Assembly: GCA_026387935.1 (NCBI GenBank) | Contig: JAPLKU010000019.1 | Location: 1 to 64,000, forward strand | DNA length: 64,000 bases | Direction: 5' to 3' | Origin: Gemmatimonadota bacterium | GTDB taxonomy: Bacteria > Gemmatimonadota > Gemmatimonadetes > Gemmatimonadales > Gemmatimonadaceae | Shown: piece by piece, positions 1 to 64,000 of the stretch | Position numbering within the stretch: position 1 is the first letter of the stretch | Layout of the letters: the number at the start of each line of letters is the position of its first letter | Translations under genes and position numbers: made by a program | The notes under the pieces: generated by a model | Seen by the model: only the letters and a program-made list of their open reading frames with translations | Told to the model about the DNA's origin: nothing | Databases searched by the model: none

Positions 1-1056
1 GGCACCGAGTTCGCGCATGAAGTCAGCGAGTTCAGGCAGGGTCATTCCGGCACTCGCGGCCTGCCGCCCGTCAACGGTGACGAGGAAAAGCGTGCTGCTG
101 TCGCGGCTGAACCCGACGGAGGTGCGTGGGTTCCGAACCTCGGCGTTTCGAGAGATGGTGCCTTCCACCCACGCGGAACGATCGGCGACGGCGACACCGT
201 CGCGAACAATTCGCGGCCATCCACCGACGAGCAGCGCCGGTGAACGCGAGGGCGAGCCGTCATCGGCTGCCCGTGCGCGTAGGACGACTCGCACAGTGTC
301 GCCTTCCGCGACCGTCGCGAACGCGGCCGTACGCGCGCCGTACGCGGCGAGCACGGCCGCCCCGGGTGCAACGGCGTTGCCCCCGGCTTTCGCCGTCGGG
401 CCGCGACGCACAAAAAGTTGTGTGTCGGCGCGAATCCCGACGCGAGCGAGCGGAAGCTCGAGGAGCGCGCGCGTTGTGTCAATCGGCGTAACTCCGACTC
501 GGTCCGTATAGAGCGCCGTGCCCTCAGGGCCCGTGCGCGAGATGGCGTTCACCGCGAGTACCGGAGTCGGCACGCGCGCTACAATCGCGGTGCCATCGAG
601 CACGTAGCGTCCCAGCAGCGGACGGCGGGCGCCGTCCACTCCGAACTGGGCGTGCACGTTGTCGAACGTGTCGAATGGCGAGTCAGTCACCTGAATGCCC
701 TTCCACCACTCACCGCCAATGACGACGTTGTTTTCGCTCTCGCCCGTCGCGAGGCTGAAGAAGTCGGTGTTGACGGCGGCGAGCACTCGCGCCGCACCTT
801 CGGGAGTACGCGCGACCATCGACGTGAGTTTTTCGCGACCGCGCAGCGAATCCCGCGCGCGCACCTGGCGAAGTTCAAGGTCGCTTCGGCGCAGGTCAAC
901 GGTGACAATGTTGAGGACCCACGGACCGGCGGGCCGGACGATACGTCGCCAGGTGACGCCGGGCGAGAGCGTCTGCGTCGCGAGAGAATCTCTTTGTTGT
1001 GCGCCGAGGCTCGCGGAGATTACGCAGAGTATCGAGGCAAGGCGTGGCCAGCTCAC
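1..1056 (-). CDS. Phosphodiester glycosidase family protein (NAGPA-like domain), 3' end missing
   Basis: An open frame of 352 codons runs off the left edge without a stop. It starts at a GTG that overlaps the TGA of the upstream NamZ gene (GTGA), which indicates translational coupling. The first ~19 residues are a Sec signal peptide (SILCVISASLGA, then QQRD). The body contains the family hallmarks AAVNTDFFS (about residues 93-101) and, near the edge, GFSRDSSTLFLVTVDGRQA followed by GMTLPELADFMRELGA; in this family the next residues normally form the NLDGGGS active-site loop, which lies outside the window. Family members hydrolyse phosphodiester-linked sugars such as the uncovering-enzyme substrate GlcNAc-1-P-mannose. 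The exact substrate is unknown; the neighbouring muramidase suggests cell-wall or exopolysaccharide work in the periplasm. Confidence 0.82.
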   Translation of the reverse strand, partial: MSWPRLASILCVISASLGAQQRDSLATQTLSPGVTWRRIVRPAGPWVLNIVTVDLRRSDLELRQVRARDSLRGREKLTSMVARTPEGAARVLAAVNTDFFSLATGESENNVVIGGEWWKGIQVTDSPFDTFDNVHAQFGVDGARRPLLGRYVLDGTAIVARVPTPVLAVNAISRTGPEGTALYTDRVGVTPIDTTRALLELPLARVGIRADTQLFVRRGPTAKAGGNAVAPGAAVLAAYGARTAAFATVAEGDTVRVVLRARAADDGSPSRSPALLVGGWPRIVRDGVAVADRSAWVEGTISRNAEVRNPRTSVGFSRDSSTLFLVTVDGRQAASAGMTLPELADFMRELGA

Positions 1057-2270
1057 GGATACAACCAATACTTCCGCGTCAGCTCCGCGAACCGCTTGGC
1101 GTCCGCGTCCCAGCGCTCGAGCAGCTCGTCGACGGTGCCGTTCTGCACGGCCGCCCGCATGGCCGCCGTCCCCGCGAGGCGATCGACCGCAGACTCGCGC
1201 CAGACAAATTCGCTCGAATGCCGCGCATAGATCGCGCGCAACATCTTCAGCGCCACGGGCACGGGCCGCACGGCATTTCGGTCCGTGACATGCACCTTGA
1301 TCATCGGCGTCGGCTTGACCGTTGCCAGTTTGAATCCCGGCTGAATCACGCGCTCCGTCGCTTCGAACCGCACACCAGGCATCTTCGCAGCGTTCAGTTC
1401 GCCAACGATCTCCCTGATGTCATTCATCCAGGCGGCGCCGATGAGCGAAAAGGGCGACTCCGTGCCCCGCCCTTCGCTGATGTTCGCGCCTTCAAAGAGT
1501 ACGGTGCCGGGATAGAGCAGCGCCGCATCGAGATCCTTGATGTTCGGCGATGGGTTGACCCACTTGAGGCCCGTTTGGTCGTACCACATGTCGCGGCGGT
1601 ACCCCGACATGGGCACCACGCGAATGTCGGCCGTAATGCGATTCTCGCCTACGAGGAATCGCAGCAGTTCCCCGGGCGTCATGCCGTACCGATTGGTCAC
1701 GGCAAACTGGCCAACAAACGACGCGAAGGCCGTGTCGAGCACGACCCCGTCAACGCGGTCGGCGCGGATCGGGTCAGGGCGGTCGAGGACGATGAACGGT
1801 TTCTTCGCCGCAGCCGCAGAAAGCGCCATCGTCCACTGGAAGGTGTACTGGCGCGCGCCAACATCCTGAATGTCGTAGAGGAGCACGTCGACGTTCTTCA
1901 GCATGTCGGCCGTCGGCACTCGCGTGTTGTCGTAGAGCGAATAGATCGGAACGCCGGTCGCCGAGTCCACGGTGGACACCACTAGTTCACCGGCCTCGGC
2001 CACGCCGCGGAGTCCATGTTCCGGCCCGAAGAGCGCCGTGAGCTTCACGCCGGGCGTCTTGAAGAGAACGTCGATGCTGCTCGTGCCGTAGCGCGCGCGG
2101 CCGGAATGGTTCGTGATGATCCCGACGCGTTTGCCCCTGATCAGGTGCAGCGAATCGGTAACGAGAACCTCGATTCCCGGGCGGACACTACCGGCGGGCG
2201 CCGACACCGACTGGGCGGACGCGCAGGCGGCACATATGGCCGCGGCGGCGAGGAGGGACACGATTCGCAT
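1053..2270 (-). CDS. DUF1343 / NamZ-type exo-beta-N-acetylmuramidase, exported
   Basis: 405 residues with an N-terminal signal peptide (hydrophobic to AICAACASA, then QSVS). The motifs GKRVGIITNHSGR, LFGPEHGLRG, LLYDIQDVGARQYTF, VLDRPDP and LFEGANISEGRGTESPF are characteristic of DUF1343, the family of NamZ, which removes MurNAc from the non-reducing end of peptidoglycan fragments during wall recycling. Length matches the family (about 400). It is the first gene of a two-gene minus-strand operon with the phosphodiester glycosidase. The start is an ATG about 150 bp from the divergent deoC, so the two operons share a short divergent promoter region. The family assignment is strong; the precise substrate is inferred from the family. 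Confidence 0.9.
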   Translation of the reverse strand: MRIVSLLAAAAICAACASAQSVSAPAGSVRPGIEVLVTDSLHLIRGKRVGIITNHSGRARYGTSSIDVLFKTPGVKLTALFGPEHGLRGVAEAGELVVSTVDSATGVPIYSLYDNTRVPTADMLKNVDVLLYDIQDVGARQYTFQWTMALSAAAAKKPFIVLDRPDPIRADRVDGVVLDTAFASFVGQFAVTNRYGMTPGELLRFLVGENRITADIRVVPMSGYRRDMWYDQTGLKWVNPSPNIKDLDAALLYPGTVLFEGANISEGRGTESPFSLIGAAWMNDIREIVGELNAAKMPGVRFEATERVIQPGFKLATVKPTPMIKVHVTDRNAVRPVPVALKMLRAIYARHSSEFVWRESAVDRLAGTAAMRAAVQNGTVDELLERWDADAKRFAELTRKYWLYP

Positions 2271-2421
2271 GGGTGGGAGACTATCGGTCGCCGAATCGGT
2301 TCGCTACCCGCTTGCTACCCGGTCGATAGCCGCGAGGACTGTCCACGTCCGGCCGGTGCCGCCCAAGAGGGGCGAAGCCACGACGCGCTCTGTATTATGG
2401 TAATTCAGAGGAGATGACGCG

Positions 2422-3462
2422 ATGCCCGCACCACGACCGCACGGCCTCAAGCTCGCGACCACAGACTCGCCGCCGCCAGCGCGCAGTTCACCGCGCCCGG
2501 TCCCAGGTGATAGCCTTGATCGCAATCCCGGAACGCCGCTCGACTTGGACCGCGTCCTCTCGTACCGCGTAAACCGAAGCGCCGTGGAACGCCGCGCCGC
2601 CACGATTCCCACGCGCCGCACAGTGAAGCAGCAATGGCAAGCTGGCTGGCTGCTCCGCGCCATCACACTAATCGATCTCACGACGCTCTCCGGCGATGAC
2701 ACCGCGGGCAACGTGCGCCGCCTCTGTGCCAAGGCGATGCGGCCGCTGCGCGATGATCTGGAACGCCAACTCGGCGCTGAGCAGCTGCATCTCACCACCG
2801 GCGCAGTGTGCGTCTACCACGGACTCGTCGAGACCGCCGTGGACGCACTCACCGGCAGCGGGATCCCCGTGGCTGCGGTCAGTACCGGTTTCCCCGCCGG
2901 CCTCTCGCCGATGCACACGCGGCTTGATGAGATTCGTGACAGCGTCGCGGCCGGGGCGAAAGAGATCGACATCGTGATCACCCGCGGCCACGTGCTCACG
3001 GGCGACTGGGAAGCGCTCTACGACGAGGTGCGCGGCTTTCGCGACGCCTGCGGCGACGCCCACATGAAGGCGATCCTCGGCACCGGCGACCTCGCCACGC
3101 TCACCAACGTGGCGCGCGCGTCGATGGTGGCGATGATGGCAGGTTCCGATTTCATCAAGACGAGCACCGGCAAGGAAGGGATCAACGCGACACTGCCGAT
3201 CGCGCTCGTCATGGTGCGCATGATTCGCGACTATTTCCAACAAACAGGCCACGCGGTCGGTTACAAGCCGGCGGGCGGCATCCGCTCGGCAAAGAACGCG
3301 CTCGAATACCTGTACCTCATCAAGGAAGAACTTGGCGAGCGTTGGATGCGCCCGGACCTGTTCCGCTTTGGCGCGTCGGGCCTGCTCACTGATATCGAAC
3401 GCCAGCTCGATCACTTCGCGAATGGCCGCTACGCCGCGGCCCATCGCCAACCGATGGTATGA
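2422..3462 (+). CDS. deoC: Deoxyribose-phosphate aldolase
   Basis: 346 residues. It cleaves 2-deoxyribose-5-phosphate to glyceraldehyde-3-phosphate and acetaldehyde in deoxynucleoside catabolism. The class I aldolase residues are all visible: Asp183 in EIDIVI, Schiff-base Lys246 in FIKTSTGK, and Lys282 in VGYKPAGG, matching E. coli Asp102/Lys167/Lys201 in spacing. An N-terminal extension of about 70 residues makes it longer than the ~250-residue E. coli type and closer to the eukaryote-like DERA form. The ATG is preceded by a clear AGGAG ribosome site about 8 bases upstream. Its stop overlaps the ATG of the ALDH gene by 4 bases, so the acetaldehyde it releases is probably handled by that enzyme. 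Confidence 0.93.
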   Translation: MPAPRPHGLKLATTDSPPPARSSPRPVPGDSLDRNPGTPLDLDRVLSYRVNRSAVERRAATIPTRRTVKQQWQAGWLLRAITLIDLTTLSGDDTAGNVRRLCAKAMRPLRDDLERQLGAEQLHLTTGAVCVYHGLVETAVDALTGSGIPVAAVSTGFPAGLSPMHTRLDEIRDSVAAGAKEIDIVITRGHVLTGDWEALYDEVRGFRDACGDAHMKAILGTGDLATLTNVARASMVAMMAGSDFIKTSTGKEGINATLPIALVMVRMIRDYFQQTGHAVGYKPAGGIRSAKNALEYLYLIKEELGERWMRPDLFRFGASGLLTDIERQLDHFANGRYAAAHRQPMV

Positions 3463-5855
3463 ACAAGCCAATGGCCACGACGATCACCGACATTTTCCAT
3501 TCGATGGACTACGGTCCCGCGCCGGAGAGCGACAAGCCAGCGCTGGAATGGCTCGCGCGACACAAGGCGTCGTTCGGGCACCTGATTGACGGTGCGTTCA
3601 CGAAAGTGAAGGGCCGGCAGTTCGAGGTGACCAACCCCGCCACGGGGAAACCACTCGCGAAAGTCACACAGGGTTCCAGCGCTGACGTGGACGCAGCGGT
3701 TCGCGCGGCGCGAAAGGCCCTCGCGCCCTGGCGCGCGCTTGGCGGTCATGGCCGTGCGAAGCATCTCTACGCCCTCGCGCGCGCCGTGCAGCGCAACTCG
3801 CGGTTGCTCGCCGTGCTGGAATCGATGGACAACGGCAAGAGCATTCGCGAAACGCGCGACATCGACATCCCGCTCGTTGCACGGCACTTCTACCACCATG
3901 CCGGTTGGGCGCAGCTGCTCGAGACGGAGTTCGCCGGATACGAGGGCGCCGGTGTCGTCGGCCAGATCATCCCCTGGAATTTTCCGCTGCTCATGCTCTC
4001 GTGGAAAATCGCGCCGGCGCTCGCGGCAGGATGCACGGTGGTGCTCAAGCCGGCGGAATTCACGCCACTGTCCGCGCTCGCATTTGCCGAGCTCGCGGCC
4101 GAAGCGGGGATTCCGAAGGGCGTGATCAACATCATCACCGGAGACGGCGCCACCGGTGCGGCACTGGTCGAGCATCCCGACGTGGACAAACTGGCCTTTA
4201 CTGGCAGCACTGACGTCGGCCGCATCATCCGCAAAGCCACCGCCGGCAGCGGCAAGAAACTGTCGCTCGAACTCGGCGGCAAGAGCCCGTTCATCGTATT
4301 CGCTGATGCGGACCTCGACTCGGTGGTCGAGGGCGTGGTCGACGCCATCTGGTTCAATCAGGGGCAAGTCTGCTGCGCCGGCTCGCGGCTGTTGATGCAG
4401 GAAGGAATCGCCGACCGCCTCATTGCGAAGTTGCGCGCGCGGATGGAGACCCTTCGCGTCGGCTCGCCGCTCGACAAGGCCGTGGACATGGGCGCCATTG
4501 TCGCGCCACTTCAGCTCGAGCGGATCAAGTCGCTCGTCGAGCAGGGCCAGAAGGAAGGCGCCGAGATGTGGCAGCCGAGTTGGGCGGTGCCGAAGGATGG
4601 ATGTTTCTATCCGCCAACGCTGTTCACGAACGTCGCGCCGTCCTCCACCATCGCGCAGGTCGAAATTTTTGGCCCCGTGCTGGTGGCGATGACCTTCCGC
4701 ACGCCGGACGAGGCCGTCGCGCTGGCGAATAACACGCCGTTCGGACTGGCCGCGAGTATCTGGAGTGAGAACATCAATCTCGCACTCGACGTGGCGCCGA
4801 AGGTGAAAGCGGGCGTGGTGTGGGTGAACTGCACCAACATGTTTGATGCGGCAGCGGGCTTCGGTGGCTACCGCGAAAGTGGATACGGACGCGAGGGTGG
4901 ACGCGAGGGGATGTGGGAGTATCTGAAGCGGTCAGGAGGGAGTGGGCAGCAGGCCGTCACAAAGGCACGCAGGGTTGCTGCCAGCCGCCAACTGCCAGCT
5001 GCCAACGCGCCGACACCGCGCATCGACCGCACGGCCAAGCTCTACATCGGCGGCAAGCAGGCACGGCCGGATGGCGGCTACTCGCTCCGCGTCACCGGCG
5101 CCTCGGGCAAGGTGATCGGCGAAGTTGGTGAAGGCAACCGCAAGGACATCCGTAATGCTGTCGAAGCCGCGCGCGCTGCGGCAGGCTCCTGGTCGCGCGC
5201 GTCAGGGCACGCGCGGGCGCAGATTCTCTACTACATCGCGGAGAATCTCTCCGCGCGCAGTGGTGAATTCAGCGCCCGTATTCGCGCGCTCACCGGAGGT
5301 GACGGCGCGGCCGAAGTCGACGCAAGCCTCCAGCGCCTCTTCACATATGCGGCTTGGGCCGACAAGTGGTACGGCGCGGTGCACAACACACCGCTCCGCG
5401 GGGTCACGCTCGCCATGAACGAACCGCTGGGCGTCATTGGCATCGGCGCTCCGACTGAGCATCCGCTGCTTGGGTTCGTTTCGGTCGTCGCGCCGGCGAT
5501 AGCTGCGGGCAACACGGTCATCGCGATCCCCAGCGAGCTGCACCCACTCGCCGTGACCGACTTCTATCAGGTGCTTGAGACAAGCGACGTGCCTGCCGGC
5601 GTGATCAACATCGTCACCGGGCACGCGGCGGAGCTCACCAAGGTGCTCGCTGAGCACGACGATATCGAGGCCATCTGGTATTTCGGCGATCCCGCCGGAG
5701 CAAAGGCGTGCGAGCTCGCCAGCTGCGGCAACATGAAACAGACCTGGTGCGAATCTCAGCTCCGTGACTGGACCAGCGCAGCCGACGGCGAGGGCCGGGA
5801 GTTCATGCGCCATGCCACGCAGGTGAAGAACATCTGGATTCCGTACGGCGAGTAG
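3459..5855 (+). CDS. Two-domain aldehyde dehydrogenase, ALDH16-type
   Basis: 798 residues made of two ALDH-superfamily domains. Domain 1 (about 1-480) is complete: proton-relay Glu in LSLELGGKSPF, catalytic Cys305 in GQVCCAG, and EIFGPVLV. Domain 2 (about 530-798) keeps the fold (MNEPLGVIGIGAP, VINIVTGHAAEL) but is shorter and has no GQxC catalytic motif, so it is likely structural, as known for bacterial ALDH16. The linker (about 490-530) is low-complexity and is coded by a short repeat also found elsewhere in the window. The ATG overlaps the deoC stop, implying coupled translation; oxidation of DeoC-derived acetaldehyde to acetate is the natural inference. A strong terminator follows. Confidence 0.88.
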   Translation: MNKPMATTITDIFHSMDYGPAPESDKPALEWLARHKASFGHLIDGAFTKVKGRQFEVTNPATGKPLAKVTQGSSADVDAAVRAARKALAPWRALGGHGRAKHLYALARAVQRNSRLLAVLESMDNGKSIRETRDIDIPLVARHFYHHAGWAQLLETEFAGYEGAGVVGQIIPWNFPLLMLSWKIAPALAAGCTVVLKPAEFTPLSALAFAELAAEAGIPKGVINIITGDGATGAALVEHPDVDKLAFTGSTDVGRIIRKATAGSGKKLSLELGGKSPFIVFADADLDSVVEGVVDAIWFNQGQVCCAGSRLLMQEGIADRLIAKLRARMETLRVGSPLDKAVDMGAIVAPLQLERIKSLVEQGQKEGAEMWQPSWAVPKDGCFYPPTLFTNVAPSSTIAQVEIFGPVLVAMTFRTPDEAVALANNTPFGLAASIWSENINLALDVAPKVKAGVVWVNCTNMFDAAAGFGGYRESGYGREGGREGMWEYLKRSGGSGQQAVTKARRVAASRQLPAANAPTPRIDRTAKLYIGGKQARPDGGYSLRVTGASGKVIGEVGEGNRKDIRNAVEAARAAAGSWSRASGHARAQILYYIAENLSARSGEFSARIRALTGGDGAAEVDASLQRLFTYAAWADKWYGAVHNTPLRGVTLAMNEPLGVIGIGAPTEHPLLGFVSVVAPAIAAGNTVIAIPSELHPLAVTDFYQVLETSDVPAGVINIVTGHAAELTKVLAEHDDIEAIWYFGDPAGAKACELASCGNMKQTWCESQLRDWTSAADGEGREFMRHATQVKNIWIPYGE
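4960..5013 (+). repeat. Short dispersed repeat copy inside the ALDH linker
   Basis: The linker DNA carries imperfect tandem units of the type GCCAACTGCCAGCTGCC. The 17 bases at 4988-5004 match the reverse complement of 42050-42066 at 16 of 17 positions. The second copy is intergenic. This identifies a short repeat family, one member of which has been absorbed into a coding linker. Confidence 0.6.
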
Positions 5856-5879
5856 CACGCCAGCGCCGGTGCCGTACGC

Positions 5880-5911
5880 AAGAAGGGCCCGGCGCTTGCC
5901 GGGCCCTTCTT
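5880..5911. terminator. Bidirectional intrinsic terminator between convergent genes
   Basis: A perfect 14-bp inverted repeat (arms 5880-5893 and 5898-5911) with a GCTT loop. The arms are A-rich outside and T-rich on the far side, so it can terminate the deoC-ALDH operon from the left and pilT-pilC from the right. Confidence 0.88.
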
Positions 5912-5932
5912 GTTCCATACGCTCCGCTTGTC

Positions 5933-7129
5933 TTACTGCACCGCGTTGATCATGTCGAAGATTGGCAGGTACATGGCAACCACCATGCCGCCGACGACGA
6001 CGCCGAGAAACACGATCATCAGTGGCTCGAGCAGTGCGAGCAGGCTGCTCACGGCGGTGTCGACTTCTTCATCGTAGAAGTCGGCGATTTTCGCGAGCAT
6101 TTCGTCGAGTCCGCCGGTCTGCTCGCCGACGGCAATCATGGAGATCACCATGGGCGGGAAGACGTTGGACTTGGCGAGCGGCGCGCTGATCGTATCGCCG
6201 CCAGCAATGGACGAACGGCTGGCCATGATCGCATCCTGGATCACGCGATTACCGGCTGTTTTTGCCGTGATTTCAAGGCCGTCCAGGATGCTAACGCCTG
6301 AGCTGATGAGCGTGCCGAGCGTGCGGGTAAATCGGCTGACGGCCGATTTGCGGATCACGTCGCCGAGCACGGGCACGTGGAGCAGCGCCTTGTCGACGTT
6401 GAGATGCCCCTTCGACGTGGCATAGTAGCGCTTGAAGGCGTGGAAGCCGAAGAAGCCGCCGAGGCCGAAGCCCCACCAGCCCTTCTTCAGGATTTCCGAC
6501 ATTATGATGACGATACGCGTCGGCAGCGGCAGGGCGAGGTTCACGCTGGCGAACATGTTCTGGAAGACGGGAATCACGAAAATGAGCAGCACGCTAATCG
6601 CGATGGCGGCCACGCTGAAAATGACGCCAGGGTAAATCATGGCGCCCTTCACCTTGCGCACGAGGGCGTCGTTCTTTTCCATGAACGTCGCCAGACGCAT
6701 CAGAATCGTGTCGAGAATACCGCCAGCCTCGCCGGCAGCGACCATGTTCACATACAGATCGCTGAACGCCTTCGGGTGCTTCGCCAGCGCGTCGGCCACC
6801 GCATGGCCCGATTCCACGTCAAACACGACTTGTCGCGTGACGGCAGAGAGCGCCTTGTTCTCGGTCTGCTTGGAGAGAATGTCGAGCGCCTGCACCAGCG
6901 GCAGGCCGGAGTTGATCATCGTGGAGAACTGTCGCGTGAAGATCACGACGTCGCGCATCGCAATCGAGCCCGCGGTTTTCTGCTTGGACTTGGAGGCTTC
7001 CTCGACCTTGACCACGTTGAGGCGGAGCCGTCGGAGCTGCTGAACCACATCTTCGCGGTTCGTCGCTTCGATCGTGTCAGTCTTGATCGCGCCTTTCTGG
7101 TCGCGCGCGGTATAGCTAAACGTCGGCAT
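5933..7129 (-). CDS. pilC: Type IV pilus / type II secretion inner-membrane protein PilC (GspF family)
   Basis: 398 residues with two T2SSF domains (about 65-190 and 270-390) and three long hydrophobic segments (about residues 165-190, 220-235, 370-390). The N-terminus MPTFSYTARDQKG, the segment FTRQFSTMINSGLPLVQAL, the central GVSILDGLEITAKTAGN and the C-terminal LEPLMIVFLGVVVGGMVVAMYLPIFDM are typical of PilC, the platform protein that couples pilus assembly and retraction ATPases to the fibre. Length matches the family (about 400). It sits 28 bases downstream of pilT on the same strand. No PilB or pilin lies in the window. Confidence 0.93.
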   Translation of the reverse strand: MPTFSYTARDQKGAIKTDTIEATNREDVVQQLRRLRLNVVKVEEASKSKQKTAGSIAMRDVVIFTRQFSTMINSGLPLVQALDILSKQTENKALSAVTRQVVFDVESGHAVADALAKHPKAFSDLYVNMVAAGEAGGILDTILMRLATFMEKNDALVRKVKGAMIYPGVIFSVAAIAISVLLIFVIPVFQNMFASVNLALPLPTRIVIIMSEILKKGWWGFGLGGFFGFHAFKRYYATSKGHLNVDKALLHVPVLGDVIRKSAVSRFTRTLGTLISSGVSILDGLEITAKTAGNRVIQDAIMASRSSIAGGDTISAPLAKSNVFPPMVISMIAVGEQTGGLDEMLAKIADFYDEEVDTAVSSLLALLEPLMIVFLGVVVGGMVVAMYLPIFDMINAVQ

Positions 7130-7157
7130 CAGTACCTCGGATTACAGATGGCGGTGA

Positions 7158-8333
7158 TCATCGACGTGCCGGCGCACCCGGTGGGCCTTTTGGTCCGGCA
7201 TGTGGCTCACCACGCGCGCCCGTATCGCCCTCGACCGGCGACTTGCCGATCATGCGCAGAAACTCATTCGGGTCGCCGGAGACGCGGAGGCATTCGTCCT
7301 CGTCCACCTCGCGACTCAGGTACAGTGCATAGAGCGCGTCGTTCATCGTCTGCATGCCGTGCTTCTTCCCCGACTGCATAGACGAGTACATCTGGTGAAC
7401 CTTGTCGTCGCGAATGAGCGCGCGAATCGCCGGCGTGATCACGAGAATCTCACACGCCATGGCACGACCGTTCCCGCTCTTTTTCGGCAGCAACGTCTGT
7501 GTGATGATGCCCTCAAGCACGAACGCCAGCTGCGCGCGCACCTGCGACTGTTGATGGCTCGGGAAGACGTCAATAATGCGATTGATCGCTTCGGCCGCGG
7601 AGTTCGTGTGCAGCGTCGCGAAGGCCAAGTGGCCCGTTTCGGCAATCGCCAGGCCGGCATGAATCGTTTCCAGATCGCGCATTTCGCCGATGAGCACGAT
7701 ATCGGGATCTTCACGGAGCGCATACTTGAGCGCGGAGGCAAACGACTTGGTGTCGGTGCCCACCTCGCGCTGATTGATGATGCAGTTCTGGTGCTTGTGA
7801 ATGAACTCGATCGGATCTTCGACCGTGATGATGTGGCCTTTTCGCTCCCGGTTGATCTTGTCGATCAGCGCCGCGAGCGTCGTGGACTTGCCCGAGCCGG
7901 TCGGCCCGGTGACGAGTACGAGCCCGCGCGGCTTTTCTGCCATCTTGATGACGGCGGCAGGCAGCTTGAGTTCGGCAGCCGTTTTGATCGCGATCGGGAT
8001 CTGGCGCATCACCATGGACACGCAACCGCGCTGTTTGAAGCAGTTCCCGCGGAACCGCGCGAGGTTCTGGATGCCGAACGAAAAATCGAGTTCGTCTTCC
8101 ATTTCAAAGCGCTTTTTCTGTTGCTCGGTCAGCACCGAGTACGCCACCTGCAGCGTGTCCTTCGGCGAGAGCTGGGAGGAGTTGCGCGATGACGTGATTT
8201 CGCCGTCAATGCGCATTTTGGCGCATTCGCCCGCCGTGATATGCAAATCCGACGCGCCCCGCTCGATCATTTCCTCGAGGAGCGCGCGAAGGTTGACGCC
8301 TTGTGATGAAGCGGCTGCAGCGGGAGCGGTCAT
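7158..8333 (-). CDS. pilT: Type IV pilus retraction ATPase PilT
   Basis: 391 residues. Hexameric secretion ATPase that powers pilus retraction. Walker A GPTGSGKST lies at residues 143-151, the Asp box ITVEDPIEFIH follows, Walker B is DPDIVLIGEMRDLETI, and the His box is GHLAFATLHTNSA. The PilT-specific AIRxLIRxxK signature appears as AIRALIRDDKVHQMYS. A proline- and glycine-rich tail of about 30 residues extends past the conserved core, slightly longer than typical PilT (about 345-370). It heads a two-gene operon with pilC. Confidence 0.95.
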   Translation of the reverse strand: MTAPAAAASSQGVNLRALLEEMIERGASDLHITAGECAKMRIDGEITSSRNSSQLSPKDTLQVAYSVLTEQQKKRFEMEDELDFSFGIQNLARFRGNCFKQRGCVSMVMRQIPIAIKTAAELKLPAAVIKMAEKPRGLVLVTGPTGSGKSTTLAALIDKINRERKGHIITVEDPIEFIHKHQNCIINQREVGTDTKSFASALKYALREDPDIVLIGEMRDLETIHAGLAIAETGHLAFATLHTNSAAEAINRIIDVFPSHQQSQVRAQLAFVLEGIITQTLLPKKSGNGRAMACEILVITPAIRALIRDDKVHQMYSSMQSGKKHGMQTMNDALYALYLSREVDEDECLRVSGDPNEFLRMIGKSPVEGDTGARGEPHAGPKGPPGAPARR

Positions 8334-8479
8334 TTAATCACGATTTCCGGTGGACAGTACCGCTCGGAACCGCGTTTGCCATCGCTCCGTGTGGCTATCC
8401 GGTTGGCAAAATCCCTCCGCGCCACAACTATGCGCGCGGCGGGCCTGTTGGGTGAGGCTGATCGTCGGCTACTCGTGTA

Positions 8480-8986
8480 TCAAGGACAAAAGTCGCCCTG
8501 AAAGAGTGGCCTGATTTTGGCGGGTTTTTTGCGGCGCCGAGGGCCCCTGGAACCCGCCGTGTCCGGTGCGGTTGGCAGCTCCGCCCTGTCACGGTCCATG
8601 CGCTCCTGAGCGGCCTGATTCTGGCGCGCGACCTCGAGACGCCGGGCCTCATACTTGGCGAGCGGATCGAGAGGTGCGCTGTCGGCCGACGTCGCAGCTT
8701 TGGTGTCGTGGGTCACATTTTTTTGGCCGCCCTTCGCTCGCAAACCGATGGCCGTCGCACGCGAGCGCTTCGACGTCTTGGCTGTCTTGGCCGTCTTGGC
8801 TGTCTTGGCCGTCTTGGCCGTCTTGGCGGAATCGACGGATCCGATTTGTCGCTCGAGCGCACCACGCGAATCGGCGGCGGCCTTCGAACTAGAAGCCGTC
8901 GTCGAACGGAAGGCACGCGCGCCGATGCCAATGGCACCGAGTGCGGCGAGAAAGATCAGCGCGTTGCGCTCGTTGGGCGTGGGCAT
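8480..8986 (-). CDS. Hypothetical protein with N-terminal membrane segment and (KTA)n repeat
   Basis: 168 residues, no recognised family. The N-terminus (NALIFLAALGAIGIGARAF) could anchor it in the membrane. The middle contains six tandem AKT/TAK tripeptides coded by 9-bp DNA repeats, then a charged stretch (LAKYEARRLEVARQNQAAQERMDRDRAEL) that may form a helix, and a basic tail. The N-terminus resembles those of ComEA-like helix-hairpin-helix proteins that I associate with this kind of genome, but no HhH motif is present, so either this is a truncated relative or the similarity is superficial. It lies between pilT and the M28/SprA pair on the same strand. Confidence 0.55.
   Translation of the reverse strand: MPTPNERNALIFLAALGAIGIGARAFRSTTASSSKAAADSRGALERQIGSVDSAKTAKTAKTAKTAKTAKTSKRSRATAIGLRAKGGQKNVTHDTKAATSADSAPLDPLAKYEARRLEVARQNQAAQERMDRDRAELPTAPDTAGSRGPRRRKKPAKIRPLFQGDFCP
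8775..8828 (-). repeat. Six 9-bp tandem repeats in coding sequence
   Basis: Six units of GTCTTGGCN (plus-strand sense) at 8775, 8784, 8793, 8802, 8811 and 8820. They are multiples of three, so length changes would keep the reading frame and vary the AKT repeat number. Confidence 0.9.
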
Positions 8987-9064
8987 GCCGCAATAGTGCG
9001 GCGCACCAGTGGCGATCGCGGCATCAATTCGCCACCACTGTCATCAATTTCCTGCGACGGGCTC

Positions 9065-10027
9065 CTACCTGAGCAGCGCCATCGCGACGTCGCCGACGAT
9101 CTTCAGCGATTTCGCGCTCACCCGGCCGATGTCGTCAGCCAACGTGTGATGCGCGTCGTAGTCGAGATCAATCACGTCCACGACCCTCAGCCCCGCCTTG
9201 AGCAACGGATAGTGGTCGTCGGTAATCGGATAGCTGCGCATATCCGGTTTGAAATACTGCTCATAGCCGAGTTCCTTCGCCGTCGACCAAACACGCTGCA
9301 CCACCTCCGGCGCGTTCTGAGCGGAATACATCTCCTGCGGCAGTTGCAGGTCGGCGTCGCCGATCATGTCCCAGAGTACGCCGAAGAGCGGCTTGTACCC
9401 GGGGCTGGGCAGATTCGCGGCGAAGTAGGTCGCGCCGATGAGGACATCGACGTCGGGCCCAAAGGTGCCATAGTCCTCACCATCGACGAAGAGCAGGTCT
9501 ACGCCAAACGTTGCTGGCGCTTTCTTGAGCGCGTCGGCAACGCCGAGGAGCAGCGCCACGCCACTCGCACCGTCATTCGCTCCGGGAATCGGCGTGGAAC
9601 GGTTTTCCGCCGCGGGATCGCTGTCGGCATGGGGCCGCGTATCCCAGTGCGTCACGTAGAGAATGCGCTCCGTGGCCTCCGGCTTGAAGCGCGCGAAGAT
9701 GTTGCGCATCGGAATCTGCTTTTTGTCGGCTAGCGTGTGCGTCCACTTCTGCTCAGTGACCGTTGCGCCATTGGCCTTGAGCAGCGCCACAATCCAGTCG
9801 CCGGTCTTCTGCCAGCCCGGCGTCCCGGGAACCCGCGGGCCGAACGCCACTTGCTGCTTCACATAGCTCATCGCGGAATCTGCATTGAACTCGGACGTGG
9901 CCCGGCCACCCGACGCGGCCTGCGCGTCGCCACCCTTCGCACACGCCCCAGCCGACGGAACGACGAACGCCGCGATGGCGGCGGTCAGGATGGCAGAGCG
10001 CGCAGTGAACGTAGAGATGGGGCTCAT
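9065..10027 (-). CDS. M28 family protein, glutaminyl-peptide cyclotransferase-like, exported
   Basis: 320 residues with an N-terminal hydrophobic export signal ending near PSAGACAKGG. Core motifs: THWDTRPHAD, PGANDGASGVALLL, LLFVDGEDYG and DLDYDAHHTLADDIG. This arrangement (HWDTRP, GANDGASG, DGEDYG) is typical of the M28 branch that includes bacterial glutaminyl cyclases, which bind one zinc and convert N-terminal Gln to pyroglutamate, rather than of two-zinc aminopeptidases. An aminopeptidase role cannot be excluded from sequence. Its ATG overlaps the SprA stop by 4 bases, so it is translationally coupled to a large surface protein. Many exported proteins here have Gln at the expected mature N-terminus, which fits cyclase activity. 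Confidence 0.75.
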   Translation of the reverse strand: MSPISTFTARSAILTAAIAAFVVPSAGACAKGGDAQAASGGRATSEFNADSAMSYVKQQVAFGPRVPGTPGWQKTGDWIVALLKANGATVTEQKWTHTLADKKQIPMRNIFARFKPEATERILYVTHWDTRPHADSDPAAENRSTPIPGANDGASGVALLLGVADALKKAPATFGVDLLFVDGEDYGTFGPDVDVLIGATYFAANLPSPGYKPLFGVLWDMIGDADLQLPQEMYSAQNAPEVVQRVWSTAKELGYEQYFKPDMRSYPITDDHYPLLKAGLRVVDVIDLDYDAHHTLADDIGRVSAKSLKIVGDVAMALLR

Positions 10028-13000
10028 CGTAACTCTCCGGCGAAGAACGAGATTTGCAGCACCGCCGACAGCACCATCTGGGTAAGCCGACGATTCAAGT
10101 TGTTATCAAAGGTGACAATCCGCGCGCCCTGCAGCGAAAAGGTCAGGTTGTCGGCGACGTCGGTGTCGGCGTTGAAGGTAATCGCCTCTCGACCGTTGTC
10201 GACCATTCGGCTGCGCAGCGCGCGGAGTCCAGTGGTCTCCACCCAGCTCGTGCTCGAGGTCTTCTGATAGGCAAAGCGGGCGCGCAGGTCACTCTTGAAC
10301 TCCCAGTCGCGCGGGAGCTTGAACGACCGCGTCACATCTCCGCCCAACTCGCGAGCCCACGCGTCAAGGAAACTTCCGGGCAGCGAGTCCACGCGGTGTG
10401 TCGAGGCGACGGAAAAGCCCGTGGTCAAGCCGCCGCGATCGTTCCAGACGACTGAGAGGCTGAGCGGATAGCTGAGCGATCGTCCCACGCGAAGGTCCGG
10501 CGGTCCGCCTGTGGATGACGGCAGCGCGCTGTGCTGCGCCGTCGCAACGAGCCGCGCGCTGGTCGTCACGCTCGTGAGGAACTGCTCGAGTGCATGCGGA
10601 CGAATTGTGCTCCGCAACGAAATGTCCGGTAACGTGACGAAATCGCCGTCCACCACGACCTGCGACTTGTCCGGCCTCCGCAGCCAGTTGCGCGACGCCA
10701 GGCGCTGCGTGCGCGCGTCGAGCGTGATGCCATAGGGCAGGCGCAGTCCAGAGGCGAGCGCGACCTGCGTGTTGCTCGAGGCGGTGGTGGCCAGAAACCC
10801 GTGATCGGCGAGAAAGGTTCCTTCGCCGCCAAGGCCGAATTGCAGGCCGTACCCAGGCGTCCGTGGCGTACCGTCGTACGACGACGAAATCGTCCGCGTG
10901 ACGGATAGTTCCAGCGGGACAAGCGTGCGGGTCAGTCGCGACAACACGGTCGTATCGCTCGTCCACGCATGCGCCGCGCGGGCCATGTCGAACGCCACCG
11001 CGCCATTGAACGATTGCGCCGCGTTTACTCGGCGCGGCAACCGGAGCGCACCAGTGGTATCGCCTTCGCGGAGGAGAATTCGCGAATTGGGATCGCGCAG
11101 CTGGCCGTAGGCCGTGCTGAACTCTGCCCGAGGACGGATCCAGCCCTGCAACTGCGGCGCAAGCGTGTACGACGTGGTCACCGCGCGATCACGCTCAAGC
11201 CCGGCGTCGACGCCCAGCAGTCTGGCGCGCTCGCTGGTCGCGGCGAGGGCCGTTGGGGTGGAGTCGCCGTAGTTCACGAGGTCGCGCGTGCTCGACACTT
11301 CCCAGCGCGCGCTGAGCGCGTCGAAGGGCTTCAGCTCGAGCGACGTCGCGTTCCGCCAGGCGTGCACGCGACCGTCGACGGTGCGCGCCGTATCACGCAC
11401 GGAACTCGCGGGATTCAGGAAGTTCGAACGCGACTCGTCCGACGAGGTATAGTTCCCGCTCGCGCGAAACGCCGCCGGTTGCAGCCGCGGCTTGGCGTCG
11501 TGCAAGGCCTGCACCAGTTCGAGATCGCCGAGCCAACCCGGTAACCGGTCCAGCGCGCGCGTCCACCAGCCGGGCATCGCACCCGCCGGCGACGTTCCGC
11601 CAATCGCGTAGTCGAGTCCGGCATTCAGGCGGCCTTGGTCCGCGACCTGAAACTCGGTGCGCGAGTTGGTCCCGCCCACACCGGCGGTGGCCGAGAGATT
11701 GTTGAGAAAAGGCGCGAGCATGCCGTCGGCCATCGGCGTCGCCCGGCGCACCGACACGGAGACGTTTGACGTGCGTTGCTGGGGCGTCCGCAACGCCGCA
11801 ATGTCTGATGCGCGAATGTCCGACCGCGACAGGAACTGCGGCGCCGAGGTGCCACGGGCCAGTGTTGCCGTCACCGGTAAGGCCCATCCCCACGCGCCGC
11901 CGACGAATTGGTCGAGCCGCAACGTGGTGCTCAACTCCATCAGTTCATCGGCCAGGTAGGCCGGCGCTTCCGTCAGTTGCCGGAAGTTCGGATCGCGGCG
12001 AGAGTAGTTGAATCGGAGCTGCGCCACATCGCCGAAGTTCGCCTGCGCGCCAATCTGTCCCGCATAGCCAGGGGTGCTGACGACGCCGCTGAGCCGGATG
12101 TCGTCCACCCACACTTCGAGGGTGTCGCCGGGAATAATGCGCGCGGTGCCACCGACGGAGTCCACACGGACCATGCCAATAGCGAGTTCCTGCACCGCCG
12201 AAAGATTTGGCGGGCTCACGACCGGATCGGCCGCGTACACGATGTACCCCTCGGAGCAGGCCGCGTAACGTCGCGAGATCTGGCCGATGGGCATGGCGCT
12301 CTGCGCAATAAGCGCGAGATCGGCGCCCGTGCACGCGATGGAATCGGGACGGTTCTGCAGGTACGCGTTTTCGAGCTGTGCGCGCAGCGCATAGAGCTTG
12401 TCGAAGTTCACGCGCACTTCCGGCAGCCAGGCGGCCTGCGTCGTCCCCGAACTCGCCGGAGTGCGATAGGCGTAGAAGCTGTTCGGGTCGCGCCCGATCT
12501 TCACGAAGAACTGCAACTCACCGCCCTGGCCCCATCCATTGCCGCGGCCGCGTGCCCAGACGCGCAGCTCCTGATACTGTCGAAAGTTCTTGGCGCCTTC
12601 CGGGAACTTGTAGAACGCTTCCGCCCGCTCCAGTGGCTTGAGCGCCGTGGCCGTCAGGCGAAGCGCGCGCTCGTTGACCAGGATCCGCTGATTCTCGAGC
12701 CCCGTGAGTTGGCGGTCGGCCTCGTTCACCACGCCAGGCGGCGATTGGTAGCCGAGCGCGCTGAGTGAATCGAGCGTCCCGACGGTGCCGGCAAACACGA
12801 GTCCACGTCCGGTACGCTCCCCGGCGATGCCGGTCAGCGCACGATCGGCCCGCTTGAGCCAGCTCGCGCCCACGAGGCGGAGGCGCGACACCACGATCTG
12901 CGAGAACTCCTGGTCGAGCAGTCCGTCGCCGGAGATCATCGTGAGCCGCAGCGCGCGTACACGCTGAATGGACGGCCCGCCATTGATCGTGTCGGCCGGC

Positions 13001-16000
13001 GCCGCGAACGGAAGACGCACAAGGACCCAGCAGAGCTTCGGCGCTGCAGCACCGGCCGAATCGTTCGGCGCGGCGCGGCAGCCGCCAACGCGCGTCCAGG
13101 TCTTGGCGTCGGACAAATCCGCCACATAGCGGAAGAGTCGCTCCTGCTCGCGCTGGCCCGAGTCGAAGTTGAGGACATTGTCGCCGTCGATGTCCCACTC
13201 GTCGAGCCGTCCATTCTGCACCGTGCAGTTCGTGCGCGTATCGCCGAGGCGCGCGAGCTGCGCGTTGCCACGTGAACACATCGGAGCGTTGGTCGCTATG
13301 CCGCCGCTGGACGGCGTCGTGACCAGCAAACGCGGCACGACGTCGCCGGGAAGTCCGGTGTCGTTCTTTTCCTGATTGAAGGCGCGAGAGAAGGCATCGC
13401 GTTCCGATTGCAGGGTGTCACGGCCGGCGATCGCCCGTCCCGCCCAGACCGAATCCGGCGCCGTGGTCGAGCCCGAGACCGTCAGCGTTGTCGGGACAAT
13501 GGCCACGGCGTTTTCACTGACATCGCCGATATCGACCACAAACATCGGATTGCGGCGGCGGCGTACCACCGATGTATCGACGAGCGCCCAGAACTCGATC
13601 GCCTCCTTGCCAGTCAGGTTGACGCCCGACGCCGCACCGAGCGTCTGCCGAATGGAACGCCAACGTCGGCCCGGGGCGGCACCGGTGATCTTCCACCGGT
13701 ATTTCCTTGCCGCCTTGTCGTACGCGCCACCAACACTGAGCGGATAGAGCGTCAGCCAGAGCACCGGCTCCTGCTGATCGATTCCCGCACCGACGAGCTT
13801 GGTGAGCGGATCGATTTCCTGCAAAGAAAACCGCGGAACCGAGTCGCGCACATTGATGCCGTTGCTCTGCCACGCCAGCGTCGCCGCATGCGAGAGATCG
13901 AGCACTCCTGCGCCACCGACGCGCGCCGCAAGAATCCGCCCGAGCGCGGGCTGACTCGAGGGAGACCAGAGGGGATCGGACAGCGCGAGCGCAAACGCGC
14001 CATCGCCCTCAAACGATTCGAGGTACGCCTGCCCCGAGGCACCGGCCTGTGGGCGACTGGTGGCAAACTCCGCCTCCAAGCGAATCCGCGAAGGCGACAC
14101 TGGATCGCGACCGGTCATGCGCTTGGCTAGCTGCGCAAAAGCCGGCACCTCAAACCCGTACGATCCACTGACGCCCGCGACAATGGCCGACGCATTGGCA
14201 TAGCCAAGTTGCGGGCGCGTGAACGACGAATGCTGGCGCTGCCCGATGGCCACGAAGTTCAGCTCACCGTTCGAAAAGGCGAACTGCGACGCGATGCCGA
14301 CAATCGTCGTCGGTGTGGTGACAAAGAGCGGTGTCTCCTCGAATCGCACCGTCACCTGACGCGGCCGTGAGAAGAGTGAATCGGAACGCAGGAGCGTCAC
14401 GCGCCCGAGGTCGTAGTCCACCACGTAGTCGGTGTTGCGCCGCAGCAGCGTGCCGTCGTCCAGCACGATGTGTTCCGACATCGGTTTCAGCTGCGTCGAG
14501 CCGAGTGAAAAGCTGGTCATGTCGGCGCCCGCTTCCGTCTCAAACTGCAGGCGCAGCCGGTACACCGGCTGCGGATGGAGCGTCGAGTTGAGATCCTCAT
14601 TCGGCGTGCGATAGATCGCGTCGTTCGACGGATTCAGCGGCGAGCCAACCAGTCCCGCTTGAGCAAATGGCTGAAGCGACGGAAAAATCACGAACCCCTC
14701 GCGAACCACGCTCGGCGCCGCAGACCCGGCAAGCGAGAGCACCGGGTCGCCGCGCCGCGGCCAGACACGACCTTCGGCGTCAAATGCGGTTGGCGTGCCG
14801 AGCTTGGCCATGCCGAAGAGTTCGAGAAACGTGTTTTCGCGCCCACCAACCGGCTTTTCCTGATCGAAAGTGCCACCGGCGACCACGGTGAGCTGCACCG
14901 ATTCGCGTCGCACCTCGTCGCCGCCTACCCGATAGGCCGCGCGAATCTCGCGAAAAAACGCGGCGTCGCCCGGCCGCACGTTTGGATCCCAGAGCAGGTT
15001 GGCGAACTGTTCCCGCGAATCGACGCGAGCGATGTCGGGCGTGCCGCCGGTTGTCGCGATCACCGAATCGCGCCCGCCGATGCGGACGGTGTACGCGACC
15101 ACCAGCCGTTCCTTGTTCGGATCGAGCGGCTGGGTGAGCATCACCCAGAGCTGCGACGGATCAACGTAGAAGTCGACATTCTCGCGCAGCGGCTCGTAGA
15201 TCGGCCCTTTTCGCGACGACGGGTCGCCGTTCAGGCGAAACTGCGGGCCATTCGGATTCGCCGGCTGCCCGCCGATGAGCAGGCGATAGAGCGAAATGCG
15301 CGACGGCCGTAGGGAGTCCGGAAGCTGGGCGGCCAGCTGACGCAGCCGACTTCCATTGAGGATGTCCACGTTCGGATATCCGGCGAGCCGGCGTGGATCC
15401 ACTGTGAAGAAGAAGCGCCGTGCTTCCATCTGGTAGTCGTCAATCGCCAGCGTGCCTGGCTGGCCGCCATTCCCGCCGACCACAAACACCCGGTCGTGCT
15501 GCACGATGCCCTTCTGTTCGGCGGCGATGGTGCGCACCGTGAGGCGTCCGAACTTTGCCGCGGCCTGTATACCGTAGTTGCCCTGCGGGATGCCGCTCGA
15601 AATAAACCGCGAGCGCGGCAGATCGAGCGTGACGTTGCCGACGTCAATACGCTGCAGCCACTCCGTCGGCTTGCCGAGGTACGAGAGGCCGATGTTGTTC
15701 GACCCGTCGTATTCACGGCGCGAGTCGTAGTCCACCTGGGTCTTGAATCGTTCGGCAAAGGTGCCGCCCGTCTTGAGCGTGAACTGAAACTCGGGAATCT
15801 GTTGCCAGGGCGAGTTGCACTGGGCATTCAGTGTCGCGAGGCTCGCGATGCACCGATCGTTGCGGGTGCGTTCGTTCTTGAACTGAAACTGGCCGGTAAA
15901 GCGCAGTCCGAGGTCGCTACCGGGGCCGAAGAGCTTGGCGAATACCGAGTCGTCCTTCGCCCGGACGGAATCAGGCCTCGAGCGCACGGTGTCGGTGGCC

Positions 16001-16089
16001 GCAGGCCGCTGCGCGTGCGCGGTTGCCCCACCCGGCAATGCCACGGCGAGGGCCAGCAAGCTTGCGATCAGAATCCGAAAGAATCGCAC
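10024..16089 (-). CDS. sprA: SprA-family giant outer-membrane protein
   Basis: About 2,021 residues from the GTG at 16089, which gives a clean signal peptide (FFRILIASLLALAVALPGGATAHA, then QRP); an upstream TTG at 16125 would add 12 residues and bury the signal. The N-terminal region (DLGLRFTGQFQFKNERT, then IDVGNVTLDLPRSRFISSGI and FGRLTVRTIAAEQKG) and the long C-terminal run of alternating beta strands ending SAVLQISFFAGELR match the SprA/Sov family. In Bacteroidota, SprA is the 36-strand type IX secretion translocon of gliding bacteria; homologues occur outside that phylum with unproven function. Length is in the family range (2,000-2,400). The stop overlaps the M28 gene. Confidence 0.85.
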   Translation of the reverse strand: MRFFRILIASLLALAVALPGGATAHAQRPAATDTVRSRPDSVRAKDDSVFAKLFGPGSDLGLRFTGQFQFKNERTRNDRCIASLATLNAQCNSPWQQIPEFQFTLKTGGTFAERFKTQVDYDSRREYDGSNNIGLSYLGKPTEWLQRIDVGNVTLDLPRSRFISSGIPQGNYGIQAAAKFGRLTVRTIAAEQKGIVQHDRVFVVGGNGGQPGTLAIDDYQMEARRFFFTVDPRRLAGYPNVDILNGSRLRQLAAQLPDSLRPSRISLYRLLIGGQPANPNGPQFRLNGDPSSRKGPIYEPLRENVDFYVDPSQLWVMLTQPLDPNKERLVVAYTVRIGGRDSVIATTGGTPDIARVDSREQFANLLWDPNVRPGDAAFFREIRAAYRVGGDEVRRESVQLTVVAGGTFDQEKPVGGRENTFLELFGMAKLGTPTAFDAEGRVWPRRGDPVLSLAGSAAPSVVREGFVIFPSLQPFAQAGLVGSPLNPSNDAIYRTPNEDLNSTLHPQPVYRLRLQFETEAGADMTSFSLGSTQLKPMSEHIVLDDGTLLRRNTDYVVDYDLGRVTLLRSDSLFSRPRQVTVRFEETPLFVTTPTTIVGIASQFAFSNGELNFVAIGQRQHSSFTRPQLGYANASAIVAGVSGSYGFEVPAFAQLAKRMTGRDPVSPSRIRLEAEFATSRPQAGASGQAYLESFEGDGAFALALSDPLWSPSSQPALGRILAARVGGAGVLDLSHAATLAWQSNGINVRDSVPRFSLQEIDPLTKLVGAGIDQQEPVLWLTLYPLSVGGAYDKAARKYRWKITGAAPGRRWRSIRQTLGAASGVNLTGKEAIEFWALVDTSVVRRRRNPMFVVDIGDVSENAVAIVPTTLTVSGSTTAPDSVWAGRAIAGRDTLQSERDAFSRAFNQEKNDTGLPGDVVPRLLVTTPSSGGIATNAPMCSRGNAQLARLGDTRTNCTVQNGRLDEWDIDGDNVLNFDSGQREQERLFRYVADLSDAKTWTRVGGCRAAPNDSAGAAAPKLCWVLVRLPFAAPADTINGGPSIQRVRALRLTMISGDGLLDQEFSQIVVSRLRLVGASWLKRADRALTGIAGERTGRGLVFAGTVGTLDSLSALGYQSPPGVVNEADRQLTGLENQRILVNERALRLTATALKPLERAEAFYKFPEGAKNFRQYQELRVWARGRGNGWGQGGELQFFVKIGRDPNSFYAYRTPASSGTTQAAWLPEVRVNFDKLYALRAQLENAYLQNRPDSIACTGADLALIAQSAMPIGQISRRYAACSEGYIVYAADPVVSPPNLSAVQELAIGMVRVDSVGGTARIIPGDTLEVWVDDIRLSGVVSTPGYAGQIGAQANFGDVAQLRFNYSRRDPNFRQLTEAPAYLADELMELSTTLRLDQFVGGAWGWALPVTATLARGTSAPQFLSRSDIRASDIAALRTPQQRTSNVSVSVRRATPMADGMLAPFLNNLSATAGVGGTNSRTEFQVADQGRLNAGLDYAIGGTSPAGAMPGWWTRALDRLPGWLGDLELVQALHDAKPRLQPAAFRASGNYTSSDESRSNFLNPASSVRDTARTVDGRVHAWRNATSLELKPFDALSARWEVSSTRDLVNYGDSTPTALAATSERARLLGVDAGLERDRAVTTSYTLAPQLQGWIRPRAEFSTAYGQLRDPNSRILLREGDTTGALRLPRRVNAAQSFNGAVAFDMARAAHAWTSDTTVLSRLTRTLVPLELSVTRTISSSYDGTPRTPGYGLQFGLGGEGTFLADHGFLATTASSNTQVALASGLRLPYGITLDARTQRLASRNWLRRPDKSQVVVDGDFVTLPDISLRSTIRPHALEQFLTSVTTSARLVATAQHSALPSSTGGPPDLRVGRSLSYPLSLSVVWNDRGGLTTGFSVASTHRVDSLPGSFLDAWARELGGDVTRSFKLPRDWEFKSDLRARFAYQKTSSTSWVETTGLRALRSRMVDNGREAITFNADTDVADNLTFSLQGARIVTFDNNLNRRLTQMVLSAVLQISFFAGELR

Positions 16090-16250
16090 GTCGTGGCAGA
16101 CCCGGGCCCGGGAACGGGGTATCAACTATACTTCTAAGGTCGGGCGTGCTCCCTGAATACACCAACCGGTCCGTGGAATATACGGGACGGTCGTAGCCCT
16201 ACAACCCTTTGTCACGTAGGGAGTTCGGCCCTCCGTCGGAACCGCGAATC

Positions 16251-17861
16251 GTGAGAACACTCAGCCGATACGTCCTGCGAGAGCATCTCGGGCCACTGGT
16301 GTTCGCCATGTCGGCCCTGACCTCGCTGCTGCTGCTGAACTACATCGCCAAACAGCTGCCACAGCTCGTCGGAAAAGGGCTTCCTTGGGATGTGGTCGTC
16401 GAGTTCGTGGTGCTATCGCTGCCGTTCACGATCGCGATGACCCTCCCGATGGCAGTGCTCGTGGCGACGCTGCATGCGTTCAGCCGGCTCGCCGCGGACA
16501 GCGAAATCACGGCGTTCAAGGCGAGTGGGTTGTCACTGCCTCGCATTATGGCTCCCGTTGTATTCGCCGGGCTTATCCTCTCGCTGGCGATGGTCTGGTT
16601 CAACGACCAGGTAATGCCAGCCGCGAACTACGCGCTCGCCACCCTCGGCAACGACATCGCCCGCAAGAAGCCGACATTTGCGTTGCGTCCGCAGGTGATC
16701 AACCAGGTCGCGCCGGGAAGCGCAATATTCCTGCGCGCCGGGCATCTCGAGGGCGGTTCGAGCGAGATGCGCGACGTCACGATCTACGATTTTTCCGATG
16801 CCGCGCATCGCCGAACGATTCGCGCGGACTCCGGCCACATCGAGCTCTCCCCCGACGGGCGCGACCTGATCCTGACGCTCAAGACTGGTTTCATGAACGA
16901 ACTCAGCCGCACGGAACCGGCTCGCCTCGAGCGAGTGTTTTTCACGACGAACCTCGTGCGCGTGCGCGGAATTGGGAATGATCTCGAACGCAACACTCGA
17001 GGTGGTGAAAAGAGCGACCGGGAGCGCACAGTTTGCGAGCTCCAGGCCCAGCTCAACAACGCCGTCCGAACGCGCGACAGCATCTTCGCAGGAATCAAGT
17101 CGCTCGACCCACCCGCCGCGCGCGCACTCGGCGCCCGTACGGCCGTGGTCGGGAGCGGCGGCGCCTTCTGCGCGGCAAAGCGGCTCTTCCGCGTGAAGAC
17201 CGCGGAGGCGGCCACGGTCGCCGCTCTCGCGGCACAAGCGGGCGGACCTCCGCCGCAGGCGCCCCCCCAGGCTCCGGCCCAAGCGCCGGCACAAGCGCCG
17301 GTTCGCACCGATTCGGCGCCGAAGTCATCGGCCGGGATGCAGGTCGTCACGCAGAATCCTGCGGCGGCGATTCCTCCATCGGCGGGAATTGTGCGCACGC
17401 CAGCCGCAGGCGCGGATGAACCGCTCGCCCGGCCGGTCCTGATCGAATCCATGAAGCTTCAGCTCGCCGGCGTGGACGCCATCGTCGCCGGCAACCAAGT
17501 GGAAATCGAAAAGAAGTTTGCGATCGCCACGGCGTGCGTGATTTTTGCGCTCCTTGGCGCGCCGATCGCCTTCCGTTTTCCTCGCGGCGGAGTCGGGCTC
17601 ACCATTGGCGTCAGTCTCGCGGTGTTCGGTGTGTACTACTGCGGCCTCCTCGTTGGCGAAGAGCTCGCCAGGCGAGGCTATGTGCATCCGTTCATAGCGA
17701 TGTGGGGGACCAATGCCATTCTGCTGTTGATCGGCGTCGTCCTCACGGCGCGACTGGGACATGAGGGCACCACGCACCGCGGCAGCGAATTCACGGACCA
17801 GCTTGGACGACTCGCCGATCAGATTCGCGCACGCTTCGGCCGCAAGACGGTGGCCGGCTAA
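16251..17861 (+). CDS. lptF: LptF/LptG family lipopolysaccharide export permease (first copy)
   Basis: About 536 residues from the GTG at 16251 (start MRTLSRYVLREHLGPL); an in-frame TTG at 16209 is possible but neither has a convincing ribosome site. Three N-terminal transmembrane segments, a periplasmic jellyroll region, then three C-terminal segments (IATACVIFALLGAPIAF, GLTIGVSLAVFGVYYCGLL, MWGTNAILLLIGVVL), the YjgP/YjgQ fold. With LptG and an LptB ATPase it extracts LPS from the inner membrane. Between the domain halves is an unusual insert of about 120 residues with a Pro/Gln/Ala-rich tract (PPPQAPPQAPAQAPAQAP), making it much longer than the ~360-residue norm. It overlaps lptG by one base (TAATG). 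Which of the pair is F or G is assigned by order only. Confidence 0.85.
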   Translation: MRTLSRYVLREHLGPLVFAMSALTSLLLLNYIAKQLPQLVGKGLPWDVVVEFVVLSLPFTIAMTLPMAVLVATLHAFSRLAADSEITAFKASGLSLPRIMAPVVFAGLILSLAMVWFNDQVMPAANYALATLGNDIARKKPTFALRPQVINQVAPGSAIFLRAGHLEGGSSEMRDVTIYDFSDAAHRRTIRADSGHIELSPDGRDLILTLKTGFMNELSRTEPARLERVFFTTNLVRVRGIGNDLERNTRGGEKSDRERTVCELQAQLNNAVRTRDSIFAGIKSLDPPAARALGARTAVVGSGGAFCAAKRLFRVKTAEAATVAALAAQAGGPPPQAPPQAPAQAPAQAPVRTDSAPKSSAGMQVVTQNPAAAIPPSAGIVRTPAAGADEPLARPVLIESMKLQLAGVDAIVAGNQVEIEKKFAIATACVIFALLGAPIAFRFPRGGVGLTIGVSLAVFGVYYCGLLVGEELARRGYVHPFIAMWGTNAILLLIGVVLTARLGHEGTTHRGSEFTDQLGRLADQIRARFGRKTVAG

Positions 17862-18958
17862 TGTCGTTGATCCGGCCGCTCGACAAGTACGTCCTGCGCG
17901 AGTTTCTCGGGATCTTCGCCGCGGCGGCGCTTGGTTTTCCGATCCTCGTCATCGTCCTCGACATGGCCGAGAACCTGGGCAAATACCTGCAGCTGAAGTT
18001 GCCGATGATGGACATCGCGCAGGCCTATTTCTACGGCACGGCGGAGACGATGTTCATGATCCTCCCGGCGGCCGTGCTCTTCGCCACGGTGTTTTCGATC
18101 GGTGCGTTCACGCGCCATGCTGAGATCACGGCGGCCAAGGCCTCCGGCATCAGCTTTCACCGCTTTATTCTGCCCATCGTGTTCGGCGCCCTGGTCTCGA
18201 TGGTACTCGGCCTCGCGATCGGTGCGATGATGCCGGAGGCGAATGCTCGGCGCGACGCCTTACTCAAGGAGCGACAGCGCCGGAATATCGAAGCGCGCCC
18301 CAACTTCACCTATGTGAGCGAAGACCAGCGGGTGTACAAAATCGGGTTTGCCGATGCACTCCAGAACACGTTGCAAGACATTGAGATTGAACGACGCGGG
18401 GCCAGCGCGGCGTTTCCGAGCTACACGATTTACGCGCGCGACGCTCGTTTTACGCGCACCACGCGGCCGACGAGTCCAGACTGGACGCTCAGGGACGGTG
18501 TCGTGCACATCATACCGGACGACGAGACGAACTACGCCATTATGTTCGATTCGCTGCGCGACATGCGGTTTCGCGAGCCACCGCGCACGCTGATGGCCGA
18601 CCCCCGCGCGCCCGACGAAATGGGATTTACGGACTTGGGCGTGTTCATCAAGCAGATGGAGCGGTCGGGCACCGACGTGAACAAGTTCCGCACCGCGCGG
18701 ATGCTGAAGCTCGCCATTCCAGTCACCTGCGTGATCATCATGCTCTTCGGCGCACCGCTGGCGACGAGCACGCAACGCAGCGGACCGGCGCTCGGCGTGG
18801 GCATCAGCTTGGCGACGACCGTGATTTTTCTGATGCTGGTGCAACTCACCCAGGCGATCGGCGACAAAGGCCTCATGATGCCGGAACTCGCGGCCTGGAT
18901 ACCCTCTGCGGTGTTTGGAATCCTGGGGACGGTATTGCTCGTACGGGTACGGACATGA
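17861..18958 (+). CDS. lptG: LptF/LptG family lipopolysaccharide export permease (second copy)
   Basis: 365 residues, the standard family length. The N-terminus LIRPLDKYVLREFLGIF is followed by transmembrane segments around 20-45, 60-80 and 105-125 (FILPIVFGALVSMVLGLAIGA), a periplasmic jellyroll (VYKIGFADALQNTLQDIEIER to NYAIMFDSLRDMRF), and three C-terminal segments (IPVTCVIIMLFGAPLAT, GVGISLATTVIFLMLVQL, AWIPSAVFGILGTVLLV). It forms the heterodimeric permease with the preceding gene. The start overlaps the previous stop (TAATG). No lptB is present in the window. Confidence 0.9.
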   Translation: MSLIRPLDKYVLREFLGIFAAAALGFPILVIVLDMAENLGKYLQLKLPMMDIAQAYFYGTAETMFMILPAAVLFATVFSIGAFTRHAEITAAKASGISFHRFILPIVFGALVSMVLGLAIGAMMPEANARRDALLKERQRRNIEARPNFTYVSEDQRVYKIGFADALQNTLQDIEIERRGASAAFPSYTIYARDARFTRTTRPTSPDWTLRDGVVHIIPDDETNYAIMFDSLRDMRFREPPRTLMADPRAPDEMGFTDLGVFIKQMERSGTDVNKFRTARMLKLAIPVTCVIIMLFGAPLATSTQRSGPALGVGISLATTVIFLMLVQLTQAIGDKGLMMPELAAWIPSAVFGILGTVLLVRVRT

Positions 18959-18965
18959 GCCCCTG

Positions 18966-19805
18966 ATGACCGAATTCCACCACCTGCGCGACACCCAGAG
19001 TTTTCCGGTCGTTCAACGAACGACCATCCAGTTCTTCCGCCGGATGAGCCAGGCTACGCTTGGTTTTTTTGGTGGGTTCGGTGCGCGCGTGCTCTTCCTG
19101 CGCGATCTGCGCCAGGCGCTCAGCGAATCGGAGACCTATCGTCCATTGATCGTTCGGCAGATGCGGCTGATCGGCGTGGATTCCGTTCCGCTGGTGTTGA
19201 TGGTCGCCGCGTTCATCGGCGGCGTCATCGCCGTCCAGGTGCGCTTCCAGCTCTTCCCCGGCATTCAGTTGTCGATTGTTGGTTTGTCGTCGCGCCAGAT
19301 CACCGTACTCGAGACCGGACCGCTGCTGACGGGACTGGTGCTCGCTGGGCGTATCGGCGCGAAGATGACGGCCGAGATCGGCACGATGCGGGTCACCGAG
19401 CAGATCGACGCACTCGAAACGCTGGCGTACGACCCTGTGGCATACCTGATTGTGCCGCGGCTCATTGCGGCTGTCGTCATGCTGCCGCTCCTGGTGATGC
19501 TCGCCGATGTCGTCGGCGTGATGTCTGGGGCGCTGGCGGCGGTATTCGTCGGCGGTCTCAAGCTGGCGGAGTTCAAGGAAGGCGTTCGCCTCGGCTACGA
19601 CCATTTCCAGCTCGTGTACAGCCTGATCAAGGGCACCGCGTTCGGCGGGGCCATCGCCTATCTCTGTACCTATGAGGGTTACGTCACCAAGTCCGGCGCC
19701 GAAGGCGTCGGCAAGGCCACGGCAAAGGCGGTCGTCATCACGTCGATCGCCATCCTGATTCTGGATGCCGCCACGGCCCTCCTCCTCGCACCATATTTGC
19801 AATAA
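18966..19805 (+). CDS. mlaE: MlaE-type ABC transporter permease
   Basis: 279 residues from the ATG at 18966; a longer in-frame start inside lptG is not credible. The family motifs IGVDSVPLVLMVAAFIGGVIAVQ, LETGPLLTGLVLAGRIGAKMTAEIGTMRVTEQIDALE and VKGTAFG-like SLIKGTAFGGAIAYLCTYEGY are those of the MlaE permease that moves phospholipids between membranes. It lies 7 bases after lptG, and its stop overlaps the MlaD start (TAATG). The ATPase gene mlaF, usually adjacent, is absent here. Confidence 0.93.
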   Translation: MTEFHHLRDTQSFPVVQRTTIQFFRRMSQATLGFFGGFGARVLFLRDLRQALSESETYRPLIVRQMRLIGVDSVPLVLMVAAFIGGVIAVQVRFQLFPGIQLSIVGLSSRQITVLETGPLLTGLVLAGRIGAKMTAEIGTMRVTEQIDALETLAYDPVAYLIVPRLIAAVVMLPLLVMLADVVGVMSGALAAVFVGGLKLAEFKEGVRLGYDHFQLVYSLIKGTAFGGAIAYLCTYEGYVTKSGAEGVGKATAKAVVITSIAILILDAATALLLAPYLQ

Positions 19806-20686
19806 TGAAACGACGCGACGAAGTACTGGTCGGCATCGTAGCGACGGTCGCGCTGGTGGCTGGATTCATCGGCGCGCTGTGGCTCGCGCGTGGCGGCATC
19901 GCGCCCGGCTATGTGCTCTACTCGAAGTTCGTCTGGGGCGCCGGGCTCAAACAGGGCCAGCCCGTGCTGCTCGCCGGCGTGAATGTCGGGTTCGTCGATG
20001 ATGTGAAGCTTCGGCCGGATGGCATGCTGGTCATCACCATGCGGGTACGCAAAGAGTACAAGGTCCCGCGGAGCACGACGGCGACCATTGAGCCCAATGG
20101 CTTCTTCGGCGACGTGATGGTCGCGCTGCAGCCGCACAACGCAACGATGGCAAACTTTGCCGTCGGCGACACGATTCCGACGGGACGGCCCACACCGTCG
20201 ATTGGCGATGTGCTTTCGCGCGTGGACACGCTGACCGGTCACCTGTCCGCGCTGGCCGGCGCGCTCCGGAAGGAACTCGTGGACGACAAGGGGTTGGCCG
20301 ACCTCCGGGCGACCGTGACGAAGGCGAATGCCCTGTTCGCGGAGCTGCAGAAACTCGCTGCGGACCAGAATGTGGAGCTGACGCGCACGCAGGCTTCGCT
20401 GCGCAAGATGGCCACCGCGATCGATTCTACGAAGGTCGATTCGACGTTCCGAGCCATCAGCTCGGCGGCGAGCAGCGTCAAGGACCTTGCCGCCGACTTG
20501 CGTGCCACGACGGCGCGTCTCGATTCACTCGCCGACAAGGTCAACAAGGGGCCTGGCACGGCCGGCAAGCTGATGAACGACGCGGGGCTCTACAACGACA
20601 TGCGGTCCACGCTGCAGCGGCTCGACTCGCTGATGGCGGACTTCCAGAAGAATCCCAAGAAATACATCAAGCTGTCGATTTTTTAG
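19805..20686 (+). CDS. mlaD: MlaD-type MCE-domain lipid transport protein
   Basis: 293 residues. One N-terminal transmembrane helix (VLVGIVATVALVAGFIGALWLA) anchors it to the inner membrane, followed by an MCE domain (about 35-115: GLKQGQPVLLAGVNVGFVDDVKL, PRSTTATIEPNGFFGDVMV) and a long helical, coiled-coil-like tail (about 140-280: RATVTKANALFAELQKLA, SSVKDLAADLRATTARLDSLADKV). MCE proteins form hexameric rings that pass lipids through the periplasm. The tail ends in NKGPGTAGKLMNDAGLYNDM, a repeat common in bacterial MCE proteins. It is the last gene of the lpt-mla run and is followed by a terminator. Confidence 0.92.
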   Translation: MKRRDEVLVGIVATVALVAGFIGALWLARGGIAPGYVLYSKFVWGAGLKQGQPVLLAGVNVGFVDDVKLRPDGMLVITMRVRKEYKVPRSTTATIEPNGFFGDVMVALQPHNATMANFAVGDTIPTGRPTPSIGDVLSRVDTLTGHLSALAGALRKELVDDKGLADLRATVTKANALFAELQKLAADQNVELTRTQASLRKMATAIDSTKVDSTFRAISSAASSVKDLAADLRATTARLDSLADKVNKGPGTAGKLMNDAGLYNDMRSTLQRLDSLMADFQKNPKKYIKLSIF

Positions 20687-20707
20687 CGGCAACGTTCGGA
20701 CAAGCGA

Positions 20708-20741
20708 AAGGCCCCGGAGCGCGTGAGCGCCCCGGGGCCTT
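20708..20741. terminator. Hairpin terminator between convergent mlaD and TonB receptor genes
   Basis: A 15-bp stem with one mismatch (arms 20708-20722 and 20727-20741) and a GTGA loop, lying in the only gap between the two convergent genes. Confidence 0.75.
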
Positions 20742-20770
20742 CGTGTATCTGGAGCCCAACCAGCTGTTGC

Positions 20771-23700
20771 CTAGAAGCTGTACCGCATCGTGACCTGCAT
20801 GCTGTAGAAGTTTGACGTGGTCGTCTGCGACCGGAAGAACGCGCCGTTGTAACTGTTGTACGGCTGCGTGTTGTTCATGACCGACTGGTTGAACGTCACG
20901 ATCGGAACCGAGGTGTTGAGCGGACCTGCCGTGCGCCCGGTTTGCGACAGGATCGCCTGCTGCGGGAAGCCGCTGAGCGTGGCGCCGCGGATCTGACCCC
21001 ACTCGCGGTTGAGCAGGTTCATGAAGTTGAAGATGTCGAGCTGGGCGGTGAGGCGCTGGCCCATGAAGCCGGGGAAGCGCTGGCGCACGGAAATGTCGGC
21101 CCGGTTCTGCCAGGGCGTCGTGCAGGTGTCGCGCTTCATGATGCCGCCGCGCTGCTTGTCGAGGCACTTGTTCGCTGAGATGAACTGATCGAACGCCGCT
21201 TCCTGCGCCGCGGCGGTGATCGTACCCGAAGCCGCAAACTTCCAGCGGTTCGCGTCCGCGAGACCCGTGGGGAGGTAGATGGCGTCGTTGGTGTTGATGC
21301 CGTCGCCGTTCAGGTCACCACCGGTGACGTGGTACGTGATCGGGAAGCCCGATTGTGCCTCGTAGTACCAGGTGAGGTCTGTCGTCTTCCACGGCATCGT
21401 GTACGAACCAAACATCATGATGCGGTGCGGGCGCTCGAACGCCGAGGTCGTCGGCGTGTCGTCGGTCTGCAAGCCTTCGTAGTTACGCCCGTTCTGGAAG
21501 TTCGAAACGGCGCGATCTGAGGTGAGGCTCTGCACGTCCTTCGACTGCATGTACGTGTAGGCCAGCGTCACTTCGAGATCGTTGTCGAACTTCTTCTTGA
21601 GCTGGCCCGTCAGCGTGTAGTTGTAGTCCTTGCGCTGATTGGTCACGTAGTAGAGGCCTTGGCTGAACGCGACCGCCGGGCTGCCGATGAAGTTGATGAC
21701 CTTTTGGCCGGAGTTCGTGACGGCGCCGGTCGCGCTGATCGTGTCAGCGTAAAGCGTGCGGCCGTTGAGATCCGTGTACGGCTTGCCGTTCACCGTCCGA
21801 GGTCCCTTGAGGTTCGCGTCAACGATCATTACGCCGTTGATGGCCTTCCGATACAGCGCCTCGAACGTGAAGGTCGTGTTGAACGGCAGCTGGCGATCGA
21901 AGCCGAGCGAGCCGACGGCGTACTGCGGATACTTGAAGTTCGGGTCGGTCGCGTTGATTACCGTCGTGCCGGCAAGGCCCGGCGCCGGCTCTGGCTGGCC
22001 TGCGCAGGACTTGGGCAGCTTCGTCACGTCGATCGTGAACGCCGGTGTCGCGGCGTTCGTGCACGACAGCGACACGTAGCCGAGGCCGCTCGTGCTGTAC
22101 GGGTTGCCGATAAGAATGAACGGCGGCGGCGCGGTGAAGATGCCGAGCGTACCACGCACCTGGTTCTGGCGGTCACCGGTCGGATCCCAGTTGAAACCAA
22201 GACGGGGTGACCAGAGGATCTGCGTCTTCGGCGTCGCGTCGGTCCGAATCGGCGTCAGGCCGGCCTTGGTGAACTGCGCCATGACCGAGTCGTTGCGCGG
22301 CGGCTTGTCGAGGAAATTCGGCATGTCGGCGCGGAGGCCGTACGTGAGCGTCAGGCGCGGGCTGACTTCCCACTTGTCCTGGGCGTACAGCGACATCTGC
22401 TGGACGGTGAACACCGCCGCGCCAGCGCCGCCGTTGATGTAGCCAACCGCGTAACCGTTCGGCGTGCCGGCCTCGAGCGCGGTCATGCTCGGGAACTTCC
22501 AGACGCCCAGCGCCTGCTGCGGGAAGTTGTTGTAGATGTATGTGCGCTCGTAGCGGCCACCGAGCAGGTACGTGTGATCGCCCTTCGGGATGCTGAAGTT
22601 GTCAGCGATTTCGACGATGTTTTCCTTCAGCGCGTTGCCCGGCGAGAACTGCTCGGAACCGAACGTCGCTGCAATCGTGCCGCCCGACGTACGCGTGACC
22701 GGCAGGCTCATTTCGGGGAGGAGCTGGCCGTCGAGGAGTCGTTCGTCCTTGATTGTGTTGTAGCCGGCGAACAGCTCGTTCGTCTTGCCGCCGCTGAACG
22801 CCGAATAGAGGTGCAGCGTGGAGGAGTAGTTCGTGTTCTGGCTGTTGAAGCCGTTCGACGTAAAGCGGAAACCCGTGCTCTGCACGGTGGGGTTGGCATT
22901 GTACGCGCTGTTGCTGCGGCTGAAGCTCGTGTTCTTGGCCGTGTTGTAGAGCTGGCGGAACACAAGACGGTTGTTGTCGTTGACGAGGAAGTCGAGACGC
23001 GCCGACAGGTTCTGGAGCGGATTATTGATCGACACCTTGCCACCGTCGCCGACGTCCGCACCCTTCGCCTTCATTGCCGTGATAATGCGCGTAATCGTGT
23101 CGGCGAAGACGAGTCCGGCATCGTTGGCGCTCGCGCCGATATACGTGCCGGCGGCCGGGCTCGTGCGCTGCTGGAAGTCCGGCGCGATGAAGATGTGCAG
23201 CCGGTCCTTGATGATCGGTCCGCCAAGGTAGAAGCCGAACTGCGAGACCTTGAGCTTGCCGTCCTTGATGAACTGCTCGGGTGAGGCGAACTGCGGATCA
23301 CGGTAGGTGTAGCTCGCACCGCCGGTCCAGGTGTTCGTGCCGTTCTTGGTGATCATGTTGACCGCCATGCCGGCAAAGTTGCCCTGCCGCACGTCGGCCG
23401 GCGCCATCAGGACCTGGAACTCCTTGACGGCGTCGAGCGAAATAAGGCGCCCGTTTGTTGCCGAGCCCGGGACGCCGCCGCTGGAGTTGAGATTGAACCG
23501 GTCATTCTGGTTCGCGCCGTCAATCGTGTAGTTGTTGTAGCGATTGTACGCGCCGCCGGCTGACGGACCGCCGGTGGTGTTGTTCTGCACCTGCGGGACG
23601 AACTTCACGGCCTGCGTCACATCGCGGCCGAGCGTCGCGATGCGGCTCAGCTGGCCGCCGTTGATCGTCGTTTCCGCACCGGTACGCGAGGACGTGAACG

Positions 23701-24088
23701 TGTTGTCCGCCGTGGACGTCACCGTTACGGCCGTGAGCTGAGCGGCTTGCGTCTTCAGCGCGAAGTCGATGCCGGCCATCTGGCCGAGGCTCACCGAAAA
23801 ACCGTCGCGGGTGATCGGGCCAAACCCGATGCGGCGCGCGGTCACGGTATAACCGGGGCCGACGTCCAGGTTCGGCACGACATAGCGGCCGTTAGCGCGC
23901 GTAATCGTCGCCGTCTTGAAACCGGTGGTCGTGTTGGTGACCAGGATCTGCACTTCGGCGACTGGATTTCCGCTGGTGTCGCGAACCGTCCCGCCGATAG
24001 ATCCAGTAGTGATTTGGGCCGACGCCGTCGTCGCCACAAACAGCACCAACAAGGCGGAGAGCGCGAACCGCAAACGCGATGCAATCAT
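20771..24088 (-). CDS. TonB-dependent receptor, Oar-like, with N-terminal carboxypeptidase-regulatory domain
   Basis: About 1,105 residues from the ATG at 24088, chosen because a GGGA ribosome site lies about 9 bases upstream and the resulting N-terminus is a signal peptide (FALSALLVLFVATTASA, then QITTG). An Ig-like regulatory domain (GSIGGTVRDTSGNPVAEVQILV, about 30-110) precedes the plug (FTSSRTGAETTINGGQLSRI, YNNYTIDGANQNDRFNLNSSGG) and a large beta-barrel that ends in the aromatic residue Phe (MQVTMRYSF), the usual outer-membrane signature. Such receptors import large substrates with TonB/ExbBD energy. Nothing adjacent indicates its ligand; it is followed by an APC permease on the same strand upstream. 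Confidence 0.9.
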   Translation of the reverse strand: MIASRLRFALSALLVLFVATTASAQITTGSIGGTVRDTSGNPVAEVQILVTNTTTGFKTATITRANGRYVVPNLDVGPGYTVTARRIGFGPITRDGFSVSLGQMAGIDFALKTQAAQLTAVTVTSTADNTFTSSRTGAETTINGGQLSRIATLGRDVTQAVKFVPQVQNNTTGGPSAGGAYNRYNNYTIDGANQNDRFNLNSSGGVPGSATNGRLISLDAVKEFQVLMAPADVRQGNFAGMAVNMITKNGTNTWTGGASYTYRDPQFASPEQFIKDGKLKVSQFGFYLGGPIIKDRLHIFIAPDFQQRTSPAAGTYIGASANDAGLVFADTITRIITAMKAKGADVGDGGKVSINNPLQNLSARLDFLVNDNNRLVFRQLYNTAKNTSFSRSNSAYNANPTVQSTGFRFTSNGFNSQNTNYSSTLHLYSAFSGGKTNELFAGYNTIKDERLLDGQLLPEMSLPVTRTSGGTIAATFGSEQFSPGNALKENIVEIADNFSIPKGDHTYLLGGRYERTYIYNNFPQQALGVWKFPSMTALEAGTPNGYAVGYINGGAGAAVFTVQQMSLYAQDKWEVSPRLTLTYGLRADMPNFLDKPPRNDSVMAQFTKAGLTPIRTDATPKTQILWSPRLGFNWDPTGDRQNQVRGTLGIFTAPPPFILIGNPYSTSGLGYVSLSCTNAATPAFTIDVTKLPKSCAGQPEPAPGLAGTTVINATDPNFKYPQYAVGSLGFDRQLPFNTTFTFEALYRKAINGVMIVDANLKGPRTVNGKPYTDLNGRTLYADTISATGAVTNSGQKVINFIGSPAVAFSQGLYYVTNQRKDYNYTLTGQLKKKFDNDLEVTLAYTYMQSKDVQSLTSDRAVSNFQNGRNYEGLQTDDTPTTSAFERPHRIMMFGSYTMPWKTTDLTWYYEAQSGFPITYHVTGGDLNGDGINTNDAIYLPTGLADANRWKFAASGTITAAAQEAAFDQFISANKCLDKQRGGIMKRDTCTTPWQNRADISVRQRFPGFMGQRLTAQLDIFNFMNLLNREWGQIRGATLSGFPQQAILSQTGRTAGPLNTSVPIVTFNQSVMNNTQPYNSYNGAFFRSQTTTSNFYSMQVTMRYSF

Positions 24089-24236
24089 GTCAAACATTCC
24101 CGCGTGAATGATATGGAAAAATGTACCAACAAAAGATAGGGCTACCCAGCGAACTCCACAACGGAGCGACAACGGCTTTTCGGACTCGTGACACGATGTT
24201 GACCTTGCGCGCGGCACGCGGCAAATCGCTGGTCGA

Positions 24237-25616
24237 TCACCGGGCGACACGGCGTCGCAAGAAGAGGTAGTAGACCGGCGCGCCCGCGGCGACCACGCCC
24301 AGCACCCCCAAAGTGCTCATCCGGCTCTCCGGCTGCACAATGGCGTTCCCCAGAAGAAAGAGCACGCTCAGCACAAAGAGGGCGGGAACGAACGGGTACA
24401 GCGGTACACGGAACGACGGGCTGTAACCCGGCCGTCCGCGGAGTCGGAAAATCGACGCCACCGCCAGCGCGTAGAACGGCAGAAACGCCGTCACGAACGC
24501 GTCCGCCAGCGACTCAAAGGTGCCCACCAACACGAACGCCGCGCCTAGGGCCGCGACCAGCGCAATCGCGATCCAGGGTGTGCCGCGCGTGGGGTGCACC
24601 TTCGCAAACACCGGGAAGAACAGCTTGTCCTCGGCCATCGCGAAAAAGACGCGCGGACTCGTGAGCAGCACGGCATTCAGCGTGCCGAACGTCGAGAGCA
24701 TCACGGTCACCGACACGAACACGGCGCCGCCACTGCCGAGCACGCGCTGCGCGACATCTGCCGCCACGAGCTTGGAGTGGCGCATCTCTTCGATCGGCAT
24801 CACGGCCAGGTAGGCGACGTTCGCCGCCAGATAGATCACCAGCACGAGCAGCGTGCCGCCGATCAGCGCGCGTGGAAGGTTTCGCTGTGGGTCCTTCACC
24901 TCGCCGGCGTTGTAGGCAAGGTCGGCCCAGCCGTCAAAAGCCCAGAGCGTGGAGACGAGCGCCAGCCCAAACGCGGCGGATGTCACGCTACCCGGCGGAA
25001 CTGCCGACGTAAAATTCGCGGCGCCGCCATGCGGGATGCCATACGCCAGCGCCACGACGACGATGAACATCAGCCCGCCGTACTTGGCGAGCACCGTGAA
25101 GTTCACGATGGCTGACGCCGCCCGGACACCGGCAATATTGAAGACACTCGTGACCACAATGGCGGCCGCCGCCGTCCACCGCACGTGCATGACATGTTCG
25201 ACGGCCTGCGGATTCAGCCCCATCACTCGGAAGAAATATTCCGCGAAGGTGATGGAAATGGCGCCAAGGGACGCGGCGCGAATCATGACGAGCTGACCCC
25301 AGCCGAAGAGAAAGCCCGTGGCGTCGCCCCACGCTTCCCGGCAGAACACGTACACGCCGCCGGTGCGAGGAAGCGCGCTGGCGACTTCGGCGAGTGTCAG
25401 TGCGCCACAGATGGCGAAGATGCCGCCCACGACCCAGGCCGAGAGCATGGGCAGCGGGCCGGGAAGCTTGTCGGCGATGCCCGCCGGCGAACGAAAAATT
25501 CCCGAGCCAATCGTGGACCCGATGACGACGGCAATGGCGCTCCAGAGTCCAATGCTGCGCTTCAGGGTGTCGCCCGTTGCCGCGGTCGAACTGGCGGCCG
25601 TGCTCGACTGTGTCAT
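24237..25616 (-). CDS. APC superfamily amino acid permease
   Basis: 459 residues, about 12 hydrophobic segments. The first segment has the APC substrate-binding signature (IGLWSAIAVVIGSTIGSGIFRSP), followed by GGVYVFCREAWGDATGFLFGW and the helix-6 motif ALVSTLWAFDGWADLAYNAGEVKDP, all typical of the LAT/YfnA-like group of amino acid transporters. The substrate cannot be read from sequence. It is monocistronic or expressed with the downstream TonB receptor, from which it is separated by about 150 bp. Confidence 0.9.
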   Translation of the reverse strand: MTQSSTAASSTAATGDTLKRSIGLWSAIAVVIGSTIGSGIFRSPAGIADKLPGPLPMLSAWVVGGIFAICGALTLAEVASALPRTGGVYVFCREAWGDATGFLFGWGQLVMIRAASLGAISITFAEYFFRVMGLNPQAVEHVMHVRWTAAAAIVVTSVFNIAGVRAASAIVNFTVLAKYGGLMFIVVVALAYGIPHGGAANFTSAVPPGSVTSAAFGLALVSTLWAFDGWADLAYNAGEVKDPQRNLPRALIGGTLLVLVIYLAANVAYLAVMPIEEMRHSKLVAADVAQRVLGSGGAVFVSVTVMLSTFGTLNAVLLTSPRVFFAMAEDKLFFPVFAKVHPTRGTPWIAIALVAALGAAFVLVGTFESLADAFVTAFLPFYALAVASIFRLRGRPGYSPSFRVPLYPFVPALFVLSVLFLLGNAIVQPESRMSTLGVLGVVAAGAPVYYLFLRRRVAR

Positions 25617-25706
25617 CCGCCAATGCTACAGCGTTGAATCCCCACGCGCGACCGGCGAACTTTACGAACTCTGTTTCCGACCGCCCCAGGATAGATCAAG
25701 GCGCCC

Positions 25707-25988
25707 GTGGCTTCGACGTTCTCCGACATCATTTTCTTCCTCTGCGCCGCGGCCATCGTCGCGTCGCAGTGGTTCATCCTGCGCTCGACGGCGCGCGGCA
25801 TGCGATACGGAGCCCAGCACGACGGCGCGGGAATGGGGTCTTCTCGGCGCACGACGCTGGAATGGCTCTACGCCATTGTACCCGCCTGTGCGCTTGCGGC
25901 GCTCCTCCTCTTCTCGTGGCGTGCCATGCATCCCGAGGTGGTCCGCGTGCGCGGCATCGCGCCGACGGGCATCGGGGCAGCGCAATGA
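25707..25988 (+). CDS. Small two-helix membrane protein resembling the COX2 N-terminal hairpin
   Basis: 93 residues from a GTG with AAGG five bases upstream. Two transmembrane segments (IIFFLCAAAIVASQWFILRS and LEWLYAIVPACALAALLLFSWRAM). The second, with LEWLYAIVPA, resembles the second membrane helix of cytochrome c oxidase subunit II (LExxWTxxP), but the protein ends shortly after and lacks the whole cupredoxin/CuA domain (no CxxxC...H). It overlaps ctaB by 4 bases (ATGA), so it is translationally coupled to heme O synthase. I infer a relation to oxidase biogenesis; the COX2 resemblance is only over a short membrane segment. Confidence 0.6.
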   Translation: MASTFSDIIFFLCAAAIVASQWFILRSTARGMRYGAQHDGAGMGSSRRTTLEWLYAIVPACALAALLLFSWRAMHPEVVRVRGIAPTGIGAAQ

Positions 25989-26887
25989 CCGGAACCGGAC
26001 CGGTGGTCGCCACGGCACGCCCGCTCGCGGCAGACCTACTCTCGCTCACCAAGCCGCGGATCATCTCGCTGCTGCTCGTCACGACGGCGATGCCGATGTA
26101 CGCGGCCGGCAGCCCGAGCCTGATGACCGTGTTCATTGTGATGGTCGGCGGCTACTTGATGGCCGGCGGCGCAAACGCGGTGAACATGTACTTCGACCGC
26201 GACATCGACACCGTCATGGCGCGCACGCGCACGCGGCCGATTCCCTCGGGCCGAATGACGCCCCAGGCGGTGATGGCATTCGGAATGGCCAGCGCGACGG
26301 CCGCGACCTTCCTGCTCGGTCGGTTCGTCAATGTGCTCACCGCCGGGCTCGCGCTCGGCGGATTCTACGCCTACGTGTTCGTGTACACGCGCTGGCTCAA
26401 GCGTTCCTCACCCCAGAACATCGTGCTCGGCGGCGCGGCCGGTGCGTTTCCGCCGCTGGTGGGCTGGGCGGCGGTTACGAATCAGGTGGATATTCGCGCC
26501 ACCCTGCTCTTCCTGATCGTGTTCTACTGGACGCCACCGCACTTCTGGGCGCTCGCGCTCAACAAGCAGGTGGACTATGGTCGCGCCGGGGTGCCCATGG
26601 CGCCGAATGCGTGGGGCACGCACGAGACGATTGACCAGATGCTCTGGTACAGCGTGCTGCTCGTGGCGCTCACGCTGCTCCCCGCCTGTATTGGCATGCT
26701 CGGCGTGCCGTATCTCCTCTCGGCGCTGCTGCTCGGCGGGCTGTTCCTGCGCGGAGCGTGGCGTGTGTGGCGCCAGCGGGACAGCGGAGAGTGGAGCGCG
26801 CCAGCGTGGAAGTTCTACAAGTACTCCCTGCTCTACCTCGCGCTGCTCTTCCTCGCGATGGCCGTGGATCGCCACTGGCCCTTGTAG
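25985..26887 (+). CDS. ctaB: Protoheme IX farnesyltransferase (heme O synthase)
   Basis: 300 residues from the ATG at 25985, which overlaps the preceding stop. UbiA-superfamily polytopic enzyme that attaches farnesyl to heme B for heme-copper oxidases. The prenyl-diphosphate site NMYFDRDIDTVMARTRTRPIPSG (near residue 60) and the second conserved loop YGRAGVPM with TPPHFWALAL are diagnostic of CyoE/CtaB. Length matches the family. Its last 55 bases overlap the convergent APC permease gene. No oxidase structural genes lie in the window beyond the COX2-like stub. Confidence 0.95.
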   Translation: MTGTGPVVATARPLAADLLSLTKPRIISLLLVTTAMPMYAAGSPSLMTVFIVMVGGYLMAGGANAVNMYFDRDIDTVMARTRTRPIPSGRMTPQAVMAFGMASATAATFLLGRFVNVLTAGLALGGFYAYVFVYTRWLKRSSPQNIVLGGAAGAFPPLVGWAAVTNQVDIRATLLFLIVFYWTPPHFWALALNKQVDYGRAGVPMAPNAWGTHETIDQMLWYSVLLVALTLLPACIGMLGVPYLLSALLLGGLFLRGAWRVWRQRDSGEWSAPAWKFYKYSLLYLALLFLAMAVDRHWPL

Positions 26888-28194
26888 ACGATCACGCCGG
26901 CGACAAGCATCGCCGTGCCCGCCAGCGACATCTTCGGAGCGGACACCCAGGCACTCAGCACGCCGATGATCGCGCACACCACAAAAGCCGCCGGTAGCCA
27001 GGGGTAGCCCGCCACGCGATAGGGTCGTTCGAGCTCCGGGTGCGTGCGACGTAGGCGAAAGACGGCCGCAGCGGCCAGACCAAAAAAGACCCAGTCGGCA
27101 AACACGACGCCTGAGAGGAGCGCGCCGAGCGAGCCCTGCGTGGCAAAGAGCAACACCAGCGACCAGCCACCCAGCAGGAGCAGCGCAATGTGTGGCGAGC
27201 CGTAGCGCGGATGGGCCCGGCCGGCCGATCGGAAGAGCGCACCGTCACCGCCGAGCGCGAACAGGACGCGCGCGTTGGTGAGCAGGGCGACGTTCACAAA
27301 TCCGAAAATCGAGAGCATCGCCGCGGCCGTGATCGCCCGAGCGCCCCATTCCCCGACGAGCCGCTCTGCGGTGTCGGCGGCGACGGCGTTGCTGGCGGCG
27401 AGTCCGTCGCGGCCCAGCGCATTGAGGTACGCGATGTTCGCACCGAGGTAGATGACGATCACCATCGACACGCCGATGATCAGGGCGCGCGGCAGGGTGC
27501 GCGCCGGATCGCGAATTTCTCCTGCCACCATGTTTGTCTGCTGCCATCCACCGATGGCGAAGAGCACGGCAACGAAGGCCGTCGCGAGGCCGGTGCCGAG
27601 TGCGGACGCCGGGGGCAGCTCCGGCGGGGCCACCGCGTGCGGCGTCAACACCAGTCCCGCCACAATGAGCGCCGCGAGCGCCGCCATCTTTGCGACCGTG
27701 AAGATGTTGGCGGCGATGGTCCCCGGCTTCACGCCAAGGATGTTGGTCACCGTGACAACGGTGATGGTGATGGCGGCGACGCCGATTGGGCCGCCGACGG
27801 CGTCAATCGGGACGAAGCGCGAGAGGTAGTTGCCGAAGCTGAGCGCGACGGCGGCGATTGCCCCACTGGCGATCATGAGGAGAATCATCCAACCGTGCAA
27901 AAACGCGGCAAGCGGACCGAACGCTTCGCGGATGTACAGGTAGGGACCGCCCGCGTCCTTGTACATCGAGCCGAGCTCGGCGAACGTCAGCGCGCCGGCC
28001 ATCGCGACGAGCCCGCCGGCAACCCACACACCGAGGATCCACGCCGGCGTCGGCAGCGCGAGCGCCACGTCGTGCGGCGTAAAGAAGATCCCGCTCCCGA
28101 TGATGCCACCCACCACCAGCAGGGACGCCGACGCGAGACCAAGCTCGCGACGCAGCACCGGTGAAGCGGCGTCTTCGGTCGGTGCGGCGGCCAT
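26833..28194 (-). CDS. APC superfamily amino acid permease
   Basis: 453 residues with about 12 transmembrane segments. The first carries the APC motif ASLLVVGGIIGSGIFFTPHDVA; GGPYLYIREAFGPLAAFLHGW and FAIGGWQQTNMVAGEIRDPARTLPRALI follow. It lies directly after the M24 peptidase (stop of the peptidase and ATG of the permease adjoin), so peptide breakdown and amino acid uptake or exchange are likely co-expressed. The 3' end overlaps ctaB on the other strand by 55 bases. Confidence 0.9.
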   Translation of the reverse strand: MAAAPTEDAASPVLRRELGLASASLLVVGGIIGSGIFFTPHDVALALPTPAWILGVWVAGGLVAMAGALTFAELGSMYKDAGGPYLYIREAFGPLAAFLHGWMILLMIASGAIAAVALSFGNYLSRFVPIDAVGGPIGVAAITITVVTVTNILGVKPGTIAANIFTVAKMAALAALIVAGLVLTPHAVAPPELPPASALGTGLATAFVAVLFAIGGWQQTNMVAGEIRDPARTLPRALIIGVSMVIVIYLGANIAYLNALGRDGLAASNAVAADTAERLVGEWGARAITAAAMLSIFGFVNVALLTNARVLFALGGDGALFRSAGRAHPRYGSPHIALLLLGGWSLVLLFATQGSLGALLSGVVFADWVFFGLAAAAVFRLRRTHPELERPYRVAGYPWLPAAFVVCAIIGVLSAWVSAPKMSLAGTAMLVAGVIVYKGQWRSTAIARKSSAR

Positions 28195-29394
28195 TTACAC
28201 GATGAACAGGTCCCGCTGTATCGAACCCGGAGTGACGAGCAGTTCGCCTGCTCCGACCCAACAGTTCACCTCGGACCGCACGCCGATCTCGCCGGGGATG
28301 TACACGCCGGGTTCGACAGAGAATCCAACGCCGGGAATCAGGAACCGTTCTTCACGCGTTTCGAGGTTGTCGAGATTCGGACCCGAACCGTGCAGCGCAC
28401 GCGCGTCAATCGAGTGCCCCGTCCGATGCGTGAAGTACTGGCCGAAGCCCGCCTTCAGGATCACCGCGCGCGCGGCATCGTCCGCCTCGGCGCCTCGCAC
28501 CGGTCGACCAGCGGAAATGCGGTCGTGGAGCAGCGTGAGCGCGGCGTCACGGGCGTCGCGCACAGCCGTCCACAGCAGCGCGAGCTTCGCCGACGGGGCG
28601 CCCACGCTCGCCATCCACGTTTGGTCGGCATAGATGCCGCCCGGTTCCGTGGCCCAGAGGTCAATGAGGATGGAATCGCCTTCTCGAATCAATCGCGGCA
28701 CCGCCGCACTCGGTTCGTAGTGCGGATTTGCCGCATTGGCCGTCGCCGACACGTTCGGCCCATGATCCGTTTGCAAGCCGCACGCCGTGAACTCCGCGCG
28801 CATCCACTCCATCACTTCATGCTCGGCGAGGGGAGTTCGCGTGCGTGCGGCAGCTCCGGCGCGCGCGAACGCCTCCTGGGCGATACGGGCGATATGCTCG
28901 GCCGCGCGTTTGTGGGAGGCGAGTCCGTCCGCGCTCCACACCGCGAAGAACTTCGTCACGAGTTCTGCCGACGTGGCGATCGTTGCACCGGTGGCGCGAA
29001 TCATTTCGATCATCCCTGCGGGAACGCGATCAATCACCGGCACCGCATCGCCCGCGGAGTATTCCATGGCGATGCGCTTGTTCGCGACGAGTGACGCCAC
29101 TTCGCGCTCGAGATCGCGCCACGCTGAGTAGACGCGGCGTTCCCACCCGACGGGCCACTGCGCCCAGGCGAGTTGCTCGATGGCGTGTGAAATGGCGATC
29201 GGGTTGCCGGTCGCCGGCACCCACGCAAAGACGCGCCGCGACTGCATGCCTTCAAGGCCAATCATCGACCGCGCGACGGGATTGCAGCCGCGAAAGTCAT
29301 AGAGCAGCCATCCGTCGACGCCGGCAGCGGAGAGCGCCGCCTGGATGGTCGCGAGTGATTCGGGAGTCAGGAGTGCCGCTTCGCGCGTTGTCAT
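28195..29394 (-). CDS. M24 family metallopeptidase (Xaa-Pro aminopeptidase-like)
   Basis: 399 residues: an N-terminal creatinase-like domain (about 1-160, GVDGWLLYDFRGCNPVARSM) and a C-terminal pita-bread catalytic domain. The five metal ligands of the family are visible: Asp in ILIDLWA, Asp in YADQTW, His in THRTGHSIDARALHG, Glu in GVGFSVEPGVY and Glu in VRSEVNCWV. It probably releases N-terminal residues before proline in the cytoplasm. Three 11-bp tandem repeats span its start codon. It is the first gene of an operon with the APC permease. Confidence 0.9.
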   Translation of the reverse strand: MTTREAALLTPESLATIQAALSAAGVDGWLLYDFRGCNPVARSMIGLEGMQSRRVFAWVPATGNPIAISHAIEQLAWAQWPVGWERRVYSAWRDLEREVASLVANKRIAMEYSAGDAVPVIDRVPAGMIEMIRATGATIATSAELVTKFFAVWSADGLASHKRAAEHIARIAQEAFARAGAAARTRTPLAEHEVMEWMRAEFTACGLQTDHGPNVSATANAANPHYEPSAAVPRLIREGDSILIDLWATEPGGIYADQTWMASVGAPSAKLALLWTAVRDARDAALTLLHDRISAGRPVRGAEADDAARAVILKAGFGQYFTHRTGHSIDARALHGSGPNLDNLETREERFLIPGVGFSVEPGVYIPGEIGVRSEVNCWVGAGELLVTPGSIQRDLFIV

Positions 29395-29423
29395 GGTGTG
29401 CTCATGGTGTGCTCATGGTGCGG
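29391..29423 (-). repeat. Three 11-bp tandem repeats across a stop/start junction
   Basis: Units TCATGGTGTGC at 29391, 29402 and (variant) 29413. The first contains the M24 start codon, the third the stop codon of the upstream V4R-like gene. The middle copy creates an extra ATG followed by a four-codon mini-ORF ending at the true start. Confidence 0.85.
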
Positions 29424-30042
29424 TTCCGATTCGGCGCCATTCTGCGCGCCATTCACAATCGCCTTCGCCGCGGCCGGCGCAGCGCACATGCTCCACCCCG
29501 CCGACACCGCCAACCAGCAGTTGCATCAACTCGCGCAGCGCCGATTCATAGTACGCGCATCCGCCCTGCCGCGGCGATGCCTCGAGCGTCACCGGCTTCG
29601 GCACCACGAGGAGGATCGTCGAGCCAACACGGCGAATGGTCCCCGCCGCGTACCGGGCGGAAATTCGGCGCACATGGCGCAGCGCAATTGGCCGCGCGAT
29701 GATCGCGGGCAGCGAACGGGTCAACGTCCGCGTCAGCGGAGAAATGGTCTTGTACGAGTGACGCGCGAGGTAGCGGCCCGCCTCGCGGAACACGGCCTCA
29801 GCATCGGGCCGCCGGCCGATGAGACGCGCGATGCCCTGCGCTTCATCGAATGACTGCTGCTGCTTTCGGCGCACCGCTTCGGTAAACCGCCTGATCTGCG
29901 CGAACACCGTGTCTGAAAGGCCCAGGCGCTTGTTGCGCAGCTCCGCGACGAACTCCGCTTCGAGTTCGCCCTCGGGGAGATCCACCGTTCGCACGGCCTC
30001 GAGCAGCGACAACGGAAGCAGCGGATCGACCGTTTCGGCCAT
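29413..30042 (-). CDS. Protein with C-terminal V4R-like / DUF2378-like domain
   Basis: 209 residues from the ATG giving MAETVDPLLPLSLL; longer in-frame starts (30120, 30183) would cross the promoter region and add atypical basic sequence. The N-terminal half is helical and charged. The C-terminal part (SPRQGGCAYYESALRELMQLL, then GVEHVRCAGRGEGDCEWRAEW) has the Cys/Gly-Asp-x-Cys pattern seen in V4R small-molecule-binding domains and in DUF2378 proteins. Ligand and role are unknown; in other bacteria such domains sense aromatics or act as regulatory partners. It is divergent from the biosynthetic cluster starting at 30267. Confidence 0.6.
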   Translation of the reverse strand: MAETVDPLLPLSLLEAVRTVDLPEGELEAEFVAELRNKRLGLSDTVFAQIRRFTEAVRRKQQQSFDEAQGIARLIGRRPDAEAVFREAGRYLARHSYKTISPLTRTLTRSLPAIIARPIALRHVRRISARYAAGTIRRVGSTILLVVPKPVTLEASPRQGGCAYYESALRELMQLLVGGVGGVEHVRCAGRGEGDCEWRAEWRRIGTAP

Positions 30043-30266
30043 TGCAGTCAGGCGGTGGGTGAGGGAAAGGCGAAAGGTAGCGAGGCACGCGCCGCGTTGG
30101 GTGTGTAATGGTGTGCGCATGCCGCGATGACGGCGCACGTCTGGCGCTTGCGTGCGAGTGACGCACCGAGCGAGAATCCTCATATGAGGGAACGAGCGCG
30201 CTTCGGCGCGATGGGCTGCGGCATTGCCGCCGCGGCCGCAGCCGTGGTGTTCTCGCGGGCGATGCG

Positions 30267-31505
30267 ATGACGGCGCGTGGCGCCGACGTCATCGTCGTGG
30301 GCGGTGGACCCGCCGGAGCGGCGACCGCTTGGGCGCTCGCGACCAATGGCATCGAAACGCTGGTGGTGGACCGCGCCCGATTCCCGCGCGCGAAACCCTG
30401 TGCCGAGTATCTGAGCCCGCAGGCGACGCGCATGGTGCACGAAATGGGCGCACTCGCTGAACTTGAGGGCGACGGCGTTGCGAAGCTTGCCGGCATGCGA
30501 TTGTTTTCGCGGAGCGGCGTGTCGTTTGAGGGACGGTTTGTGGGTGAGCACGGGTTTCACGCGTACGCCGACCATGGGCTGGCGGTGCGGCGCGAGCGGC
30601 TCGACTTGGCCCTCCTCAACCGGGCGCGCGCCGCCGGCGCCATGGTCCTCGAAGAATCTGTGGTGCAGGACATCGTCCGTGACGCCGCCGGCCGCGCCTG
30701 TGGCGTGGTGGTGCGGCGCGGCGAGGTCGTTGACGAGATGCGATCGAACTTCGTTGTCGGCGCCGACGGTTTGCGATCCGTGGTCGCGCGACGCCTTGGC
30801 CTCGCACGACGGTTCCGCTGGCCCGAACGGTTTGCCTTCGTGTCGCACTACCGCGGTATCGAGGGAATCGGCGACTGTGGCGAGATGCACCTGTTCGACG
30901 GAGAGTACTGCGGACTGGCCGACGTTGGCGACGGCGTAACCAATGTCGCGATCGTGCTGCCGTCCAGCGCCGCACGCGGCGCCAGTGGCGATCCCGACGC
31001 ATTCTTCGAGTCCTGGCTCGCCGCCCACCCGACGTTGGCGCGGCGGTTCACTCGTGCCGAACGCGTGTCGCCTGTCCTGACGACGGGACCATTCGCGGCA
31101 CGTTCGCACGCGGCGTTTGCCGCGGGCGCGGCGCTCGTGGGTGACGCCGCCGACTTCTATGATCCATTCACCGGCGAAGGGATATACGCCGCTCTGCGTG
31201 GCGGAGAACTGCTGGCGCCGTACCTCATCGAGTCGCTGCGGGCCACGCCCGCCCGCGCCCACGAGGCGCTCGAGGCGTACGATCGCGCGCGGCGGCACGA
31301 GTTCGGCGGCAAATGGCAGATGGAACGGCTGATGGCACTCGCGGTCGCGCAGCCGTCGCTGATGGATCATGTCGCCGTCCGACTTCGCGAGCGCCGCGAC
31401 CTGAGCGACCTCCTGGTCGGCGTGGCCGGTGATTTCATCCCGGCGGGCGAGGTCCTCAACTTCCGCTTCGCTTTCCAGCTCCTTGCGCCATCATTCGCGG
31501 TATGA
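30267..31505 (+). CDS. FAD-dependent oxidoreductase, geranylgeranyl-reductase-like
   Basis: 412 residues. N-terminal Rossmann fold for FAD (VIVVGGGPAGAATAWALA, then VVDRARFPRAKPCAEYLSP), mid-region NFVVGADGLRSVVARRLGL, and second FAD motif ALVGDAADFYDPFTGEGIYAALRGGELLAPYL. This is the pattern of geranylgeranyl-reductase/flavoprotein hydroxylase relatives (the SrsC-like group included). It opens a five-gene cluster; the next gene, a flavin reductase, could supply reduced flavin. Substrate unknown. Confidence 0.85.
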   Translation: MTARGADVIVVGGGPAGAATAWALATNGIETLVVDRARFPRAKPCAEYLSPQATRMVHEMGALAELEGDGVAKLAGMRLFSRSGVSFEGRFVGEHGFHAYADHGLAVRRERLDLALLNRARAAGAMVLEESVVQDIVRDAAGRACGVVVRRGEVVDEMRSNFVVGADGLRSVVARRLGLARRFRWPERFAFVSHYRGIEGIGDCGEMHLFDGEYCGLADVGDGVTNVAIVLPSSAARGASGDPDAFFESWLAAHPTLARRFTRAERVSPVLTTGPFAARSHAAFAAGAALVGDAADFYDPFTGEGIYAALRGGELLAPYLIESLRATPARAHEALEAYDRARRHEFGGKWQMERLMALAVAQPSLMDHVAVRLRERRDLSDLLVGVAGDFIPAGEVLNFRFAFQLLAPSFAV

Positions 31506-31512
31506 GGGTTTT

Positions 31513-31998
31513 ATGAGTTCGCCACCGATTGCACCCACCGACTTCCGCCGCGTGATGGGCGCCGTCCCGACGACCGTCACGGTCGTGACCATCGTGGACG
31601 ACGCCGGTGTGGATCGCGCAATGACGGTGGGCGCCTTTTGTTCGCTCAGCCTCGATCCGCCGCTGGTGCTCGTCTGTATCGGCGACGATGCCACCATCGC
31701 GGACGCGATGCGCAGCGTGACGCATTTCGGCGTGAGCGTGCTCGCAGCAGACCAGGTCGCACTCTCGCAGCGGTTCGCCCATACCACGGCCCGCACGTTC
31801 GACGGCCTGCCGCACCACCGGGCACCGACGGGAATGCTGCTGCTCGACGGCGCCGCGGCGCACCTGGAGTGCCGCGTCGCCCGTCGCCATCCGGGCGGAG
31901 ACCATACGATTGTTGTGGGCGAAGTGATCAACGCGACCGACGCGGCACTCGCGCCACTGCTGCACCACCGCGGTGCGTACGGCCGGCTGGCGCTGTGA
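31513..31998 (+). CDS. Flavin reductase family protein
   Basis: 161 residues from the ATG with GAGGG six bases upstream. FMN-binding split-barrel: DFRRVMGAVPTTVTVVTI, MTVGAFCSLSLDPPLVLVCI, FGVSVLAADQVALSQRFA and VVGEVINA are typical of HpaC/ActVB-type reductases. They supply reduced FMN or FAD to a partner monooxygenase. It lies 7 bases after the FAD-dependent oxidoreductase, so a two-component system is plausible. Confidence 0.9.
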   Translation: MSSPPIAPTDFRRVMGAVPTTVTVVTIVDDAGVDRAMTVGAFCSLSLDPPLVLVCIGDDATIADAMRSVTHFGVSVLAADQVALSQRFAHTTARTFDGLPHHRAPTGMLLLDGAAAHLECRVARRHPGGDHTIVVGEVINATDAALAPLLHHRGAYGRLAL

Positions 31999-31999
31999 A

Positions 32000-32032
32000 T
32001 CGTCGTGCCCTCGTCGTGCCCTCGTCGTGACC
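32000..32032 (+). repeat. Three 11-bp tandem repeats between flavin reductase and methyltransferase
   Basis: Units TCGTCGTGCCC at 32000 and 32011 and a variant at 32022. They lie directly after the flavin reductase stop. The first contains a GTG in frame with the methyltransferase; because 11 is not a multiple of 3, the GTGs of the other units are out of frame. Confidence 0.85.
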
Positions 32033-32037
32033 GCACA

Positions 32038-32742
32038 GTGAACGGATTAGCGATTTTCGCGCCACCACGAATTCGCGGCACCGAACATCTCGACGACCCG
32101 CGCGTAAACCCGGCGCTCGCGCTCCGTTCGCTCACGGATATTCGGCGTTCGAACCGGCTCTTCGGAGGGCGCGCAGCCGTGCTCGCTGAAGTCGGAGCCG
32201 TGCTCGCCGCGGCGCCGGCCGGCGAGTTGACGTTGCTCGACGTCGGCACCGGCGCCGGCGACATTCCACAAGCGGCGCGCGCACTCGCGCTACGCACGGG
32301 CCGCTCGCTCCGAACCACCGGACTCGAATGGACACTCCCGCTTGCCACGGCCGCGCGCAGCCGCTGCGGCGACAGCGTCGCGGGCGATGCGGCTGCGCTC
32401 CCGTTTGCGGATGGCAGCGTGGACATCGTGACCTGCTCGCAGGTCCTGCATCACTTCGCCGACGCCGAGGCGTCGGCTCTCCTTCGCGAGATGCACCGCG
32501 TGGCGCGTCGTCGCGTGATCATCGGCGAAATCAGGCGGTCGTGGTTCGCCGCGGCCGGCCTCTGGCTCGCCAGCTGGCCGCTGGGATTCCACCCGGTCAG
32601 CCGGCACGACGGCGTCGTCTCCGTCATGCGCGGCTACCTCTGCCATGAACTGCGCGCGCTGGTGCAGCGTGCCGTCGGTGTGACCGCCGATGTGAGGAAC
32701 CGCGCCGGATTCCGCGTGACCGCGAGTTGGAGTCCCACGTGA
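32038..32742 (+). CDS. Class I SAM-dependent methyltransferase
   Basis: 234 residues from the GTG at 32038; a GTG at 32005 inside the tandem repeat would add 11 residues, and neither has a clear ribosome site. SAM-binding motif I is LTLLDVGTGAGDIP, motif II GLEWTLPLA, followed by AGDAAALPFADGSVDIVTCSQVLHHF and REMHRVARRRVII, the pattern of small-molecule methyltransferases. The N-terminal HLDDPRVNPALALRSLTDIRRSNRLFGG is typical of relatives found beside polyketide genes. Its stop overlaps the next gene (GTGA). Confidence 0.85.
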   Translation: MNGLAIFAPPRIRGTEHLDDPRVNPALALRSLTDIRRSNRLFGGRAAVLAEVGAVLAAAPAGELTLLDVGTGAGDIPQAARALALRTGRSLRTTGLEWTLPLATAARSRCGDSVAGDAAALPFADGSVDIVTCSQVLHHFADAEASALLREMHRVARRRVIIGEIRRSWFAAAGLWLASWPLGFHPVSRHDGVVSVMRGYLCHELRALVQRAVGVTADVRNRAGFRVTASWSPT

Positions 32743-33266
32743 GCGCGATAATTCCTGTTCGCCCGCCGGCTGACCTCGGGCCTATTCCGGCGAGCGCGAC
32801 CATGGTGACGCGCGACGAAGGCATCGTCCGCGCAGCACCGCAGAGCGTATATGAAATCGTGCGCGATGTGCTCGGCTGGCCCGCGCGGCTGCGGCACTAC
32901 CGCTTCGTCCGCTTTCAGCACACCGATGGACAGGGCGGCGGCGTGGTCGAGATGGCGGCGAATCGACCGTTCGGGCCGCTCAACTGGCCCACCTGGTGGC
33001 TCTCGGACATGCAGGTCGACGATCGTCGGCGCGCAATCCGTTTCCGTCACATCGGTGGGATCACGACAGGTATGGAAGTGGAGTGGACGTTCGGCCCCCA
33101 TCCTGACGGAACTGAGGTGCGCTTGCTGCATGTGTGGAATGGTCCTCGCTGGCCGCTGATCGGATCGTTCGCCGCGTCCGCCGTCATCGGACCGGTGTTC
33201 ATCCATGGCATCGCCTCCCGTACGCTCGCCGGCCTCAGCGCTGCCGCCGAAGGCGCGCGTCGATGA
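32739..33266 (+). CDS. SRPBCC (START-like) superfamily protein, possible cyclase/aromatase
   Basis: 175 residues from a GTG that overlaps the methyltransferase stop. The helix-grip signature is visible as AAPQSVYEIVRDVLGWPARLRHYRFVRF, then VVEMAANRPFG and MEVEWTFGPHPDGTEVRLLHVW. Proteins of this fold bind hydrophobic ligands and include polyketide aromatase/cyclases. The place between a methyltransferase and a ketosynthase supports a biosynthetic role. No catalytic residue can be assigned. Confidence 0.8.
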   Translation: MSAIIPVRPPADLGPIPASATMVTRDEGIVRAAPQSVYEIVRDVLGWPARLRHYRFVRFQHTDGQGGGVVEMAANRPFGPLNWPTWWLSDMQVDDRRRAIRFRHIGGITTGMEVEWTFGPHPDGTEVRLLHVWNGPRWPLIGSFAASAVIGPVFIHGIASRTLAGLSAAAEGARR

Positions 33267-34516
33267 GCGATAACGGCCGCGCGCGACGGGTTGCCATCAC
33301 TGGCATCGGCGCCATCACGCCGATTGGACTCACGCGCGAAGGATTGTGGGACGGGATTCGCGCCGAGCGGTCGGCCGTGCGCGAAGTGACGCGATTTGAC
33401 GCATCACCGTTCCGCACGCGAATTGCCGCCGAAGTGAATGACTTCCACGCCGAGGATCACATCGAGGCCCGCCGCGTGCGCCGGCTTGACCGGTTCGGCC
33501 AGTTTTCCGTGGCGGCGGCGCGAATGGCGATTGAAGATTCCCAGCTAAACCTCGCCGTCGAGAACTGCGAGCGCGTCGGGGCCATGATGGGGTCGGCGCT
33601 CGCCGGGGTGGGCTACGCCGAAGCCCAGCTCGCGAACTTCATCACGCAGGGACTGCGTGCCGTTGACGCGACGCTGGCACTCGCCGTCTTCGGCGGTGCA
33701 TCGAGTTGCAACATCGCGATTGAGTTCGGCGTGACCGGCCCGAACTCCACCAATGCGATGAGCTGCGCTTCCGGCACGATGGCGATCGGCGAAGCGCTGC
33801 GCCAAATCCGCCATGGCTACGCCGACGTCATGATCGCCGGCGGTGCGGAGGCGCCCCTCGCGCCACTCTCGTATGGCGCCTTCGCCTTGATTCGTGCGAT
33901 GAGTACGCGGAACGACGATCCCGCGCGCGCCTCGCGTCCGTTCGACCGCGATCGCGATGGCTTCGTCATGGGCGAGGCGGCCTCGGTGCTCGTGCTGGAG
34001 GAGTGGGAACGGGCCAAGTCGCGCGGTGCACACATCTATGCGGAACTGTGCGGGTACGGCACGACCAACGACGCGCATCACATGACCGCTCCGCTGCCCA
34101 GTGGTGCGCAGGCGGCCCGGGCCATGCGTATGGCGCTCGATGACGCGCATGTTGCACCGGGCGAGATCATGTACGTGAACGCGCATGGCAGTTCGACGCC
34201 GCTCAACGATCCCAGCGAAACGCTGGCGCTCAAAAGCGTGTTCGGCGAGCACGTGTCGCGTCTGGCGGTGAGCGGCACGAAGGGTTTTTACGGGCACGCG
34301 CTTGGGGCGAGCGGAGCCATCGAAGCGGCGATCTGCGCGTTGGCGCTCGAACGCGAATGGCTGCCGCCAACGGTGAACCTCGACATCGCCGACGCGGCGT
34401 GTGACCTCGATTTCATCCCGCGCACCGGGCGCGCCGGCCGGCCGGAGCATGTAATGTCCAACAGCTTCGGATTCGGTGGCATCAACGCCTGCCTGGTGAT
34501 GCGCCGCGCGAGCTGA
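33263..34516 (+). CDS. Beta-ketoacyl-ACP synthase (FabF/KAS II-like)
   Basis: 417 residues; the ATG overlaps the preceding stop by 4 bases. The thiolase-fold catalytic triad is complete: Cys168 in NAMSCASGT, His308 in VNAHGSSTPLND and His345 in KGFYGHALGASGA. AITGIGAITPIG at the N-terminus and NSFGFGGINACLV at the C-terminus are standard. It could be a second fatty-acid elongation enzyme, but its coupling with tailoring genes and the absence of fabD/G/acpP nearby point to a specialised lipid or aromatic product. Confidence 0.93.
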   Translation: MSDNGRARRVAITGIGAITPIGLTREGLWDGIRAERSAVREVTRFDASPFRTRIAAEVNDFHAEDHIEARRVRRLDRFGQFSVAAARMAIEDSQLNLAVENCERVGAMMGSALAGVGYAEAQLANFITQGLRAVDATLALAVFGGASSCNIAIEFGVTGPNSTNAMSCASGTMAIGEALRQIRHGYADVMIAGGAEAPLAPLSYGAFALIRAMSTRNDDPARASRPFDRDRDGFVMGEAASVLVLEEWERAKSRGAHIYAELCGYGTTNDAHHMTAPLPSGAQAARAMRMALDDAHVAPGEIMYVNAHGSSTPLNDPSETLALKSVFGEHVSRLAVSGTKGFYGHALGASGAIEAAICALALEREWLPPTVNLDIADAACDLDFIPRTGRAGRPEHVMSNSFGFGGINACLVMRRAS

Positions 34517-34566
34517 GACGGGACGCGCTGGTCCGTCGTCCCTGAAGTGTCTCCTTTCCTGCCCCC

Positions 34567-35175
34567 GTGACCCTCGAATCCGACCGCGAGCGCATTGTCG
34601 AGCAACTCAGCGCGCACTTTGCTGAGGACCACCTTGACACCAAGGATCTCGAAGACCGCTTCGAGCGCGCCTACCGCGCGACGAGCGAGGCGGAGCTGTC
34701 GAATGTGCTCTCCGGACTCCCGGCGCTCAGCAAACCCACTCGGAGTCCCGCCCCACGCCCGTCATCCGCTCCGCTCGCTCGGCCCATGGACATGACCCCC
34801 GAGCGGCGCTATCTGGCCATCATGTCGAGCTTCCGAAAGGGTGGCGACTGGACGCCGAACCCGAGGACCACGATCAAGGCGATCATGGCGGACGTGAAGA
34901 TCGACCTTCGCGACGCGACGTTCATGGATCGAGAGATCTCGTTCGACATTCTGGCCGTCATGGCCGAAGCGACGATTCTCGTGCCCCCCGGCGTCCGGCT
35001 GGAATGCGACGGGTTTGCCGTGATGGGCGAGTTTTCGGACCGTCACGATTCATCGGGCAGCGATCCCGACGCGCCACTGGTCCGCATCCACGGCACGGCA
35101 GTGATGGGCCGCGTGACGGTGCAGACGCGGTTGCCTGGCGAGGGCCATGATCAGTCCTCGAGTTCGAAGAGGTAG
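34567..35175 (+). CDS. DUF1707 plus LiaF-like C-terminal domain protein
   Basis: 202 residues from a GTG. N-terminal DUF1707-type domain (DRERIVEQLSAHFAEDHLDTKDLEDRFERAYRATSEAEL, about 5-50), a proline-rich spacer, and a beta-helix-like region (AIMSSFRKGGDW, IMADVKIDLRDATF, ISFDILAVMAEATILVPPGVRLECDGFAVMG) matching the LiaF/DUF2154 C-terminal domain associated with envelope-stress response. No membrane segment is seen, unlike true LiaF. It is convergent with the STAS gene and overlaps it by 25 bases. Confidence 0.82.
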   Translation: MTLESDRERIVEQLSAHFAEDHLDTKDLEDRFERAYRATSEAELSNVLSGLPALSKPTRSPAPRPSSAPLARPMDMTPERRYLAIMSSFRKGGDWTPNPRTTIKAIMADVKIDLRDATFMDREISFDILAVMAEATILVPPGVRLECDGFAVMGEFSDRHDSSGSDPDAPLVRIHGTAVMGRVTVQTRLPGEGHDQSSSSKR

Positions 35176-35459
35176 TCGAGCTTCGTCAGCAGCAACATCT
35201 GCTTGACTGACGTGCCCGCATGGAGGAGCCGCGTGGCAATCATCCGCTCGCGGGCGCGCTTCTGGAGCAACACCAGCACGCCAAGCCCGCTGGCGTCGAT
35301 ATCTCGCGTTGGCGAAAGATCCACATAGATGCGTGGGGCCGAGTCCAGTGCCGCGCGCTCGACATGTTCGAGTGCCGCGCGCCGAAAATCGAGCCTCGTC
35401 TCCGTGACGAGCCGCTCGGGTGCGAGCAGGACATTCGAATGTTCGGTAGCCATTTGCAT
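35151..35459 (-). CDS. STAS-domain anti-sigma factor antagonist-like protein
   Basis: 102 residues from the ATG giving MQMATEH, which has GAGG 8-10 bases upstream. The single STAS domain includes RIYVDLSPTRDIDASGLGVLVLLQKRA; the conserved Ser of D-x-SGLG, the usual phosphorylation site in SpoIIAA-type proteins, is kept. Such proteins release sigma factors by binding anti-sigma kinases. No partner kinase or sigma factor lies nearby. The 3' end overlaps the convergent DUF1707 gene. Confidence 0.85.
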   Translation of the reverse strand: MQMATEHSNVLLAPERLVTETRLDFRRAALEHVERAALDSAPRIYVDLSPTRDIDASGLGVLVLLQKRARERMIATRLLHAGTSVKQMLLLTKLDYLFELED

Positions 35460-35780
35460 CGTTCCAGCCTCTGCAAGGGATGCGGACGTATTGCGTCTTG
35501 CACAGACCGACAAAGCGATTTTCGTGCCACGGCGATTGAATCAGTAAACCGTTACATCCCAATCACTTACATCACTCTCACAGCATGATGATGGTAATTG
35601 CTTTCGCATTCCGCAGATTACGCGGCGCCTCGCCGAACTCGTGCGCACAATGTGTCGTCACGCCGAATGTCCATACCGTCACATCGCACAAACGGCGCAC
35701 ACGCCGAGCGTCGCGTTTCCATACGGTTCTGCGCCCGACGAGTGGTGGACAGGCACGATGCGCCACGCGAAACTTGGGGC
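35460..35780. other. Intergenic region between divergent STAS and acs genes
   Basis: 321 bases with no credible gene. The stretch at about 35520-35620 is clearly more A+T-rich than the surroundings and probably holds the divergent promoters, but I cannot assign -35/-10 boxes with confidence. Confidence 0.4.
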
Positions 35781-37745
35781 ATGGACGAAAACATCGACGT
35801 TCTGCTTTCTGAAACACGCTCCTTCCCGCCCCCGGACGCCTTCGCGCGAGACGCGCACATCAATACGGACGCCATCTATAGGTTGGCAGACAAGGACTAC
35901 GAGGCGTACTGGGCGAGCGCGGCGGGCAGTCTCGAGTGGATGGCCCCCTGGAAGACCGTTCTCGAATGGACCCCGCCCCATTCCAAGTGGTTCGTCGGTG
36001 GAAAACTCAATGTCTCGGCCAACTGTGTTGACCGGCATATCCGCACGCCGAATCGCAACAAGGCCGCGATCATCTGGGAAGGCGAGAATGGGGACCGCCG
36101 CACGCTGACGTACTGGGATCTGTACCGCGAAGTGCAGCAGTTCGCGAATGTGCTCAAGGGGCTCGGCGTTCAAAAGGGCGACCGCGTCGGGATTTACCTG
36201 CCGCTGATTCCCGAGTGCGCGGTCGCGATGCTCGCCTGCGCCCGCATCGGAGCCATTCATAGCGTCGTGTTCGGCGGATTCAGTCCGGACTCGCTGCGCG
36301 ACCGCATGAACGATGCGGAAGCGAAGGTACTGATCACGGCCGACGGTGGATATCGGCGCGGCCAGGTGGTGCCGCTCAAGCGCAACGTCGACAAGGCACT
36401 GGTCGAAGCGCCGACGGTAAAGCATGTCGTCGTCGTGCAGCGCCGGCAGGGCGGGTTCAGCGACCTCTTCACGGAAATGAAACCCGGTCGCGACGCCTGG
36501 TATCACGAACTCATGGCCACCGCGAAGGCCGACTGCCCGCCGGCAGCGATGGATGCGGAAGACGTACTCTTCATTCTCTATACCTCGGGCACGACGGGAA
36601 AACCCAAAGGCATCGTGCACACCACCGGTGGCTATCTCACCGGCGCGGCGACGTCCACGAAGATCGTGTTCGACCTCAAGGACAGCGACGTCTTCTGGTG
36701 CACCGCCGACGTGGGCTGGATCACGGGACACACCTATCTCGTGTATGGACCGCTCGCGAATGGCGCCACCTGCGTGATGTACGAGGGCGCACCCGATTGG
36801 CCGCAGCGCAACAGATTCTGGGAAATCTGCGAGCGCCACGGCGTCACGATTCTCTATACGGCACCGACCGCGATTCGCGCCTTCATGAAGTGGGGCGACG
36901 AGCACCCCGCCAAACACGACCTCTCGCGACTCCGACTCCTCGGGTCAGTGGGCGAACCCATCAATCCGGAAGCGTGGATGTGGTACCACGAACACATCGG
37001 CGGAAAGCGCTGCCCGATCGTGGACACCTGGTGGCAGACAGAAACTGGCTCGATCGTGATTTCGCCATTGCCCGGCCTCACGGCAACCAAGCCGGGAAGC
37101 GGCACCAAGGCGCTGCCGGGTTACTTCGCCGAGTTGCTCGACTCGACGGCGGTGCGGATTCCGGTGGGTGGTGGACTGCTCGCGCTGACGAAGCCGTGGC
37201 CGTCCATGCTGCGCACCATCTGGAACGATGACGCGCGGTACGTACAGACCTACTTCACGAAATGGAACAACCGGCCGGACATTTACTTTCCCGGCGATGG
37301 CGCCAAGCGCGATGACGACCAGTATTTCTGGATCCTCGGCCGCGTGGACGACGTGCTCAATGTTGCCGGGCATCGGATTGGCACGATGGAAGTCGAGAGC
37401 GCGCTGGTGGAGCACCACGCGGTGGCGGAAGCCGCTGTGGTCGGGAAGACACACGAGGTGAAGGGCCAGGCGATCGCCGCATTCGTCACGTTGCGTGAAG
37501 GATTCACGCAGTCGGCGGCGCTCCGCGACGAGCTCAAGAAGTTCGTCGCCAACAAAATCGGCGCACTCGCCCGCCCGGACGACATTCTGTTCAGTGCCGA
37601 CCTGCCCAAAACGCGGTCGGGCAAGATCATGCGCCGGCTGCTCCGTGACATCGCCGAGGGCCGAGCGTTGGGCGACACGACGACGCTCGCCGACCCTGGG
37701 GTCGTCTCGGCACTGAAGTCGCAGTACGAGGAAAAAGAGGGCTAG
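35781..37745 (+). CDS. acs: Acetyl-CoA synthetase
   Basis: 654 residues from the ATG at 35781, which has GGGG four bases upstream; an in-frame extension to 35598 lacks family similarity. AMP-forming ligase: motif [14 protein letters not shown], the Acs-specific WWQTETGS, and C-terminal [16 protein letters not shown] plus the acetylatable Lys motif [14 protein letters not shown]. Length and motifs match Acs. It activates acetate, which the deoC-ALDH pathway could supply. Confidence 0.95.
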
Positions 37746-37784
37746 CCTAACCGTGGCTGGCCTGAATCGTTACAATCTTGGGTG

Positions 37785-38756
37785 ATGAGAGACATCCGGG
37801 AGGCACTGCAGGCGTCGCTGGGTGATGCCTACCACATCGAGCGGGAGCTTCCGCGCGGTGGGTTGTCGCGGGTATTCGCCGCAACAGAGACGGCGCTTGG
37901 CCGCACCGTGGTGCTCAAGGTGCTCTCGCCGGAACTCGCCGCAACGCTGTCGGCAGAGCGATTCAAGCGGGAGATCACGCTGGCGGCGCGACTGCAGCAT
38001 CCCCACATCATTCCGCTGCTGAGCACCGGAAGCGCGGCGGACTCGCTTTTCTACACCATGCCGCTGGTGGAAGGCGAGTCGCTCCGCGAGCGAATGAATC
38101 GCGAGCGACCGATGCCCATCGAGAGCGCGACGCAGATTCTGGCTGAAGTGGCCACCGCGCTGGCGTATGCACATGACCTGGGCGTGGTGCACCGCGACAT
38201 CAAGCCGGAAAACGTGATGTTCTTCCATAGCAGCGCGGTGGTGCTCGACTTCGGCATTGGCAAGGCGCTCACCGCGGCGACGCACGCGGCCGAAGAATCG
38301 TCTGGTGGTCGCCTCACGCAGCGCGGGATGAGCCTCGGCACGCCGACCTACATCTCGCCGGAGCAGGCGGTGGCCGACCCCGACCTCGACCACCGCGCGG
38401 ACATCTACTCACTCGGCGTCATGGCGTACGAAATGCTCTCCGGCCATCCACCGTTTGCCGGCCGGAGCGCGCAGATGGTGATGGCGGCTCACGCCAACCA
38501 ACAGCCAGAGCCGATTGGCAAGAAGCGAGCGGACATACCGGTAGCGGTGGCCCAAATTGTCATGAAGTGCCTGGCAAAGGCGCCCGCGAGCCGCCCGCAG
38601 AATGCCGCCGAAGTTGTGCTCGCGCTGAGGGACCCGCGCAACTCAGGTGCGACGGCGGCGCGCGCTTCATTTGTATCTCGGCTGTTGGCCTGGCTGCCCT
38701 GGGTGATCGCCGCGGCTGCGACGGCGACAGCGGGCTACTTCGCCTCGCGGCGCTAG
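37785..38756 (+). CDS. Serine/threonine protein kinase with C-terminal membrane anchor
   Basis: 323 residues from the ATG (a GTG lies one codon earlier). Hanks-type kinase domain: Gly-rich loop LPRGGLSRVFAA, catalytic Lys in VVLKVLSPE, HRDIKPENVMFF, DFGIGKA, and APE-like SPEQAVADPDLDHRADIYSLGV. A single transmembrane helix ends the protein (LLAWLPWVIAAAATATAGYFA) with no extracellular domain, so the kinase faces the cytoplasm. The activation segment is long (TAATHAAEESSGGRLTQRGM). Its stop codon overlaps the convergent VKOR stop. Confidence 0.92.
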   Translation: MRDIREALQASLGDAYHIERELPRGGLSRVFAATETALGRTVVLKVLSPELAATLSAERFKREITLAARLQHPHIIPLLSTGSAADSLFYTMPLVEGESLRERMNRERPMPIESATQILAEVATALAYAHDLGVVHRDIKPENVMFFHSSAVVLDFGIGKALTAATHAAEESSGGRLTQRGMSLGTPTYISPEQAVADPDLDHRADIYSLGVMAYEMLSGHPPFAGRSAQMVMAAHANQQPEPIGKKRADIPVAVAQIVMKCLAKAPASRPQNAAEVVLALRDPRNSGATAARASFVSRLLAWLPWVIAAAATATAGYFASRR

Positions 38757-39178
38757 TCCGGCCGGAAGGATCGCAGGTCGAGGACGCTCAACACGAAGAG
38801 CACCAGCACAACCGCCGCGCTGCCCACACAGTAGCGGCAGATGGCGTCGATCTTCACGATCTCAAGCCAGGTGAGGTAGCCGGAGAAGATCACGCCCCAG
38901 CCATTGAGCGCCACGAGCACAACACTCGGCCAGCGTTGCTCGGTGAGTGAGCCCAGTGCGCCGGCCGTCGCCACAACGAAGACACTGAGGTAATAGCCCA
39001 CGCCCCAGAGCGCGACGGGTTGGCCGAGAAACTTGGACCAGTTGCTCCCCTGCACTTTTTCGCAGCCGCCGGTGCCGCATGCGAGCGACCCCACATAGCC
39101 GTAGTGGTAGAGCGTGAGGTACGCGGCGAGGAAGATGCCGCCCAGCGCGAGGACGGCAGTCAGCATCCGGCGTGTCAT
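38753..39178 (-). CDS. Vitamin K epoxide reductase (VKOR) family protein
   Basis: 141 residues from the ATG at 39178. Four transmembrane segments; loop cysteines in SLACGTGGCEKV and active-site CRYC in DAICRYCVGSAAVV. VKOR passes electrons from DsbA-like proteins to quinone and reoxidises them. It follows the DsbA-like gene by 4 bases, giving a two-gene disulfide-forming operon. It lacks the thioredoxin fusion seen in some VKOR proteins, which the separate neighbour replaces. It overlaps the kinase gene by 4 bases at the stop. Confidence 0.92.
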   Translation of the reverse strand: MTRRMLTAVLALGGIFLAAYLTLYHYGYVGSLACGTGGCEKVQGSNWSKFLGQPVALWGVGYYLSVFVVATAGALGSLTEQRWPSVVLVALNGWGVIFSGYLTWLEIVKIDAICRYCVGSAAVVLVLFVLSVLDLRSFRPD

Positions 39179-39182
39179 CGAG

Positions 39183-39908
39183 TTACGGCTTCGCCTTGGC
39201 CGGTGCCTTGGTTGCCGGCGCCTTCGCAGCGTCAGCAATGGCCTGGTCGACGTACTTCTTGAACTCGTCGAACGGAATGTTACCGGGATACATCTTCGCG
39301 CCAATCACGAATGTCGGCGTCTGGCCGATGCCGCGGCGCACCCCTTCGAGCATGTTGGCCTTGATGCGCGGATAGTGCTCCTGTGTGTCGAAGCATTTCT
39401 CCCACTGCGTCATGTTGATCCCCACGGTGGCCGCGAGTTTCATCAGCGGCTTTTTCGGGTTGCTCGTCGCCTCGCCATTCCATTTGTCCTGCGCGGCAAA
39501 CACCTGATCGTGCATTTCGACGAACTTGCCCTGGTCCGCAGCGCAGGCAACGGCGTTCGACGCGGGCCAGGTGTTCTTGTGGATGTCGAGCGGCATGTCG
39601 AAAAAGCGGAACGACACCATCCCCGTATTGATCATGCGCTCGCGAACGTCCGGTTCCGTCACCGTCGCCCAGCTACCACAGGCCGGGCATTCGAAGTCAC
39701 CGAACTCGACCACTTGTACCGGCGCGTCGGGCCGACCCATCAGGTAGCCCTCCGCGGTGCCGGCCTCAAGGCTCGGATCAACTGGCTTCACACCGGCGCG
39801 TGGGCGAGACACGGCGTAGCCAAGGATAGCGATTCCAACGATCGCGACGAGGACAATCGCGCCGACAAACCTGGAATTTGACGGCTTCTTTGAGGCGGAC
39901 TTGGCCAC
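39183..39908 (-). CDS. DsbA-like thioredoxin-fold protein, membrane-anchored
   Basis: 241 residues. N-terminal membrane segment (FVGAIVLVAIVGIAILGYAV) and a thioredoxin fold with VVEFGDFECPACGSW (CPAC active site) and the cis-Pro motif GQTPTFVIGAKMYPG. DsbA insertion region is present. The tail is Ala/Lys/Pro-rich (APATKAPAKAKP). It belongs to the BdbD/DsbA-like group that pairs with VKOR. It would form disulfides in exported proteins. Confidence 0.92.
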   Translation of the reverse strand: MAKSASKKPSNSRFVGAIVLVAIVGIAILGYAVSRPRAGVKPVDPSLEAGTAEGYLMGRPDAPVQVVEFGDFECPACGSWATVTEPDVRERMINTGMVSFRFFDMPLDIHKNTWPASNAVACAADQGKFVEMHDQVFAAQDKWNGEATSNPKKPLMKLAATVGINMTQWEKCFDTQEHYPRIKANMLEGVRRGIGQTPTFVIGAKMYPGNIPFDEFKKYVDQAIADAAKAPATKAPAKAKP

Positions 39909-39970
39909 GTGAATATGCTCCTGAAGTGAAATCCCGGGCTCAGGACTGGAGCCCCACAGGCCGGGCTAAA

Positions 39971-39991
39971 CGGTCGGTTTTTTTTCGACCG
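39971..39991. other. Inverted repeat with T-run loop upstream of the dsbA-like gene
   Basis: Arms CGGTCG (39971-39976) and CGACCG (39986-39991) enclose a loop of G and eight T. It lies in the divergent region between the DsbA-like gene and the gene at 40156; function unknown. Confidence 0.45.
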
Positions 39992-40070
39992 AAGTGAAGA
40001 TAATGCCGCCGGCACGTTGAGGGCCCCAAATTGCGTCAACGCGGCGCCAATCCGAGCCGTAAATGAAATG

Positions 40071-40100
40071 CCCACAAAGTGGGTTCGTCCTATAGGAACC
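40071..40100 (+). other. Two adjacent small hairpins in the leader of the 88-residue gene
   Basis: CCCAC/GTGGG (40071-40075, 40079-40083) abuts GGTTC/GAACC (40082-40086, 40096-40100), the latter centred on the palindrome TCCTATAGGA. They overlap by two bases, so they are mutually exclusive. They lie 55-85 bases upstream of the start codon at 40156. Confidence 0.35.
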
Positions 40101-40155
40101 AGCGCCAGAACTGATTAAGATTCGCGCTGAGCCCTTTACCTCCAAACCTGACGAA

Positions 40156-40422
40156 ATGATCACGAAGAAGGCCCCCAGGCCGAACCGCGAAACGGCTGGT
40201 CCAACCCCGTTTGCGCAGGCGCGAGATGAACTATTCCAGCACATCATCGGATGCGACGTCGTAGGCGCCGACCCCGCGCACCAGAAAGAATGGTTCGACG
40301 AAACACTGTCATACATGAAGGAACGGTTCCACGAGCTCGACCCCGCGAAGCTCACGGAGCTTCGCACGCTGGGCGAACGATTTGCCCAACCCGCCAAGCG
40401 GAACCAGACGGTCAGCGCGTAG
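40156..40422 (+). CDS. Small hypothetical protein
   Basis: 88 residues, no recognised family. Charged and soluble, with a likely helical middle (QARDELFQHIIGCDVVGADPAHQKEWFDETLSYMKERFHEL). No signal or membrane segment. It has its own terminator directly downstream, which supports a real single-gene unit. Confidence 0.6.
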   Translation: MITKKAPRPNRETAGPTPFAQARDELFQHIIGCDVVGADPAHQKEWFDETLSYMKERFHELDPAKLTELRTLGERFAQPAKRNQTVSA

Positions 40423-40443
40423 GAAGCAGTGTCAGCAGCAGTC

Positions 40444-40476
40444 GAGGGCGCCCGCAGTGGCGCCCTCTTTATTTTT
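40444..40476 (+). terminator. Intrinsic terminator after the 88-residue gene
   Basis: Perfect 9-bp GC-rich stem GAGGGCGCC / GGCGCCCTC (40444-40452, 40459-40467) followed by TTTATTTTT. Confidence 0.9.
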
Positions 40477-40479
40477 GCC

Positions 40480-41478
40480 CTACCGGCCCGACGTGCGCGC
40501 GCGCTTGAAAATCAGGGAGAGGCGCGCCCCGCCGCCCACACCAACTTCGATCGCGGGCCGCCAGTGGCCGCGGAAAGGCAAATCGGCCCCGACAATGAGC
40601 AAAAGCCCCACGCGGCCCGCGTCGCCCTCGCGCCACGCGACAAACGCGCCACCGCCAGCGTAGGGCCCCCAGCGCGACTCCGCAAATGGATCGACGAGGA
40701 ACCGCGCGGTCATGTCGGCGCGCACGCTGTTTCGCTGCGCGGTCCCGAGTTCGCGCCCAAATGAGAGCCCGTTGGCGATTCGCACGTAGTAGCCGGCCGG
40801 CACATTCAGCGCCACGCCCGCGAAGGGTCCGCTCCCTGCGCTGACGGCGGCGCCAGCGCTGATTTCCGGCTGGACGGTTGGTGCGAAGGTGAACGCCTGC
40901 GCGGAAGCCGGCTCGGCGGTTGCGGCCAGCCCAGCGACGAGGATGGCGATCGCTGCGGCGGGCCGGCTCCGCGCGAGTGCAATGACGTATTCCGCGATGG
41001 CCACGAGCGAGGTGATGCAGACCACGACTGCGGTGGCCATGATCCATTGCGGGGCGATGTACGCCAGCGCCAACGCGGCGAGCTGCATGACGGTCAGTAC
41101 TTTCCCCGCGATCCGCGGGAGGAACCGAAACTCGCGCCAGAATCCCGTGGCGCGCGCGATGATCCACGCGGTGAGCAGCGACATGTCACGGACGCCGAGC
41201 ATGAGGAGCTGCGGCAAGGTGATGGTCCCGTCGGTCCAGAGCACGAACACGGCCACGATGAGAAAGCAGCGGTCGGCGAAGGGATCGATCATCGCCCCCA
41301 TGCGCGACGACGACCCGCGGGTGCGAGCGAGGTAACCATCCAGAAAGTCCGTGACCCCAGCCGCCCCGATGAGGACCAGTCGCGGCGCCGTGCCCGGAAA
41401 AAACGGGAAGAGCGCGGCCATCACGAGCCGCGACAGGGACACCAGGTTGGGCAGGGTCGCGAGCGCGTCGCGGGCCAT
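40480..41478 (-). CDS. CDP-alcohol phosphatidyltransferase fused to an exported beta-barrel-like domain
   Basis: 332 residues. Residues 1-170 are a polytopic CDP-alcohol phosphotransferase with the complete motif D44-x2-DG-x2-AR-x8-G61-x3-D65-x3-D69, as in PgsA/Pls-type phospholipid synthases. Residues 174-193 form a second, signal-peptide-like segment (AAAIAILVAGLAATAEPASA, then QAF), and 194-332 are strand-rich and glycine-rich (GPFAGVALNVPAGYYVRIANG, YAGGGAFVAWREG, EVGVGGGARLSLIF), like small outer-membrane barrels. Either one polyprotein is processed at A193/Q194 or an internal start makes a second protein. The fold of the C-terminal part is inferred from pattern only. Confidence 0.7.
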   Translation of the reverse strand: MARDALATLPNLVSLSRLVMAALFPFFPGTAPRLVLIGAAGVTDFLDGYLARTRGSSSRMGAMIDPFADRCFLIVAVFVLWTDGTITLPQLLMLGVRDMSLLTAWIIARATGFWREFRFLPRIAGKVLTVMQLAALALAYIAPQWIMATAVVVCITSLVAIAEYVIALARSRPAAAIAILVAGLAATAEPASAQAFTFAPTVQPEISAGAAVSAGSGPFAGVALNVPAGYYVRIANGLSFGRELGTAQRNSVRADMTARFLVDPFAESRWGPYAGGGAFVAWREGDAGRVGLLLIVGADLPFRGHWRPAIEVGVGGGARLSLIFKRARTSGR

Positions 41479-41578
41479 GGGCGTAAGCTAGGAACCGTCC
41501 CAAATGCTTGCCAGCATCGGCCCTGCGACCTAGTTTCGCGGAGCAGGCCGATTGTTCCCTTCGACGGGGTTGGACCGC

Positions 41579-42043
41579 ATGGCCGATACGATTGAACTGC
41601 TCCGAAATGTGGCGATTTTCAAGGATCTTCACGACGGCGAGCTCGCGCGCGTCGCACAGGTATGCCGCACGCAGGAGTTCGTGTCCGGCGAGTACGTGTT
41701 CAAGGAAGGAGAAAGTGGGAACCGGCTCTACCTCATCGTTGCAGGCGATGTGCGCATCAGCCGGACGATTCCGGGAAGCGGCGAGGAAGCCCTCGCCATT
41801 CTGAAGCCCGGCGCACTCTTTGGCGAAATGGCCGTGTTCGACCGCAGTGAGCGGTCCACGGACGCGATTTTAAACGGCGGTACGAAGTGCCTCACCATTG
41901 CCCGGTCGGACTTCGAGCTCCTGCTCGACTTCAACCGCGACATTGCGTACAAGGTGCTCTGGTCATGCATCCGCCTGCTCTCGCTGCGGCTGCGGAGCAC
42001 CAACGACTCGCTGCGGTCGTTCCTCGCAATGAGCATGTTCTAA
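41579..42043 (+). CDS. Cyclic nucleotide-binding domain protein
   Basis: 154 residues, essentially one cNMP-binding domain: LRNVAIFKDLHDGELARVAQVC, FVSGEYVFKEGESGNRLYLIVAGDVRIS and the phosphate-binding cassette PGALFGEMAVFDRSERSTDAI. The cassette has the GE of the consensus, with S/R positions compatible with nucleotide binding. There is no helix-turn-helix, so it is not a CRP-type regulator by itself; it ends in a helical tail. It is divergent from the CDP-alcohol gene. Confidence 0.88.
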   Translation: MADTIELLRNVAIFKDLHDGELARVAQVCRTQEFVSGEYVFKEGESGNRLYLIVAGDVRISRTIPGSGEEALAILKPGALFGEMAVFDRSERSTDAILNGGTKCLTIARSDFELLLDFNRDIAYKVLWSCIRLLSLRLRSTNDSLRSFLAMSMF

Positions 42044-42046
42044 CGG

Positions 42047-42085
42047 AGATGGCAGATGGCAGTTGGTAGGCGGTAGCAGGTGGTA
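42047..42085 (+). repeat. Intergenic copy of the short GGCAG/TGGTAG repeat
   Basis: Imperfect tandem units of about 7 bases (GATGGCA, GATGGCA, GTTGGTA, GGCGGTA, GCAGGTG, GTAGAGC). Bases 42050-42066 match the reverse complement of the ALDH-linker repeat at 4988-5004 in 16 of 17 positions. Confidence 0.6.
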
Positions 42086-42096
42086 GAGCGCACCCA

Positions 42097-42450
42097 ATGA
42101 CACACGGGCCCGCACCGCTCATTCAGCGCGTCGCCGATTTCCGGGGCGTCACGTCGCCAGTCCTGCGGGACGCGGCGGCGCTCTCTGGCCTCGCCCTTTC
42201 CGCTGCTGGCGCGGCCGGTCTCAGCACGATCGAGTCACCGATTGTGCGCTCGTTACCGCGTGATGGGCTCGCGCTCACGCTGTTCCTCGACCTCGGCCAT
42301 ATCGTCGTGCACACGATGCCCGACCGAGAGACCGTCGTGCTCGACCTGCTCGTGGCTGCCGGCCGCGATCCGCAGAAGGCCGTGGACGTGTTCGCGCGAA
42401 AGTTCGGCGTGGCTGAAGCGCGGGCGGCGCAGGCCGTCGACCGCGGGTAG
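42097..42450 (+). CDS. S-adenosylmethionine-decarboxylase-fold protein lacking the pyruvoyl serine
   Basis: 117 residues. It aligns end to end with bacterial SpeH/SpeD proenzymes: ADFRGVTSPVLRD for ADLYGVxxxLL, then LPRDGLALTLFLDLGHIVVHTMPD for GVTAVxLLAESHxSIHTWPE, and VVLDLLVAAGRDPQKAVDVFARKF for AAVDIFTCGxxxxPxxAL. The self-cleaving serine is replaced by Gly67, the preceding Glu by Leu66, and the catalytic cysteine by Ala88; the His (68) remains. It therefore cannot form the pyruvoyl cofactor and is not an active decarboxylase by the known mechanism. A binding or structural role is inferred. No speE lies nearby. Confidence 0.7.
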   Translation: MTHGPAPLIQRVADFRGVTSPVLRDAAALSGLALSAAGAAGLSTIESPIVRSLPRDGLALTLFLDLGHIVVHTMPDRETVVLDLLVAAGRDPQKAVDVFARKFGVAEARAAQAVDRG

Positions 42451-42462
42451 CCAAGGGAACCC

Positions 42463-42785
42463 ATGCCCGCCTACTTCCGGCCCGAAGCGCTCGCGTTTCT
42501 TAAAGGCCTCAGGCAGAACAACAAGAAAGAATGGTTCGAGGCCAATCCCAAAAGGAAATTGACCGGGGTGCTGGCTTCTACCTGCATCTCGAGCCTGGCG
42601 CATCGCTGATCGGGGGAACCGCCTTCAACAAGCGGTTCGACGGCCTCACTGACGACGAACCGGGCGTGAAGCTCACGCTCATGCCCTCGCTGATTGACCG
42701 CGCGATGAAGGACTACGCGCTGATCGTTCCGCTCTGCCGCTGGCTCAACAATGCCCTCGGGTACCCGCGCGCGAAAACGCGGTAA
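42463..42785 (+). pseudogene. Decayed DUF2461 family gene
   Basis: The 5' piece encodes MPAYFRPEALAFLKGLRQNNKKEWFEANPK, the normal DUF2461 N-terminus, and then shifts frame and stops at 42609. The continuation lies in another frame (about 42570-42785): GAGFYLHLEPGASLIGG, then FNKRFDGLTDDEP and RWLNNALGYP. About 80 residues are missing between the first two blocks and about 30 between GASLIGG and the next block, judged from the usual family length (about 210-220). Two or more deletions plus a frameshift make it non-functional. Confidence 0.75.
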
Positions 42786-42791
42786 GCGAGC

Positions 42792-45434
42792 CTAAACCTT
42801 TTTGCCGGTGCCGCGAATCATGCCCTCGACGCGGCAGCCTGGAGTAAACGACTCGCGCGCGATGGCCTGAATCTCCGCAGCGGTCACGCGGCTGATGCGC
42901 GCGTTGAACTGCGCGATCTCATCGAGCGACTCACCAAAGAGCCAGGCCCCTGCCAGGTCGCCCATGATACCCGCGGCCGACTCGCGCCGAATGGCATTCG
43001 AACCGACCGCAAAGGTGCGGGCCTGATGCAGCTCGCGTTCGGTGACCGGCTCGTCGCAGAGGCGCGCGAACTGCTCGAGCAACCCTGCCCGCGCCGCATC
43101 CTCTTTCTCAGGCGACATCGCGATGTAGGCGAGAAATGCCCCGGCGTGGCGCCGCACGATCGGTGCCACAAGCACGCTGTAGGCGAGTGAGCGCCGGTCG
43201 CGCAGCTCTTCGAAGAACCGACCCCCAAGTCCACTGGCGACGCCAGAAAGCATCGCTGCGGCAAAACGGCGCTCATCGCGGCGAAGCGGACCAGGAAAGA
43301 GCATGACAAGCGCCGACTGCGCCTTGTCACGCGATTCCGCCTGTTCGATGACCTTGGCCGGCCACACCGGCGTCAGGGCGCCCTCGCTGGGGCGTTCCGT
43401 GAGATCACCGAAACGGCGCGCGACCGCCGCTACCGCGTCGTCGGGGTCGGCATCGGCAACGCAGACGAGCACGCCCGGCGCCGCGATCGCGTTCGCCTCA
43501 TGCCAGCCCCGCAGCCCCGCGGCGTTCATGCGCCCAACCGACGCTTCGCTGCCGACCACCGACCGCCCGTAGGCGTGTTTGCCCCAAGCCGCTTCGGTCG
43601 CGAGCCGGAGCGGCCATCGGTACATGTCGTCCCGGATCGCGGCGATTTCTGCCAGGGCGACGGCCCGCTCCGATTCCACGGCATCATCGCGGAAGGCCGG
43701 GCGCTGCACGACCTCGCCGAGCAACTCGGCAGCATCGTCGAGGCGCGCGACCGGAACGGAAATCGTCCATTGAAAGGCGTCGGCACCAGCAGATGCGCTG
43801 AGCGCGCCGCCGGCAAACTCAACATCTTCTGCGACTTCCTTCGCAGACCGCCGCTCCGTACCGCGGAGCGCGACGCGGGTCATCAACGACGTCATGCCTG
43901 CCGACGTTTCATATTCGCCGAGGGCGCCGCCCGAGACGAACCATCCGAGGTGCGCAATGGAACCCGGCACGCGTTGAAAGAGAATCGGCACGCCGGTCGC
44001 GGTGCGGTAGACCGTGATTTCTCCGTGACGCCGCTCGAGCTTCCATGCACGTGCACCGCCCTTCACCACCGCCACGGGCGCTGGCATGGTCACGGCATCT
44101 ACCGGCTCAGGACGATCGCCACCGGTGAGGCCCAGTACCTCGGCAGGCCCTGACGCCAATGGCGGCGCATTGAACGGCCGGTACACGAGCAATGCCGCGC
44201 ACTCCGGCGCGAGCCAGCGCTTAGCGACATCAGCCACCTGTTTTGCGCCCACGCCGAGCATCTGGTCGAGATAGGTCGAACCATTTTCCCATCCGCCGGC
44301 GAGCTCCCAGGCCGCGAGATGATTGGCCTGGCCTTCCGCGGTATCGAGCCGGCGCAACCACTGCGACGAAATCAGGCGGCGGGCGCGTTCGATCTCGGCA
44401 TCCTTCACGTCACCATCGCAAACGCGTTCGACCTGGTCCCACGCGGCGCGCAGCGCGCTCGTGGACCGTTCGGGCCGGGCCGTGGCGTGCACGGCGAAGA
44501 TGCCAAGCTCGGTGGGGGTGTAGTTCCAGGCCTGAATCGACGAGGCCAGGCGCCGGTCACGCACGGCGCGATAGAGTCGTGACGCGCGCCCGCCGGAAAG
44601 CACCACCGCGACCACGTCCAGCACCGGTGTGTCGGCGTGCGCCAAGCGTGGCGTGCGCCAGCCGAGCAGGATTTCCGACTGCTGGACGTCGCCGCTCAGT
44701 TCGCGGTAGCGCAGGCCGTCGGCGTGCGCAGCGGGTTCCAGCGGGCCCGGCGTGCGCACGACCGGCTCGTCTGGCACCATCCCGTAGCTACGCCCGGCGG
44801 CCGCAATCGCCGCGGCGGGATCCACGTCGCCAACAATCGCAAGCACCGTATTACGGGGGCGATAGAAGTTCTTGTAAAACGCCCACACCTTCTCGCGCGT
44901 GAGCGTCCGCAGCCCCGCCTCGCGGCCCATGCGCCAGCGGCGAATGCGGTGCGCGTCGTACAGGAGCTCAAACAGCGTCTCAGTGGCGACGGCGGTCGGC
45001 GTGTCGGCCTTCCGCTTGGCTTCTTCGATGATCACCTCGAGCTCGCGCGCCAGTTCGCCCGAATCAATCAGCGAGTTCGCGTACGCGTCGGCCTGGATGG
45101 CGAGACCCGCCTCAAAGCCGGTGGCCGGGAGCACCGTGTAGTAGTGCGTGTGGTCGTAGATCGTCGCGGCATTGAGCATTCCGCCGCTGGCCTTCGTGGC
45201 CCGCGCAATTTCGCTCACTCCGCGGGTTGGAGTGCCCTTGAAGTACATGTGCTCGAGCACATGGGCGATGCCGGAGATCTCATCAGGCTCGTCGAAGTAG
45301 CCGGCGCCGACGTAGGTCACGATCGTCACGACGCCACAGCCGGCCTTTCGCCGCACGATCACACGCAGCCCGTTCGGCAGCGTTTCGCGCACGACGCTGC
45401 CGTCGGGAAACACTTCCGCCAGCAGACGTGGCAT
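42792..45434 (-). CDS. M16 family zinc protease (double-domain, pitrilysin-like)
   Basis: About 880 residues from the ATG at 45434 (a GTG four codons upstream is possible). Two M16 halves: the first is catalytic with inverted zinc motif HVLEHMYFKG (HxxEH) near residue 57-61 and the distal Glu in LEVIIEEAKRK; the second (about 450-880) lacks HxxEH, as normal for the inactive partner domain, and has the R/Y substrate-binding region RSLAYSVLVAP. No signal peptide is visible. It follows an ABC transporter pair by about 25 bases, suggesting peptide export or processing. Confidence 0.9.
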   Translation of the reverse strand: MPRLLAEVFPDGSVVRETLPNGLRVIVRRKAGCGVVTIVTYVGAGYFDEPDEISGIAHVLEHMYFKGTPTRGVSEIARATKASGGMLNAATIYDHTHYYTVLPATGFEAGLAIQADAYANSLIDSGELARELEVIIEEAKRKADTPTAVATETLFELLYDAHRIRRWRMGREAGLRTLTREKVWAFYKNFYRPRNTVLAIVGDVDPAAAIAAAGRSYGMVPDEPVVRTPGPLEPAAHADGLRYRELSGDVQQSEILLGWRTPRLAHADTPVLDVVAVVLSGGRASRLYRAVRDRRLASSIQAWNYTPTELGIFAVHATARPERSTSALRAAWDQVERVCDGDVKDAEIERARRLISSQWLRRLDTAEGQANHLAAWELAGGWENGSTYLDQMLGVGAKQVADVAKRWLAPECAALLVYRPFNAPPLASGPAEVLGLTGGDRPEPVDAVTMPAPVAVVKGGARAWKLERRHGEITVYRTATGVPILFQRVPGSIAHLGWFVSGGALGEYETSAGMTSLMTRVALRGTERRSAKEVAEDVEFAGGALSASAGADAFQWTISVPVARLDDAAELLGEVVQRPAFRDDAVESERAVALAEIAAIRDDMYRWPLRLATEAAWGKHAYGRSVVGSEASVGRMNAAGLRGWHEANAIAAPGVLVCVADADPDDAVAAVARRFGDLTERPSEGALTPVWPAKVIEQAESRDKAQSALVMLFPGPLRRDERRFAAAMLSGVASGLGGRFFEELRDRRSLAYSVLVAPIVRRHAGAFLAYIAMSPEKEDAARAGLLEQFARLCDEPVTERELHQARTFAVGSNAIRRESAAGIMGDLAGAWLFGESLDEIAQFNARISRVTAAEIQAIARESFTPGCRVEGMIRGTGKKV

Positions 45435-45459
45435 CACGCGACCCACGGCACGCGACCGT

Positions 45460-46200
45460 TCATCGCGCGAACGATGACCGGCGAAGGACGACCAGCCCGA
45501 GCACGAATGCGATCATGCCATACATGATGACATGGGTGGCGTGCATCCATGGCATCGAATTCCCTGCATAGAGCTGATTCCGGATGAAGTCGACCTTGTG
45601 CACCGGGAGCGTGACGCGCGTCAACTGCTTGAGCCAGGGCCACATGCGGGAAAATGGGGCGTCCTTCAGTGTGTGCAGGATGGTGCTCAACACATAGACA
45701 AAGACGAGCACGGCAGCGTCGGCATTGATGGCGGCCGAGAGCAAGAAACCAACGCCACCGATCAAGATCCAGTTCAACCCCATCACGACCATCAGTCCCG
45801 TGACCGGCATCTGCGTGGTGGCCGACTGGAACCAGTAGCCGAGGAGCCCGGCAATCGCGACGAAACCAATCCCGTAGAGCAACCACTGCTGCGCGTAGAA
45901 GCGCTCGATCGAGACCGGCTTGCTGAACAGGAACCGGAAATACCCGTTCGATCGGTCGTCGGCGACGATCCGTGCCACACCAAGGAATGAACCGATCGTG
46001 ATAAACACACTGGCGATCGTTTGGAACACCTGCAGCGCAAAGCCCTGCCCCTGCGGCGTGGTCCAGTCAATCGAGCCCGACATCTGTTTCCAGAGCATGT
46101 AGCCGAACATCACGGCAACCAGCGTCGGGAGGCCCGCCCGGAGGATGAGAAAATCCCCGAGCTGGAACTTCAGGTAGGCGTTGATGCGTCCGCGCTTCAT
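45460..46200 (-). CDS. ABC-2 type transporter permease
   Basis: 246 residues with about six transmembrane segments (FLILRAGLPTLVAVMFGYMLW, FQTIASVFITIGSFLGVARIV, WLLYGIGFVAIAGLLGYWF, LMVVMGLNWILIGGVGFLLSA, ADAAVLVFVYVLSTI, IMYGMIAFVLGLVVL). The loop VADDRSNGYFRFLFSKPVSIERFYAQQW is typical of ABC-2 permeases. The ATG overlaps the ATPase stop by 4 bases. Substrate unknown. Confidence 0.88.
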   Translation of the reverse strand: MKRGRINAYLKFQLGDFLILRAGLPTLVAVMFGYMLWKQMSGSIDWTTPQGQGFALQVFQTIASVFITIGSFLGVARIVADDRSNGYFRFLFSKPVSIERFYAQQWLLYGIGFVAIAGLLGYWFQSATTQMPVTGLMVVMGLNWILIGGVGFLLSAAINADAAVLVFVYVLSTILHTLKDAPFSRMWPWLKQLTRVTLPVHKVDFIRNQLYAGNSMPWMHATHVIMYGMIAFVLGLVVLRRSSFAR

Positions 46201-47129
46201 GCGGCGCCGGCCGGCTGGCCGGCCGGCTGGCCACCCGAAACCGCCGCATGGAACTCGGCCTCGAGCGCGCTCTCGCGCGGCGAGAGCCCGGTGATTTGCG
46301 CGCCTGCGGCGAGCGCAACCTGCAGGCCAGCGTTCAGATCGACTACGCCGAGCGGCGGTAGCGCGACTTCGCCGGACGGTTGCACGGTGGCGCCTGGAAA
46401 GGCGGCGAGAACCGCGGCGGGATCGCCCGTCAGGCGGAGCAGGTAGACGCGCGCGGCCGCACCCTGCGTTCCCATCGTCACGATCCGCTGCAGCCGGCCG
46501 CGGTCAATGATCGCCACGCGGTCGGCCACGCGGTCGAGCTCGTCGAGGTTGTGGGACGCAATGATGATCGCGCGATTCGGGCGGCGCAGGTCGGACACGA
46601 CTGACCGGAACCGCTGCGTCCACACGGGATCAAGCCCGTGCGTCGGCTCATCGAATATTACGACATTGAACTCGCGAAGCAGCGCCTGCGCGAGTCCCAC
46701 ACGCTGGAAGTTGCCCTTTGAAAGCGCTTTCACCCGCTTGTGGGCATGTTCACCGACTTCCATCAGTGAGATGACGCGCGCGACCTCGGCGTCGACGCGG
46801 TCGCCGTCGACCCCGGACAAAGTGGCCAGGCGGCGCAGCGCATGATCGACCTTCCAGGTCTTCATCAGCGCCATCAACTCCGGCAGATAGGCGATGCCGT
46901 TTTGCTCAACGTATGCGCGCGGCCTCAATCCTGAGATCGTGATCTGCCCGGCGGTCGGCCGGAGAAAGCCGAGGAGCATCGCGATGATGGTGGTCTTGCC
47001 GGCACCGTTGGGCCCGGCGATGCCAAGCACTTCACCGGGCGCTACATCGAAGCTCACGTCATCGACGGCGAGGACGGTGCGCCCCGTCAGCGAGCGGTAC
47101 GATTTCGAAACTCCCCGCAGCGAAATCAC
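46197..47129 (-). CDS. ABC transporter ATP-binding protein
   Basis: About 310 residues from the GTG at 47129, which has GGAG six bases upstream (a TTG lies one codon earlier). Walker A GPNGAGKTT, Q-loop region NGIAYLPELMALMKTW, signature LSKGNFQRVGLAQALL, Walker B VVIFDEPTHGLD and switch His in IIASHNLDEL. A C-terminal accessory region of about 90 residues includes a Gly/Ala/Gln-rich tail (GGQPAGQPAGAA). CcmA/NatA-type exporter ATPase; pairs with the overlapping permease. Confidence 0.93.
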   Translation of the reverse strand: MISLRGVSKSYRSLTGRTVLAVDDVSFDVAPGEVLGIAGPNGAGKTTIIAMLLGFLRPTAGQITISGLRPRAYVEQNGIAYLPELMALMKTWKVDHALRRLATLSGVDGDRVDAEVARVISLMEVGEHAHKRVKALSKGNFQRVGLAQALLREFNVVIFDEPTHGLDPVWTQRFRSVVSDLRRPNRAIIIASHNLDELDRVADRVAIIDRGRLQRIVTMGTQGAAARVYLLRLTGDPAAVLAAFPGATVQPSGEVALPPLGVVDLNAGLQVALAAGAQITGLSPRESALEAEFHAAVSGGQPAGQPAGAA

Positions 47130-47163
47130 CAATCGCTCCGGGTGGGCGCCACCAGCAGGAATG

Positions 47164-48273
47164 TCAACTGAGGATCCTCAGCAGCCCGGCGTCAGCGCTC
47201 GCGCGGATGAACGACTCGGCGTCTCCCGACGGAATCAGTACGCCGGTGAGCGAGAAGCCGCGGCGCGCTTCCTGCTGCATGAATTCGATGACGGTACGCG
47301 CGGGCAGTGTGCTGTCCGCACGCATCTGGTCCACAATCTCGGCGAAGGTTCCGTCGTACTCACGTCCGTCTCGCGCGACAACGTTGTGCGCCTCCTGCTC
47401 ACGCTGTTTGCCCGAGAGGTCCGCGAGGAGCGCACCGAAGAGTTCGAGCTGACCCCGCGCCTCGCGCTCGGCCTGCTCACCGGCTTTCTGCTCGATCTCG
47501 CTCAGCATGTCGTCGATTGCATCGGGCTCGCCTTCCAGTTCACCCAAGCGTTCGTCCCACACTTTGAGCGACTCGTCGTCATCGGCCAGCCGGTAGGTAC
47601 TCTTCCGAAGCTCGATCAGCCGCCAGATACCCAACTCGTCCCAGTGATCGTCCGGCTGCGTGCGCTCGAGATGGTAGAGCGCGGCCTCGAAATCTCCGCG
47701 ATCGTAGAAGAGGTTCCCGAGGTAGATGCGGGCTTCGGAGTGTTCCGGATCGGCCTGGAGCGCCCGTCGCAATGTCGCGATGGCCGCGTCGGCTTCGCCG
47801 CGACGGTGCTCGACGTAGCCAAGCATCGCGATGGCCTCGGAGTTGTCCGGCGTCTGCTGCAGCGCCACCTCGAGAAAGCGCTGAGCGTCATCCATGAGTT
47901 CTTCACGGAAGAGCACGCGCGCCACCTGCAGCATCAGCTCGACGTCGTCCTGATACCCGAGTTCCAGAATGCGCGTGAACGCCTTCAGCGCGGACGATTC
48001 CTGTCCGAACTTGAGCAGTGTTTCGCCGAGTCCGGCGAGGGAGTCTTCGTGATCGGGGTCGAGGACGAGCGCCTCTTCGAAGCAGCGCCGGGCCCAGACA
48101 AACTCGTCGCGCGCGAGTCGGGCGTAGCCAACTCCGACGTGCAGCTCTACCGCGTCCGGGTAGAGAGCCAGTCCCTCGCGCAGCATGTCGAGGGCAGCAT
48201 CATAGTTCCCTTCGTTATAGAGCTGGTGCGCCCGCTCGTCGTATTCTTCAGAGCTGAGGAACGGCGAAGGCAT
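47164..48273 (-). CDS. Tetratricopeptide repeat protein
   Basis: 369 residues, acidic. At least six TPR units from residue 12 to about 190 (for example YNEGNYDAALDMLREGLALYP, FVWARRCFEEALVLDPDHED, LGYVEHRRGEADAAIATLRRALQADPEH and YDRGDFEAALYHLE). The C-terminal 150 residues are charged and helical with EREARGQLELFGALLADLSGKQREQEAH. No signal peptide, so likely a cytoplasmic scaffold. It starts 91 bases after PsuG and precedes the ABC ATPase by about 35 bases. Confidence 0.88.
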   Translation of the reverse strand: MPSPFLSSEEYDERAHQLYNEGNYDAALDMLREGLALYPDAVELHVGVGYARLARDEFVWARRCFEEALVLDPDHEDSLAGLGETLLKFGQESSALKAFTRILELGYQDDVELMLQVARVLFREELMDDAQRFLEVALQQTPDNSEAIAMLGYVEHRRGEADAAIATLRRALQADPEHSEARIYLGNLFYDRGDFEAALYHLERTQPDDHWDELGIWRLIELRKSTYRLADDDESLKVWDERLGELEGEPDAIDDMLSEIEQKAGEQAEREARGQLELFGALLADLSGKQREQEAHNVVARDGREYDGTFAEIVDQMRADSTLPARTVIEFMQQEARRGFSLTGVLIPSGDAESFIRASADAGLLRILS

Positions 48274-48364
48274 GGGTCTGTTTACCTCCGGCTCGGGGAA
48301 CTTTTGAGAAGCTAATCAGGCAACGCAAAACGCAACAAGGGAGCCGATTTCGGCCATCCCCGGT

Positions 48365-49297
48365 TTACCCATTGGCTGCGCCCTGTGCCGCATGGATGGC
48401 GACGGCAATCTCACCAGCCAGATGGGCGTTGGACGCCAGCAGGGCGAGGTTCGTTTGCACCGATTTTCCACTCGTGGCGCGTTCGACTGCCGCGAGAAGA
48501 AATGGCGTGACGGCGCCGCCGCGCACGCCAACCTCGGCGGCCTGTTTCAGCGCAGATTGCACGGCCACGGCAACGATATTCTCGTCGAGTGCGGCCTCCA
48601 CCGGAGGCGGCCGGACGACGAGCAGCGCCGACGGCCTCCCGAGTGCGCGACCGGCCAGAAAGGTGCGCGCGATCTCTGTGGCGGTATCCGCCCTGCCTGG
48701 CACCGGCAGCCCGGTTTGGGGCGTGAAGAAGCCCGGAAACTCATTCGTGCGGTAGCCGAGCACCGCCACTCCGTACGACTCCAGCCGTTCGAGCGTGGCG
48801 CTGAGATCGAGTATCGACTTCGCGCCGGCGCAAACCACGACGACGCTGGATCGGGCGAGTTCAAGCAGATCCGCCGATTCGTCGAATGGGGCATCGCGAT
48901 GCACGCCGCCAATTCCGCCGGTCGCGAACACATCAATCCCGGCGGCCGTGCAGATCGCAAGCGTGCCCGCGACCGTGGTGGAGCCGTCCCGTCCAGTGGC
49001 GATGGCATGTGCGAGATCGCGCGCCGAGACTTTTGAGGCGCCCGAGGTGAGAAACCGCTCAAGCGCGTCGCCCGCCAGCCCGACAACGGCGCGCCCACCG
49101 ACCACGGCGGTAACAGCTGGCACCGCGCCGGCGCTGCGGACGCCGTCGGACATGCGCACATACGCCTCGCGATTGGCTGGAGCGGGGAGTCCCTGAGCGA
49201 GTACGGAGCTTTCGAGCGCGACAATCGGCGCGCCAGCCTGGCGGGCCGCCGCAATCTCAGGATGCCACTCGATCATGTCGGGTGCGTTGGCGCGCAT
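48365..49297 (-). CDS. psuG: Pseudouridine-5'-phosphate glycosidase
   Basis: 310 residues. Reversible cleavage of pseudouridine 5'-phosphate to ribose-5-phosphate and uracil. Family motifs: IVALESSVLAQGLPAPAN, AVVGGRAVVGL, GASKVSARDLAHAIATGRDGSTTVAGTL, FATGGIGGVHRDA, VVCAGAKSILDLSATLERLESYGVAVLGYRTNEFPGFF and the C-terminal GxxxTPFLL. The catalytic Lys of KVSARD and metal-binding acidic residues are kept. Two start codons (49297 and an ATG at 49276) are possible. PsuK kinase is not in the window. Confidence 0.93.
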   Translation of the reverse strand: MRANAPDMIEWHPEIAAARQAGAPIVALESSVLAQGLPAPANREAYVRMSDGVRSAGAVPAVTAVVGGRAVVGLAGDALERFLTSGASKVSARDLAHAIATGRDGSTTVAGTLAICTAAGIDVFATGGIGGVHRDAPFDESADLLELARSSVVVVCAGAKSILDLSATLERLESYGVAVLGYRTNEFPGFFTPQTGLPVPGRADTATEIARTFLAGRALGRPSALLVVRPPPVEAALDENIVAVAVQSALKQAAEVGVRGGAVTPFLLAAVERATSGKSVQTNLALLASNAHLAGEIAVAIHAAQGAANG

Positions 49298-49318
49298 GGA
49301 GGCTCAGCCGCGCGCGGC

Positions 49319-49546
49319 TCAGGCGTCGTCGAACTCGTCGGCCTTTCGTGTCGCGATGAGGTCGCGCTCGCGAGCTTCCGGATCGCGCACAGCAAGCAGC
49401 TTGACCGTCTCGCCCGCATAGCAGTCGAAGGTCTTGCCGACGCCACGCTTCAGGACGATTTCATGCCCATCCTCGAACCGCAGCACGACGTTCGGATACT
49501 CAGTGTTGAGGTACTGCTTGCGGAGCTTCTTGGGAGCCGTTGGCAT
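49319..49546 (-). CDS. Small conserved-looking hypothetical protein
   Basis: 75 residues from the ATG giving MPTAPKKLRKQYLN; the longer frame to 49663 overlaps the PLP-enzyme gene and is not convincing. Basic N-terminus, then strand-rich sequence (NVVLRFEDGHEIVLKRGVGKTFDCYAGETVKLLAV). No recognised domain. It lies between the kynureninase-like gene and psuG on the same strand. Confidence 0.6.
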   Translation of the reverse strand: MPTAPKKLRKQYLNTEYPNVVLRFEDGHEIVLKRGVGKTFDCYAGETVKLLAVRDPEARERDLIATRKADEFDDA

Positions 49547-49623
49547 CGCGCGGCGGGGTTTGGGGATGATCGCAAGTGCCGAACCGAAGCTACCGGCCGG
49601 ATGGAGTGACGGCCAGCGACAGA

Positions 49624-50814
49624 TCAGGTCACGGCCGGGCGCGAGGATTCGTGCTTGCGCCACGCCTCAGTGGCCAGAATATCGTCCACTTCGTGCACCA
49701 GTCGTTCGACCTCGGCGTCGGTCGTATAAAAGTGCGGCGCCACTCGTATTCCGGCCCCCGGCCGGTAGTCAATCACCACATCGCGCGCGAGCAATTCCTG
49801 CGCAACCTGCGGGCCATGCGGCACGTCGAACGCCACTGTTCCGCCCCGTCGCGCTGAGTCACGCGGCGCCGTGACGGAATAACCGCGGGCGTCGGCGAGT
49901 TCGATGAGCCGGCTCGTTTGGCGTATGGATTTCGCACGCACGGCATTGATACCGGCGCGCCGAACGATACGAGGGCCCTCTGTCGCGGCGTAGAGCGCCG
50001 GAATGCTGGGCGTGCCGCCAAGCCAACGCGCCGCGCCGGTCGTGTAGTCCATATCCGCTTCGAAGGCGAACGGACGCGCATGCGCCATCCATCCCGTGAG
50101 TGCCGGTGCGTACGCCGCGCTCATCTCCGGAGACGCCCAGAGGAAACAGCCACCGGGCCCGCCGCAGAGCCATTTGAGCACACCACCGGTGAGGAAGTCC
50201 GCGCCGAGCGCGCGCACGTCCACGGGAACAATGCCCACGGAATGAAATGCGTCGAGAGAGACCAGAGCGCCCATCTTGTGCGCATGCGCCGCGACCCGCG
50301 CCGCATCCACGATGTACGCGCTGCGAAAGAGCACGTGCGAAATTGCGACGAGCCGCGTGCGCTCGTCGATCGCCGCGATGAGCCGGTCGGCGTCAATCGA
50401 CACACCGTCATCGCTCTCGACAACCACCACCTTCGCGCCGAGCCGCGGCGCGAGGTGATCGTACACGTACCGCACGGAGGGGAAATCGAGCGCCGTCATG
50501 ACGATGGTATCGCGCGGCCCCGTGTAGTCGAGCGCGGACAGGACGGTCGCCTGCGCATTCGACACGTTCGGCATCATGGCCACTTCGCCGGCGTTCGCCC
50601 CTATCAGCGGCGCAATCTCATCGCCAACGCCGATGGGCATCTGCCACCACGCATCGGCCCATGCGCGTACGCCGCGCTCGGCCCAGATGTCGACGAATTC
50701 CGCCAGGCGATCGGGCACCGTGCGCGGCATCGCGCCGAGCGAGTTGGACACGAGATAGGTGCAGCGCTCGAGAATCGGAAATTCACTGCGGAACGCAAGA
50801 AGCGGGTCGGTCAT
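49624..50814 (-). CDS. Class V aminotransferase-fold PLP enzyme, kynureninase-like
   Basis: 396 residues from the ATG giving MTDPLLAFRSEFPILERCTYLVSNSLGAMP. The NSLG near the N-terminus and the PLP-binding Lys in ADFLTGGVLKWLCGGPGGCFLW fit the kynureninase/isopenicillin-epimerase side of fold-type I. SLDAFHSVGIVPVDV is the Asp that contacts the PLP ring. C-terminal RVAPHFYTTDAEVERLVHEVDDIL is typical. True kynureninase, cysteine-desulfurase-like or epimerase activities cannot be separated by sight. It follows the APC permease by 22 bases, so the permease may import its substrate. Confidence 0.8.
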   Translation of the reverse strand: MTDPLLAFRSEFPILERCTYLVSNSLGAMPRTVPDRLAEFVDIWAERGVRAWADAWWQMPIGVGDEIAPLIGANAGEVAMMPNVSNAQATVLSALDYTGPRDTIVMTALDFPSVRYVYDHLAPRLGAKVVVVESDDGVSIDADRLIAAIDERTRLVAISHVLFRSAYIVDAARVAAHAHKMGALVSLDAFHSVGIVPVDVRALGADFLTGGVLKWLCGGPGGCFLWASPEMSAAYAPALTGWMAHARPFAFEADMDYTTGAARWLGGTPSIPALYAATEGPRIVRRAGINAVRAKSIRQTSRLIELADARGYSVTAPRDSARRGGTVAFDVPHGPQVAQELLARDVVIDYRPGAGIRVAPHFYTTDAEVERLVHEVDDILATEAWRKHESSRPAVT

Positions 50815-50836
50815 GAGGCCAGGGGTCTTCCGTTGG

Positions 50837-52153
50837 TCATGCGGCGGGCGTTGCAGGCGACGGACGGAGCATCCGCGCACCGTAGAGCAGGATGGCAATG
50901 ACGAGCGTGATCGCGATGGCCTTGAACTCCTCGAGTGTCACCGTCGAGAGTAGCGCGACGATCGCGGCGGCGGCGAGCCAGGGCACCACGGCTCCGCCAG
51001 GAATCGTGAACGGTTCGCGTTCGAGCCGCACCTTTCGCCGCCGGAGTCCAATCACACCGACGCAGCAGAGGAAGTACATGAGGAGCGCCGCGATGTTGGC
51101 CAGCTTCACGAGCGACATGAAGGTGCCGGACGCGGCCAACGCCGTGACGACCAGCGCGTACGCCACAATCGCGTTCGCCGGGACCCGCGTGCGCGGGTTC
51201 ACGCGCGAGAGCATGGCTGGGAGAAATCCGTCGCGCGACATCGCGAACACGCTCCGCGGCATCGCCAGCATCATCCCGGCCGTGTGGGCCACCATCGAGA
51301 CGGCCGCGCCGATCATGAGGAGCAGGCCGGCCCAATGGCCGAACCCTTTCTCCGCGGCGGCCGCCAGCGGCGCGTCAGGATGATTCACGAGATCCGGCCC
51401 AAGGATGCCCTGCGCCGCGAGCTGCACGCCGAGGTAGAGGACCGTCACGGCGCCAACGCCATAGAGGATCGAGCGGGGCACCGTGCGGGCCGAATCGCGC
51501 ACTTCACCGCTGGGAACCAGCGCTGTCTCCACGCCGAAGAATGCAAACATGAGCGTCATGCATGCGCCGGCGAGGGCCCCAACTGGCGGCATCCCGGGCC
51601 AGGTGAGGTTGGCGCCCTGCACCGCAAAGAGTCCTATGGTTCCGATGAACAGCAGCGGCACGAGTTTGGCCACCGTGCCGATTTCGACGAGACGCGCGCC
51701 CTGCCCCACGCCGAGCAGGTTGACGAAGGTGAAGAATGAAAAGACGATGACGATCAACGCGCCTCCCATGAAACCGCTGCCCGCTCCCGGGATCAGCGCG
51801 TTAATCGCCTGGGTAAAGCCCGCCGCGACGGCAGCATGCGCGAAGGTCCCGAAGAGCAGCACGAGCACGCCGCCGAGGTACCCAACGAATGGTCCGAACG
51901 CCTGCTCGACGTAGGCGTACGGGCCGCCCGAGAGTTGCACGCGACTGCCGGCTTCGGCGAAACACAGGACAACGAGTCCGAACACGAAGGCGCAGACCAC
52001 ATAGGCCAGCCATGCGGCCCCGCCGAGTGTCGTGGCGACGGCCGCCGGGAGGAGAAAAACGCCTCCGCCGATGGTAATCGTGATGATGCTGGCGGTGAGC
52101 TCGCGCACACCGAGCGATTTACTCAGCGCCCCTTCGGTCGATTGGGTATGCAT
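50837..52153 (-). CDS. APC superfamily amino acid permease
   Basis: 438 residues, about 12 transmembrane segments. First segment ELTASIITITIGGGVFLLPAAVA is the APC binding motif with GGG in place of GSG; GGPYAYVEQAFGPFVGYLGG and FAFFGVETALVPSGEVRDSARTVPRSILYG follow. It is the first gene of the long minus-strand run, coupled with the kynureninase-like enzyme, which hints at an aromatic amino acid substrate; that is inference. Confidence 0.9.
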   Translation of the reverse strand: MHTQSTEGALSKSLGVRELTASIITITIGGGVFLLPAAVATTLGGAAWLAYVVCAFVFGLVVLCFAEAGSRVQLSGGPYAYVEQAFGPFVGYLGGVLVLLFGTFAHAAVAAGFTQAINALIPGAGSGFMGGALIVIVFSFFTFVNLLGVGQGARLVEIGTVAKLVPLLFIGTIGLFAVQGANLTWPGMPPVGALAGACMTLMFAFFGVETALVPSGEVRDSARTVPRSILYGVGAVTVLYLGVQLAAQGILGPDLVNHPDAPLAAAAEKGFGHWAGLLLMIGAAVSMVAHTAGMMLAMPRSVFAMSRDGFLPAMLSRVNPRTRVPANAIVAYALVVTALAASGTFMSLVKLANIAALLMYFLCCVGVIGLRRRKVRLEREPFTIPGGAVVPWLAAAAIVALLSTVTLEEFKAIAITLVIAILLYGARMLRPSPATPAA

Positions 52154-52234
52154 CGTATGGCTTGAAAGGTATCGCCGGATAACTTTCCTTGTGCAGCCTG
52201 TTTCACCGCTTATTCAGTCAACTGGAGGCAACAG

Positions 52235-52576
52235 ATGATGCGCATGCCCCGCGTACTGGTGATCCCGTTCGTGATTGCACTTTCACTCATCCCGTTCGGC
52301 CGCACGCTCGCACAGGGCACGCTCGCACAGGGCACGCGAGCCTCGGTGGGGCCAACCATCGCCAAGGCGGCTGTCGGCGTGCATGTTGATCGCGGCTCCG
52401 CCATGACGCCGGCGGCCCTGCCGAAGCGACAGGAAGACCGAAAAAACGTCGCCATGATGATCGTCGGCGGCGCGGCATTGATCGTCGGCGCCATCATTGG
52501 CGATACACCGGGTACGATCATCATGGTTGGCGGCGCAGGCGTGGGCCTGTACGGTCTCTACAAGTACCTCGAGTAG
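52235..52576 (+). CDS. Small exported protein with C-terminal hydrophobic hairpin
   Basis: 113 residues. Signal peptide (VLVIPFVIALSLIPFGRTLA, then QGT), a short variable region, and a Gly/Ile-rich hydrophobic hairpin (VAMMIVGGAALIVGAIIGDTPGTIIMVGGAGVGLYGLYKYLE). No recognised family, though such glycine-zipper-like segments occur in small envelope proteins. A 15-bp duplication (52302-52331) repeats TLAQG at the cleavage site. Confidence 0.65.
   Translation: MMRMPRVLVIPFVIALSLIPFGRTLAQGTLAQGTRASVGPTIAKAAVGVHVDRGSAMTPAALPKRQEDRKNVAMMIVGGAALIVGAIIGDTPGTIIMVGGAGVGLYGLYKYLE
52302..52331 (+). repeat. 15-bp tandem duplication at a signal-peptide cleavage site
   Basis: Two exact copies of GCACGCTCGCACAGG (52302-52316, 52317-52331), coding (TLAQG)2. 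Confidence 0.9.
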
Positions 52577-52658
52577 TCCCTCTTCCCCAACGAACCGGGA
52601 AGCGCCATTGTAGCGTATGGTTGTCGCGGTTCTGAACTGATTACCCAGAGGTCCCCCT

Positions 52659-54971
52659 ATGCATCTCGCATCAGCCCGTCGGCGCGTCATTGCGCAAATC
52701 GCACTGTTCGCGCCCGTCTTCGCCGCAGCGCAAGGCACCAAGCGGCCCATGACGCCGATGGACATTCAGGAAATGAAGTCGGCAACAGCGCCGGCGATCT
52801 CGCCCAACGGCCAGCTCGGCGTCTACTCCATTTCCACTCCTGACTGGCGCGCAGACAAGCGGCAATCGGACCTCTACCTGGTGTCGCTCGCGACGGGACT
52901 GCCCAGCACCCGCCAGCTGACGTTCACCAAGGACAAGAACGAAGGCCCGGCGCGATTCGTCGGCAACGACGCCCTCGTATTTGCCTCCGACCGTGACGCG
53001 GCGGCGGGTGGCGCGGCCGCTGAGGCCGGTGCGGGTGGACGCGGTGGCCGAGGCGGCGGTGGCCCGGCCGCTGCTGACGGTACAGGAAATCAGCTCTATC
53101 TCCTCCCGCTTGGCGGCGGTGAGGCGCAGAAAATCACGGACGGCCCCGCGGTGGGCCAGTTCCAGCTCACGCCCGACGGCCGCCTGCTCGTGTACAGCGC
53201 CGGCCGGGGCGGGCAGCAGCAGCTCTGGACATTGAACGCGACCAGCCTCACGGGCGGCAGTCCGGTGCAGCTCACGCGCCAATCGACGCCGGTGACCAAC
53301 TGGCAGATCTCGAAGGACAGCAAGTCGATCTTCTATCTCGCGGCCGACACGCTCGACGCCGATGAAGCACGGCGGCGCACGGCGAAGTTCGGCGTGAACA
53401 TCCGCAACGCCATCCAGCCGCGCGTGCATGTGTATGTGGTCGACATCGCCACGCGCCAGACCCGCCGCCTCACGAACGACTCGACGTACAGCGTGACGTC
53501 GTTCACCGTTTCGCACGACGCCAAGTACGTCGGCTACAGCGGCTCGCTGGACGACCGCAGCCAGCGCGGCACCAACGACGAACGCCAGGCGGCGGACATC
53601 TACCTGGTGGAAGTCGCCACCGGGAAGATCGAGCGGCTGACGAACAACAAGGATGTCGCGGAGGGCGCCGTCAGCTTCTCGCCCGACGGCAGTACCATCG
53701 CCTATACCGCGGCCGACGACTTCAAGTACATGCACAACACGAAGATCTACGTCCGACCACTGAACTCAACCGGCGGCGCGTGGCGCAAACTCGGCAAGGG
53801 GTGCGATTGCGACGTGACGATCGGCTGGTGGAGCGACGACAGCAAAACGATCTATTTCAACGAAGGCGTCAAGGCGACGAACCAGCTGTTCTCGATCGAT
53901 GCGGCCACGGACAAGGTCACGCAGATCACGCACGAACTGGCGTCGGTGAACGTGAGCCGGGACGAAGCGACTGGCCGCGTGCTGATCAACTATTCTGACC
54001 CGGTTACGCCTCCGGCGGTGTTCACCGCGCCGTCGCTCGAGCAGGTGGCGAGCAAAGCCTCGTGGACACAGCTCACGCGGCCCAACCCGCAGGTGGACGG
54101 CATCGCCCTCGGCGAAGAAACCGAGATCACCTGGAAGTCGAAAGACGGCGCGATGGTCGGTGGCGTCCTCATGAAGCCCGTTGGCTACAAGGCCGGCACG
54201 CGGTATCCGCTCATCGTGGCGATTCACGGCGGCCCGGCCGCTGCCGACCTGCTCACCTTCAACGGTGGCTATGGAGCGCAGACATACGCCGGCGCTGGCT
54301 ACATGGTGCTGCAGCCCAACTACCGGAACTCCATCAACTACGGTGAGAAGTTCAAGATCGAGAGCCAGGGCGACTATTTCACGAAGGGCTATGAAGACAT
54401 CATGACCGGCGTGGATTACCTCATCGCTCAGGGCATGGTGGACGGCAACAAGATGGGCGTGCTCGGATGGAGCGCCGGCGGTCACTGGTCCAACTGGATC
54501 CTGACGCACACGGATCGCTTCAAGGCCATCTCCTCCGGCGCCGGCGTCGCCAACTGGGTGTCGATGTACGCGCAGAGCGACAACCAGCGCGTGCGCCAGT
54601 GGTACCTCGGCGACACGCTGTACTTCGAGGGCAAGGAATACGAGAAGTGGTGGAAGCAGTCGCCCATCGCGTACATCAAGAACGCCAAGACGCCAACGAT
54701 GATCCACGTCGTGGACGGCGATCCGCGCGTGCCGCGGCCGCAGAGCGAGGAAATGCACATGGCGCTCAAGAAGCTCGGCGTGCCGACGGAACTCTTCGTC
54801 TATCCCGGCGCCACGCACGGCATCCCGGACCCGCGCGACCAGTACACGAAGGCGGTCGCCGAGTTCGCCTGGATGGAGCACTACGTGCTCGGCAAGGACA
54901 GCAAGCTGAAGTGGGCGGATTTGCTCAAGACGCTGGATGCCCGGACGGCAACGCAGGCCGTACAGCCGTAA
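52659..54971 (+). CDS. S9 family serine peptidase (DPP4/acylaminoacyl-peptidase-like), exported
   Basis: 770 residues. Signal peptide to FAPVFAAA, then QGTK. N-terminal beta-propeller (about 40-480, with repeated SPDGSTIAYTAAD and TNDSTYSVTSF-type blades) and a C-terminal alpha/beta hydrolase. Catalytic triad: Ser605 in LGWSAGGHW, Asp688 in VDGDPRVP and His720 in PGATHGIP. An unusual Ala/Gly/Arg-rich loop (GAGGRGGRGGGGPAAADG, about residues 124-146) interrupts an early propeller blade. It cleaves short, often proline-containing, peptides in the periplasm. The ATG has AGAGG about 9 bases upstream, and a terminator follows. Confidence 0.92.
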   Translation: MHLASARRRVIAQIALFAPVFAAAQGTKRPMTPMDIQEMKSATAPAISPNGQLGVYSISTPDWRADKRQSDLYLVSLATGLPSTRQLTFTKDKNEGPARFVGNDALVFASDRDAAAGGAAAEAGAGGRGGRGGGGPAAADGTGNQLYLLPLGGGEAQKITDGPAVGQFQLTPDGRLLVYSAGRGGQQQLWTLNATSLTGGSPVQLTRQSTPVTNWQISKDSKSIFYLAADTLDADEARRRTAKFGVNIRNAIQPRVHVYVVDIATRQTRRLTNDSTYSVTSFTVSHDAKYVGYSGSLDDRSQRGTNDERQAADIYLVEVATGKIERLTNNKDVAEGAVSFSPDGSTIAYTAADDFKYMHNTKIYVRPLNSTGGAWRKLGKGCDCDVTIGWWSDDSKTIYFNEGVKATNQLFSIDAATDKVTQITHELASVNVSRDEATGRVLINYSDPVTPPAVFTAPSLEQVASKASWTQLTRPNPQVDGIALGEETEITWKSKDGAMVGGVLMKPVGYKAGTRYPLIVAIHGGPAAADLLTFNGGYGAQTYAGAGYMVLQPNYRNSINYGEKFKIESQGDYFTKGYEDIMTGVDYLIAQGMVDGNKMGVLGWSAGGHWSNWILTHTDRFKAISSGAGVANWVSMYAQSDNQRVRQWYLGDTLYFEGKEYEKWWKQSPIAYIKNAKTPTMIHVVDGDPRVPRPQSEEMHMALKKLGVPTELFVYPGATHGIPDPRDQYTKAVAEFAWMEHYVLGKDSKLKWADLLKTLDARTATQAVQP

Positions 54972-54989
54972 GCGCAAAGAAGAAAGAGG

Positions 54990-55032
54990 GGCCGGCGCGG
55001 GAGACGAACCCTCTCCCGCGCCGGCCTTTTTC
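54990..55032 (+). terminator. Intrinsic terminator after the S9 peptidase
   Basis: Perfect 15-bp stem (54990-55004, 55012-55026) followed by TTTTT. Confidence 0.93.
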
Positions 55033-55191
55033 GTTCAGGGCACGGGTCTCGGCGCTATCGCGGGTGCGGAGAACTGCCGGATAAATCGGAGGTTTCGATC
55101 GCGGGAATTCTTGCGCGGATTCGGCGGCTCGGCAGGCCCCACCGCGCGAGCGAGCTGCCTGGGACCGCGATTGAAATTCCTATCCGTACAG

Positions 55192-55224
55192 CAACGCGGG
55201 CCGCCGAACTGGCGGCCCGCGTTG
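55192..55224. terminator. Strong hairpin after the DUF4440 gene
   Basis: Perfect 14-bp stem (55192-55205, 55211-55224) with a GAACT loop, six bases past the stop of the minus-strand gene. It has no T-run on that strand, so termination is likely but not certain. Together with 54990-55032 it isolates the two convergent genes. Confidence 0.7.
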
Positions 55225-55229
55225 TGGAG

Positions 55230-55748
55230 TTACTTCTTGGCCGCTGCCGGCGTCGGCGGCGCCGGCGGGATCGCCGCGTTGCTCGAGAGGAGCATCGCGC
55301 CGCCCTTAATGACGTGGGTATTGAGGAAGGAGGCCGTCACTGCCGGCAGGGGCTTCCCGTCGGGCCCCTTCATGCCGGTGAGGGTGTAGGTGCCTTCGGC
55401 CACCTCGACGTCCGCCGACAGCGCCTGCACAGTGCCTATCGCGATGGTCATCTTGGCCCCCTTGAAGGGGCCGGCGAGCTGCACAGTCAGCGCCTTCTCG
55501 ATCGCGGCACGCCCGATCTCCTTCGTGTCCTGCCCTACGCGGATCGCGTTCACCGAGTACATGGCGGCGACGCCCTTCGCATCGCCCTTGTTGAAGGCCG
55601 CGGCGAAGGCCGCGGCGAAATCGGCGATTCTCTTGTCGCGAGCGGCGTCCTTCGCCTGCGCGAACGCCGTGGTGGTGCCGGCGCTAGCTACGGCGATCGT
55701 GGCGACAAGTGCGAGTCGTGCGAGTCGTGCGATTCGTGCGATGCTCAA
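55230..55748 (-). CDS. SnoaL/DUF4440-like exported protein
   Basis: 172 residues from the TTG at 55748, chosen because GGAG lies seven bases upstream; a GTG at 55793 is in frame but lacks a ribosome site. Signal peptide (ALVATIAVASAGTTTAFA, then QAKD). The mature part has the cone-shaped SnoaL/NTF2-like pattern IADFAAAFAAAFNKGDAKGVAAMYSVNAIRVG and AAIEKALTVQL. Function of such proteins ranges from ketosteroid isomerase to binding; no catalytic residues can be assigned. C-terminus is Pro/Ala-rich. Confidence 0.75.
   Translation of the reverse strand: MSIARIARLARLALVATIAVASAGTTTAFAQAKDAARDKRIADFAAAFAAAFNKGDAKGVAAMYSVNAIRVGQDTKEIGRAAIEKALTVQLAGPFKGAKMTIAIGTVQALSADVEVAEGTYTLTGMKGPDGKPLPAVTASFLNTHVIKGGAMLLSSNAAIPPAPPTPAAAKK
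55711..55737 (-). repeat. Three 9-bp tandem repeats in a signal-peptide coding region
   Basis: GCGAGTCGT twice and GCGATTCGT once (55711, 55720, 55729); on the coding strand they give ARI/ARL tripeptides (IARIARLARL) in the n-region. Confidence 0.85.
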
Positions 55749-55921
55749 GTGGAAGCTCCATCGTTGGGGTGTAGGCCTAGAGTGCAGCCCCACGCAGTCC
55801 GCGTCAATGCGGGCGAGCCTAGCTCGCGCCCGGTCTCACTCAAGGCCGACCAGCGCCGCCCACCCAATCTGTGCGAGGAGTTCCTCGTGCCGATGGGAAT
55901 GACGCAGTATCGCGTGGCCAA

Positions 55922-56782
55922 TCACCGAATTGCAGTCACCGACGCGATGAGCGTCTCGCGCAGCTCTTGGGCACGCACACTCAGCGCCCGCTGCTGCCGC
56001 TGATACTCGTCGCGCCCCTCGGGCGTCTCGACGCGCACCGGCTCGAACCCGATCCCCCGCAGGTCGTAGGGCCCAGCCCGCATGTCGAGCTCGCGGAGCT
56101 CCACCGCGAGCGCGAAGCACTCCCACAGCAGGTCGCTGCCGATCCACGGCATGCACGTGTAGGCCCAGCGATACAGATCCATGTTCGCATGAATGCACCC
56201 GGGCTGCTCGGTCTCGCGACGATCGTCCCACGTGACGGCGATACGATTCAACGGCAGGGCGGCCGGCGCAAAGAATCGCACGGCATCGAAGTGAGTACAG
56301 GCGACCGGGCGGCTTTCCACGAACGCGTCCGCGTCGGGCTGCGACAGCCGTAGCGGTGCAATCTCGGCGTGCCGCACGTCGTGCCCGCCGTACACCATCG
56401 CCCATTCGTGCATGCCGTAGCAGCCAAAGTTCGCCGGGCGCTCGTGCACGGCGCGCAGTTTGCCGACGATCTGCGCGAGCTTCTCACGCTCCGATGCGCC
56501 GAGTGCTTGGTGTGTGCGATGCACGGCGCCGTCAGTCACGACATAGATCGGTGACTTGAACGCCGCGCGAGCCTCGTCGCTGTCCTCCACCGCCTCGTCG
56601 GCATTTGGGTGCCACGCGTCCAGTCTTCCGGGTGAGAAGTGGTAGTACTGGAAAAGGAAATCGTACACGGGGTGTGTGGTCCGCTGCGCGCGACGCGCGC
56701 GCCACGGCGCCGTGAATCGTTGCGTGCGCTCGCGATGCGCCTCGGCGCGCGCGTGCCACTGGGCTGTCGGCAGCAGTCGCAT
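55922..56782 (-). CDS. Conserved protein of the type annotated as 3-methyladenine DNA glycosylase
   Basis: 286 residues from the ATG giving MRLLPTAQWHARAEAHRERT. The sequence HPVYDFLFQYYHFSPGRLDAWHP, NFGCYGMHEWAMVYGG, THFDAVRFFAPAALPLNRI, EQPGCIHANMDLYRWAY and RELDMRAGPYDLRGIGFEPVRVETPEGRDEYQ agrees with a conserved bacterial family that databases label as 3-methyladenine DNA glycosylase. I see no helix-hairpin-helix glycosylase motif, so the biochemical label should be treated as provisional. It follows the RluA-type gene by 2 bases. Confidence 0.65.
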   Translation of the reverse strand: MRLLPTAQWHARAEAHRERTQRFTAPWRARRAQRTTHPVYDFLFQYYHFSPGRLDAWHPNADEAVEDSDEARAAFKSPIYVVTDGAVHRTHQALGASEREKLAQIVGKLRAVHERPANFGCYGMHEWAMVYGGHDVRHAEIAPLRLSQPDADAFVESRPVACTHFDAVRFFAPAALPLNRIAVTWDDRRETEQPGCIHANMDLYRWAYTCMPWIGSDLLWECFALAVELRELDMRAGPYDLRGIGFEPVRVETPEGRDEYQRQQRALSVRAQELRETLIASVTAIR

Positions 56783-56784
56783 TG

Positions 56785-58215
56785 TCAGAACGGCGCCGGA
56801 TGTTCGACGACCACGTTCACTCCGGACACCGGGTGCACAAAGGCCAGTCGCTCGGCGTGCAGCAGGAGCCGCTCGTCGTCCTCGGGGGCGGTGCGTCCGT
56901 ACAGGCGGTCGCCCACGATGGGAGCATCGAGCCCCTGCGGATGCGCCGCATGCACGCGCAGTTGATGCGATCGGCCCGTGTGCGGGACGAACTCTACTCG
57001 TGTCCGTCCCGCATCGCGCGCGAGCACACGCCACTCGGTATGCGCGGACGTGCCGTGTACCGGATCATGGATGTTGCGCGGCCGATCATCGACATCGAGC
57101 CGCAGCGGCAACGTGATCTCCCCGTACTCCCCGTGCACGACGCCGTCGAGGATGGCCACATATCGCTTGTCGACCTGACGCCGCGAGAACAACCGCTGCA
57201 ACGCCGACGCCGTCGCGAGATCCTTCGCCGCCAACACGAGCCCTGAGGTGTCCATGTCGAGACGATGCACGGCCAGTGGACCAGTTGCATTCGGATAGCG
57301 CACACGCAGTCGCGACACCACGCAGTCCTGCAGTGCGGCGCTGCGGCCAGGTACCGTGAGCAATCCGCTCGGCTTGTGCACGACCATCACCTGTGCGTCT
57401 TCGTACAGCACGCGCGGTTCGTTCGCGTCGATCGCCGCGGCGCCGAAGAGCGGCGGCGGATCTGTTGGCAGCCCGTCGAGCATGTGCGTGAGAATCGGGA
57501 GGCACTTCCCGCGACACGCCGCGTAGAAGACGCCCGCGCGGCGGTCTCCCGTCGGCGCCGGCGCTCCCCACCAGAACTCCGCCAATGCGAGCGGGCGAAG
57601 GCCCAGTCGATACGCCTGCCCCAGCAACTTGGGCGCCGCGCAGTCGCCGGCGCCGGCCGGGGGCTCGGCGGGGGCAAAGAGACTTCGCAGATCGCGCTCG
57701 TCGCCGCGTGCGTTCACGAAGCGATAGCTCTCCTGAATCTGCCGCATGAGCGCGCGTGAGCGTTCGGAGCGCTCTTGGTCGAGCGTGTGAAGGTTCGCCT
57801 CCACGCGCTGCATTTCGGAAGCGTGCGCACTCCCGGACGAGACGGCGACCAACGCTGCGCGACGCGCTGCGAAGTCGAACATCTCTGCCTCACCCGGCAC
57901 CCACACGATGTCACGCTGCACCGGATTGAATGTCGGCGGCGCCCAGCCGTTGATGTCCCACTCGCCGTCGATCATGCCGGAGAAGGCGCGCAGATAGCCG
58001 ATGCTTCCGTCGGGCGCCGCGACGACGAGCACGCCAAACATCTTGCCGTTGCCAGGCTGGTCGATGCGCCACGCCGGCGACTGATGCGCCTTCAGCGATT
58101 CCGTCAGCTCCAACGCGGCGCGGCGGGCGAGCGGATGCACCGCTTTCCGGTCGAACGGCGTGGGAAAGCGCGACGGCCACTCGCCTGCGCTGGGGACTGG
58201 GTCGAACGGGATCAT
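56785..58215 (-). CDS. RluA-family RNA pseudouridine synthase with N-terminal extension
   Basis: 476 residues from the ATG giving MIPFDPVPSAGEWP; the in-frame extension to 58557 overlaps the ArsR gene. The C-terminal ~210 residues are an RluA catalytic domain: VHKPSGLLTVPG, catalytic Asp in VHRLDMDTSGLVLAAK, DKRYVAILDG and PHTGRSHQLRVHAAH. The N-terminal ~250 residues carry a charged helix region and CAAPKLLGQAYRLGLRPLALAEFWWGA with FYAACRGKCLPILTHML, an extension known from ~550-residue RluA relatives in Bacteroidota and some Gammaproteobacteria. RNA target not deducible. Confidence 0.88.
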   Translation of the reverse strand: MIPFDPVPSAGEWPSRFPTPFDRKAVHPLARRAALELTESLKAHQSPAWRIDQPGNGKMFGVLVVAAPDGSIGYLRAFSGMIDGEWDINGWAPPTFNPVQRDIVWVPGEAEMFDFAARRAALVAVSSGSAHASEMQRVEANLHTLDQERSERSRALMRQIQESYRFVNARGDERDLRSLFAPAEPPAGAGDCAAPKLLGQAYRLGLRPLALAEFWWGAPAPTGDRRAGVFYAACRGKCLPILTHMLDGLPTDPPPLFGAAAIDANEPRVLYEDAQVMVVHKPSGLLTVPGRSAALQDCVVSRLRVRYPNATGPLAVHRLDMDTSGLVLAAKDLATASALQRLFSRRQVDKRYVAILDGVVHGEYGEITLPLRLDVDDRPRNIHDPVHGTSAHTEWRVLARDAGRTRVEFVPHTGRSHQLRVHAAHPQGLDAPIVGDRLYGRTAPEDDERLLLHAERLAFVHPVSGVNVVVEHPAPF

Positions 58216-58403
58216 CGATGCAGCGTTCACGGGAATTAAGTTGGCCGAGATCGGTGCACCGGTCCCGTCTCCTCTCAGGAGAGGAATTTCGATTGGAGTC
58301 GGTCCACTCTTGGTCGAACGTACGGCGCGATCGCCGACCTGACGTTCCCCCCCGCGGTTCCCTCCAGTTGAAGGTTGACAGATGGGGCCGTGTCCCCCGT
58401 CGA

Positions 58404-58709
58404 TCAGGGCAACAACTGATCGATGATCGTCTGCTTGAACTGGCGAATCCGCTCCTCGTCGCGCGCGTAGAAGACCCATCGGCCCGACCTTCGCGACTCG
58501 ACAAGCCCAACGTCGAGCAGGATTTGCATGTGCTCGTTGAGTGTTGGCTGCGAACAACGCAATTGGTCGAGCAAGGCCTTCGCCGTCAGCCCGCGCAGGC
58601 TCCCGTGAGTCGTTTTCAGCTCCTGAAGCGTAGGTGGATCCTTCAGCAACTCGAGAACGCGAAGCCGCGTGGGGTTCGCGATGGCCTTGAGACCTTTCAT
58701 CAGCTCCAT
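58404..58709 (-). CDS. ArsR-family transcriptional regulator
   Basis: 101 residues, one winged helix: LKAIANPTRLRVLELLKDPP, recognition region CSQPTLNEHMQILLDVGLVESRRSGRWVFYA. The pattern fits ArsR/SmtB, but no CxC metal ligand is present, so it may sense a non-metal signal. It is the first gene before the RluA-type synthase with a 188-base gap. Confidence 0.88.
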   Translation of the reverse strand: MELMKGLKAIANPTRLRVLELLKDPPTLQELKTTHGSLRGLTAKALLDQLRCSQPTLNEHMQILLDVGLVESRRSGRWVFYARDEERIRQFKQTIIDQLLP

Positions 58710-59657
58710 GCGATCATCCTCTGCGAGGGTCGGGCAATGCTAATGCGATCCGCGCCAGCGCACAACATAGGGATAAGCCGAAGTTTTCGATGCGCGGTCG
58801 GTGTCTGAAACGCTCCGCCGATGCCCGACTCTTCGGATTGCACTGCTTGCATCGGTTTATCCCGAACTATCCTCTGTTTCACTATCGCTTCATATCGTCT
58901 TATTCCGAACCATTAGCTCCGTGGCGCCAGCCACTCACCGCCAGGCCGCGATTTCGGACAGCGCGATACTGGATTCCATTGGAAACAGCCGAACTAATGT
59001 CACTAATCGGTGACCCCGGAGTGGCCTAACCATGATTTTTGGCGCGGCGACAGGCGCATGGATTGGGTTTATCCGAACAATGAGCCAAACACCAAGCGTT
59101 TGCTTCCTTTGGCGCCGAAAACGTAGCCGACGGACTAACGATCGTATCTGGAAAACCCGATGCGTGTGTCTCCAGAATGGCCGGTGCGTTGTGTGGACTC
59201 GCGAAATGACTCGTCGAACGAGCGATTGTATTGGTCCCTGCCTATAAGTTGCCCGACAGACCTTGCATTGCTTCGGCAATCTCCTAACCGACGAACATTG
59301 CGTTCAGATCGGCATGGTGTGCCCGTTGCATGGCCCATCCCAGATGAACAGTCGCATCGGATTGTTCCGATGCCACCGTTTCGGCTGCATTCCATTGGCC
59401 CGATCGGGATTATCGAGGAGCACCGATCGCATCGGTCGCCCCCTAAACGACGCCGCTAGCGAATCGCTATGCCGAGCTCAGGTTGGACTCCAGCGCGGGG
59501 CTTCCCCCCACTCACGCAGCAGTCATGACCGTTTCGACTTTCATTATATTGAACGCAGCCTGACGGAGTCGCCGCGCGCAAGGGTGGTTACTTCCGTCAG
59601 TGGCTCCGGCCATCACCTGCCCGCCGCACACCTCTCGCGGGCCAAGCTCAAGCGGCC
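58710..59657. other. Gene-free, lower-GC region rich in short hairpins and repeats
   Basis: 948 bases without a credible gene; the open frames here have no ribosome site, no family similarity and odd composition. The A+T content is visibly higher than in flanking genes. Motif copies TTTATCCCGAAC (58856), CTTATTCCGAAC (58899) and TTTATCCGAAC (59067) recur, with a near-inverted GGGATAAGCCG at 58770. The part nearest aconitase (59265-59440) contains four stem-loops. A TATATT box at 59545-59550 might be a -10 element for acn. Confidence 0.6.
59265..59436 (+). other. Cluster of four small stem-loops upstream of aconitase
   Basis: ATTGC-TTCG-GCAAT (59267-59280, a UUCG tetraloop), GCATCGG/CCGATGC (59354-59373), the palindrome CCCGATCGGG (59399-59408), and ACCGAT-CGC-ATCGGT (59422-59436). 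Possible structured RNA or protein-binding region; no known riboswitch or ncRNA family recognised. Confidence 0.4.
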
Positions 59658-62351
<2,694 letters not shown>

Positions 62352-62357
62352 GTGGCA

Positions 62358-62635
62358 ATGGGGGAGAAACCGCTCGACTCGGAGCGACTGAAGGAACTCG
62401 TTGGCGAAATCGAGCCTGGCTACAGGGGTCGCGGGTTGCCGCCGCCGGCGATGCAGGGTTCTTTGCGAGCGTGCGGTCGCGCGCGAGTGTGCGGCTGCTG
62501 CTGACGCTGCCCGGCGTCCGCCCGGAAGTGCAGGCGGCGCGCGACCGGGTGGACTAGTTGCTCAGGCGGCGCGGGCGGCCGGACTTTTCGGTGCTCACGG
62601 GATCGCTGGATGTGCTGCAGCGGGAGCTGGCGAAC
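62358..62635 (+). pseudogene. Decayed gene remnant of unknown family
   Basis: Two protein-like fragments in different frames. The first starts at ATG 62358 (MGEKPLDSERLKELVGEIEPGYRGRG) and runs to a TGA after about 48 codons. The second, in another frame, reads GDAGFFASVRSRASVRLLLTLPG, then VRPEVQAARDRVD, an in-frame TAG, then LLRRRGRPDFSVLTGSLDVLQRELAN and a stop. The spacing and protein-like quality suggest a former gene damaged by a frameshift and a nonsense change. I do not recognise the family. Confidence 0.5.
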
Positions 62636-62685
62636 TAGCCAGCCAGCAGTTGCGCGTGGCCGACCGTGACGTAAGCTCTCTCGTC

Positions 62686-63594
62686 GTGGCCCAGTCTCCC
62701 ATAAGCGTCATCGTTAATCCGGCCTCGGGTCGTGGCCGCGGCGCGAAGCTGCTGCCCGCGATTCGCGAGGCATTTGGCCGGCATGGCAGCACTGACATTC
62801 GCCTCACGGAGCGTTCCGGCGATGAATCGCGTATCGTCGGCGAGGCATTGGCAGCCGGCGCAACTACTATCGCTATAGTAGGCGGCGACGGCACCTGGGG
62901 GCGCTGCGCAGGCGCTGTGCTGGCGGCTGGTGCAGGAGACCGCGTGCGGCTCGCGTTTGTGACGGGCGGGACGGGAAACGACTTCGCGAAGAATCTCGGC
63001 GCTCCAACAGCTGACGTGGCCGCCATGGCCGCGCTCTGCGCCGATCCAACGGCTGAGCGGCGCGTGGACGCCGGAACAGTCGAGAGCGGCGGAACGACGC
63101 GCTGGTTCCTGAACGTGGCAGGATTCGGTTTTGACGCCGTCGTCCTAGAGGACACCATGAAGGGCGGCATGCTCGGCGGGCAGGCGGTGTACATGGCCGC
63201 CGCGCTGAAACGGCTCTTCGGTTATCCCGGCTTCGCGTACACGGAGGGCGGCACGTACGGCGAGTCGCGCGTCGGTATGATGGTGATTTTCTCCAACGGT
63301 GCGACGCTCGGCGGCGCATTCCGGATCGCGCCCGACGCTCGGATCGACGACGGACTGATTGACCAGATCGCGGTCGGCAACATTGGCGCGTTTGCGCGGG
63401 TGAGGCTGTTCATCCATGCATTGCGTGGGTCACACACCGCGCTTCGCGGTGTGCGAACGGCGCGCAGAAAGGAATACCTGCTCACATTCACTGAACCACC
63501 CAAGTGCGATCTGGACGGCGAGCTCATCCAACTCGCGCATCGCGACGTGACGATCCGGTCAGTTCCGGGCGCTGTGCGCGCCGTGGCACGATAG
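62686..63594 (+). CDS. Diacylglycerol kinase / lipid kinase family protein
   Basis: 302 residues from the GTG at 62686 (a GTG at 62656 is possible). N-terminal DAGK catalytic domain: ISVIVNPASGRGRGAKLLP, nucleotide-binding IAIVGGDGTWGRCAGAVL, VTGGTGNDFAKNLGAP. C-terminal domain: FLNVAGFGFDAVVLE, SNGATLGGAFRIAPDARIDDGLIDQI and PPKCDLDGELI. Matches the YegS/DgkB/LCB5 group that phosphorylates diacylglycerol or other lipids; substrate not deducible. Confidence 0.9.
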   Translation: MAQSPISVIVNPASGRGRGAKLLPAIREAFGRHGSTDIRLTERSGDESRIVGEALAAGATTIAIVGGDGTWGRCAGAVLAAGAGDRVRLAFVTGGTGNDFAKNLGAPTADVAAMAALCADPTAERRVDAGTVESGGTTRWFLNVAGFGFDAVVLEDTMKGGMLGGQAVYMAAALKRLFGYPGFAYTEGGTYGESRVGMMVIFSNGATLGGAFRIAPDARIDDGLIDQIAVGNIGAFARVRLFIHALRGSHTALRGVRTARRKEYLLTFTEPPKCDLDGELIQLAHRDVTIRSVPGAVRAVAR

Positions 63595-63677
63595 TTGGCT
63601 CAACTGCGGGAAAGTTGCGCTTCGCGTCGCTGGATGCAAACTTCTCACTATCCAGTTCTTAGACGAGGTCGTACAGC

Positions 63678-64000
63678 ATGCGCATAATGAATGTGATCCG
63701 CGTCACGTCCGCTCTCGCAGTCGCCGGCGTGTGCCAGGCGCAAACTGCGGCGGCGACGGCAGCAGCGCCTCAGCCGGACTTGGGGCCTAAGGTCGGCGAC
63801 GTGGCACCCGATTTCACCCTGCCCGCGAGCACCAAGGACGGGAAGCTCGCGAAGCTCATCCATCTCTCCGACCTCAAGGGCCAGGTAGTGGTTCTTGCTT
63901 TCTTTCCGAAAGCAAGAACCAGTGGCTGAACAGCTCAAATGAACGCGTACCGTGATCAGTACGCGCAGGTCTTCAACGGTGGAAAGGGCGTGACGGCCCT
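63678..64000 (+). CDS. Peroxiredoxin, probable selenoprotein (in-frame TGA = Sec84), 3' end missing
   Basis: Signal peptide (VTSALAVAGVCQA, then QTAA) and an AhpC/TSA fold: VGDVAPDFTLPASTKDGK, LSDLKGQVVVLAFFPKARTSG. The codon at 63927-63929 is TGA, exactly where the peroxidatic Cys of FxPKAxTxGCT belongs, and the frame continues without a stop to the window end as TAQMNAYRDQYAQVFNGGKGVTA, which is the expected family sequence. A standard reading would give 83 residues and no active site. Sec-containing peroxiredoxins exist (for example PrxU of Eubacterium acidaminophilum). A SECIS-like hairpin follows the TGA. The alternative is a nonsense mutation of a Cys codon; intact downstream coding and RNA structure argue against it. 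No sel genes or tRNA-Sec are in the window. Confidence 0.8.
63889..63921 (+). promoter_or_regulatory. Perfect 14-bp RNA hairpin five bases before the recoded TGA
   Basis: Arms 63889-63902 and 63908-63921 pair without mismatch around a TTTCC loop. It is inside the coding sequence for VVLAFFPKART and uses codons (GTT CTT GCT TTT AAA GCA AGA) unlike the GC-ending codons of the neighbourhood, which suggests selection on the RNA. Confidence 0.75.
63944..63965 (+). promoter_or_regulatory. SECIS-like stem-loop after the TGA
   Basis: Stem CGCGTAC/GTACGCG (63944-63950, 63959-63965) with an 8-base loop CGTGATCA. The loop starts 21 bases after the TGA, inside the 16-37 base range described for bacterial SECIS elements, and a G is among the first two loop bases as in the bacterial consensus. 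Confidence 0.65.

What the first reader, a model, noticed from the sequence alone, without database searches (positions are those of the whole stretch)
9065..16089. Glutaminyl-cyclase-like gene coupled to SprA, with Gln at +1 of nine predicted signal-peptide cleavage sites
In Bacteroidota, signal-peptidase I products often start with Gln, which a glutaminyl cyclase converts to pyroglutamate. Here the predicted mature N-terminus is Gln in the phosphodiester glycosidase (LGA/QQ), NamZ (ASA/QS), SprA (AHA/QR), TonB receptor (ASA/QI), fused barrel domain (ASA/QA), small exported protein (TLA/QG), S9 peptidase (AAA/QG), DUF4440 (AFA/QA) and peroxiredoxin (CQA/QT). The M28 gene with a cyclase-like motif set overlaps sprA by 4 bases. 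This suggests the same Q-rule operates here, linked to the SprA locus.
Basis: partly seen in the sequence, partly recalled or inferred. Interest (0 to 1): 0.72.

Follow-up and report, generated by a model that had tools for sequence, protein, structure and literature searches.

The report
Glutamine rule for exported Gemmatimonadota proteins
In this bacterium and its relatives most exported proteins seem to begin with glutamine once the export signal is cut off, and nearly all of the relatives carry one of two unrelated enzymes that cap such ends, a rule so far described for another phylum.

Summary
All nine quoted sites with Gln at +1 are in the window (one, inside a long frame, is doubtful), and the M28 gene overlaps sprA by 4 bases. 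The M28 protein is a type II glutaminyl cyclase (QC): its best solved-structure matches are Bacteroidota QCs, D152-E184-D185-D220-H294 are invariant, it has a lipobox, and a tree separates it from other M28 proteins. A signal-peptide model whose site choice ignores +1 finds Gln there in 14 of 20 predictions of the same genome outside the window; pooled, 34/54 in QC-II genomes, 31/53 in type-I-QC-only genomes, 6/33 in proteobacteria. Of 200 Gemmatimonadota genomes 183 carry QC-II or the unrelated type I QC (114 II only, 47 I only, 22 both, 17 neither), the alternation reported for Bacteroidetes. The SprA link is positional, not obligatory: relatives at the same locus have both genes, QC alone or SprA alone. 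So this is the Bacteroidetes Q-rule extended to a second phylum; its main papers do not mention Gemmatimonadota, and one says 'exclusively' Bacteroidetes. Open: some genomes show the Gln pattern without a recognisable QC. Pyroglutamate itself is untested.

The parts
9065..10027 (-). Type II (animal-type, M28 fold) glutaminyl cyclase, predicted lipoprotein (..SAGAC, Cys29)
   Evidence: PDB best hits PgQC 6qql E 5e-57 and other bacteroidal QCs; PF04389; invariant D152/E184/D185/D220/H294; tree; AF2 model pLDDT 89, listed Foldseek and VIA rows are QCs or bacteroidal proteins since reannotated as QCs
10024..10027 (-). 4-base overlap of the sprA stop and the QC start
   Evidence: ORF coordinates
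10024..16089 (-). SprA (T9SS-type outer-membrane translocon homologue); signal peptide ..GGATAHA/QRPAATD
   Evidence: TIGR04189 E 7.1e-179; site AHA/Q
16209..18958 (+). lptF and lptG, divergent from sprA; fixed flank of the locus
   Evidence: PF03739 in both; order kept in relatives
5933..8333 (-). T2SSF (PilC-like) and PilT-like genes; fixed flank on the other side
   Evidence: PF00482, PF00437; order kept in relatives
20771..24097 (-).
   Evidence: blind prediction, motif
1053..2270 (-).
   Evidence: blind prediction, motif; one search placed the site 5 residues later
1..1056 (-).
   Evidence: blind prediction, motif; one search placed the site 2 residues later
52235..52573 (+). Small exported protein, FGRTLA/QGTLA
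   Evidence: blind prediction, motif
52659..54971 (+).
   Evidence: blind predictions, motif
55230..55793 (-).
   Evidence: motif present; chose an earlier site in the same protein
63678..63930 (+).
   Evidence: motif at 63732 in a frame of 88 codons; not called by the blind models; ends approximate
40480..41478 (-). ASA/QA inside a long frame after a CDP-alcohol phosphatidyltransferase domain: doubtful member of the list

Best explanation
The gene encodes a membrane-anchored, periplasm-facing type II glutaminyl cyclase. Signal peptidase I cuts exported proteins after [A/L/V]-x-A and leaves glutamine as the first residue of most of them; the cyclase closes that glutamine into pyroglutamate, so the mature N-terminus is blocked against aminopeptidases. 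The rule is general for exported proteins of Gemmatimonadota, not special to SprA. Lineages use either this type II enzyme or the unrelated type I (beta-propeller) enzyme, both predicted lipoproteins. Shown: the Gln+1 excess, enzyme family, residues, lipobox, distribution, synteny. Inferred: catalytic activity, that the exported proteins are its substrates, and protection as the purpose (from PgQC work).
For: QC identity. Gln+1 excess with site choice blind to +1: G000 14/20 outside the window; pooled QC-II genomes 34/54, QC-I-only genomes 31/53, proteobacteria 6/33, Prevotella 9/18; Fisher II vs proteobacteria p 5e-5, I vs proteobacteria p 3e-4. Distribution in 200 genomes: 114 II only, 47 I only, 22 both, 17 neither (Fisher p 5e-15 per genome; 0.007 per genus over 91 genera). 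Lipobox by pattern in 75 of 79 QC-II examined (the other 4 also have a Cys at that place) and, read by eye, a lipobox-like Cys near the domain start in 15 of 15 QC-I fetched. The QC-I of G017 matches solved QCs (3mbr E 2e-70). Bacteroidetes show the same alternation of two mostly lipoprotein QCs under a nearly universal Q-rule (PMC5837995, passages and sections 17-18), and QC activity is essential and stabilises exported proteins in P. gingivalis (PMC10653852, abstract and passages).
Against: No enzyme assay or N-terminal mass data. Two aromatic residues that line the PgQC site are not kept in the window protein: Trp298 is His293 here (Trp in part of the phylum) and Trp193 has no counterpart (my reading of the alignment). 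Genomes with neither QC still show the Gln excess (17/33 pooled; QC+ versus none p 0.42), so the Gln pattern does not depend visibly on a recognised QC. The predictor is home-made and its counts shift with training and threshold; Prevotella scored only 9/18 where the literature gives about 70% for the phylum, so values are rough. The proteobacterial base rate by this method is high (18%).
Confidence: 0.84

Rival explanations
1. The M28 protein is an ordinary two-zinc aminopeptidase and the Gln+1 excess is unrelated to it.
For: NCBIfam's only weak hits are aminopeptidase and carboxypeptidase models; M28 proteins are abundant here (24 PF04389 matches in G000); Trp298 is not conserved.
Against: All eight best PDB sequences (E 5e-57 to 3e-24) are QCs or proteins since named QCs; the best aminopeptidase is at 1e-7. 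The 50 fold matches shown are of that kind. Asp185 replaces the usual Glu, as in PgQC. In the tree it groups with Bacteroidota QCs apart from M28 relatives of the same phylum (branch 97/96; bootstrap not settled, 4 outgroup rows). Genomes without it mostly have a type I QC.
Confidence: 0.07
2. The cyclase is a dedicated partner of SprA: the operon exists so that SprA (or its cargo) is capped.
For: 4-base overlap; an upstream frame of SprA size directly before QC in 45 of 80 named loci, 7 more cut by a contig end; SprA itself starts with Gln.
Against: Same locus without SprA but with QC in 3 of 3 g2 genomes read (G127, G004, G071), and with SprA but without QC in 2 of 2 'neither' genomes read (G033, G138). 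Gln+1 in the SprA-less G127 is 6/9. The QC-I gene of G017 is far from sprA. Gln+1 proteins are of many kinds and scattered over the genome. No TIGR04183 sorting domain in G000.
Confidence: 0.06
3. Gln at +1 is only a preference of this phylum's signal peptidase or a composition effect, with no enzymatic cyclisation.
For: Genomes with neither QC still show it (17/33); an unusual -3 Leu (0.29 of trained sites) suggests a lineage-specific peptidase preference; N-terminal Gln can also cyclise spontaneously (PMC5837995 passage).
Against: Gln is 3-5% elsewhere in the same mature ends; shuffles of the c-window that keep its composition give 7.9 proteins with a permissible site before Gln against 18 of 22 observed in G000. 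The alternation of two unrelated, lipid-anchored QCs over the phylum is not expected if cyclisation were irrelevant.
Confidence: 0.1

Closest known systems
Bacteroidetes Q-rule with Porphyromonas gingivalis QC (PG2157; Bochtler 2018 PMC5837995; mBio 2023 PMC10653852)
   Same: Gln at +1 in most predicted SPI substrates; lipoprotein type II QC with Asp as third zinc ligand; two alternative QC types over the phylum, few genomes with both, both mostly lipoproteins
   Different: Another phylum, which neither paper mentions (0 occurrences of 'gemmatimon' in the main texts); QC overlaps sprA; -3 Leu frequent; Trp298 and Trp193 replaced in the window protein; no pyroglutamate data
Type I (plant-type) QC, PF05096, e.g. 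Xanthomonas campestris QC 3mbr
   Same: Same reaction by annotation; in this phylum predicted lipoprotein like QC-II; stands alone in 47 of 200 genomes
   Different: Unrelated beta-propeller fold; not found in the window's genome
Other bacterial type II QCs with solved structures (Fimbriiglobus ruber 7d1b, Acidobacteriales 7d18)
   Same: Same fold and family, outside Bacteroidota
   Different: More distant (about 30% identity); whether those phyla follow a Q-rule was not tested

Membership tests
Bacterial type II glutaminyl cyclase (PgQC-like) | Closer to QCs than to M28 aminopeptidases in sequence and tree | tested here: met
Bacterial type II glutaminyl cyclase (PgQC-like) | Single-zinc ligands Asp149/Asp183/His299 and catalytic Glu and Asp (PgQC; PMC7948796, passages) | tested here: met
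   D152, D185, H294, E184, D220 invariant in 26 aligned rows incl. Prevotella and in 34 rows; equivalence read from the alignment
Bacterial type II glutaminyl cyclase (PgQC-like) | Site-lining Trp298 (HsTrp329) and Trp193, shared by bacteroidal QCs but not part of the metal/catalytic set | tested here: inconclusive
   His293 in the window (Trp or His within the phylum) and no Trp193 counterpart: absent in the window protein, but not required by any assay known to me
Bacterial type II glutaminyl cyclase (PgQC-like) | QC fold | tested here: met
   AF2 pLDDT 89; PgQC 6qql_A Z 42.9, rmsd 1.3, 276 aligned
Bacterial type II glutaminyl cyclase (PgQC-like) | Lipoprotein signal | tested here: met
   Lipobox-like motif in 75 of 79 relatives by pattern; window ..SAGAC
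Bacterial type II glutaminyl cyclase (PgQC-like) | Cyclises N-terminal Gln | not testable with these tools
   needs an assay
Q-rule (Bacteroidetes sense) | Majority of SPI substrates with Gln at +1 (Q-value above 48% in 332 of 334 Bacteroidetes species, PMC5837995) | tested here: met
   G000 15/22; 82 of 140 predictions at threshold 8 over 11 genomes; own predictor, sampled stretches. Three genomes fall below 48% by the same model (G154 5/11, G138 4/9, G157 3/9)
Q-rule (Bacteroidetes sense) | A QC in nearly every genome | tested here: met
   183 of 200 genomes, 79 of 91 genera; 12 genera have neither
Q-rule (Bacteroidetes sense) | Pyroglutamate at mature N-termini | not testable with these tools
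   needs mass spectrometry
T9SS-coupled locus | SprA with T9SS C-terminal sorting-domain cargo in the same genome | tested here: not met
   TIGR04183: 0 matches in G000 at E <= 1e-3; present in 2 of 8 genomes searched

The most novel reading that the evidence does not exclude
About twelve of 91 sampled Gemmatimonadota genera have neither known QC although the Gln+1 pattern persists in those looked at (8/12 in G033). They may carry a third, unrecognised glutaminyl cyclase, so that the capping of exported proteins is the conserved trait and the enzyme is replaced again and again.
Probability: 0.25. Interest if true: 0.75.

Novelty: new member of a known kind. Interest (0 to 1): 0.57.

Why it matters
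The Q-rule has been called exclusive to Bacteroidetes (PMC10653852, Importance statement as shown). Finding it across Gemmatimonadota, with the same two interchangeable enzymes, makes it a trait of a wider group or one that arose twice, and gives an independent phylum in which to ask why it is kept. G017 has the size of the cultured type strain Gemmatimonas aurantiaca T-27 (identification recalled), so N-terminomics is feasible. It also helps annotation: the gene would otherwise be named M28 peptidase or aminopeptidase, and exported proteins of this phylum can be given better mature N-termini.

Tried and rejected
A first hand-built signal-peptide scorer chose sites too early and gave G000 16/55, G017 6/31 and G127 4/21; it was replaced by an explicit n/h/c model and then a self-trained version. 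Thresholds 12 and 16 left almost nothing. In all of them the choice of site ignores +1; only a later filter against a hydrophobic stretch after the site sees those residues. In the model Gln is neutral at -3 and -1 too, which moves some sites one residue past the Gln and lowers the count; in the model Gln is penalised at -3, at -1 and in the core, as charged residues are. Retraining with extra loci gave G000 14/22, QC-II 33/51, QC-I 30/50 and none 16/35, but that Gemmatimonadota-trained model hardly recognises control signal peptides (Prevotella 0/3, E. coli 1/5, pSymB 1/8), so it is not used for the control comparison. Pooled loci around QC genes: named QC-II loci 30/42 (related genes, not independent), QC-I loci 2/4, both 2/6.

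Idea that Gln+1 would vanish where QC-II is missing: rejected. Those genomes mostly have QC-I and keep the pattern, and even genomes with neither keep it. A search for a third M28 QC with the QC-II profile in 15 of the 17 'neither' genomes (G087 and G170 left out; G017 and G030 added for comparison) found only larger M28 proteins (best E 3e-14, G091) and nothing in G033. Part of the 17 must be assembly gaps (e.g. G170 and G087, whose genera otherwise have QC-I).

Weak matches left out of the QC counts: 26 genomes with only generic M28 hits (E 6e-7 to 9e-4) for QC-II, 4 with weak PF05096 hits; 4 short fragments (G012, G171, G069, G199) were counted as QC-II. Foldseek/VIA lists were filled by QCs; absence of aminopeptidases from the 50 rows shown is not evidence.

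Literature: searches for Gemmatimonadetes, Gemmatimonas or Gemmatimonadota with pyroglutamate, glutaminyl cyclase, glutamine cyclotransferase or SprA found no paper on this subject; only the held open-access library was searched, with 8 of 10 searches used.

Full report
What is there. The window belongs to a Gemmatimonadota MAG (G000, 2.80 Mb, 28 contigs; nearest named relatives all Gemmatimonadetes). At 9065-10027(-) lies a 320-residue M28 protein whose start overlaps the stop of sprA (10024-16089, -) by four bases. The nine quoted Gln sites are all present; one, at 40908, is inside a long frame behind a CDP-alcohol phosphatidyltransferase domain and should be held doubtful.

The enzyme. Sequence search of the PDB puts bacteroidal QCs first (6qql PgQC E 5e-57, 4fuu BtQC 2e-54); a human QC-like protein and an aminopeptidase follow at about 1e-7. 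In an alignment of the window protein with 24 Gemmatimonadota relatives and a Prevotella QC the ligands and catalytic residues given for PgQC (PMC7948796, passages read) are invariant, including the Asp that replaces the usual Glu as third ligand (D185). Two site-lining Trp residues are not kept in the window protein. A lipobox precedes the domain in 75 of 79 relatives by pattern, and the other four have a Cys in the same place. A tree of 18 domains separates the window protein, its relatives and three Bacteroidota QCs from four other M28 proteins of Gemmatimonadota (97/96), though the bootstrap had not settled and one outgroup row is long. The AF2 model (pLDDT 89) aligns to PgQC at Z 42.9, rmsd 1.3, 276 residues.

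The rule. SignalP was not available. I wrote a signal-peptide model with n, h and c regions whose choice of site does not look at +1, and which drops lipoproteins; gene calls were also my own. At threshold 8 Gln stood at +1 in 15/22 predictions in G000, 6/9 in G127, 5/11 in G154, 8/12 in G073 (all QC-II); 16/24 in G017, 12/23 in G056, 3/6 in G068 (QC-I only); 8/12 in G033, 4/9 in G138, 3/9 in G157, 2/3 in G032 (neither); Prevotella 9/18; E. coli 2/14; S. meliloti pSymB 4/19. Pooled values and tests are; outside the window G000 gives 14/20. The cruder, untrained model gives lower numbers, in the same direction for most: G000 23/49, G127 6/17, G154 4/29, G073 5/21, G017 12/28, G056 13/33, G068 3/11, G157 2/12, G032 3/9, G138 1/16, G033 8/18, Prevotella 9/27, E. 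coli 3/22, pSymB 4/27; there G154, G157 and G138 do not clearly exceed the controls. Most E. coli sites called at threshold 8 agree with mature ends that I recall (OmpA, MalE, LamB, ModA, AppA); at least two others look like membrane-protein false calls. In Gemmatimonadota the trained model uses Leu at -3 in 0.29 of sites.

The two enzymes. Over 200 genomes of at least 90% completeness, QC-II was counted in 136 and the unrelated QC-I (PF05096) in 69; 114 II only, 47 I only, 22 both, 17 neither. By genus: 54 II, 12 I, 13 with both types in the genus, 12 neither. Genera g9 and g34 hold genomes with both and a genome with QC-I alone, as expected for replacement in progress. The QC-I of G017 matches solved QCs at E 2e-70. 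All 15 QC-I genes fetched (of 69 genomes) have a lipobox-like Cys near the domain start, read by eye. Only plain Fisher tests were made; no phylogenetic correction. Bochtler et al. 2018 describe the same picture in Bacteroidetes: animal- or plant-type QC, 574 and 507 species, only 63 with both, and mostly lipoproteins (sections 17, 18 and passages). So the pattern here is a repeat in a second phylum and not a new principle. That paper also reports single high-Q species elsewhere, such as Ignavibacterium album 77%.

SprA. The order T2SSF, PilT, (small gene), QC, SprA, then divergent LptF, LptG, MlaE, MlaD is found with SprA missing and QC beside LptF in G127, G004 and G071; with QC missing and SprA between LptF and PilT in G033 and G138. 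QC and SprA are thus neighbours that come and go separately. In 45 of 80 named loci a frame of SprA size ends just before QC, 7 are cut by a contig end, 19 have a smaller frame and 9 none (size only, identity not tested one by one). No T9SS sorting domain was found in G000.

Mechanism. Sec export, cut by signal peptidase I after [A/L/V]-x-A, free N-terminal Gln, closure by a lipid-anchored QC on the periplasmic side, blocked N-terminus. The first steps rest on sequence; closure and its benefit are inferred from PgQC, which is an inner-membrane lipoprotein (PMC5837995 passages) and is essential through its activity (PMC10653852 abstract and passages). The 24 M28-family matches in G000 fit the view that capping protects against aminopeptidases, but this is inference.

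What stays open. Genomes with neither QC keep the pattern. Assembly gaps explain some; three genera have two out of two genomes without either (g54, g70, g76). No QC-II-like M28 was found there. Further sampling was not possible.

Noticed in passing
G017:C1:3015965-3021550 and other g4/g21 genomes: SprA of genus g4 and of g21 scores 680-1250 bits against the T9SS SprA model; most other Gemmatimonadota listed score about 180-650. Possibly a separate, more Bacteroidota-like SprA.
   Followed up: no
sampled stretches of 11 Gemmatimonadota genomes: Leu is nearly as common as Ala at -3 of predicted signal-peptidase I sites (L 0.29, A 0.33), unusual for Gram-negative signal peptides.
   Followed up: partly
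G003 (family f10) and G154: 27 matches to the T9SS C-terminal sorting domain TIGR04183 in G003 and 2 in G154, none in the other six genomes searched.
   Followed up: no
G000 whole genome: 24 matches to the M28 peptidase family in a 2.8 Mb genome, presumably a large set of exported aminopeptidases.
   Followed up: no
L090: A contig labelled Candidatus Poribacteria KatS3mg115 carries a Gemmatimonadota-like QC-II (56% identity) behind a SprA-size frame: likely misbinned or mislabelled.
   Followed up: no
window 8480-8986 (-): Small protein without Pfam match between PilT and QC, partly conserved at the same place in G004 and G071.
   Followed up: no

Follow-up and report, generated by a model that had tools for sequence, protein, structure and literature searches.

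A Gemmatimonadota clade of AdoMet decarboxylase-fold proteins without the pyruvoyl serine and with a probable new, non-enzymatic role

AdoMet decarboxylase and its relatives

The closest described relatives of the protein discussed here are the bacterial class 1b AdoMet decarboxylases (AdoMetDC/SpeH), with structures from T. maritima (TM0655; 1tlu, 1vr7) and Aquifex (2iii). The protein is encoded in a window of 64,000 nucleotides, which is the whole stretch of DNA that was analysed. It shares with these enzymes the predicted fold, the length, the histidine of the ESH motif, a second histidine and the HTxP motif. It differs from them in lacking the pyruvoyl serine, the glutamate preceding it, Ser55 (T. 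maritima numbering) and the catalytic cysteine, and the clade to which it belongs has also lost the aromatic residue before Pro54. The N-terminal domain of human spermine synthase (3c6k), to our knowledge without AdoMetDC activity, has a similar fold; when the model of the window protein was superposed on this part using VIA-align, Z was 11.5 over 98 residues. The domain has been associated with dimerization (PMC11203672) and is fused to an aminopropyltransferase, while the window protein is a free-standing ORF of 117 amino acids.

Besides the spermine synthase domain, dead AdoMetDC domains are already known from the trypanosome prozyme (PMC5201418) and from the C-terminal SpeD domain of a Victivallis vadensis SpeD fusion (PMC10407285). 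According to the account in PMC5201418, the prozyme (5tvm) is an AdoMetDC-fold paralogue that is not processed, as is predicted for the window protein, but it activates a catalytic partner, and no such partner is seen in 75 of the 92 genomes that carry a serine-less homologue of the window protein. The Victivallis domain, as described in PMC10407285, is likewise bacterial, has lost active-site residues and does not self-cleave; it is, however, joined to an active AdoMetDC, whereas here the gene is independent and mostly found without an active copy. The same source describes the ornithine/arginine decarboxylases SpeDC/SpeDA, which are AdoMetDC homologues with a changed function and in some cases are found in genomes without a spermidine synthase. 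These are pyruvoyl-dependent, in contrast to the serine-less clade, where the serine is missing.

Known dead AdoMetDC domains either partner active polyamine enzymes or are fused to them, while the serine-less clade is a separate gene. Selection has maintained it in two families of a Gemmatimonadota order, mostly without a detectable active AdoMetDC in the genome. No description of a free-standing bacterial family of dead AdoMetDC was found in searches of the open-licence PMC literature, and words that begin with Gemmatimonad are absent from the main texts of PMC10407285 and PMC9992855. On balance, we favour the view that the window protein is an ancient pseudoenzyme with the fold of bacterial class 1b AdoMetDC, which binds or regulates without catalysis and whose present job is probably new and non-enzymatic. 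The clade illustrates how the fold of a self-processing enzyme can outlive its pathway. Since its members pass the Pfam cut-off, they are likely to be annotated falsely as "AdoMet decarboxylase", which in turn would lead to wrong predictions of the spermidine pathway in the carrier bacteria.

The window gene and its predicted product

The gene runs from an ATG to a TAG without interruption (Table 1), in agreement with an earlier, sequence-only reading of this DNA. The nearest in-frame stop upstream is a TAG at 42067-42069, 27 nt before the start codon. A scan of positions 41300-42850 for promoters and terminators found none, and when plasmids and phages were searched for the protein with tblastn, there was no match at E 0.01.

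Table 1. Position of the window gene, its neighbours and the spermidine-synthase-like genes of the window genome (G000)
Feature	Position	Strand	Remarks
Small conserved ORF, 88 aa, no Pfam match	40156..40422	+	Syntenic marker, 76/92 loci
CDP-alcohol phosphatidyltransferase-domain protein	40480..41478	-	Divergent; syntenic, 86/92 loci within fetched flanks
Cyclic-nucleotide-binding-domain (cNMP) protein	41552..42043	+	PF00027, 68.5 bits; 53 nt 5' of the window gene
AdoMetDC-fold protein, predicted non-processing, 117 aa	42097..42450	+	Gly67 at pyruvoyl Ser, Ala87 at catalytic Cys, His68 and His72 retained
DUF2461/TIGR02453 gene remnant	42463..42785	+	Start in one frame at 42463, rest in another frame at 42531-42785
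M16 family peptidase	42792..45446	-	Syntenic, 61/92 loci within fetched flanks
MFS/spermidine-synthase-like fusion	C18:135518-135976		L070
MFS/spermidine-synthase-like fusion	C18:152783-153250		L069
MFS/spermidine-synthase-like fusion	C1:283922-284362		L071

The protein matches PF02675 (AdoMet_dc) over 101 residues with 48.6 bits (cut-off 25, E 1.2e-12), and the HMM similarity bears out the full-length homology to AdoMetDC that had been proposed. It misses the cut-off of the equivalog TIGR03330 (SAM_DCase_Bsu), scoring 36 bits against 75.65. In a single-sequence search of the PDB the match to T. maritima AdoMetDC had an E of no better than 0.067; a PDB search with a profile of 31 clade members reached E 2.5e-10.

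An AlphaFold2 model was made using the window protein and 20 serine-less relatives as input, with no canonical AdoMetDC among them, and had a pLDDT of 89.7 and a pTM of 0.81. The best five PDB rows in Foldseek all belonged to T. maritima AdoMetDC or to Aquifex 2iii (E 1.3e-7 to 5.1e-7), and VIA-align against 1vr7 aligned 113 residues with Z 17.5 and rmsd 2.4. In the predicted structure the AdoMetDC fold is preserved.

The active-site positions were mapped using a phmmer alignment of the window protein to T. maritima 1tlu/1tmi. Ser63, marked as the processing serine by the PDB title of 1tmi, which names S63A as a non-processing mutant, aligns with Gly67, and the preceding Glu62 with Leu66. Ser55 and Cys83, which we take to be a self-cleavage residue and the catalytic cysteine, respectively, align with Ala59 and Ala87, while Phe49, presumably the aromatic residue that stacks on adenine, aligns with Ser52. 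Two histidines are retained: His64 of the canonical ESH motif corresponds to His68, and His68, which we assume to be the processing histidine, to His72. Of the features that mark a functional class 1b AdoMetDC, the window protein lacks the pyruvoyl serine, the catalytic cysteine, the preceding glutamate and Ser/Thr55, and it has the processing histidine and, in the predicted model, the fold. The sequence-only reading had correctly placed Gly67 at the self-processing serine and noted the retained His68, the presumed processing histidine being His72, likewise retained. Its alanine at the cysteine position is also right as a residue, but carries the number 87 and not 88; both positions are alanines in the window protein, and the claim is unaffected.

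The serine-less clade

Matches to PF02675 were found in 138 of 395 genomes of the phylum sample and in 36 of the 61 genomes near the window genome. All 18 genomes of the window's genus have exactly one. None was found in the listed genomes of the related genera g5, g7, g35 and g37, and this absence from several related genera indicates that the role is dispensable.

A tree was made from 146 extracted proteins; as it rests on 118 columns, its inner forks are weak. The extraction was based on the matches listed from the PF02675 scan of the 395 genomes, the weakest matches lying outside it. The scan rows G384x and G080x were left out as no ESH frame was found in their loci. Eight high-scoring matches, from G283, G358, G373, G243, G353, G316 and G090 and one of those from G087, also lie outside the extraction. 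At window position 67 the tree proteins have glycine (63), cysteine (27), alanine (2), serine (53) or arginine (1), and a single branch with SH-aLRT 99 separates the 92 Gly/Cys/Ala proteins from the 53 with serine. The groups were defined by residue 67, and the absence of serine from all 92 is therefore by construction; what is independent of this naming is that a single branch carries the split and that the remaining catalytic positions track it. Judged from the sequences, with 92 serine-less homologues on one side of a well-supported branch, the loss of the serine is more than chance, and orthologues with the same substitutions do exist. All 92 belong to two families of the window's order (f1, 64 proteins; f2, 28). 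When serine-less copies in other phyla were sought with a DNA-pattern scan, which picks up close relatives, at least 20 loci were found, and among the matches listed 19 of 20 were titled Gemmatimonadota, Gemmatimonadetes, Gemmatimonadaceae or Gemmatimonas and one "bacterium".

The partial protein with arginine at the serine position (G368C210) was included in the tree and assigned to neither group. Its locus, L151 (G368:C210:1009-1200), encodes a copy of an otherwise serine-bearing type with a tyrosine following the arginine. Either an error in the assembly or a second loss, of recent date, may explain it.

The clade has conserved positions of its own. Asp25 and Pro48 are found in all 92 proteins, and Ala36, Ala37, Ala39 and Gly41 in 90 each. 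Basic residues are found at position 101 in 92/92 serine-less versus 8/53 serine-bearing proteins, at 102 in 90/92 versus 9/53, and at 94 in 84/92 versus 7/53. Such a pattern would fit a new surface or contact interface, and to us the newly conserved positions indicate that the job of the protein has changed but is real.

It could alternatively be that the old substrate pocket still binds AdoMet, decarboxylated AdoMet or a polyamine and that the protein reports the level of this ligand. The preserved predicted fold and the largely retained His68, His72 and Asp83 would agree with such a sensor, but we consider it rather unlikely, as the positions which we take to be the adenine- and ribose-contact sites of AdoMetDC have changed. 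The aromatic residue immediately before Pro54 is present in 1/92 serine-less versus 52/53 serine-bearing proteins, an aromatic at column 74 in 8/92 versus 52/53, and Glu76 in 26/92 versus 52/53, although 61 of the 92 have either Glu or Asp there. Loss of the position that presumably stacks on adenine argues against AdoMet binding, and the glutamate preceding the serine position is kept in only 5/92 versus 52/53. A role in AdoMet binding, as put forward in the sequence-only reading, is the part of that interpretation that found no support in this form, while the homology, the intact gene, the orthologues, the purifying selection and the lack of a canonical speD did. A response to polyamines is within the reach of the fold family, since putrescine stimulates human and trypanosome AdoMetDC (PMC5201418).

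His68, His72 and Asp83 might also constitute an acid-base or metal site used for another reaction. Among the serine-less proteins His68 is found in 91/92, His72 in 88/92, both together in 87/92, Asp83 in 88/92 and Pro75 in 91/92. However, the two histidines are conserved in the serine-bearing relatives as well (52/53 and 53/53, respectively) and may thus be structural, and His72 is replaced by arginine in three carriers and by glutamine in one. A new enzymatic activity hence seems improbable.

The genome containing the window is 95% complete and no PF02675 protein other than the window protein was found in it; a canonical speD, which the sequence-only reading had suggested looking for, was accordingly not found. 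Among its genes are those for SpeA (858 bits) and for a deoxyhypusine-synthase-family protein of homospermidine biosynthesis (NF001980, 548 bits versus 450), and with these two and no AdoMetDC, polyamine synthesis is expected to proceed without AdoMetDC. Loss of catalysis would be tolerable because this AdoMet-independent homospermidine route is available. PF01916 (SpeY) was found in 349 of the 395 genomes of the phylum sample, the functional type having been checked in the window genome only, and since the family is nearly universal there, a link to SpeY is uninformative for co-occurrence. Three MFS/spermidine-synthase-like fusions coexist in the window genome with no detected catalytic AdoMetDC.

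An AdoMetDC-fold protein without its own activity could, as in trypanosomes, activate a catalytic AdoMetDC. A serine-bearing PF02675 homologue is indeed found in 17 of the 92 carrier genomes, but in the other 75, the window genome included, no serine-bearing copy or other PF02675 match was found. Many of these are draft genomes, but the 75 also include some with an estimated completeness of 100%, such as G006, G014 and G015. The SpeE-domain proteins of the window genome are, moreover, all three MFS fusions. A prozyme-like role is for these reasons very improbable and not general, and it was rejected for most carriers.

Even less credence can be given to a pyruvoyl-type enzyme that is cleaved at Cys67 in some clade members, or elsewhere in the chain. 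The 27 proteins with cysteine at the serine position, and the Ser/Thr that 32 of the 92 have at column 59 (T. maritima position 55) and that is gone in 60, would allow for it, but 65 proteins have glycine or alanine at the serine position (63 and 2), the preceding glutamate is nearly always lost, and cysteine at catalytic column 87 is found in 1/92 serine-less versus 52/53 serine-bearing proteins.

Decay of the gene, which the loss of key residues and the decaying DUF2461 gene next to it might suggest, was rejected as extremely unlikely on the basis of dN/dS and conservation: the dN/dS of the window gene to its nearest relative is 0.077, the gene is present in every genome of the genus, and it has 92 homologues counting the whole clade. 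Within the genus the median Nei-Gojobori dN/dS is 0.17 (144 usable of 153 pairs, with synonymous sites near saturation in many). Purifying selection thus acts on the orthologues, and the earlier view that the gene has not decayed is upheld. The DUF2461 remnant has pieces missing and a frame change compared to the intact copy of 240 amino acids in the relative G001, and with a conserved gene beside it, this decaying neighbour acts as a built-in control that speaks against a pseudogene. In the nearest relative, G003, the DUF2461 family match is limited to a C-terminal piece, while the relatives L185, L188 and L190 have copies of 241 amino acids. One carrier, G049, has a stop within the matched stretch of the serine-less gene, near its end.

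Neighbouring genes and possible partners

The 92 serine-less genes share a common neighbourhood (Table 1), although none of the neighbours is always present. The cNMP gene lies near the serine-less gene in 61 of the 92 loci, counted within the fetched flanks and bounded by contig ends. A Pfam search of the cNMP protein in the window found no DNA-binding domain. At E 1e-40 the gene is present in 135 of 288 genomes of the order, including genera where the serine-less gene was not found; in genus g35, 11 cNMP loci (L218-L226, L228 and L233) have no match to the profile of the serine-less clade within about 1.5 kb. This weakens the case for a strict partnership with the cNMP protein.

Ninety-one loci have 700 nt or more of 3' sequence, and in 48 of them the next same-strand gene found downstream encodes a glycosidase-like protein of about 500 amino acids, and in all 48 carriers that have this gene it lies directly 3' of the serine-less gene. 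It overlaps the latter by 4 nt in L199 (L199:6327-7856), and gaps of 17 to 28 nt separate the two genes in eight further loci of the same set. Sequence searches of Pfam and the PDB gave no useful match for the glycosidase-like protein. A model made from nine sequences (pLDDT 75.6) has a helical N-terminal half (about residues 7-209), in which the helices are probably membrane helices, and an eight-stranded barrel of the TIM type. In Foldseek the barrel matches glycoside hydrolases such as GH113 mannanase (E 1e-5) and PslG (E 4e-5), and it also resembles GH1 enzymes, with Z about 22. The gene was found in 133 of the 288 genomes of the order, not including the window genome, and 85 of these 133 were not scored as carriers of the serine-less gene, so that a strict partnership is weakened here as well. 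When 20 of the 85 loci were read upstream, 18 had no match to the serine-less clade better than E 0.5 and two (L251 and L261) had one, so that these two genomes are carriers after all.

Taken together, the neighbours point to a possible function at the envelope and in signalling. If the window protein is a pseudoenzyme as proposed above, its chain would stay uncleaved and carry no pyruvoyl group. It would then work non-catalytically, as a small binding module, probably a dimer, by which a partner is regulated or scaffolded. What it binds might be a ligand, at the former active site, or another protein, through the newly conserved helix and basic patch. The partner would most likely be encoded in the same locus, which points to the cNMP protein and, where present, the membrane glycosidase-like protein. 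A more specific and speculative version, to which we attach little probability, is that the fold has been rebuilt with a small-residue helix (36-41), a basic patch (94/101/102) and the pair of histidines, and that it links cyclic-nucleotide signalling with an enzyme of the envelope, the membrane-bound glycosidase-like protein.

The cNMP protein itself is 59-88% identical in near-full-length matches and is more conserved than the product of the adjoining AdoMetDC-like gene. The two further members of the serine-less clade that lie 5' of a glycosidase-like gene, L251 (G433) and L261 (G439), come from genera outside the 92 and are not included in that count.

Follow-up and report, generated by a model that had tools for sequence, protein, structure and literature searches.

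Selenocysteine (Sec) peroxiredoxins with a TxxU active site had been described by 2008 and appear in current catalogues (PMC2398784, a GOS survey; PMC13188914, a 2026 review). The published model of the bacterial SECIS (bSECIS) specifies a stem of 4-16 bp, a loop of 3-9 nt, a distance of 16-37 nt from the UGA and a minimum free energy of at most -7.5 (PMC13188914). Within the loop, a G occupies one of the first two positions and is followed by G or U (PMC13188914). We analyzed a locus at the end of a 64,000-nt stretch of DNA from a Gemmatimonadota bacterium, hereafter the window. The locus has the same AhpC/TSA domain (PF00578), PxxxTxxU site and downstream bSECIS as the known family (PMC2398784, PMC13188914).

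Two tandem genes with an in-frame TGA

An initial annotation of the window had described the 5' part of a peroxiredoxin frame whose N terminus is signal-like and which carries the active-site motif FFPKARTSG-TGA-T (Table 1). The frame, the N terminus, the motif and the position of the TGA were all exactly as it gave them. Extended past position 64000, the frame runs to a TAG at contig positions 64260-64262. The 110 codons following the UGA are free of stops, although early termination beyond the window had been foreseen as a possible refutation. In the complete product, the TGA aligns with the catalytic Cys of homologues. The initial annotation also left open whether homologues would carry TGA or TGC/TGT at this codon; both kinds were found, the Cys homologues carrying TGC/TGT.

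The second gene starts thirty-three bases after the first and has its TGA at the identical active-site position, together with its own SECIS and upstream stem. The two proteins are 64% identical. Both have a signal-like start (judged by eye), contain the PxxxTxx(U/C) motif as PKARTSGU and match AhpC-TSA (PF00578), at 92.1 and 94.1 bits against a Pfam cut-off of 26. No Cys follows the peroxidatic (Cp) position in either copy, and the same holds for 44 Sec and 30 Cys relatives within the phylum; both copies are therefore one-Sec peroxiredoxins. Among the AhpC/TSA matches of the genome, only these two genes contain a TGA. The tandem gene and the perfect, stronger hairpin upstream of the UGA were both absent from the initial annotation.

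The 119-nt segment common to the two copies probably reflects conversion of the active-site/SECIS region, perhaps with nucleotide-level constraint. In the gene tree, copy 2 falls outside a group formed by copy 1 and four other species. Similarly, gene L040 of another species contains a block resembling the clade of a different genus, although the gene itself has another position in the tree. Judged by eye from their translations, the downstream neighbors (L005:4924-8700) resemble genes for a carbon-nitrogen hydrolase and an agmatine deiminase, plus queC and queE.

Table 1. Positions of the features of the locus. Ranges marked contig are given on contig C18; all others are window positions.
Feature	Position	Strand	Basis or remark
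Predicted exported Sec peroxiredoxin gene, copy 1, 5' part	63678..64000	+	Translation; Pfam AhpC-TSA 92.1 bits
Copy 1, whole gene	contig 63678-64262	+	194 aa; single in-frame TGA (U84)
Signal-peptide-like N terminus (MRIMNVIRVTSALAVAGVCQA)	63678..63740	+	Read by eye from translation
119-nt segment common to both copies	63864..63982 and contig 64467-64585	+ (first)	2 mismatches; about 62-65% identity outside
Perfect 14-bp hairpin, 63889-63902 with 63908-63921, loop TTTCC	63889..63921	+	Fold, recoding, paired changes
TGA at the Cp position, predicted to be read as Sec	63927..63929	+	TGC/TGT in aligned Cys homologues
Bacterial SECIS, 7-bp stem and 8-nt loop CGUGAUCA	63944..63965	+	Comparison and published bSECIS constraints
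Second Sec peroxiredoxin gene, tandem	contig 64296-64871 (= L005:4297-4872)		Just past window end; 191 residues, one TGA

Selenocysteine machinery and distribution of the TGA form

A bacterial selenoprotein is recognized by a single in-frame UGA that aligns with the Cys of homologues, as observed in both copies, and by a genome that encodes SelA, SelB, SelD and tRNA-Sec. All four were found here; the absence of selA, selB or tRNA-Sec would have spoken against Sec. Specifically, tRNA-Sec is located at C25:192628-192720 (79.5 bits, gathering cut-off 47), and ARAGORN reported it as tRNA-SeC with anticodon tca. The selA gene is at C10:19984-21312 (538 bits), selB is at C25:119409-121232 (345 bits), and selD (375 bits) adjoins tRNA-Sec and has an ordinary TGA as its own stop. 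The tRNA begins about 20 nt past the selD stop (L014:7371-8721), with selB about 70 kb away and selA on another contig.

An open frame alone would be compatible with decoding of the UGA as another amino acid, through Trp reassignment or near-cognate readthrough. We regard this as extremely improbable: the position aligns with the catalytic Cys, the SECIS is conserved, the genes for tRNA-Sec, SelA, SelB and SelD are present, and selD terminates normally at TGA.

Homologues (E up to 1e-20) occur in 314 of the 395 genomes of the phylum. Among the matches listed, the form with exactly one TGA was present in 115 of 135 genomes. A search of these 135 genomes for selA found it in 108 of the 115 with the TGA form versus 3 of the 20 with Cys forms only (Fisher P = 2e-13; as the genomes are related, P overstates the number of independent cases). 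Several of the seven assemblies with a TGA gene and no selA found are incomplete.

Standard gene calling terminates the gene at the TGA, as it would if this were a true stop that left a pseudogene or an 83-residue peptide. However, purifying selection persists past the TGA (downstream dN/dS, 0.09-0.53), and the TGA is kept across the phylum, tracks selA and is retained by two copies. A true stop is thus very improbable. The existence of Cys homologues with TGC or TGT at the same place might instead suggest a sequencing or assembly error, which re-sequencing would correct to one of these codons. We exclude such an error because the tandem copy has this TGA as well, as do 115 of 135 genomes among the matches listed; it recurs in further species of the genus and in more than 100 independent genomes, and synonymous-site conservation of the SECIS is confined to TGA genes. 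The probability left to this explanation is vanishingly small.

The gene tree requires nine Sec/Cys changes, at least five of them by well-supported branches. In several genomes of the same genus, the tandem consists of one Cys and one Sec gene; the window's genome has two Sec genes. Codon -4, the Arg of ART, is CGC in 23 of 27 Cys genes of Gemmatimonadota versus 2 of 43 Sec genes, which prefer CGG, AGG, CGA and AGA. This is a nucleotide-level bias before the UGA that extends to genes without the full upstream stem. Beyond the phylum, TGA peroxiredoxins with a CGUGA-like loop occur, among the matches listed, in Gammaproteobacteria, Acidimicrobiia, Planctomycetota, Chloroflexi, Verrucomicrobia and others. 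Judged by eye among these matches, they have different stems around the loop, which likewise follows the TGA.

The downstream SECIS hairpin

The 7-bp stem and 8-base loop first noted by the initial annotation were recovered at 63944-63950/63959-63965, 14 nt after the UGA. The UGA-to-loop distance is 21 nt and the predicted energy is -10.5 kcal/mol. The stem length, the 8-nt loop CGUGAUCA, the distance and the energy all lie within the published bSECIS limits.

We rejected fold energy as evidence for the SECIS. Only 1 of 200 shuffles folded as well as the SECIS 24-mer, but the wider 51-nt stretch was no better than its shuffles (97 of 200). Compared with synonymous recodings, the fold was not exceptional in the window copies. 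As fold energy alone proves nothing, we relied on comparison. We compared six genes from the clade to which the window's gene belongs. From codon +6 to codon +17 past the UGA, 93-94% of the comparisons with an identical amino acid also had an identical codon; over most of the gene, the same measure was roughly 40-60%. Cys paralogues of the same genomes use other codons across the SECIS region. The outermost stem pair varies on both sides (CG, GC, AU). Even with 3 mismatches allowed, the genome contains the SECIS 20-mer at two sites only, one in each copy. On these sequence comparisons, TGA genes alone keep the downstream hairpin at synonymous sites, which, together with its fit to the published model, bears out the SECIS call.

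The hairpin upstream of the UGA

The upstream stem ends 5 nt 5' of the UGA and has a predicted energy of -24.7 kcal/mol (z = -6.1 versus shuffles). Because the VLAFFPKART motif itself favors part of the stem, we tested only the contribution of synonymous choice, with the codon usage of each genome derived from its available loci. Under this usage, 8-9 of 13 pairs would be expected. Both copies at the window's locus form all 13, a value reached in 0 to 2 of 4000 recodings, and a total of 14 genes had 11-13 pairs, each with P of 0.016 or less. Rare codons largely build the window's stem (AGA, 1.2%; GCT, 7%; GTT/CTT/GCA, about 10%). Across 16 genes from two clades and close relatives, four helix pairs change on both sides. 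The whole structure had 24 two-sided-change cells versus a shuffled mean of 8.4, and all slid registers dropped to 31-43% paired.

These data argue strongly, but not finally, that paired synonymous changes preserve the upstream stem in two clades, because the shuffles keep relatedness and the Cys gene L129 also attains P = 0.0035 in the recoding test. We rejected the identical hairpin in the two copies as independent evidence; since the 119-nt block may be gene conversion, the copies do not support the stem independently. A fold z below -2 was observed for 31% of the phylum's Sec genes, 3% of its Cys genes and 3% of the Sec genes of other phyla. A general role in Sec peroxiredoxins was also rejected, as the stem is limited to two clades and gene L040. 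Most TGA genes of the phylum are without the stem, so Sec insertion does not in itself require it.

The upstream stem is the more stable of the two hairpins (-24.7 versus -10.5 kcal/mol) and shows paired synonymous changes, as might be expected if it were the SelB element, instead of the downstream hairpin or jointly with it. However, most TGA genes of the phylum lack it, as do those of other phyla, whereas the downstream element is found in all of these groups. As a ribosome footprint on the UGA would span a stem 5 nt upstream, the decoding ribosome should cover and open it. Moreover, known bSECIS elements sit downstream (PMC13188914). We therefore consider such a role of the upstream stem, alone or jointly, very improbable, and assign this function to the downstream hairpin.

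It is possible, though we lean against it, that the upstream stem represents a further cis element of bacterial selenocysteine insertion, one not described before. In the literature searched, outside of which lie most subscription journals, we found no report of a stem preceding the Sec UGA of a bacterial gene. As a guess, its role could be ribosome spacing: the stem would delay the following ribosome, so that the SECIS could refold between ribosomes. A study of E. coli fdhF notes that ribosomes pile up before the UGA; this queueing, and a SECIS that fails to refold once the previous ribosome has passed, have been proposed as a cause of termination (PMC4513850). Alternatively, the stem might reflect rare-codon slowing, mRNA protection or lineage chance.

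Discussion

We are highly confident that the locus encodes two tandem, predicted exported, single-Sec TxxU AhpC/TSA peroxiredoxins with SelB-dependent Sec at the UGA. The observations behind this are the gene structure, the machinery, the fit of the SECIS, the conservation and the co-occurrence with selA; SelB-dependent Sec at the Cp position is preferred because no other reading accommodates the machinery, the SECIS and the conservation at once. From these we infer actual Sec insertion. The signal-like N terminus predicts an envelope location, and the family predicts peroxidase activity. SelB would bind the hairpin 14 nt downstream and deliver Sec-tRNA-Sec to the in-frame UGA. Sec would take the place of the peroxidatic Cys, and hydroperoxides would be reduced in the cell envelope. 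As the mature protein is without a second Cys, the oxidized selenol would presumably be reset by an outside thiol partner.

The initial annotation proposed Sec at the Cp position and considered its occurrence here notable. The assignment holds; the occurrence is less notable than was supposed, as TxxU Sec peroxiredoxins have long been known (PMC2398784, PMC13188914) and this one is common in the phylum. The text of the 2026 review does not mention Gemmatimonadota (PMC13188914), and no paper on selenoproteins of this phylum was found in the literature searched, which excluded most subscription journals. Much of Gemmatimonadota would use selenium in a predicted exported peroxidase whose genes are truncated by gene callers. 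The tandem Sec and Cys genes within one genus constitute a natural experiment on Sec-Cys exchange, and the upstream stem hints that bacterial Sec insertion may employ more than the downstream SECIS.

PrxU of Eubacterium acidaminophilum likewise has Sec at the peroxiredoxin Cp position. The window's copies scored 53.3 and 50.5 bits against the PrxU model (NCBIfam NF040737; cut-off 270), so neither is a PrxU orthologue by that model. The closest relatives of solved structure are PrxQ/BCP-type thiol peroxidases (NF006960; PDB 2ywn, at 75.5 bits, and 3hjp). These have the TxGC(T) motif in common with the window's proteins, which differ by having Sec for Cys and by their predicted export. Against NF006960 (thiol peroxidase PRK09437; cut-off 140), the copies scored 58.8 and 65.6 bits. 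With scores under both the PrxU and the PRK09437 cut-offs, we leave the exact subfamily unnamed. As TxxU selenocysteine peroxiredoxins are already known, we consider the window's gene a new member of that family. It differs from the known members in its signal-like N terminus and the lack of any other Cys in the mature protein, and its locus differs in having two tandem Sec copies and in conserving a stem 5' of the UGA.
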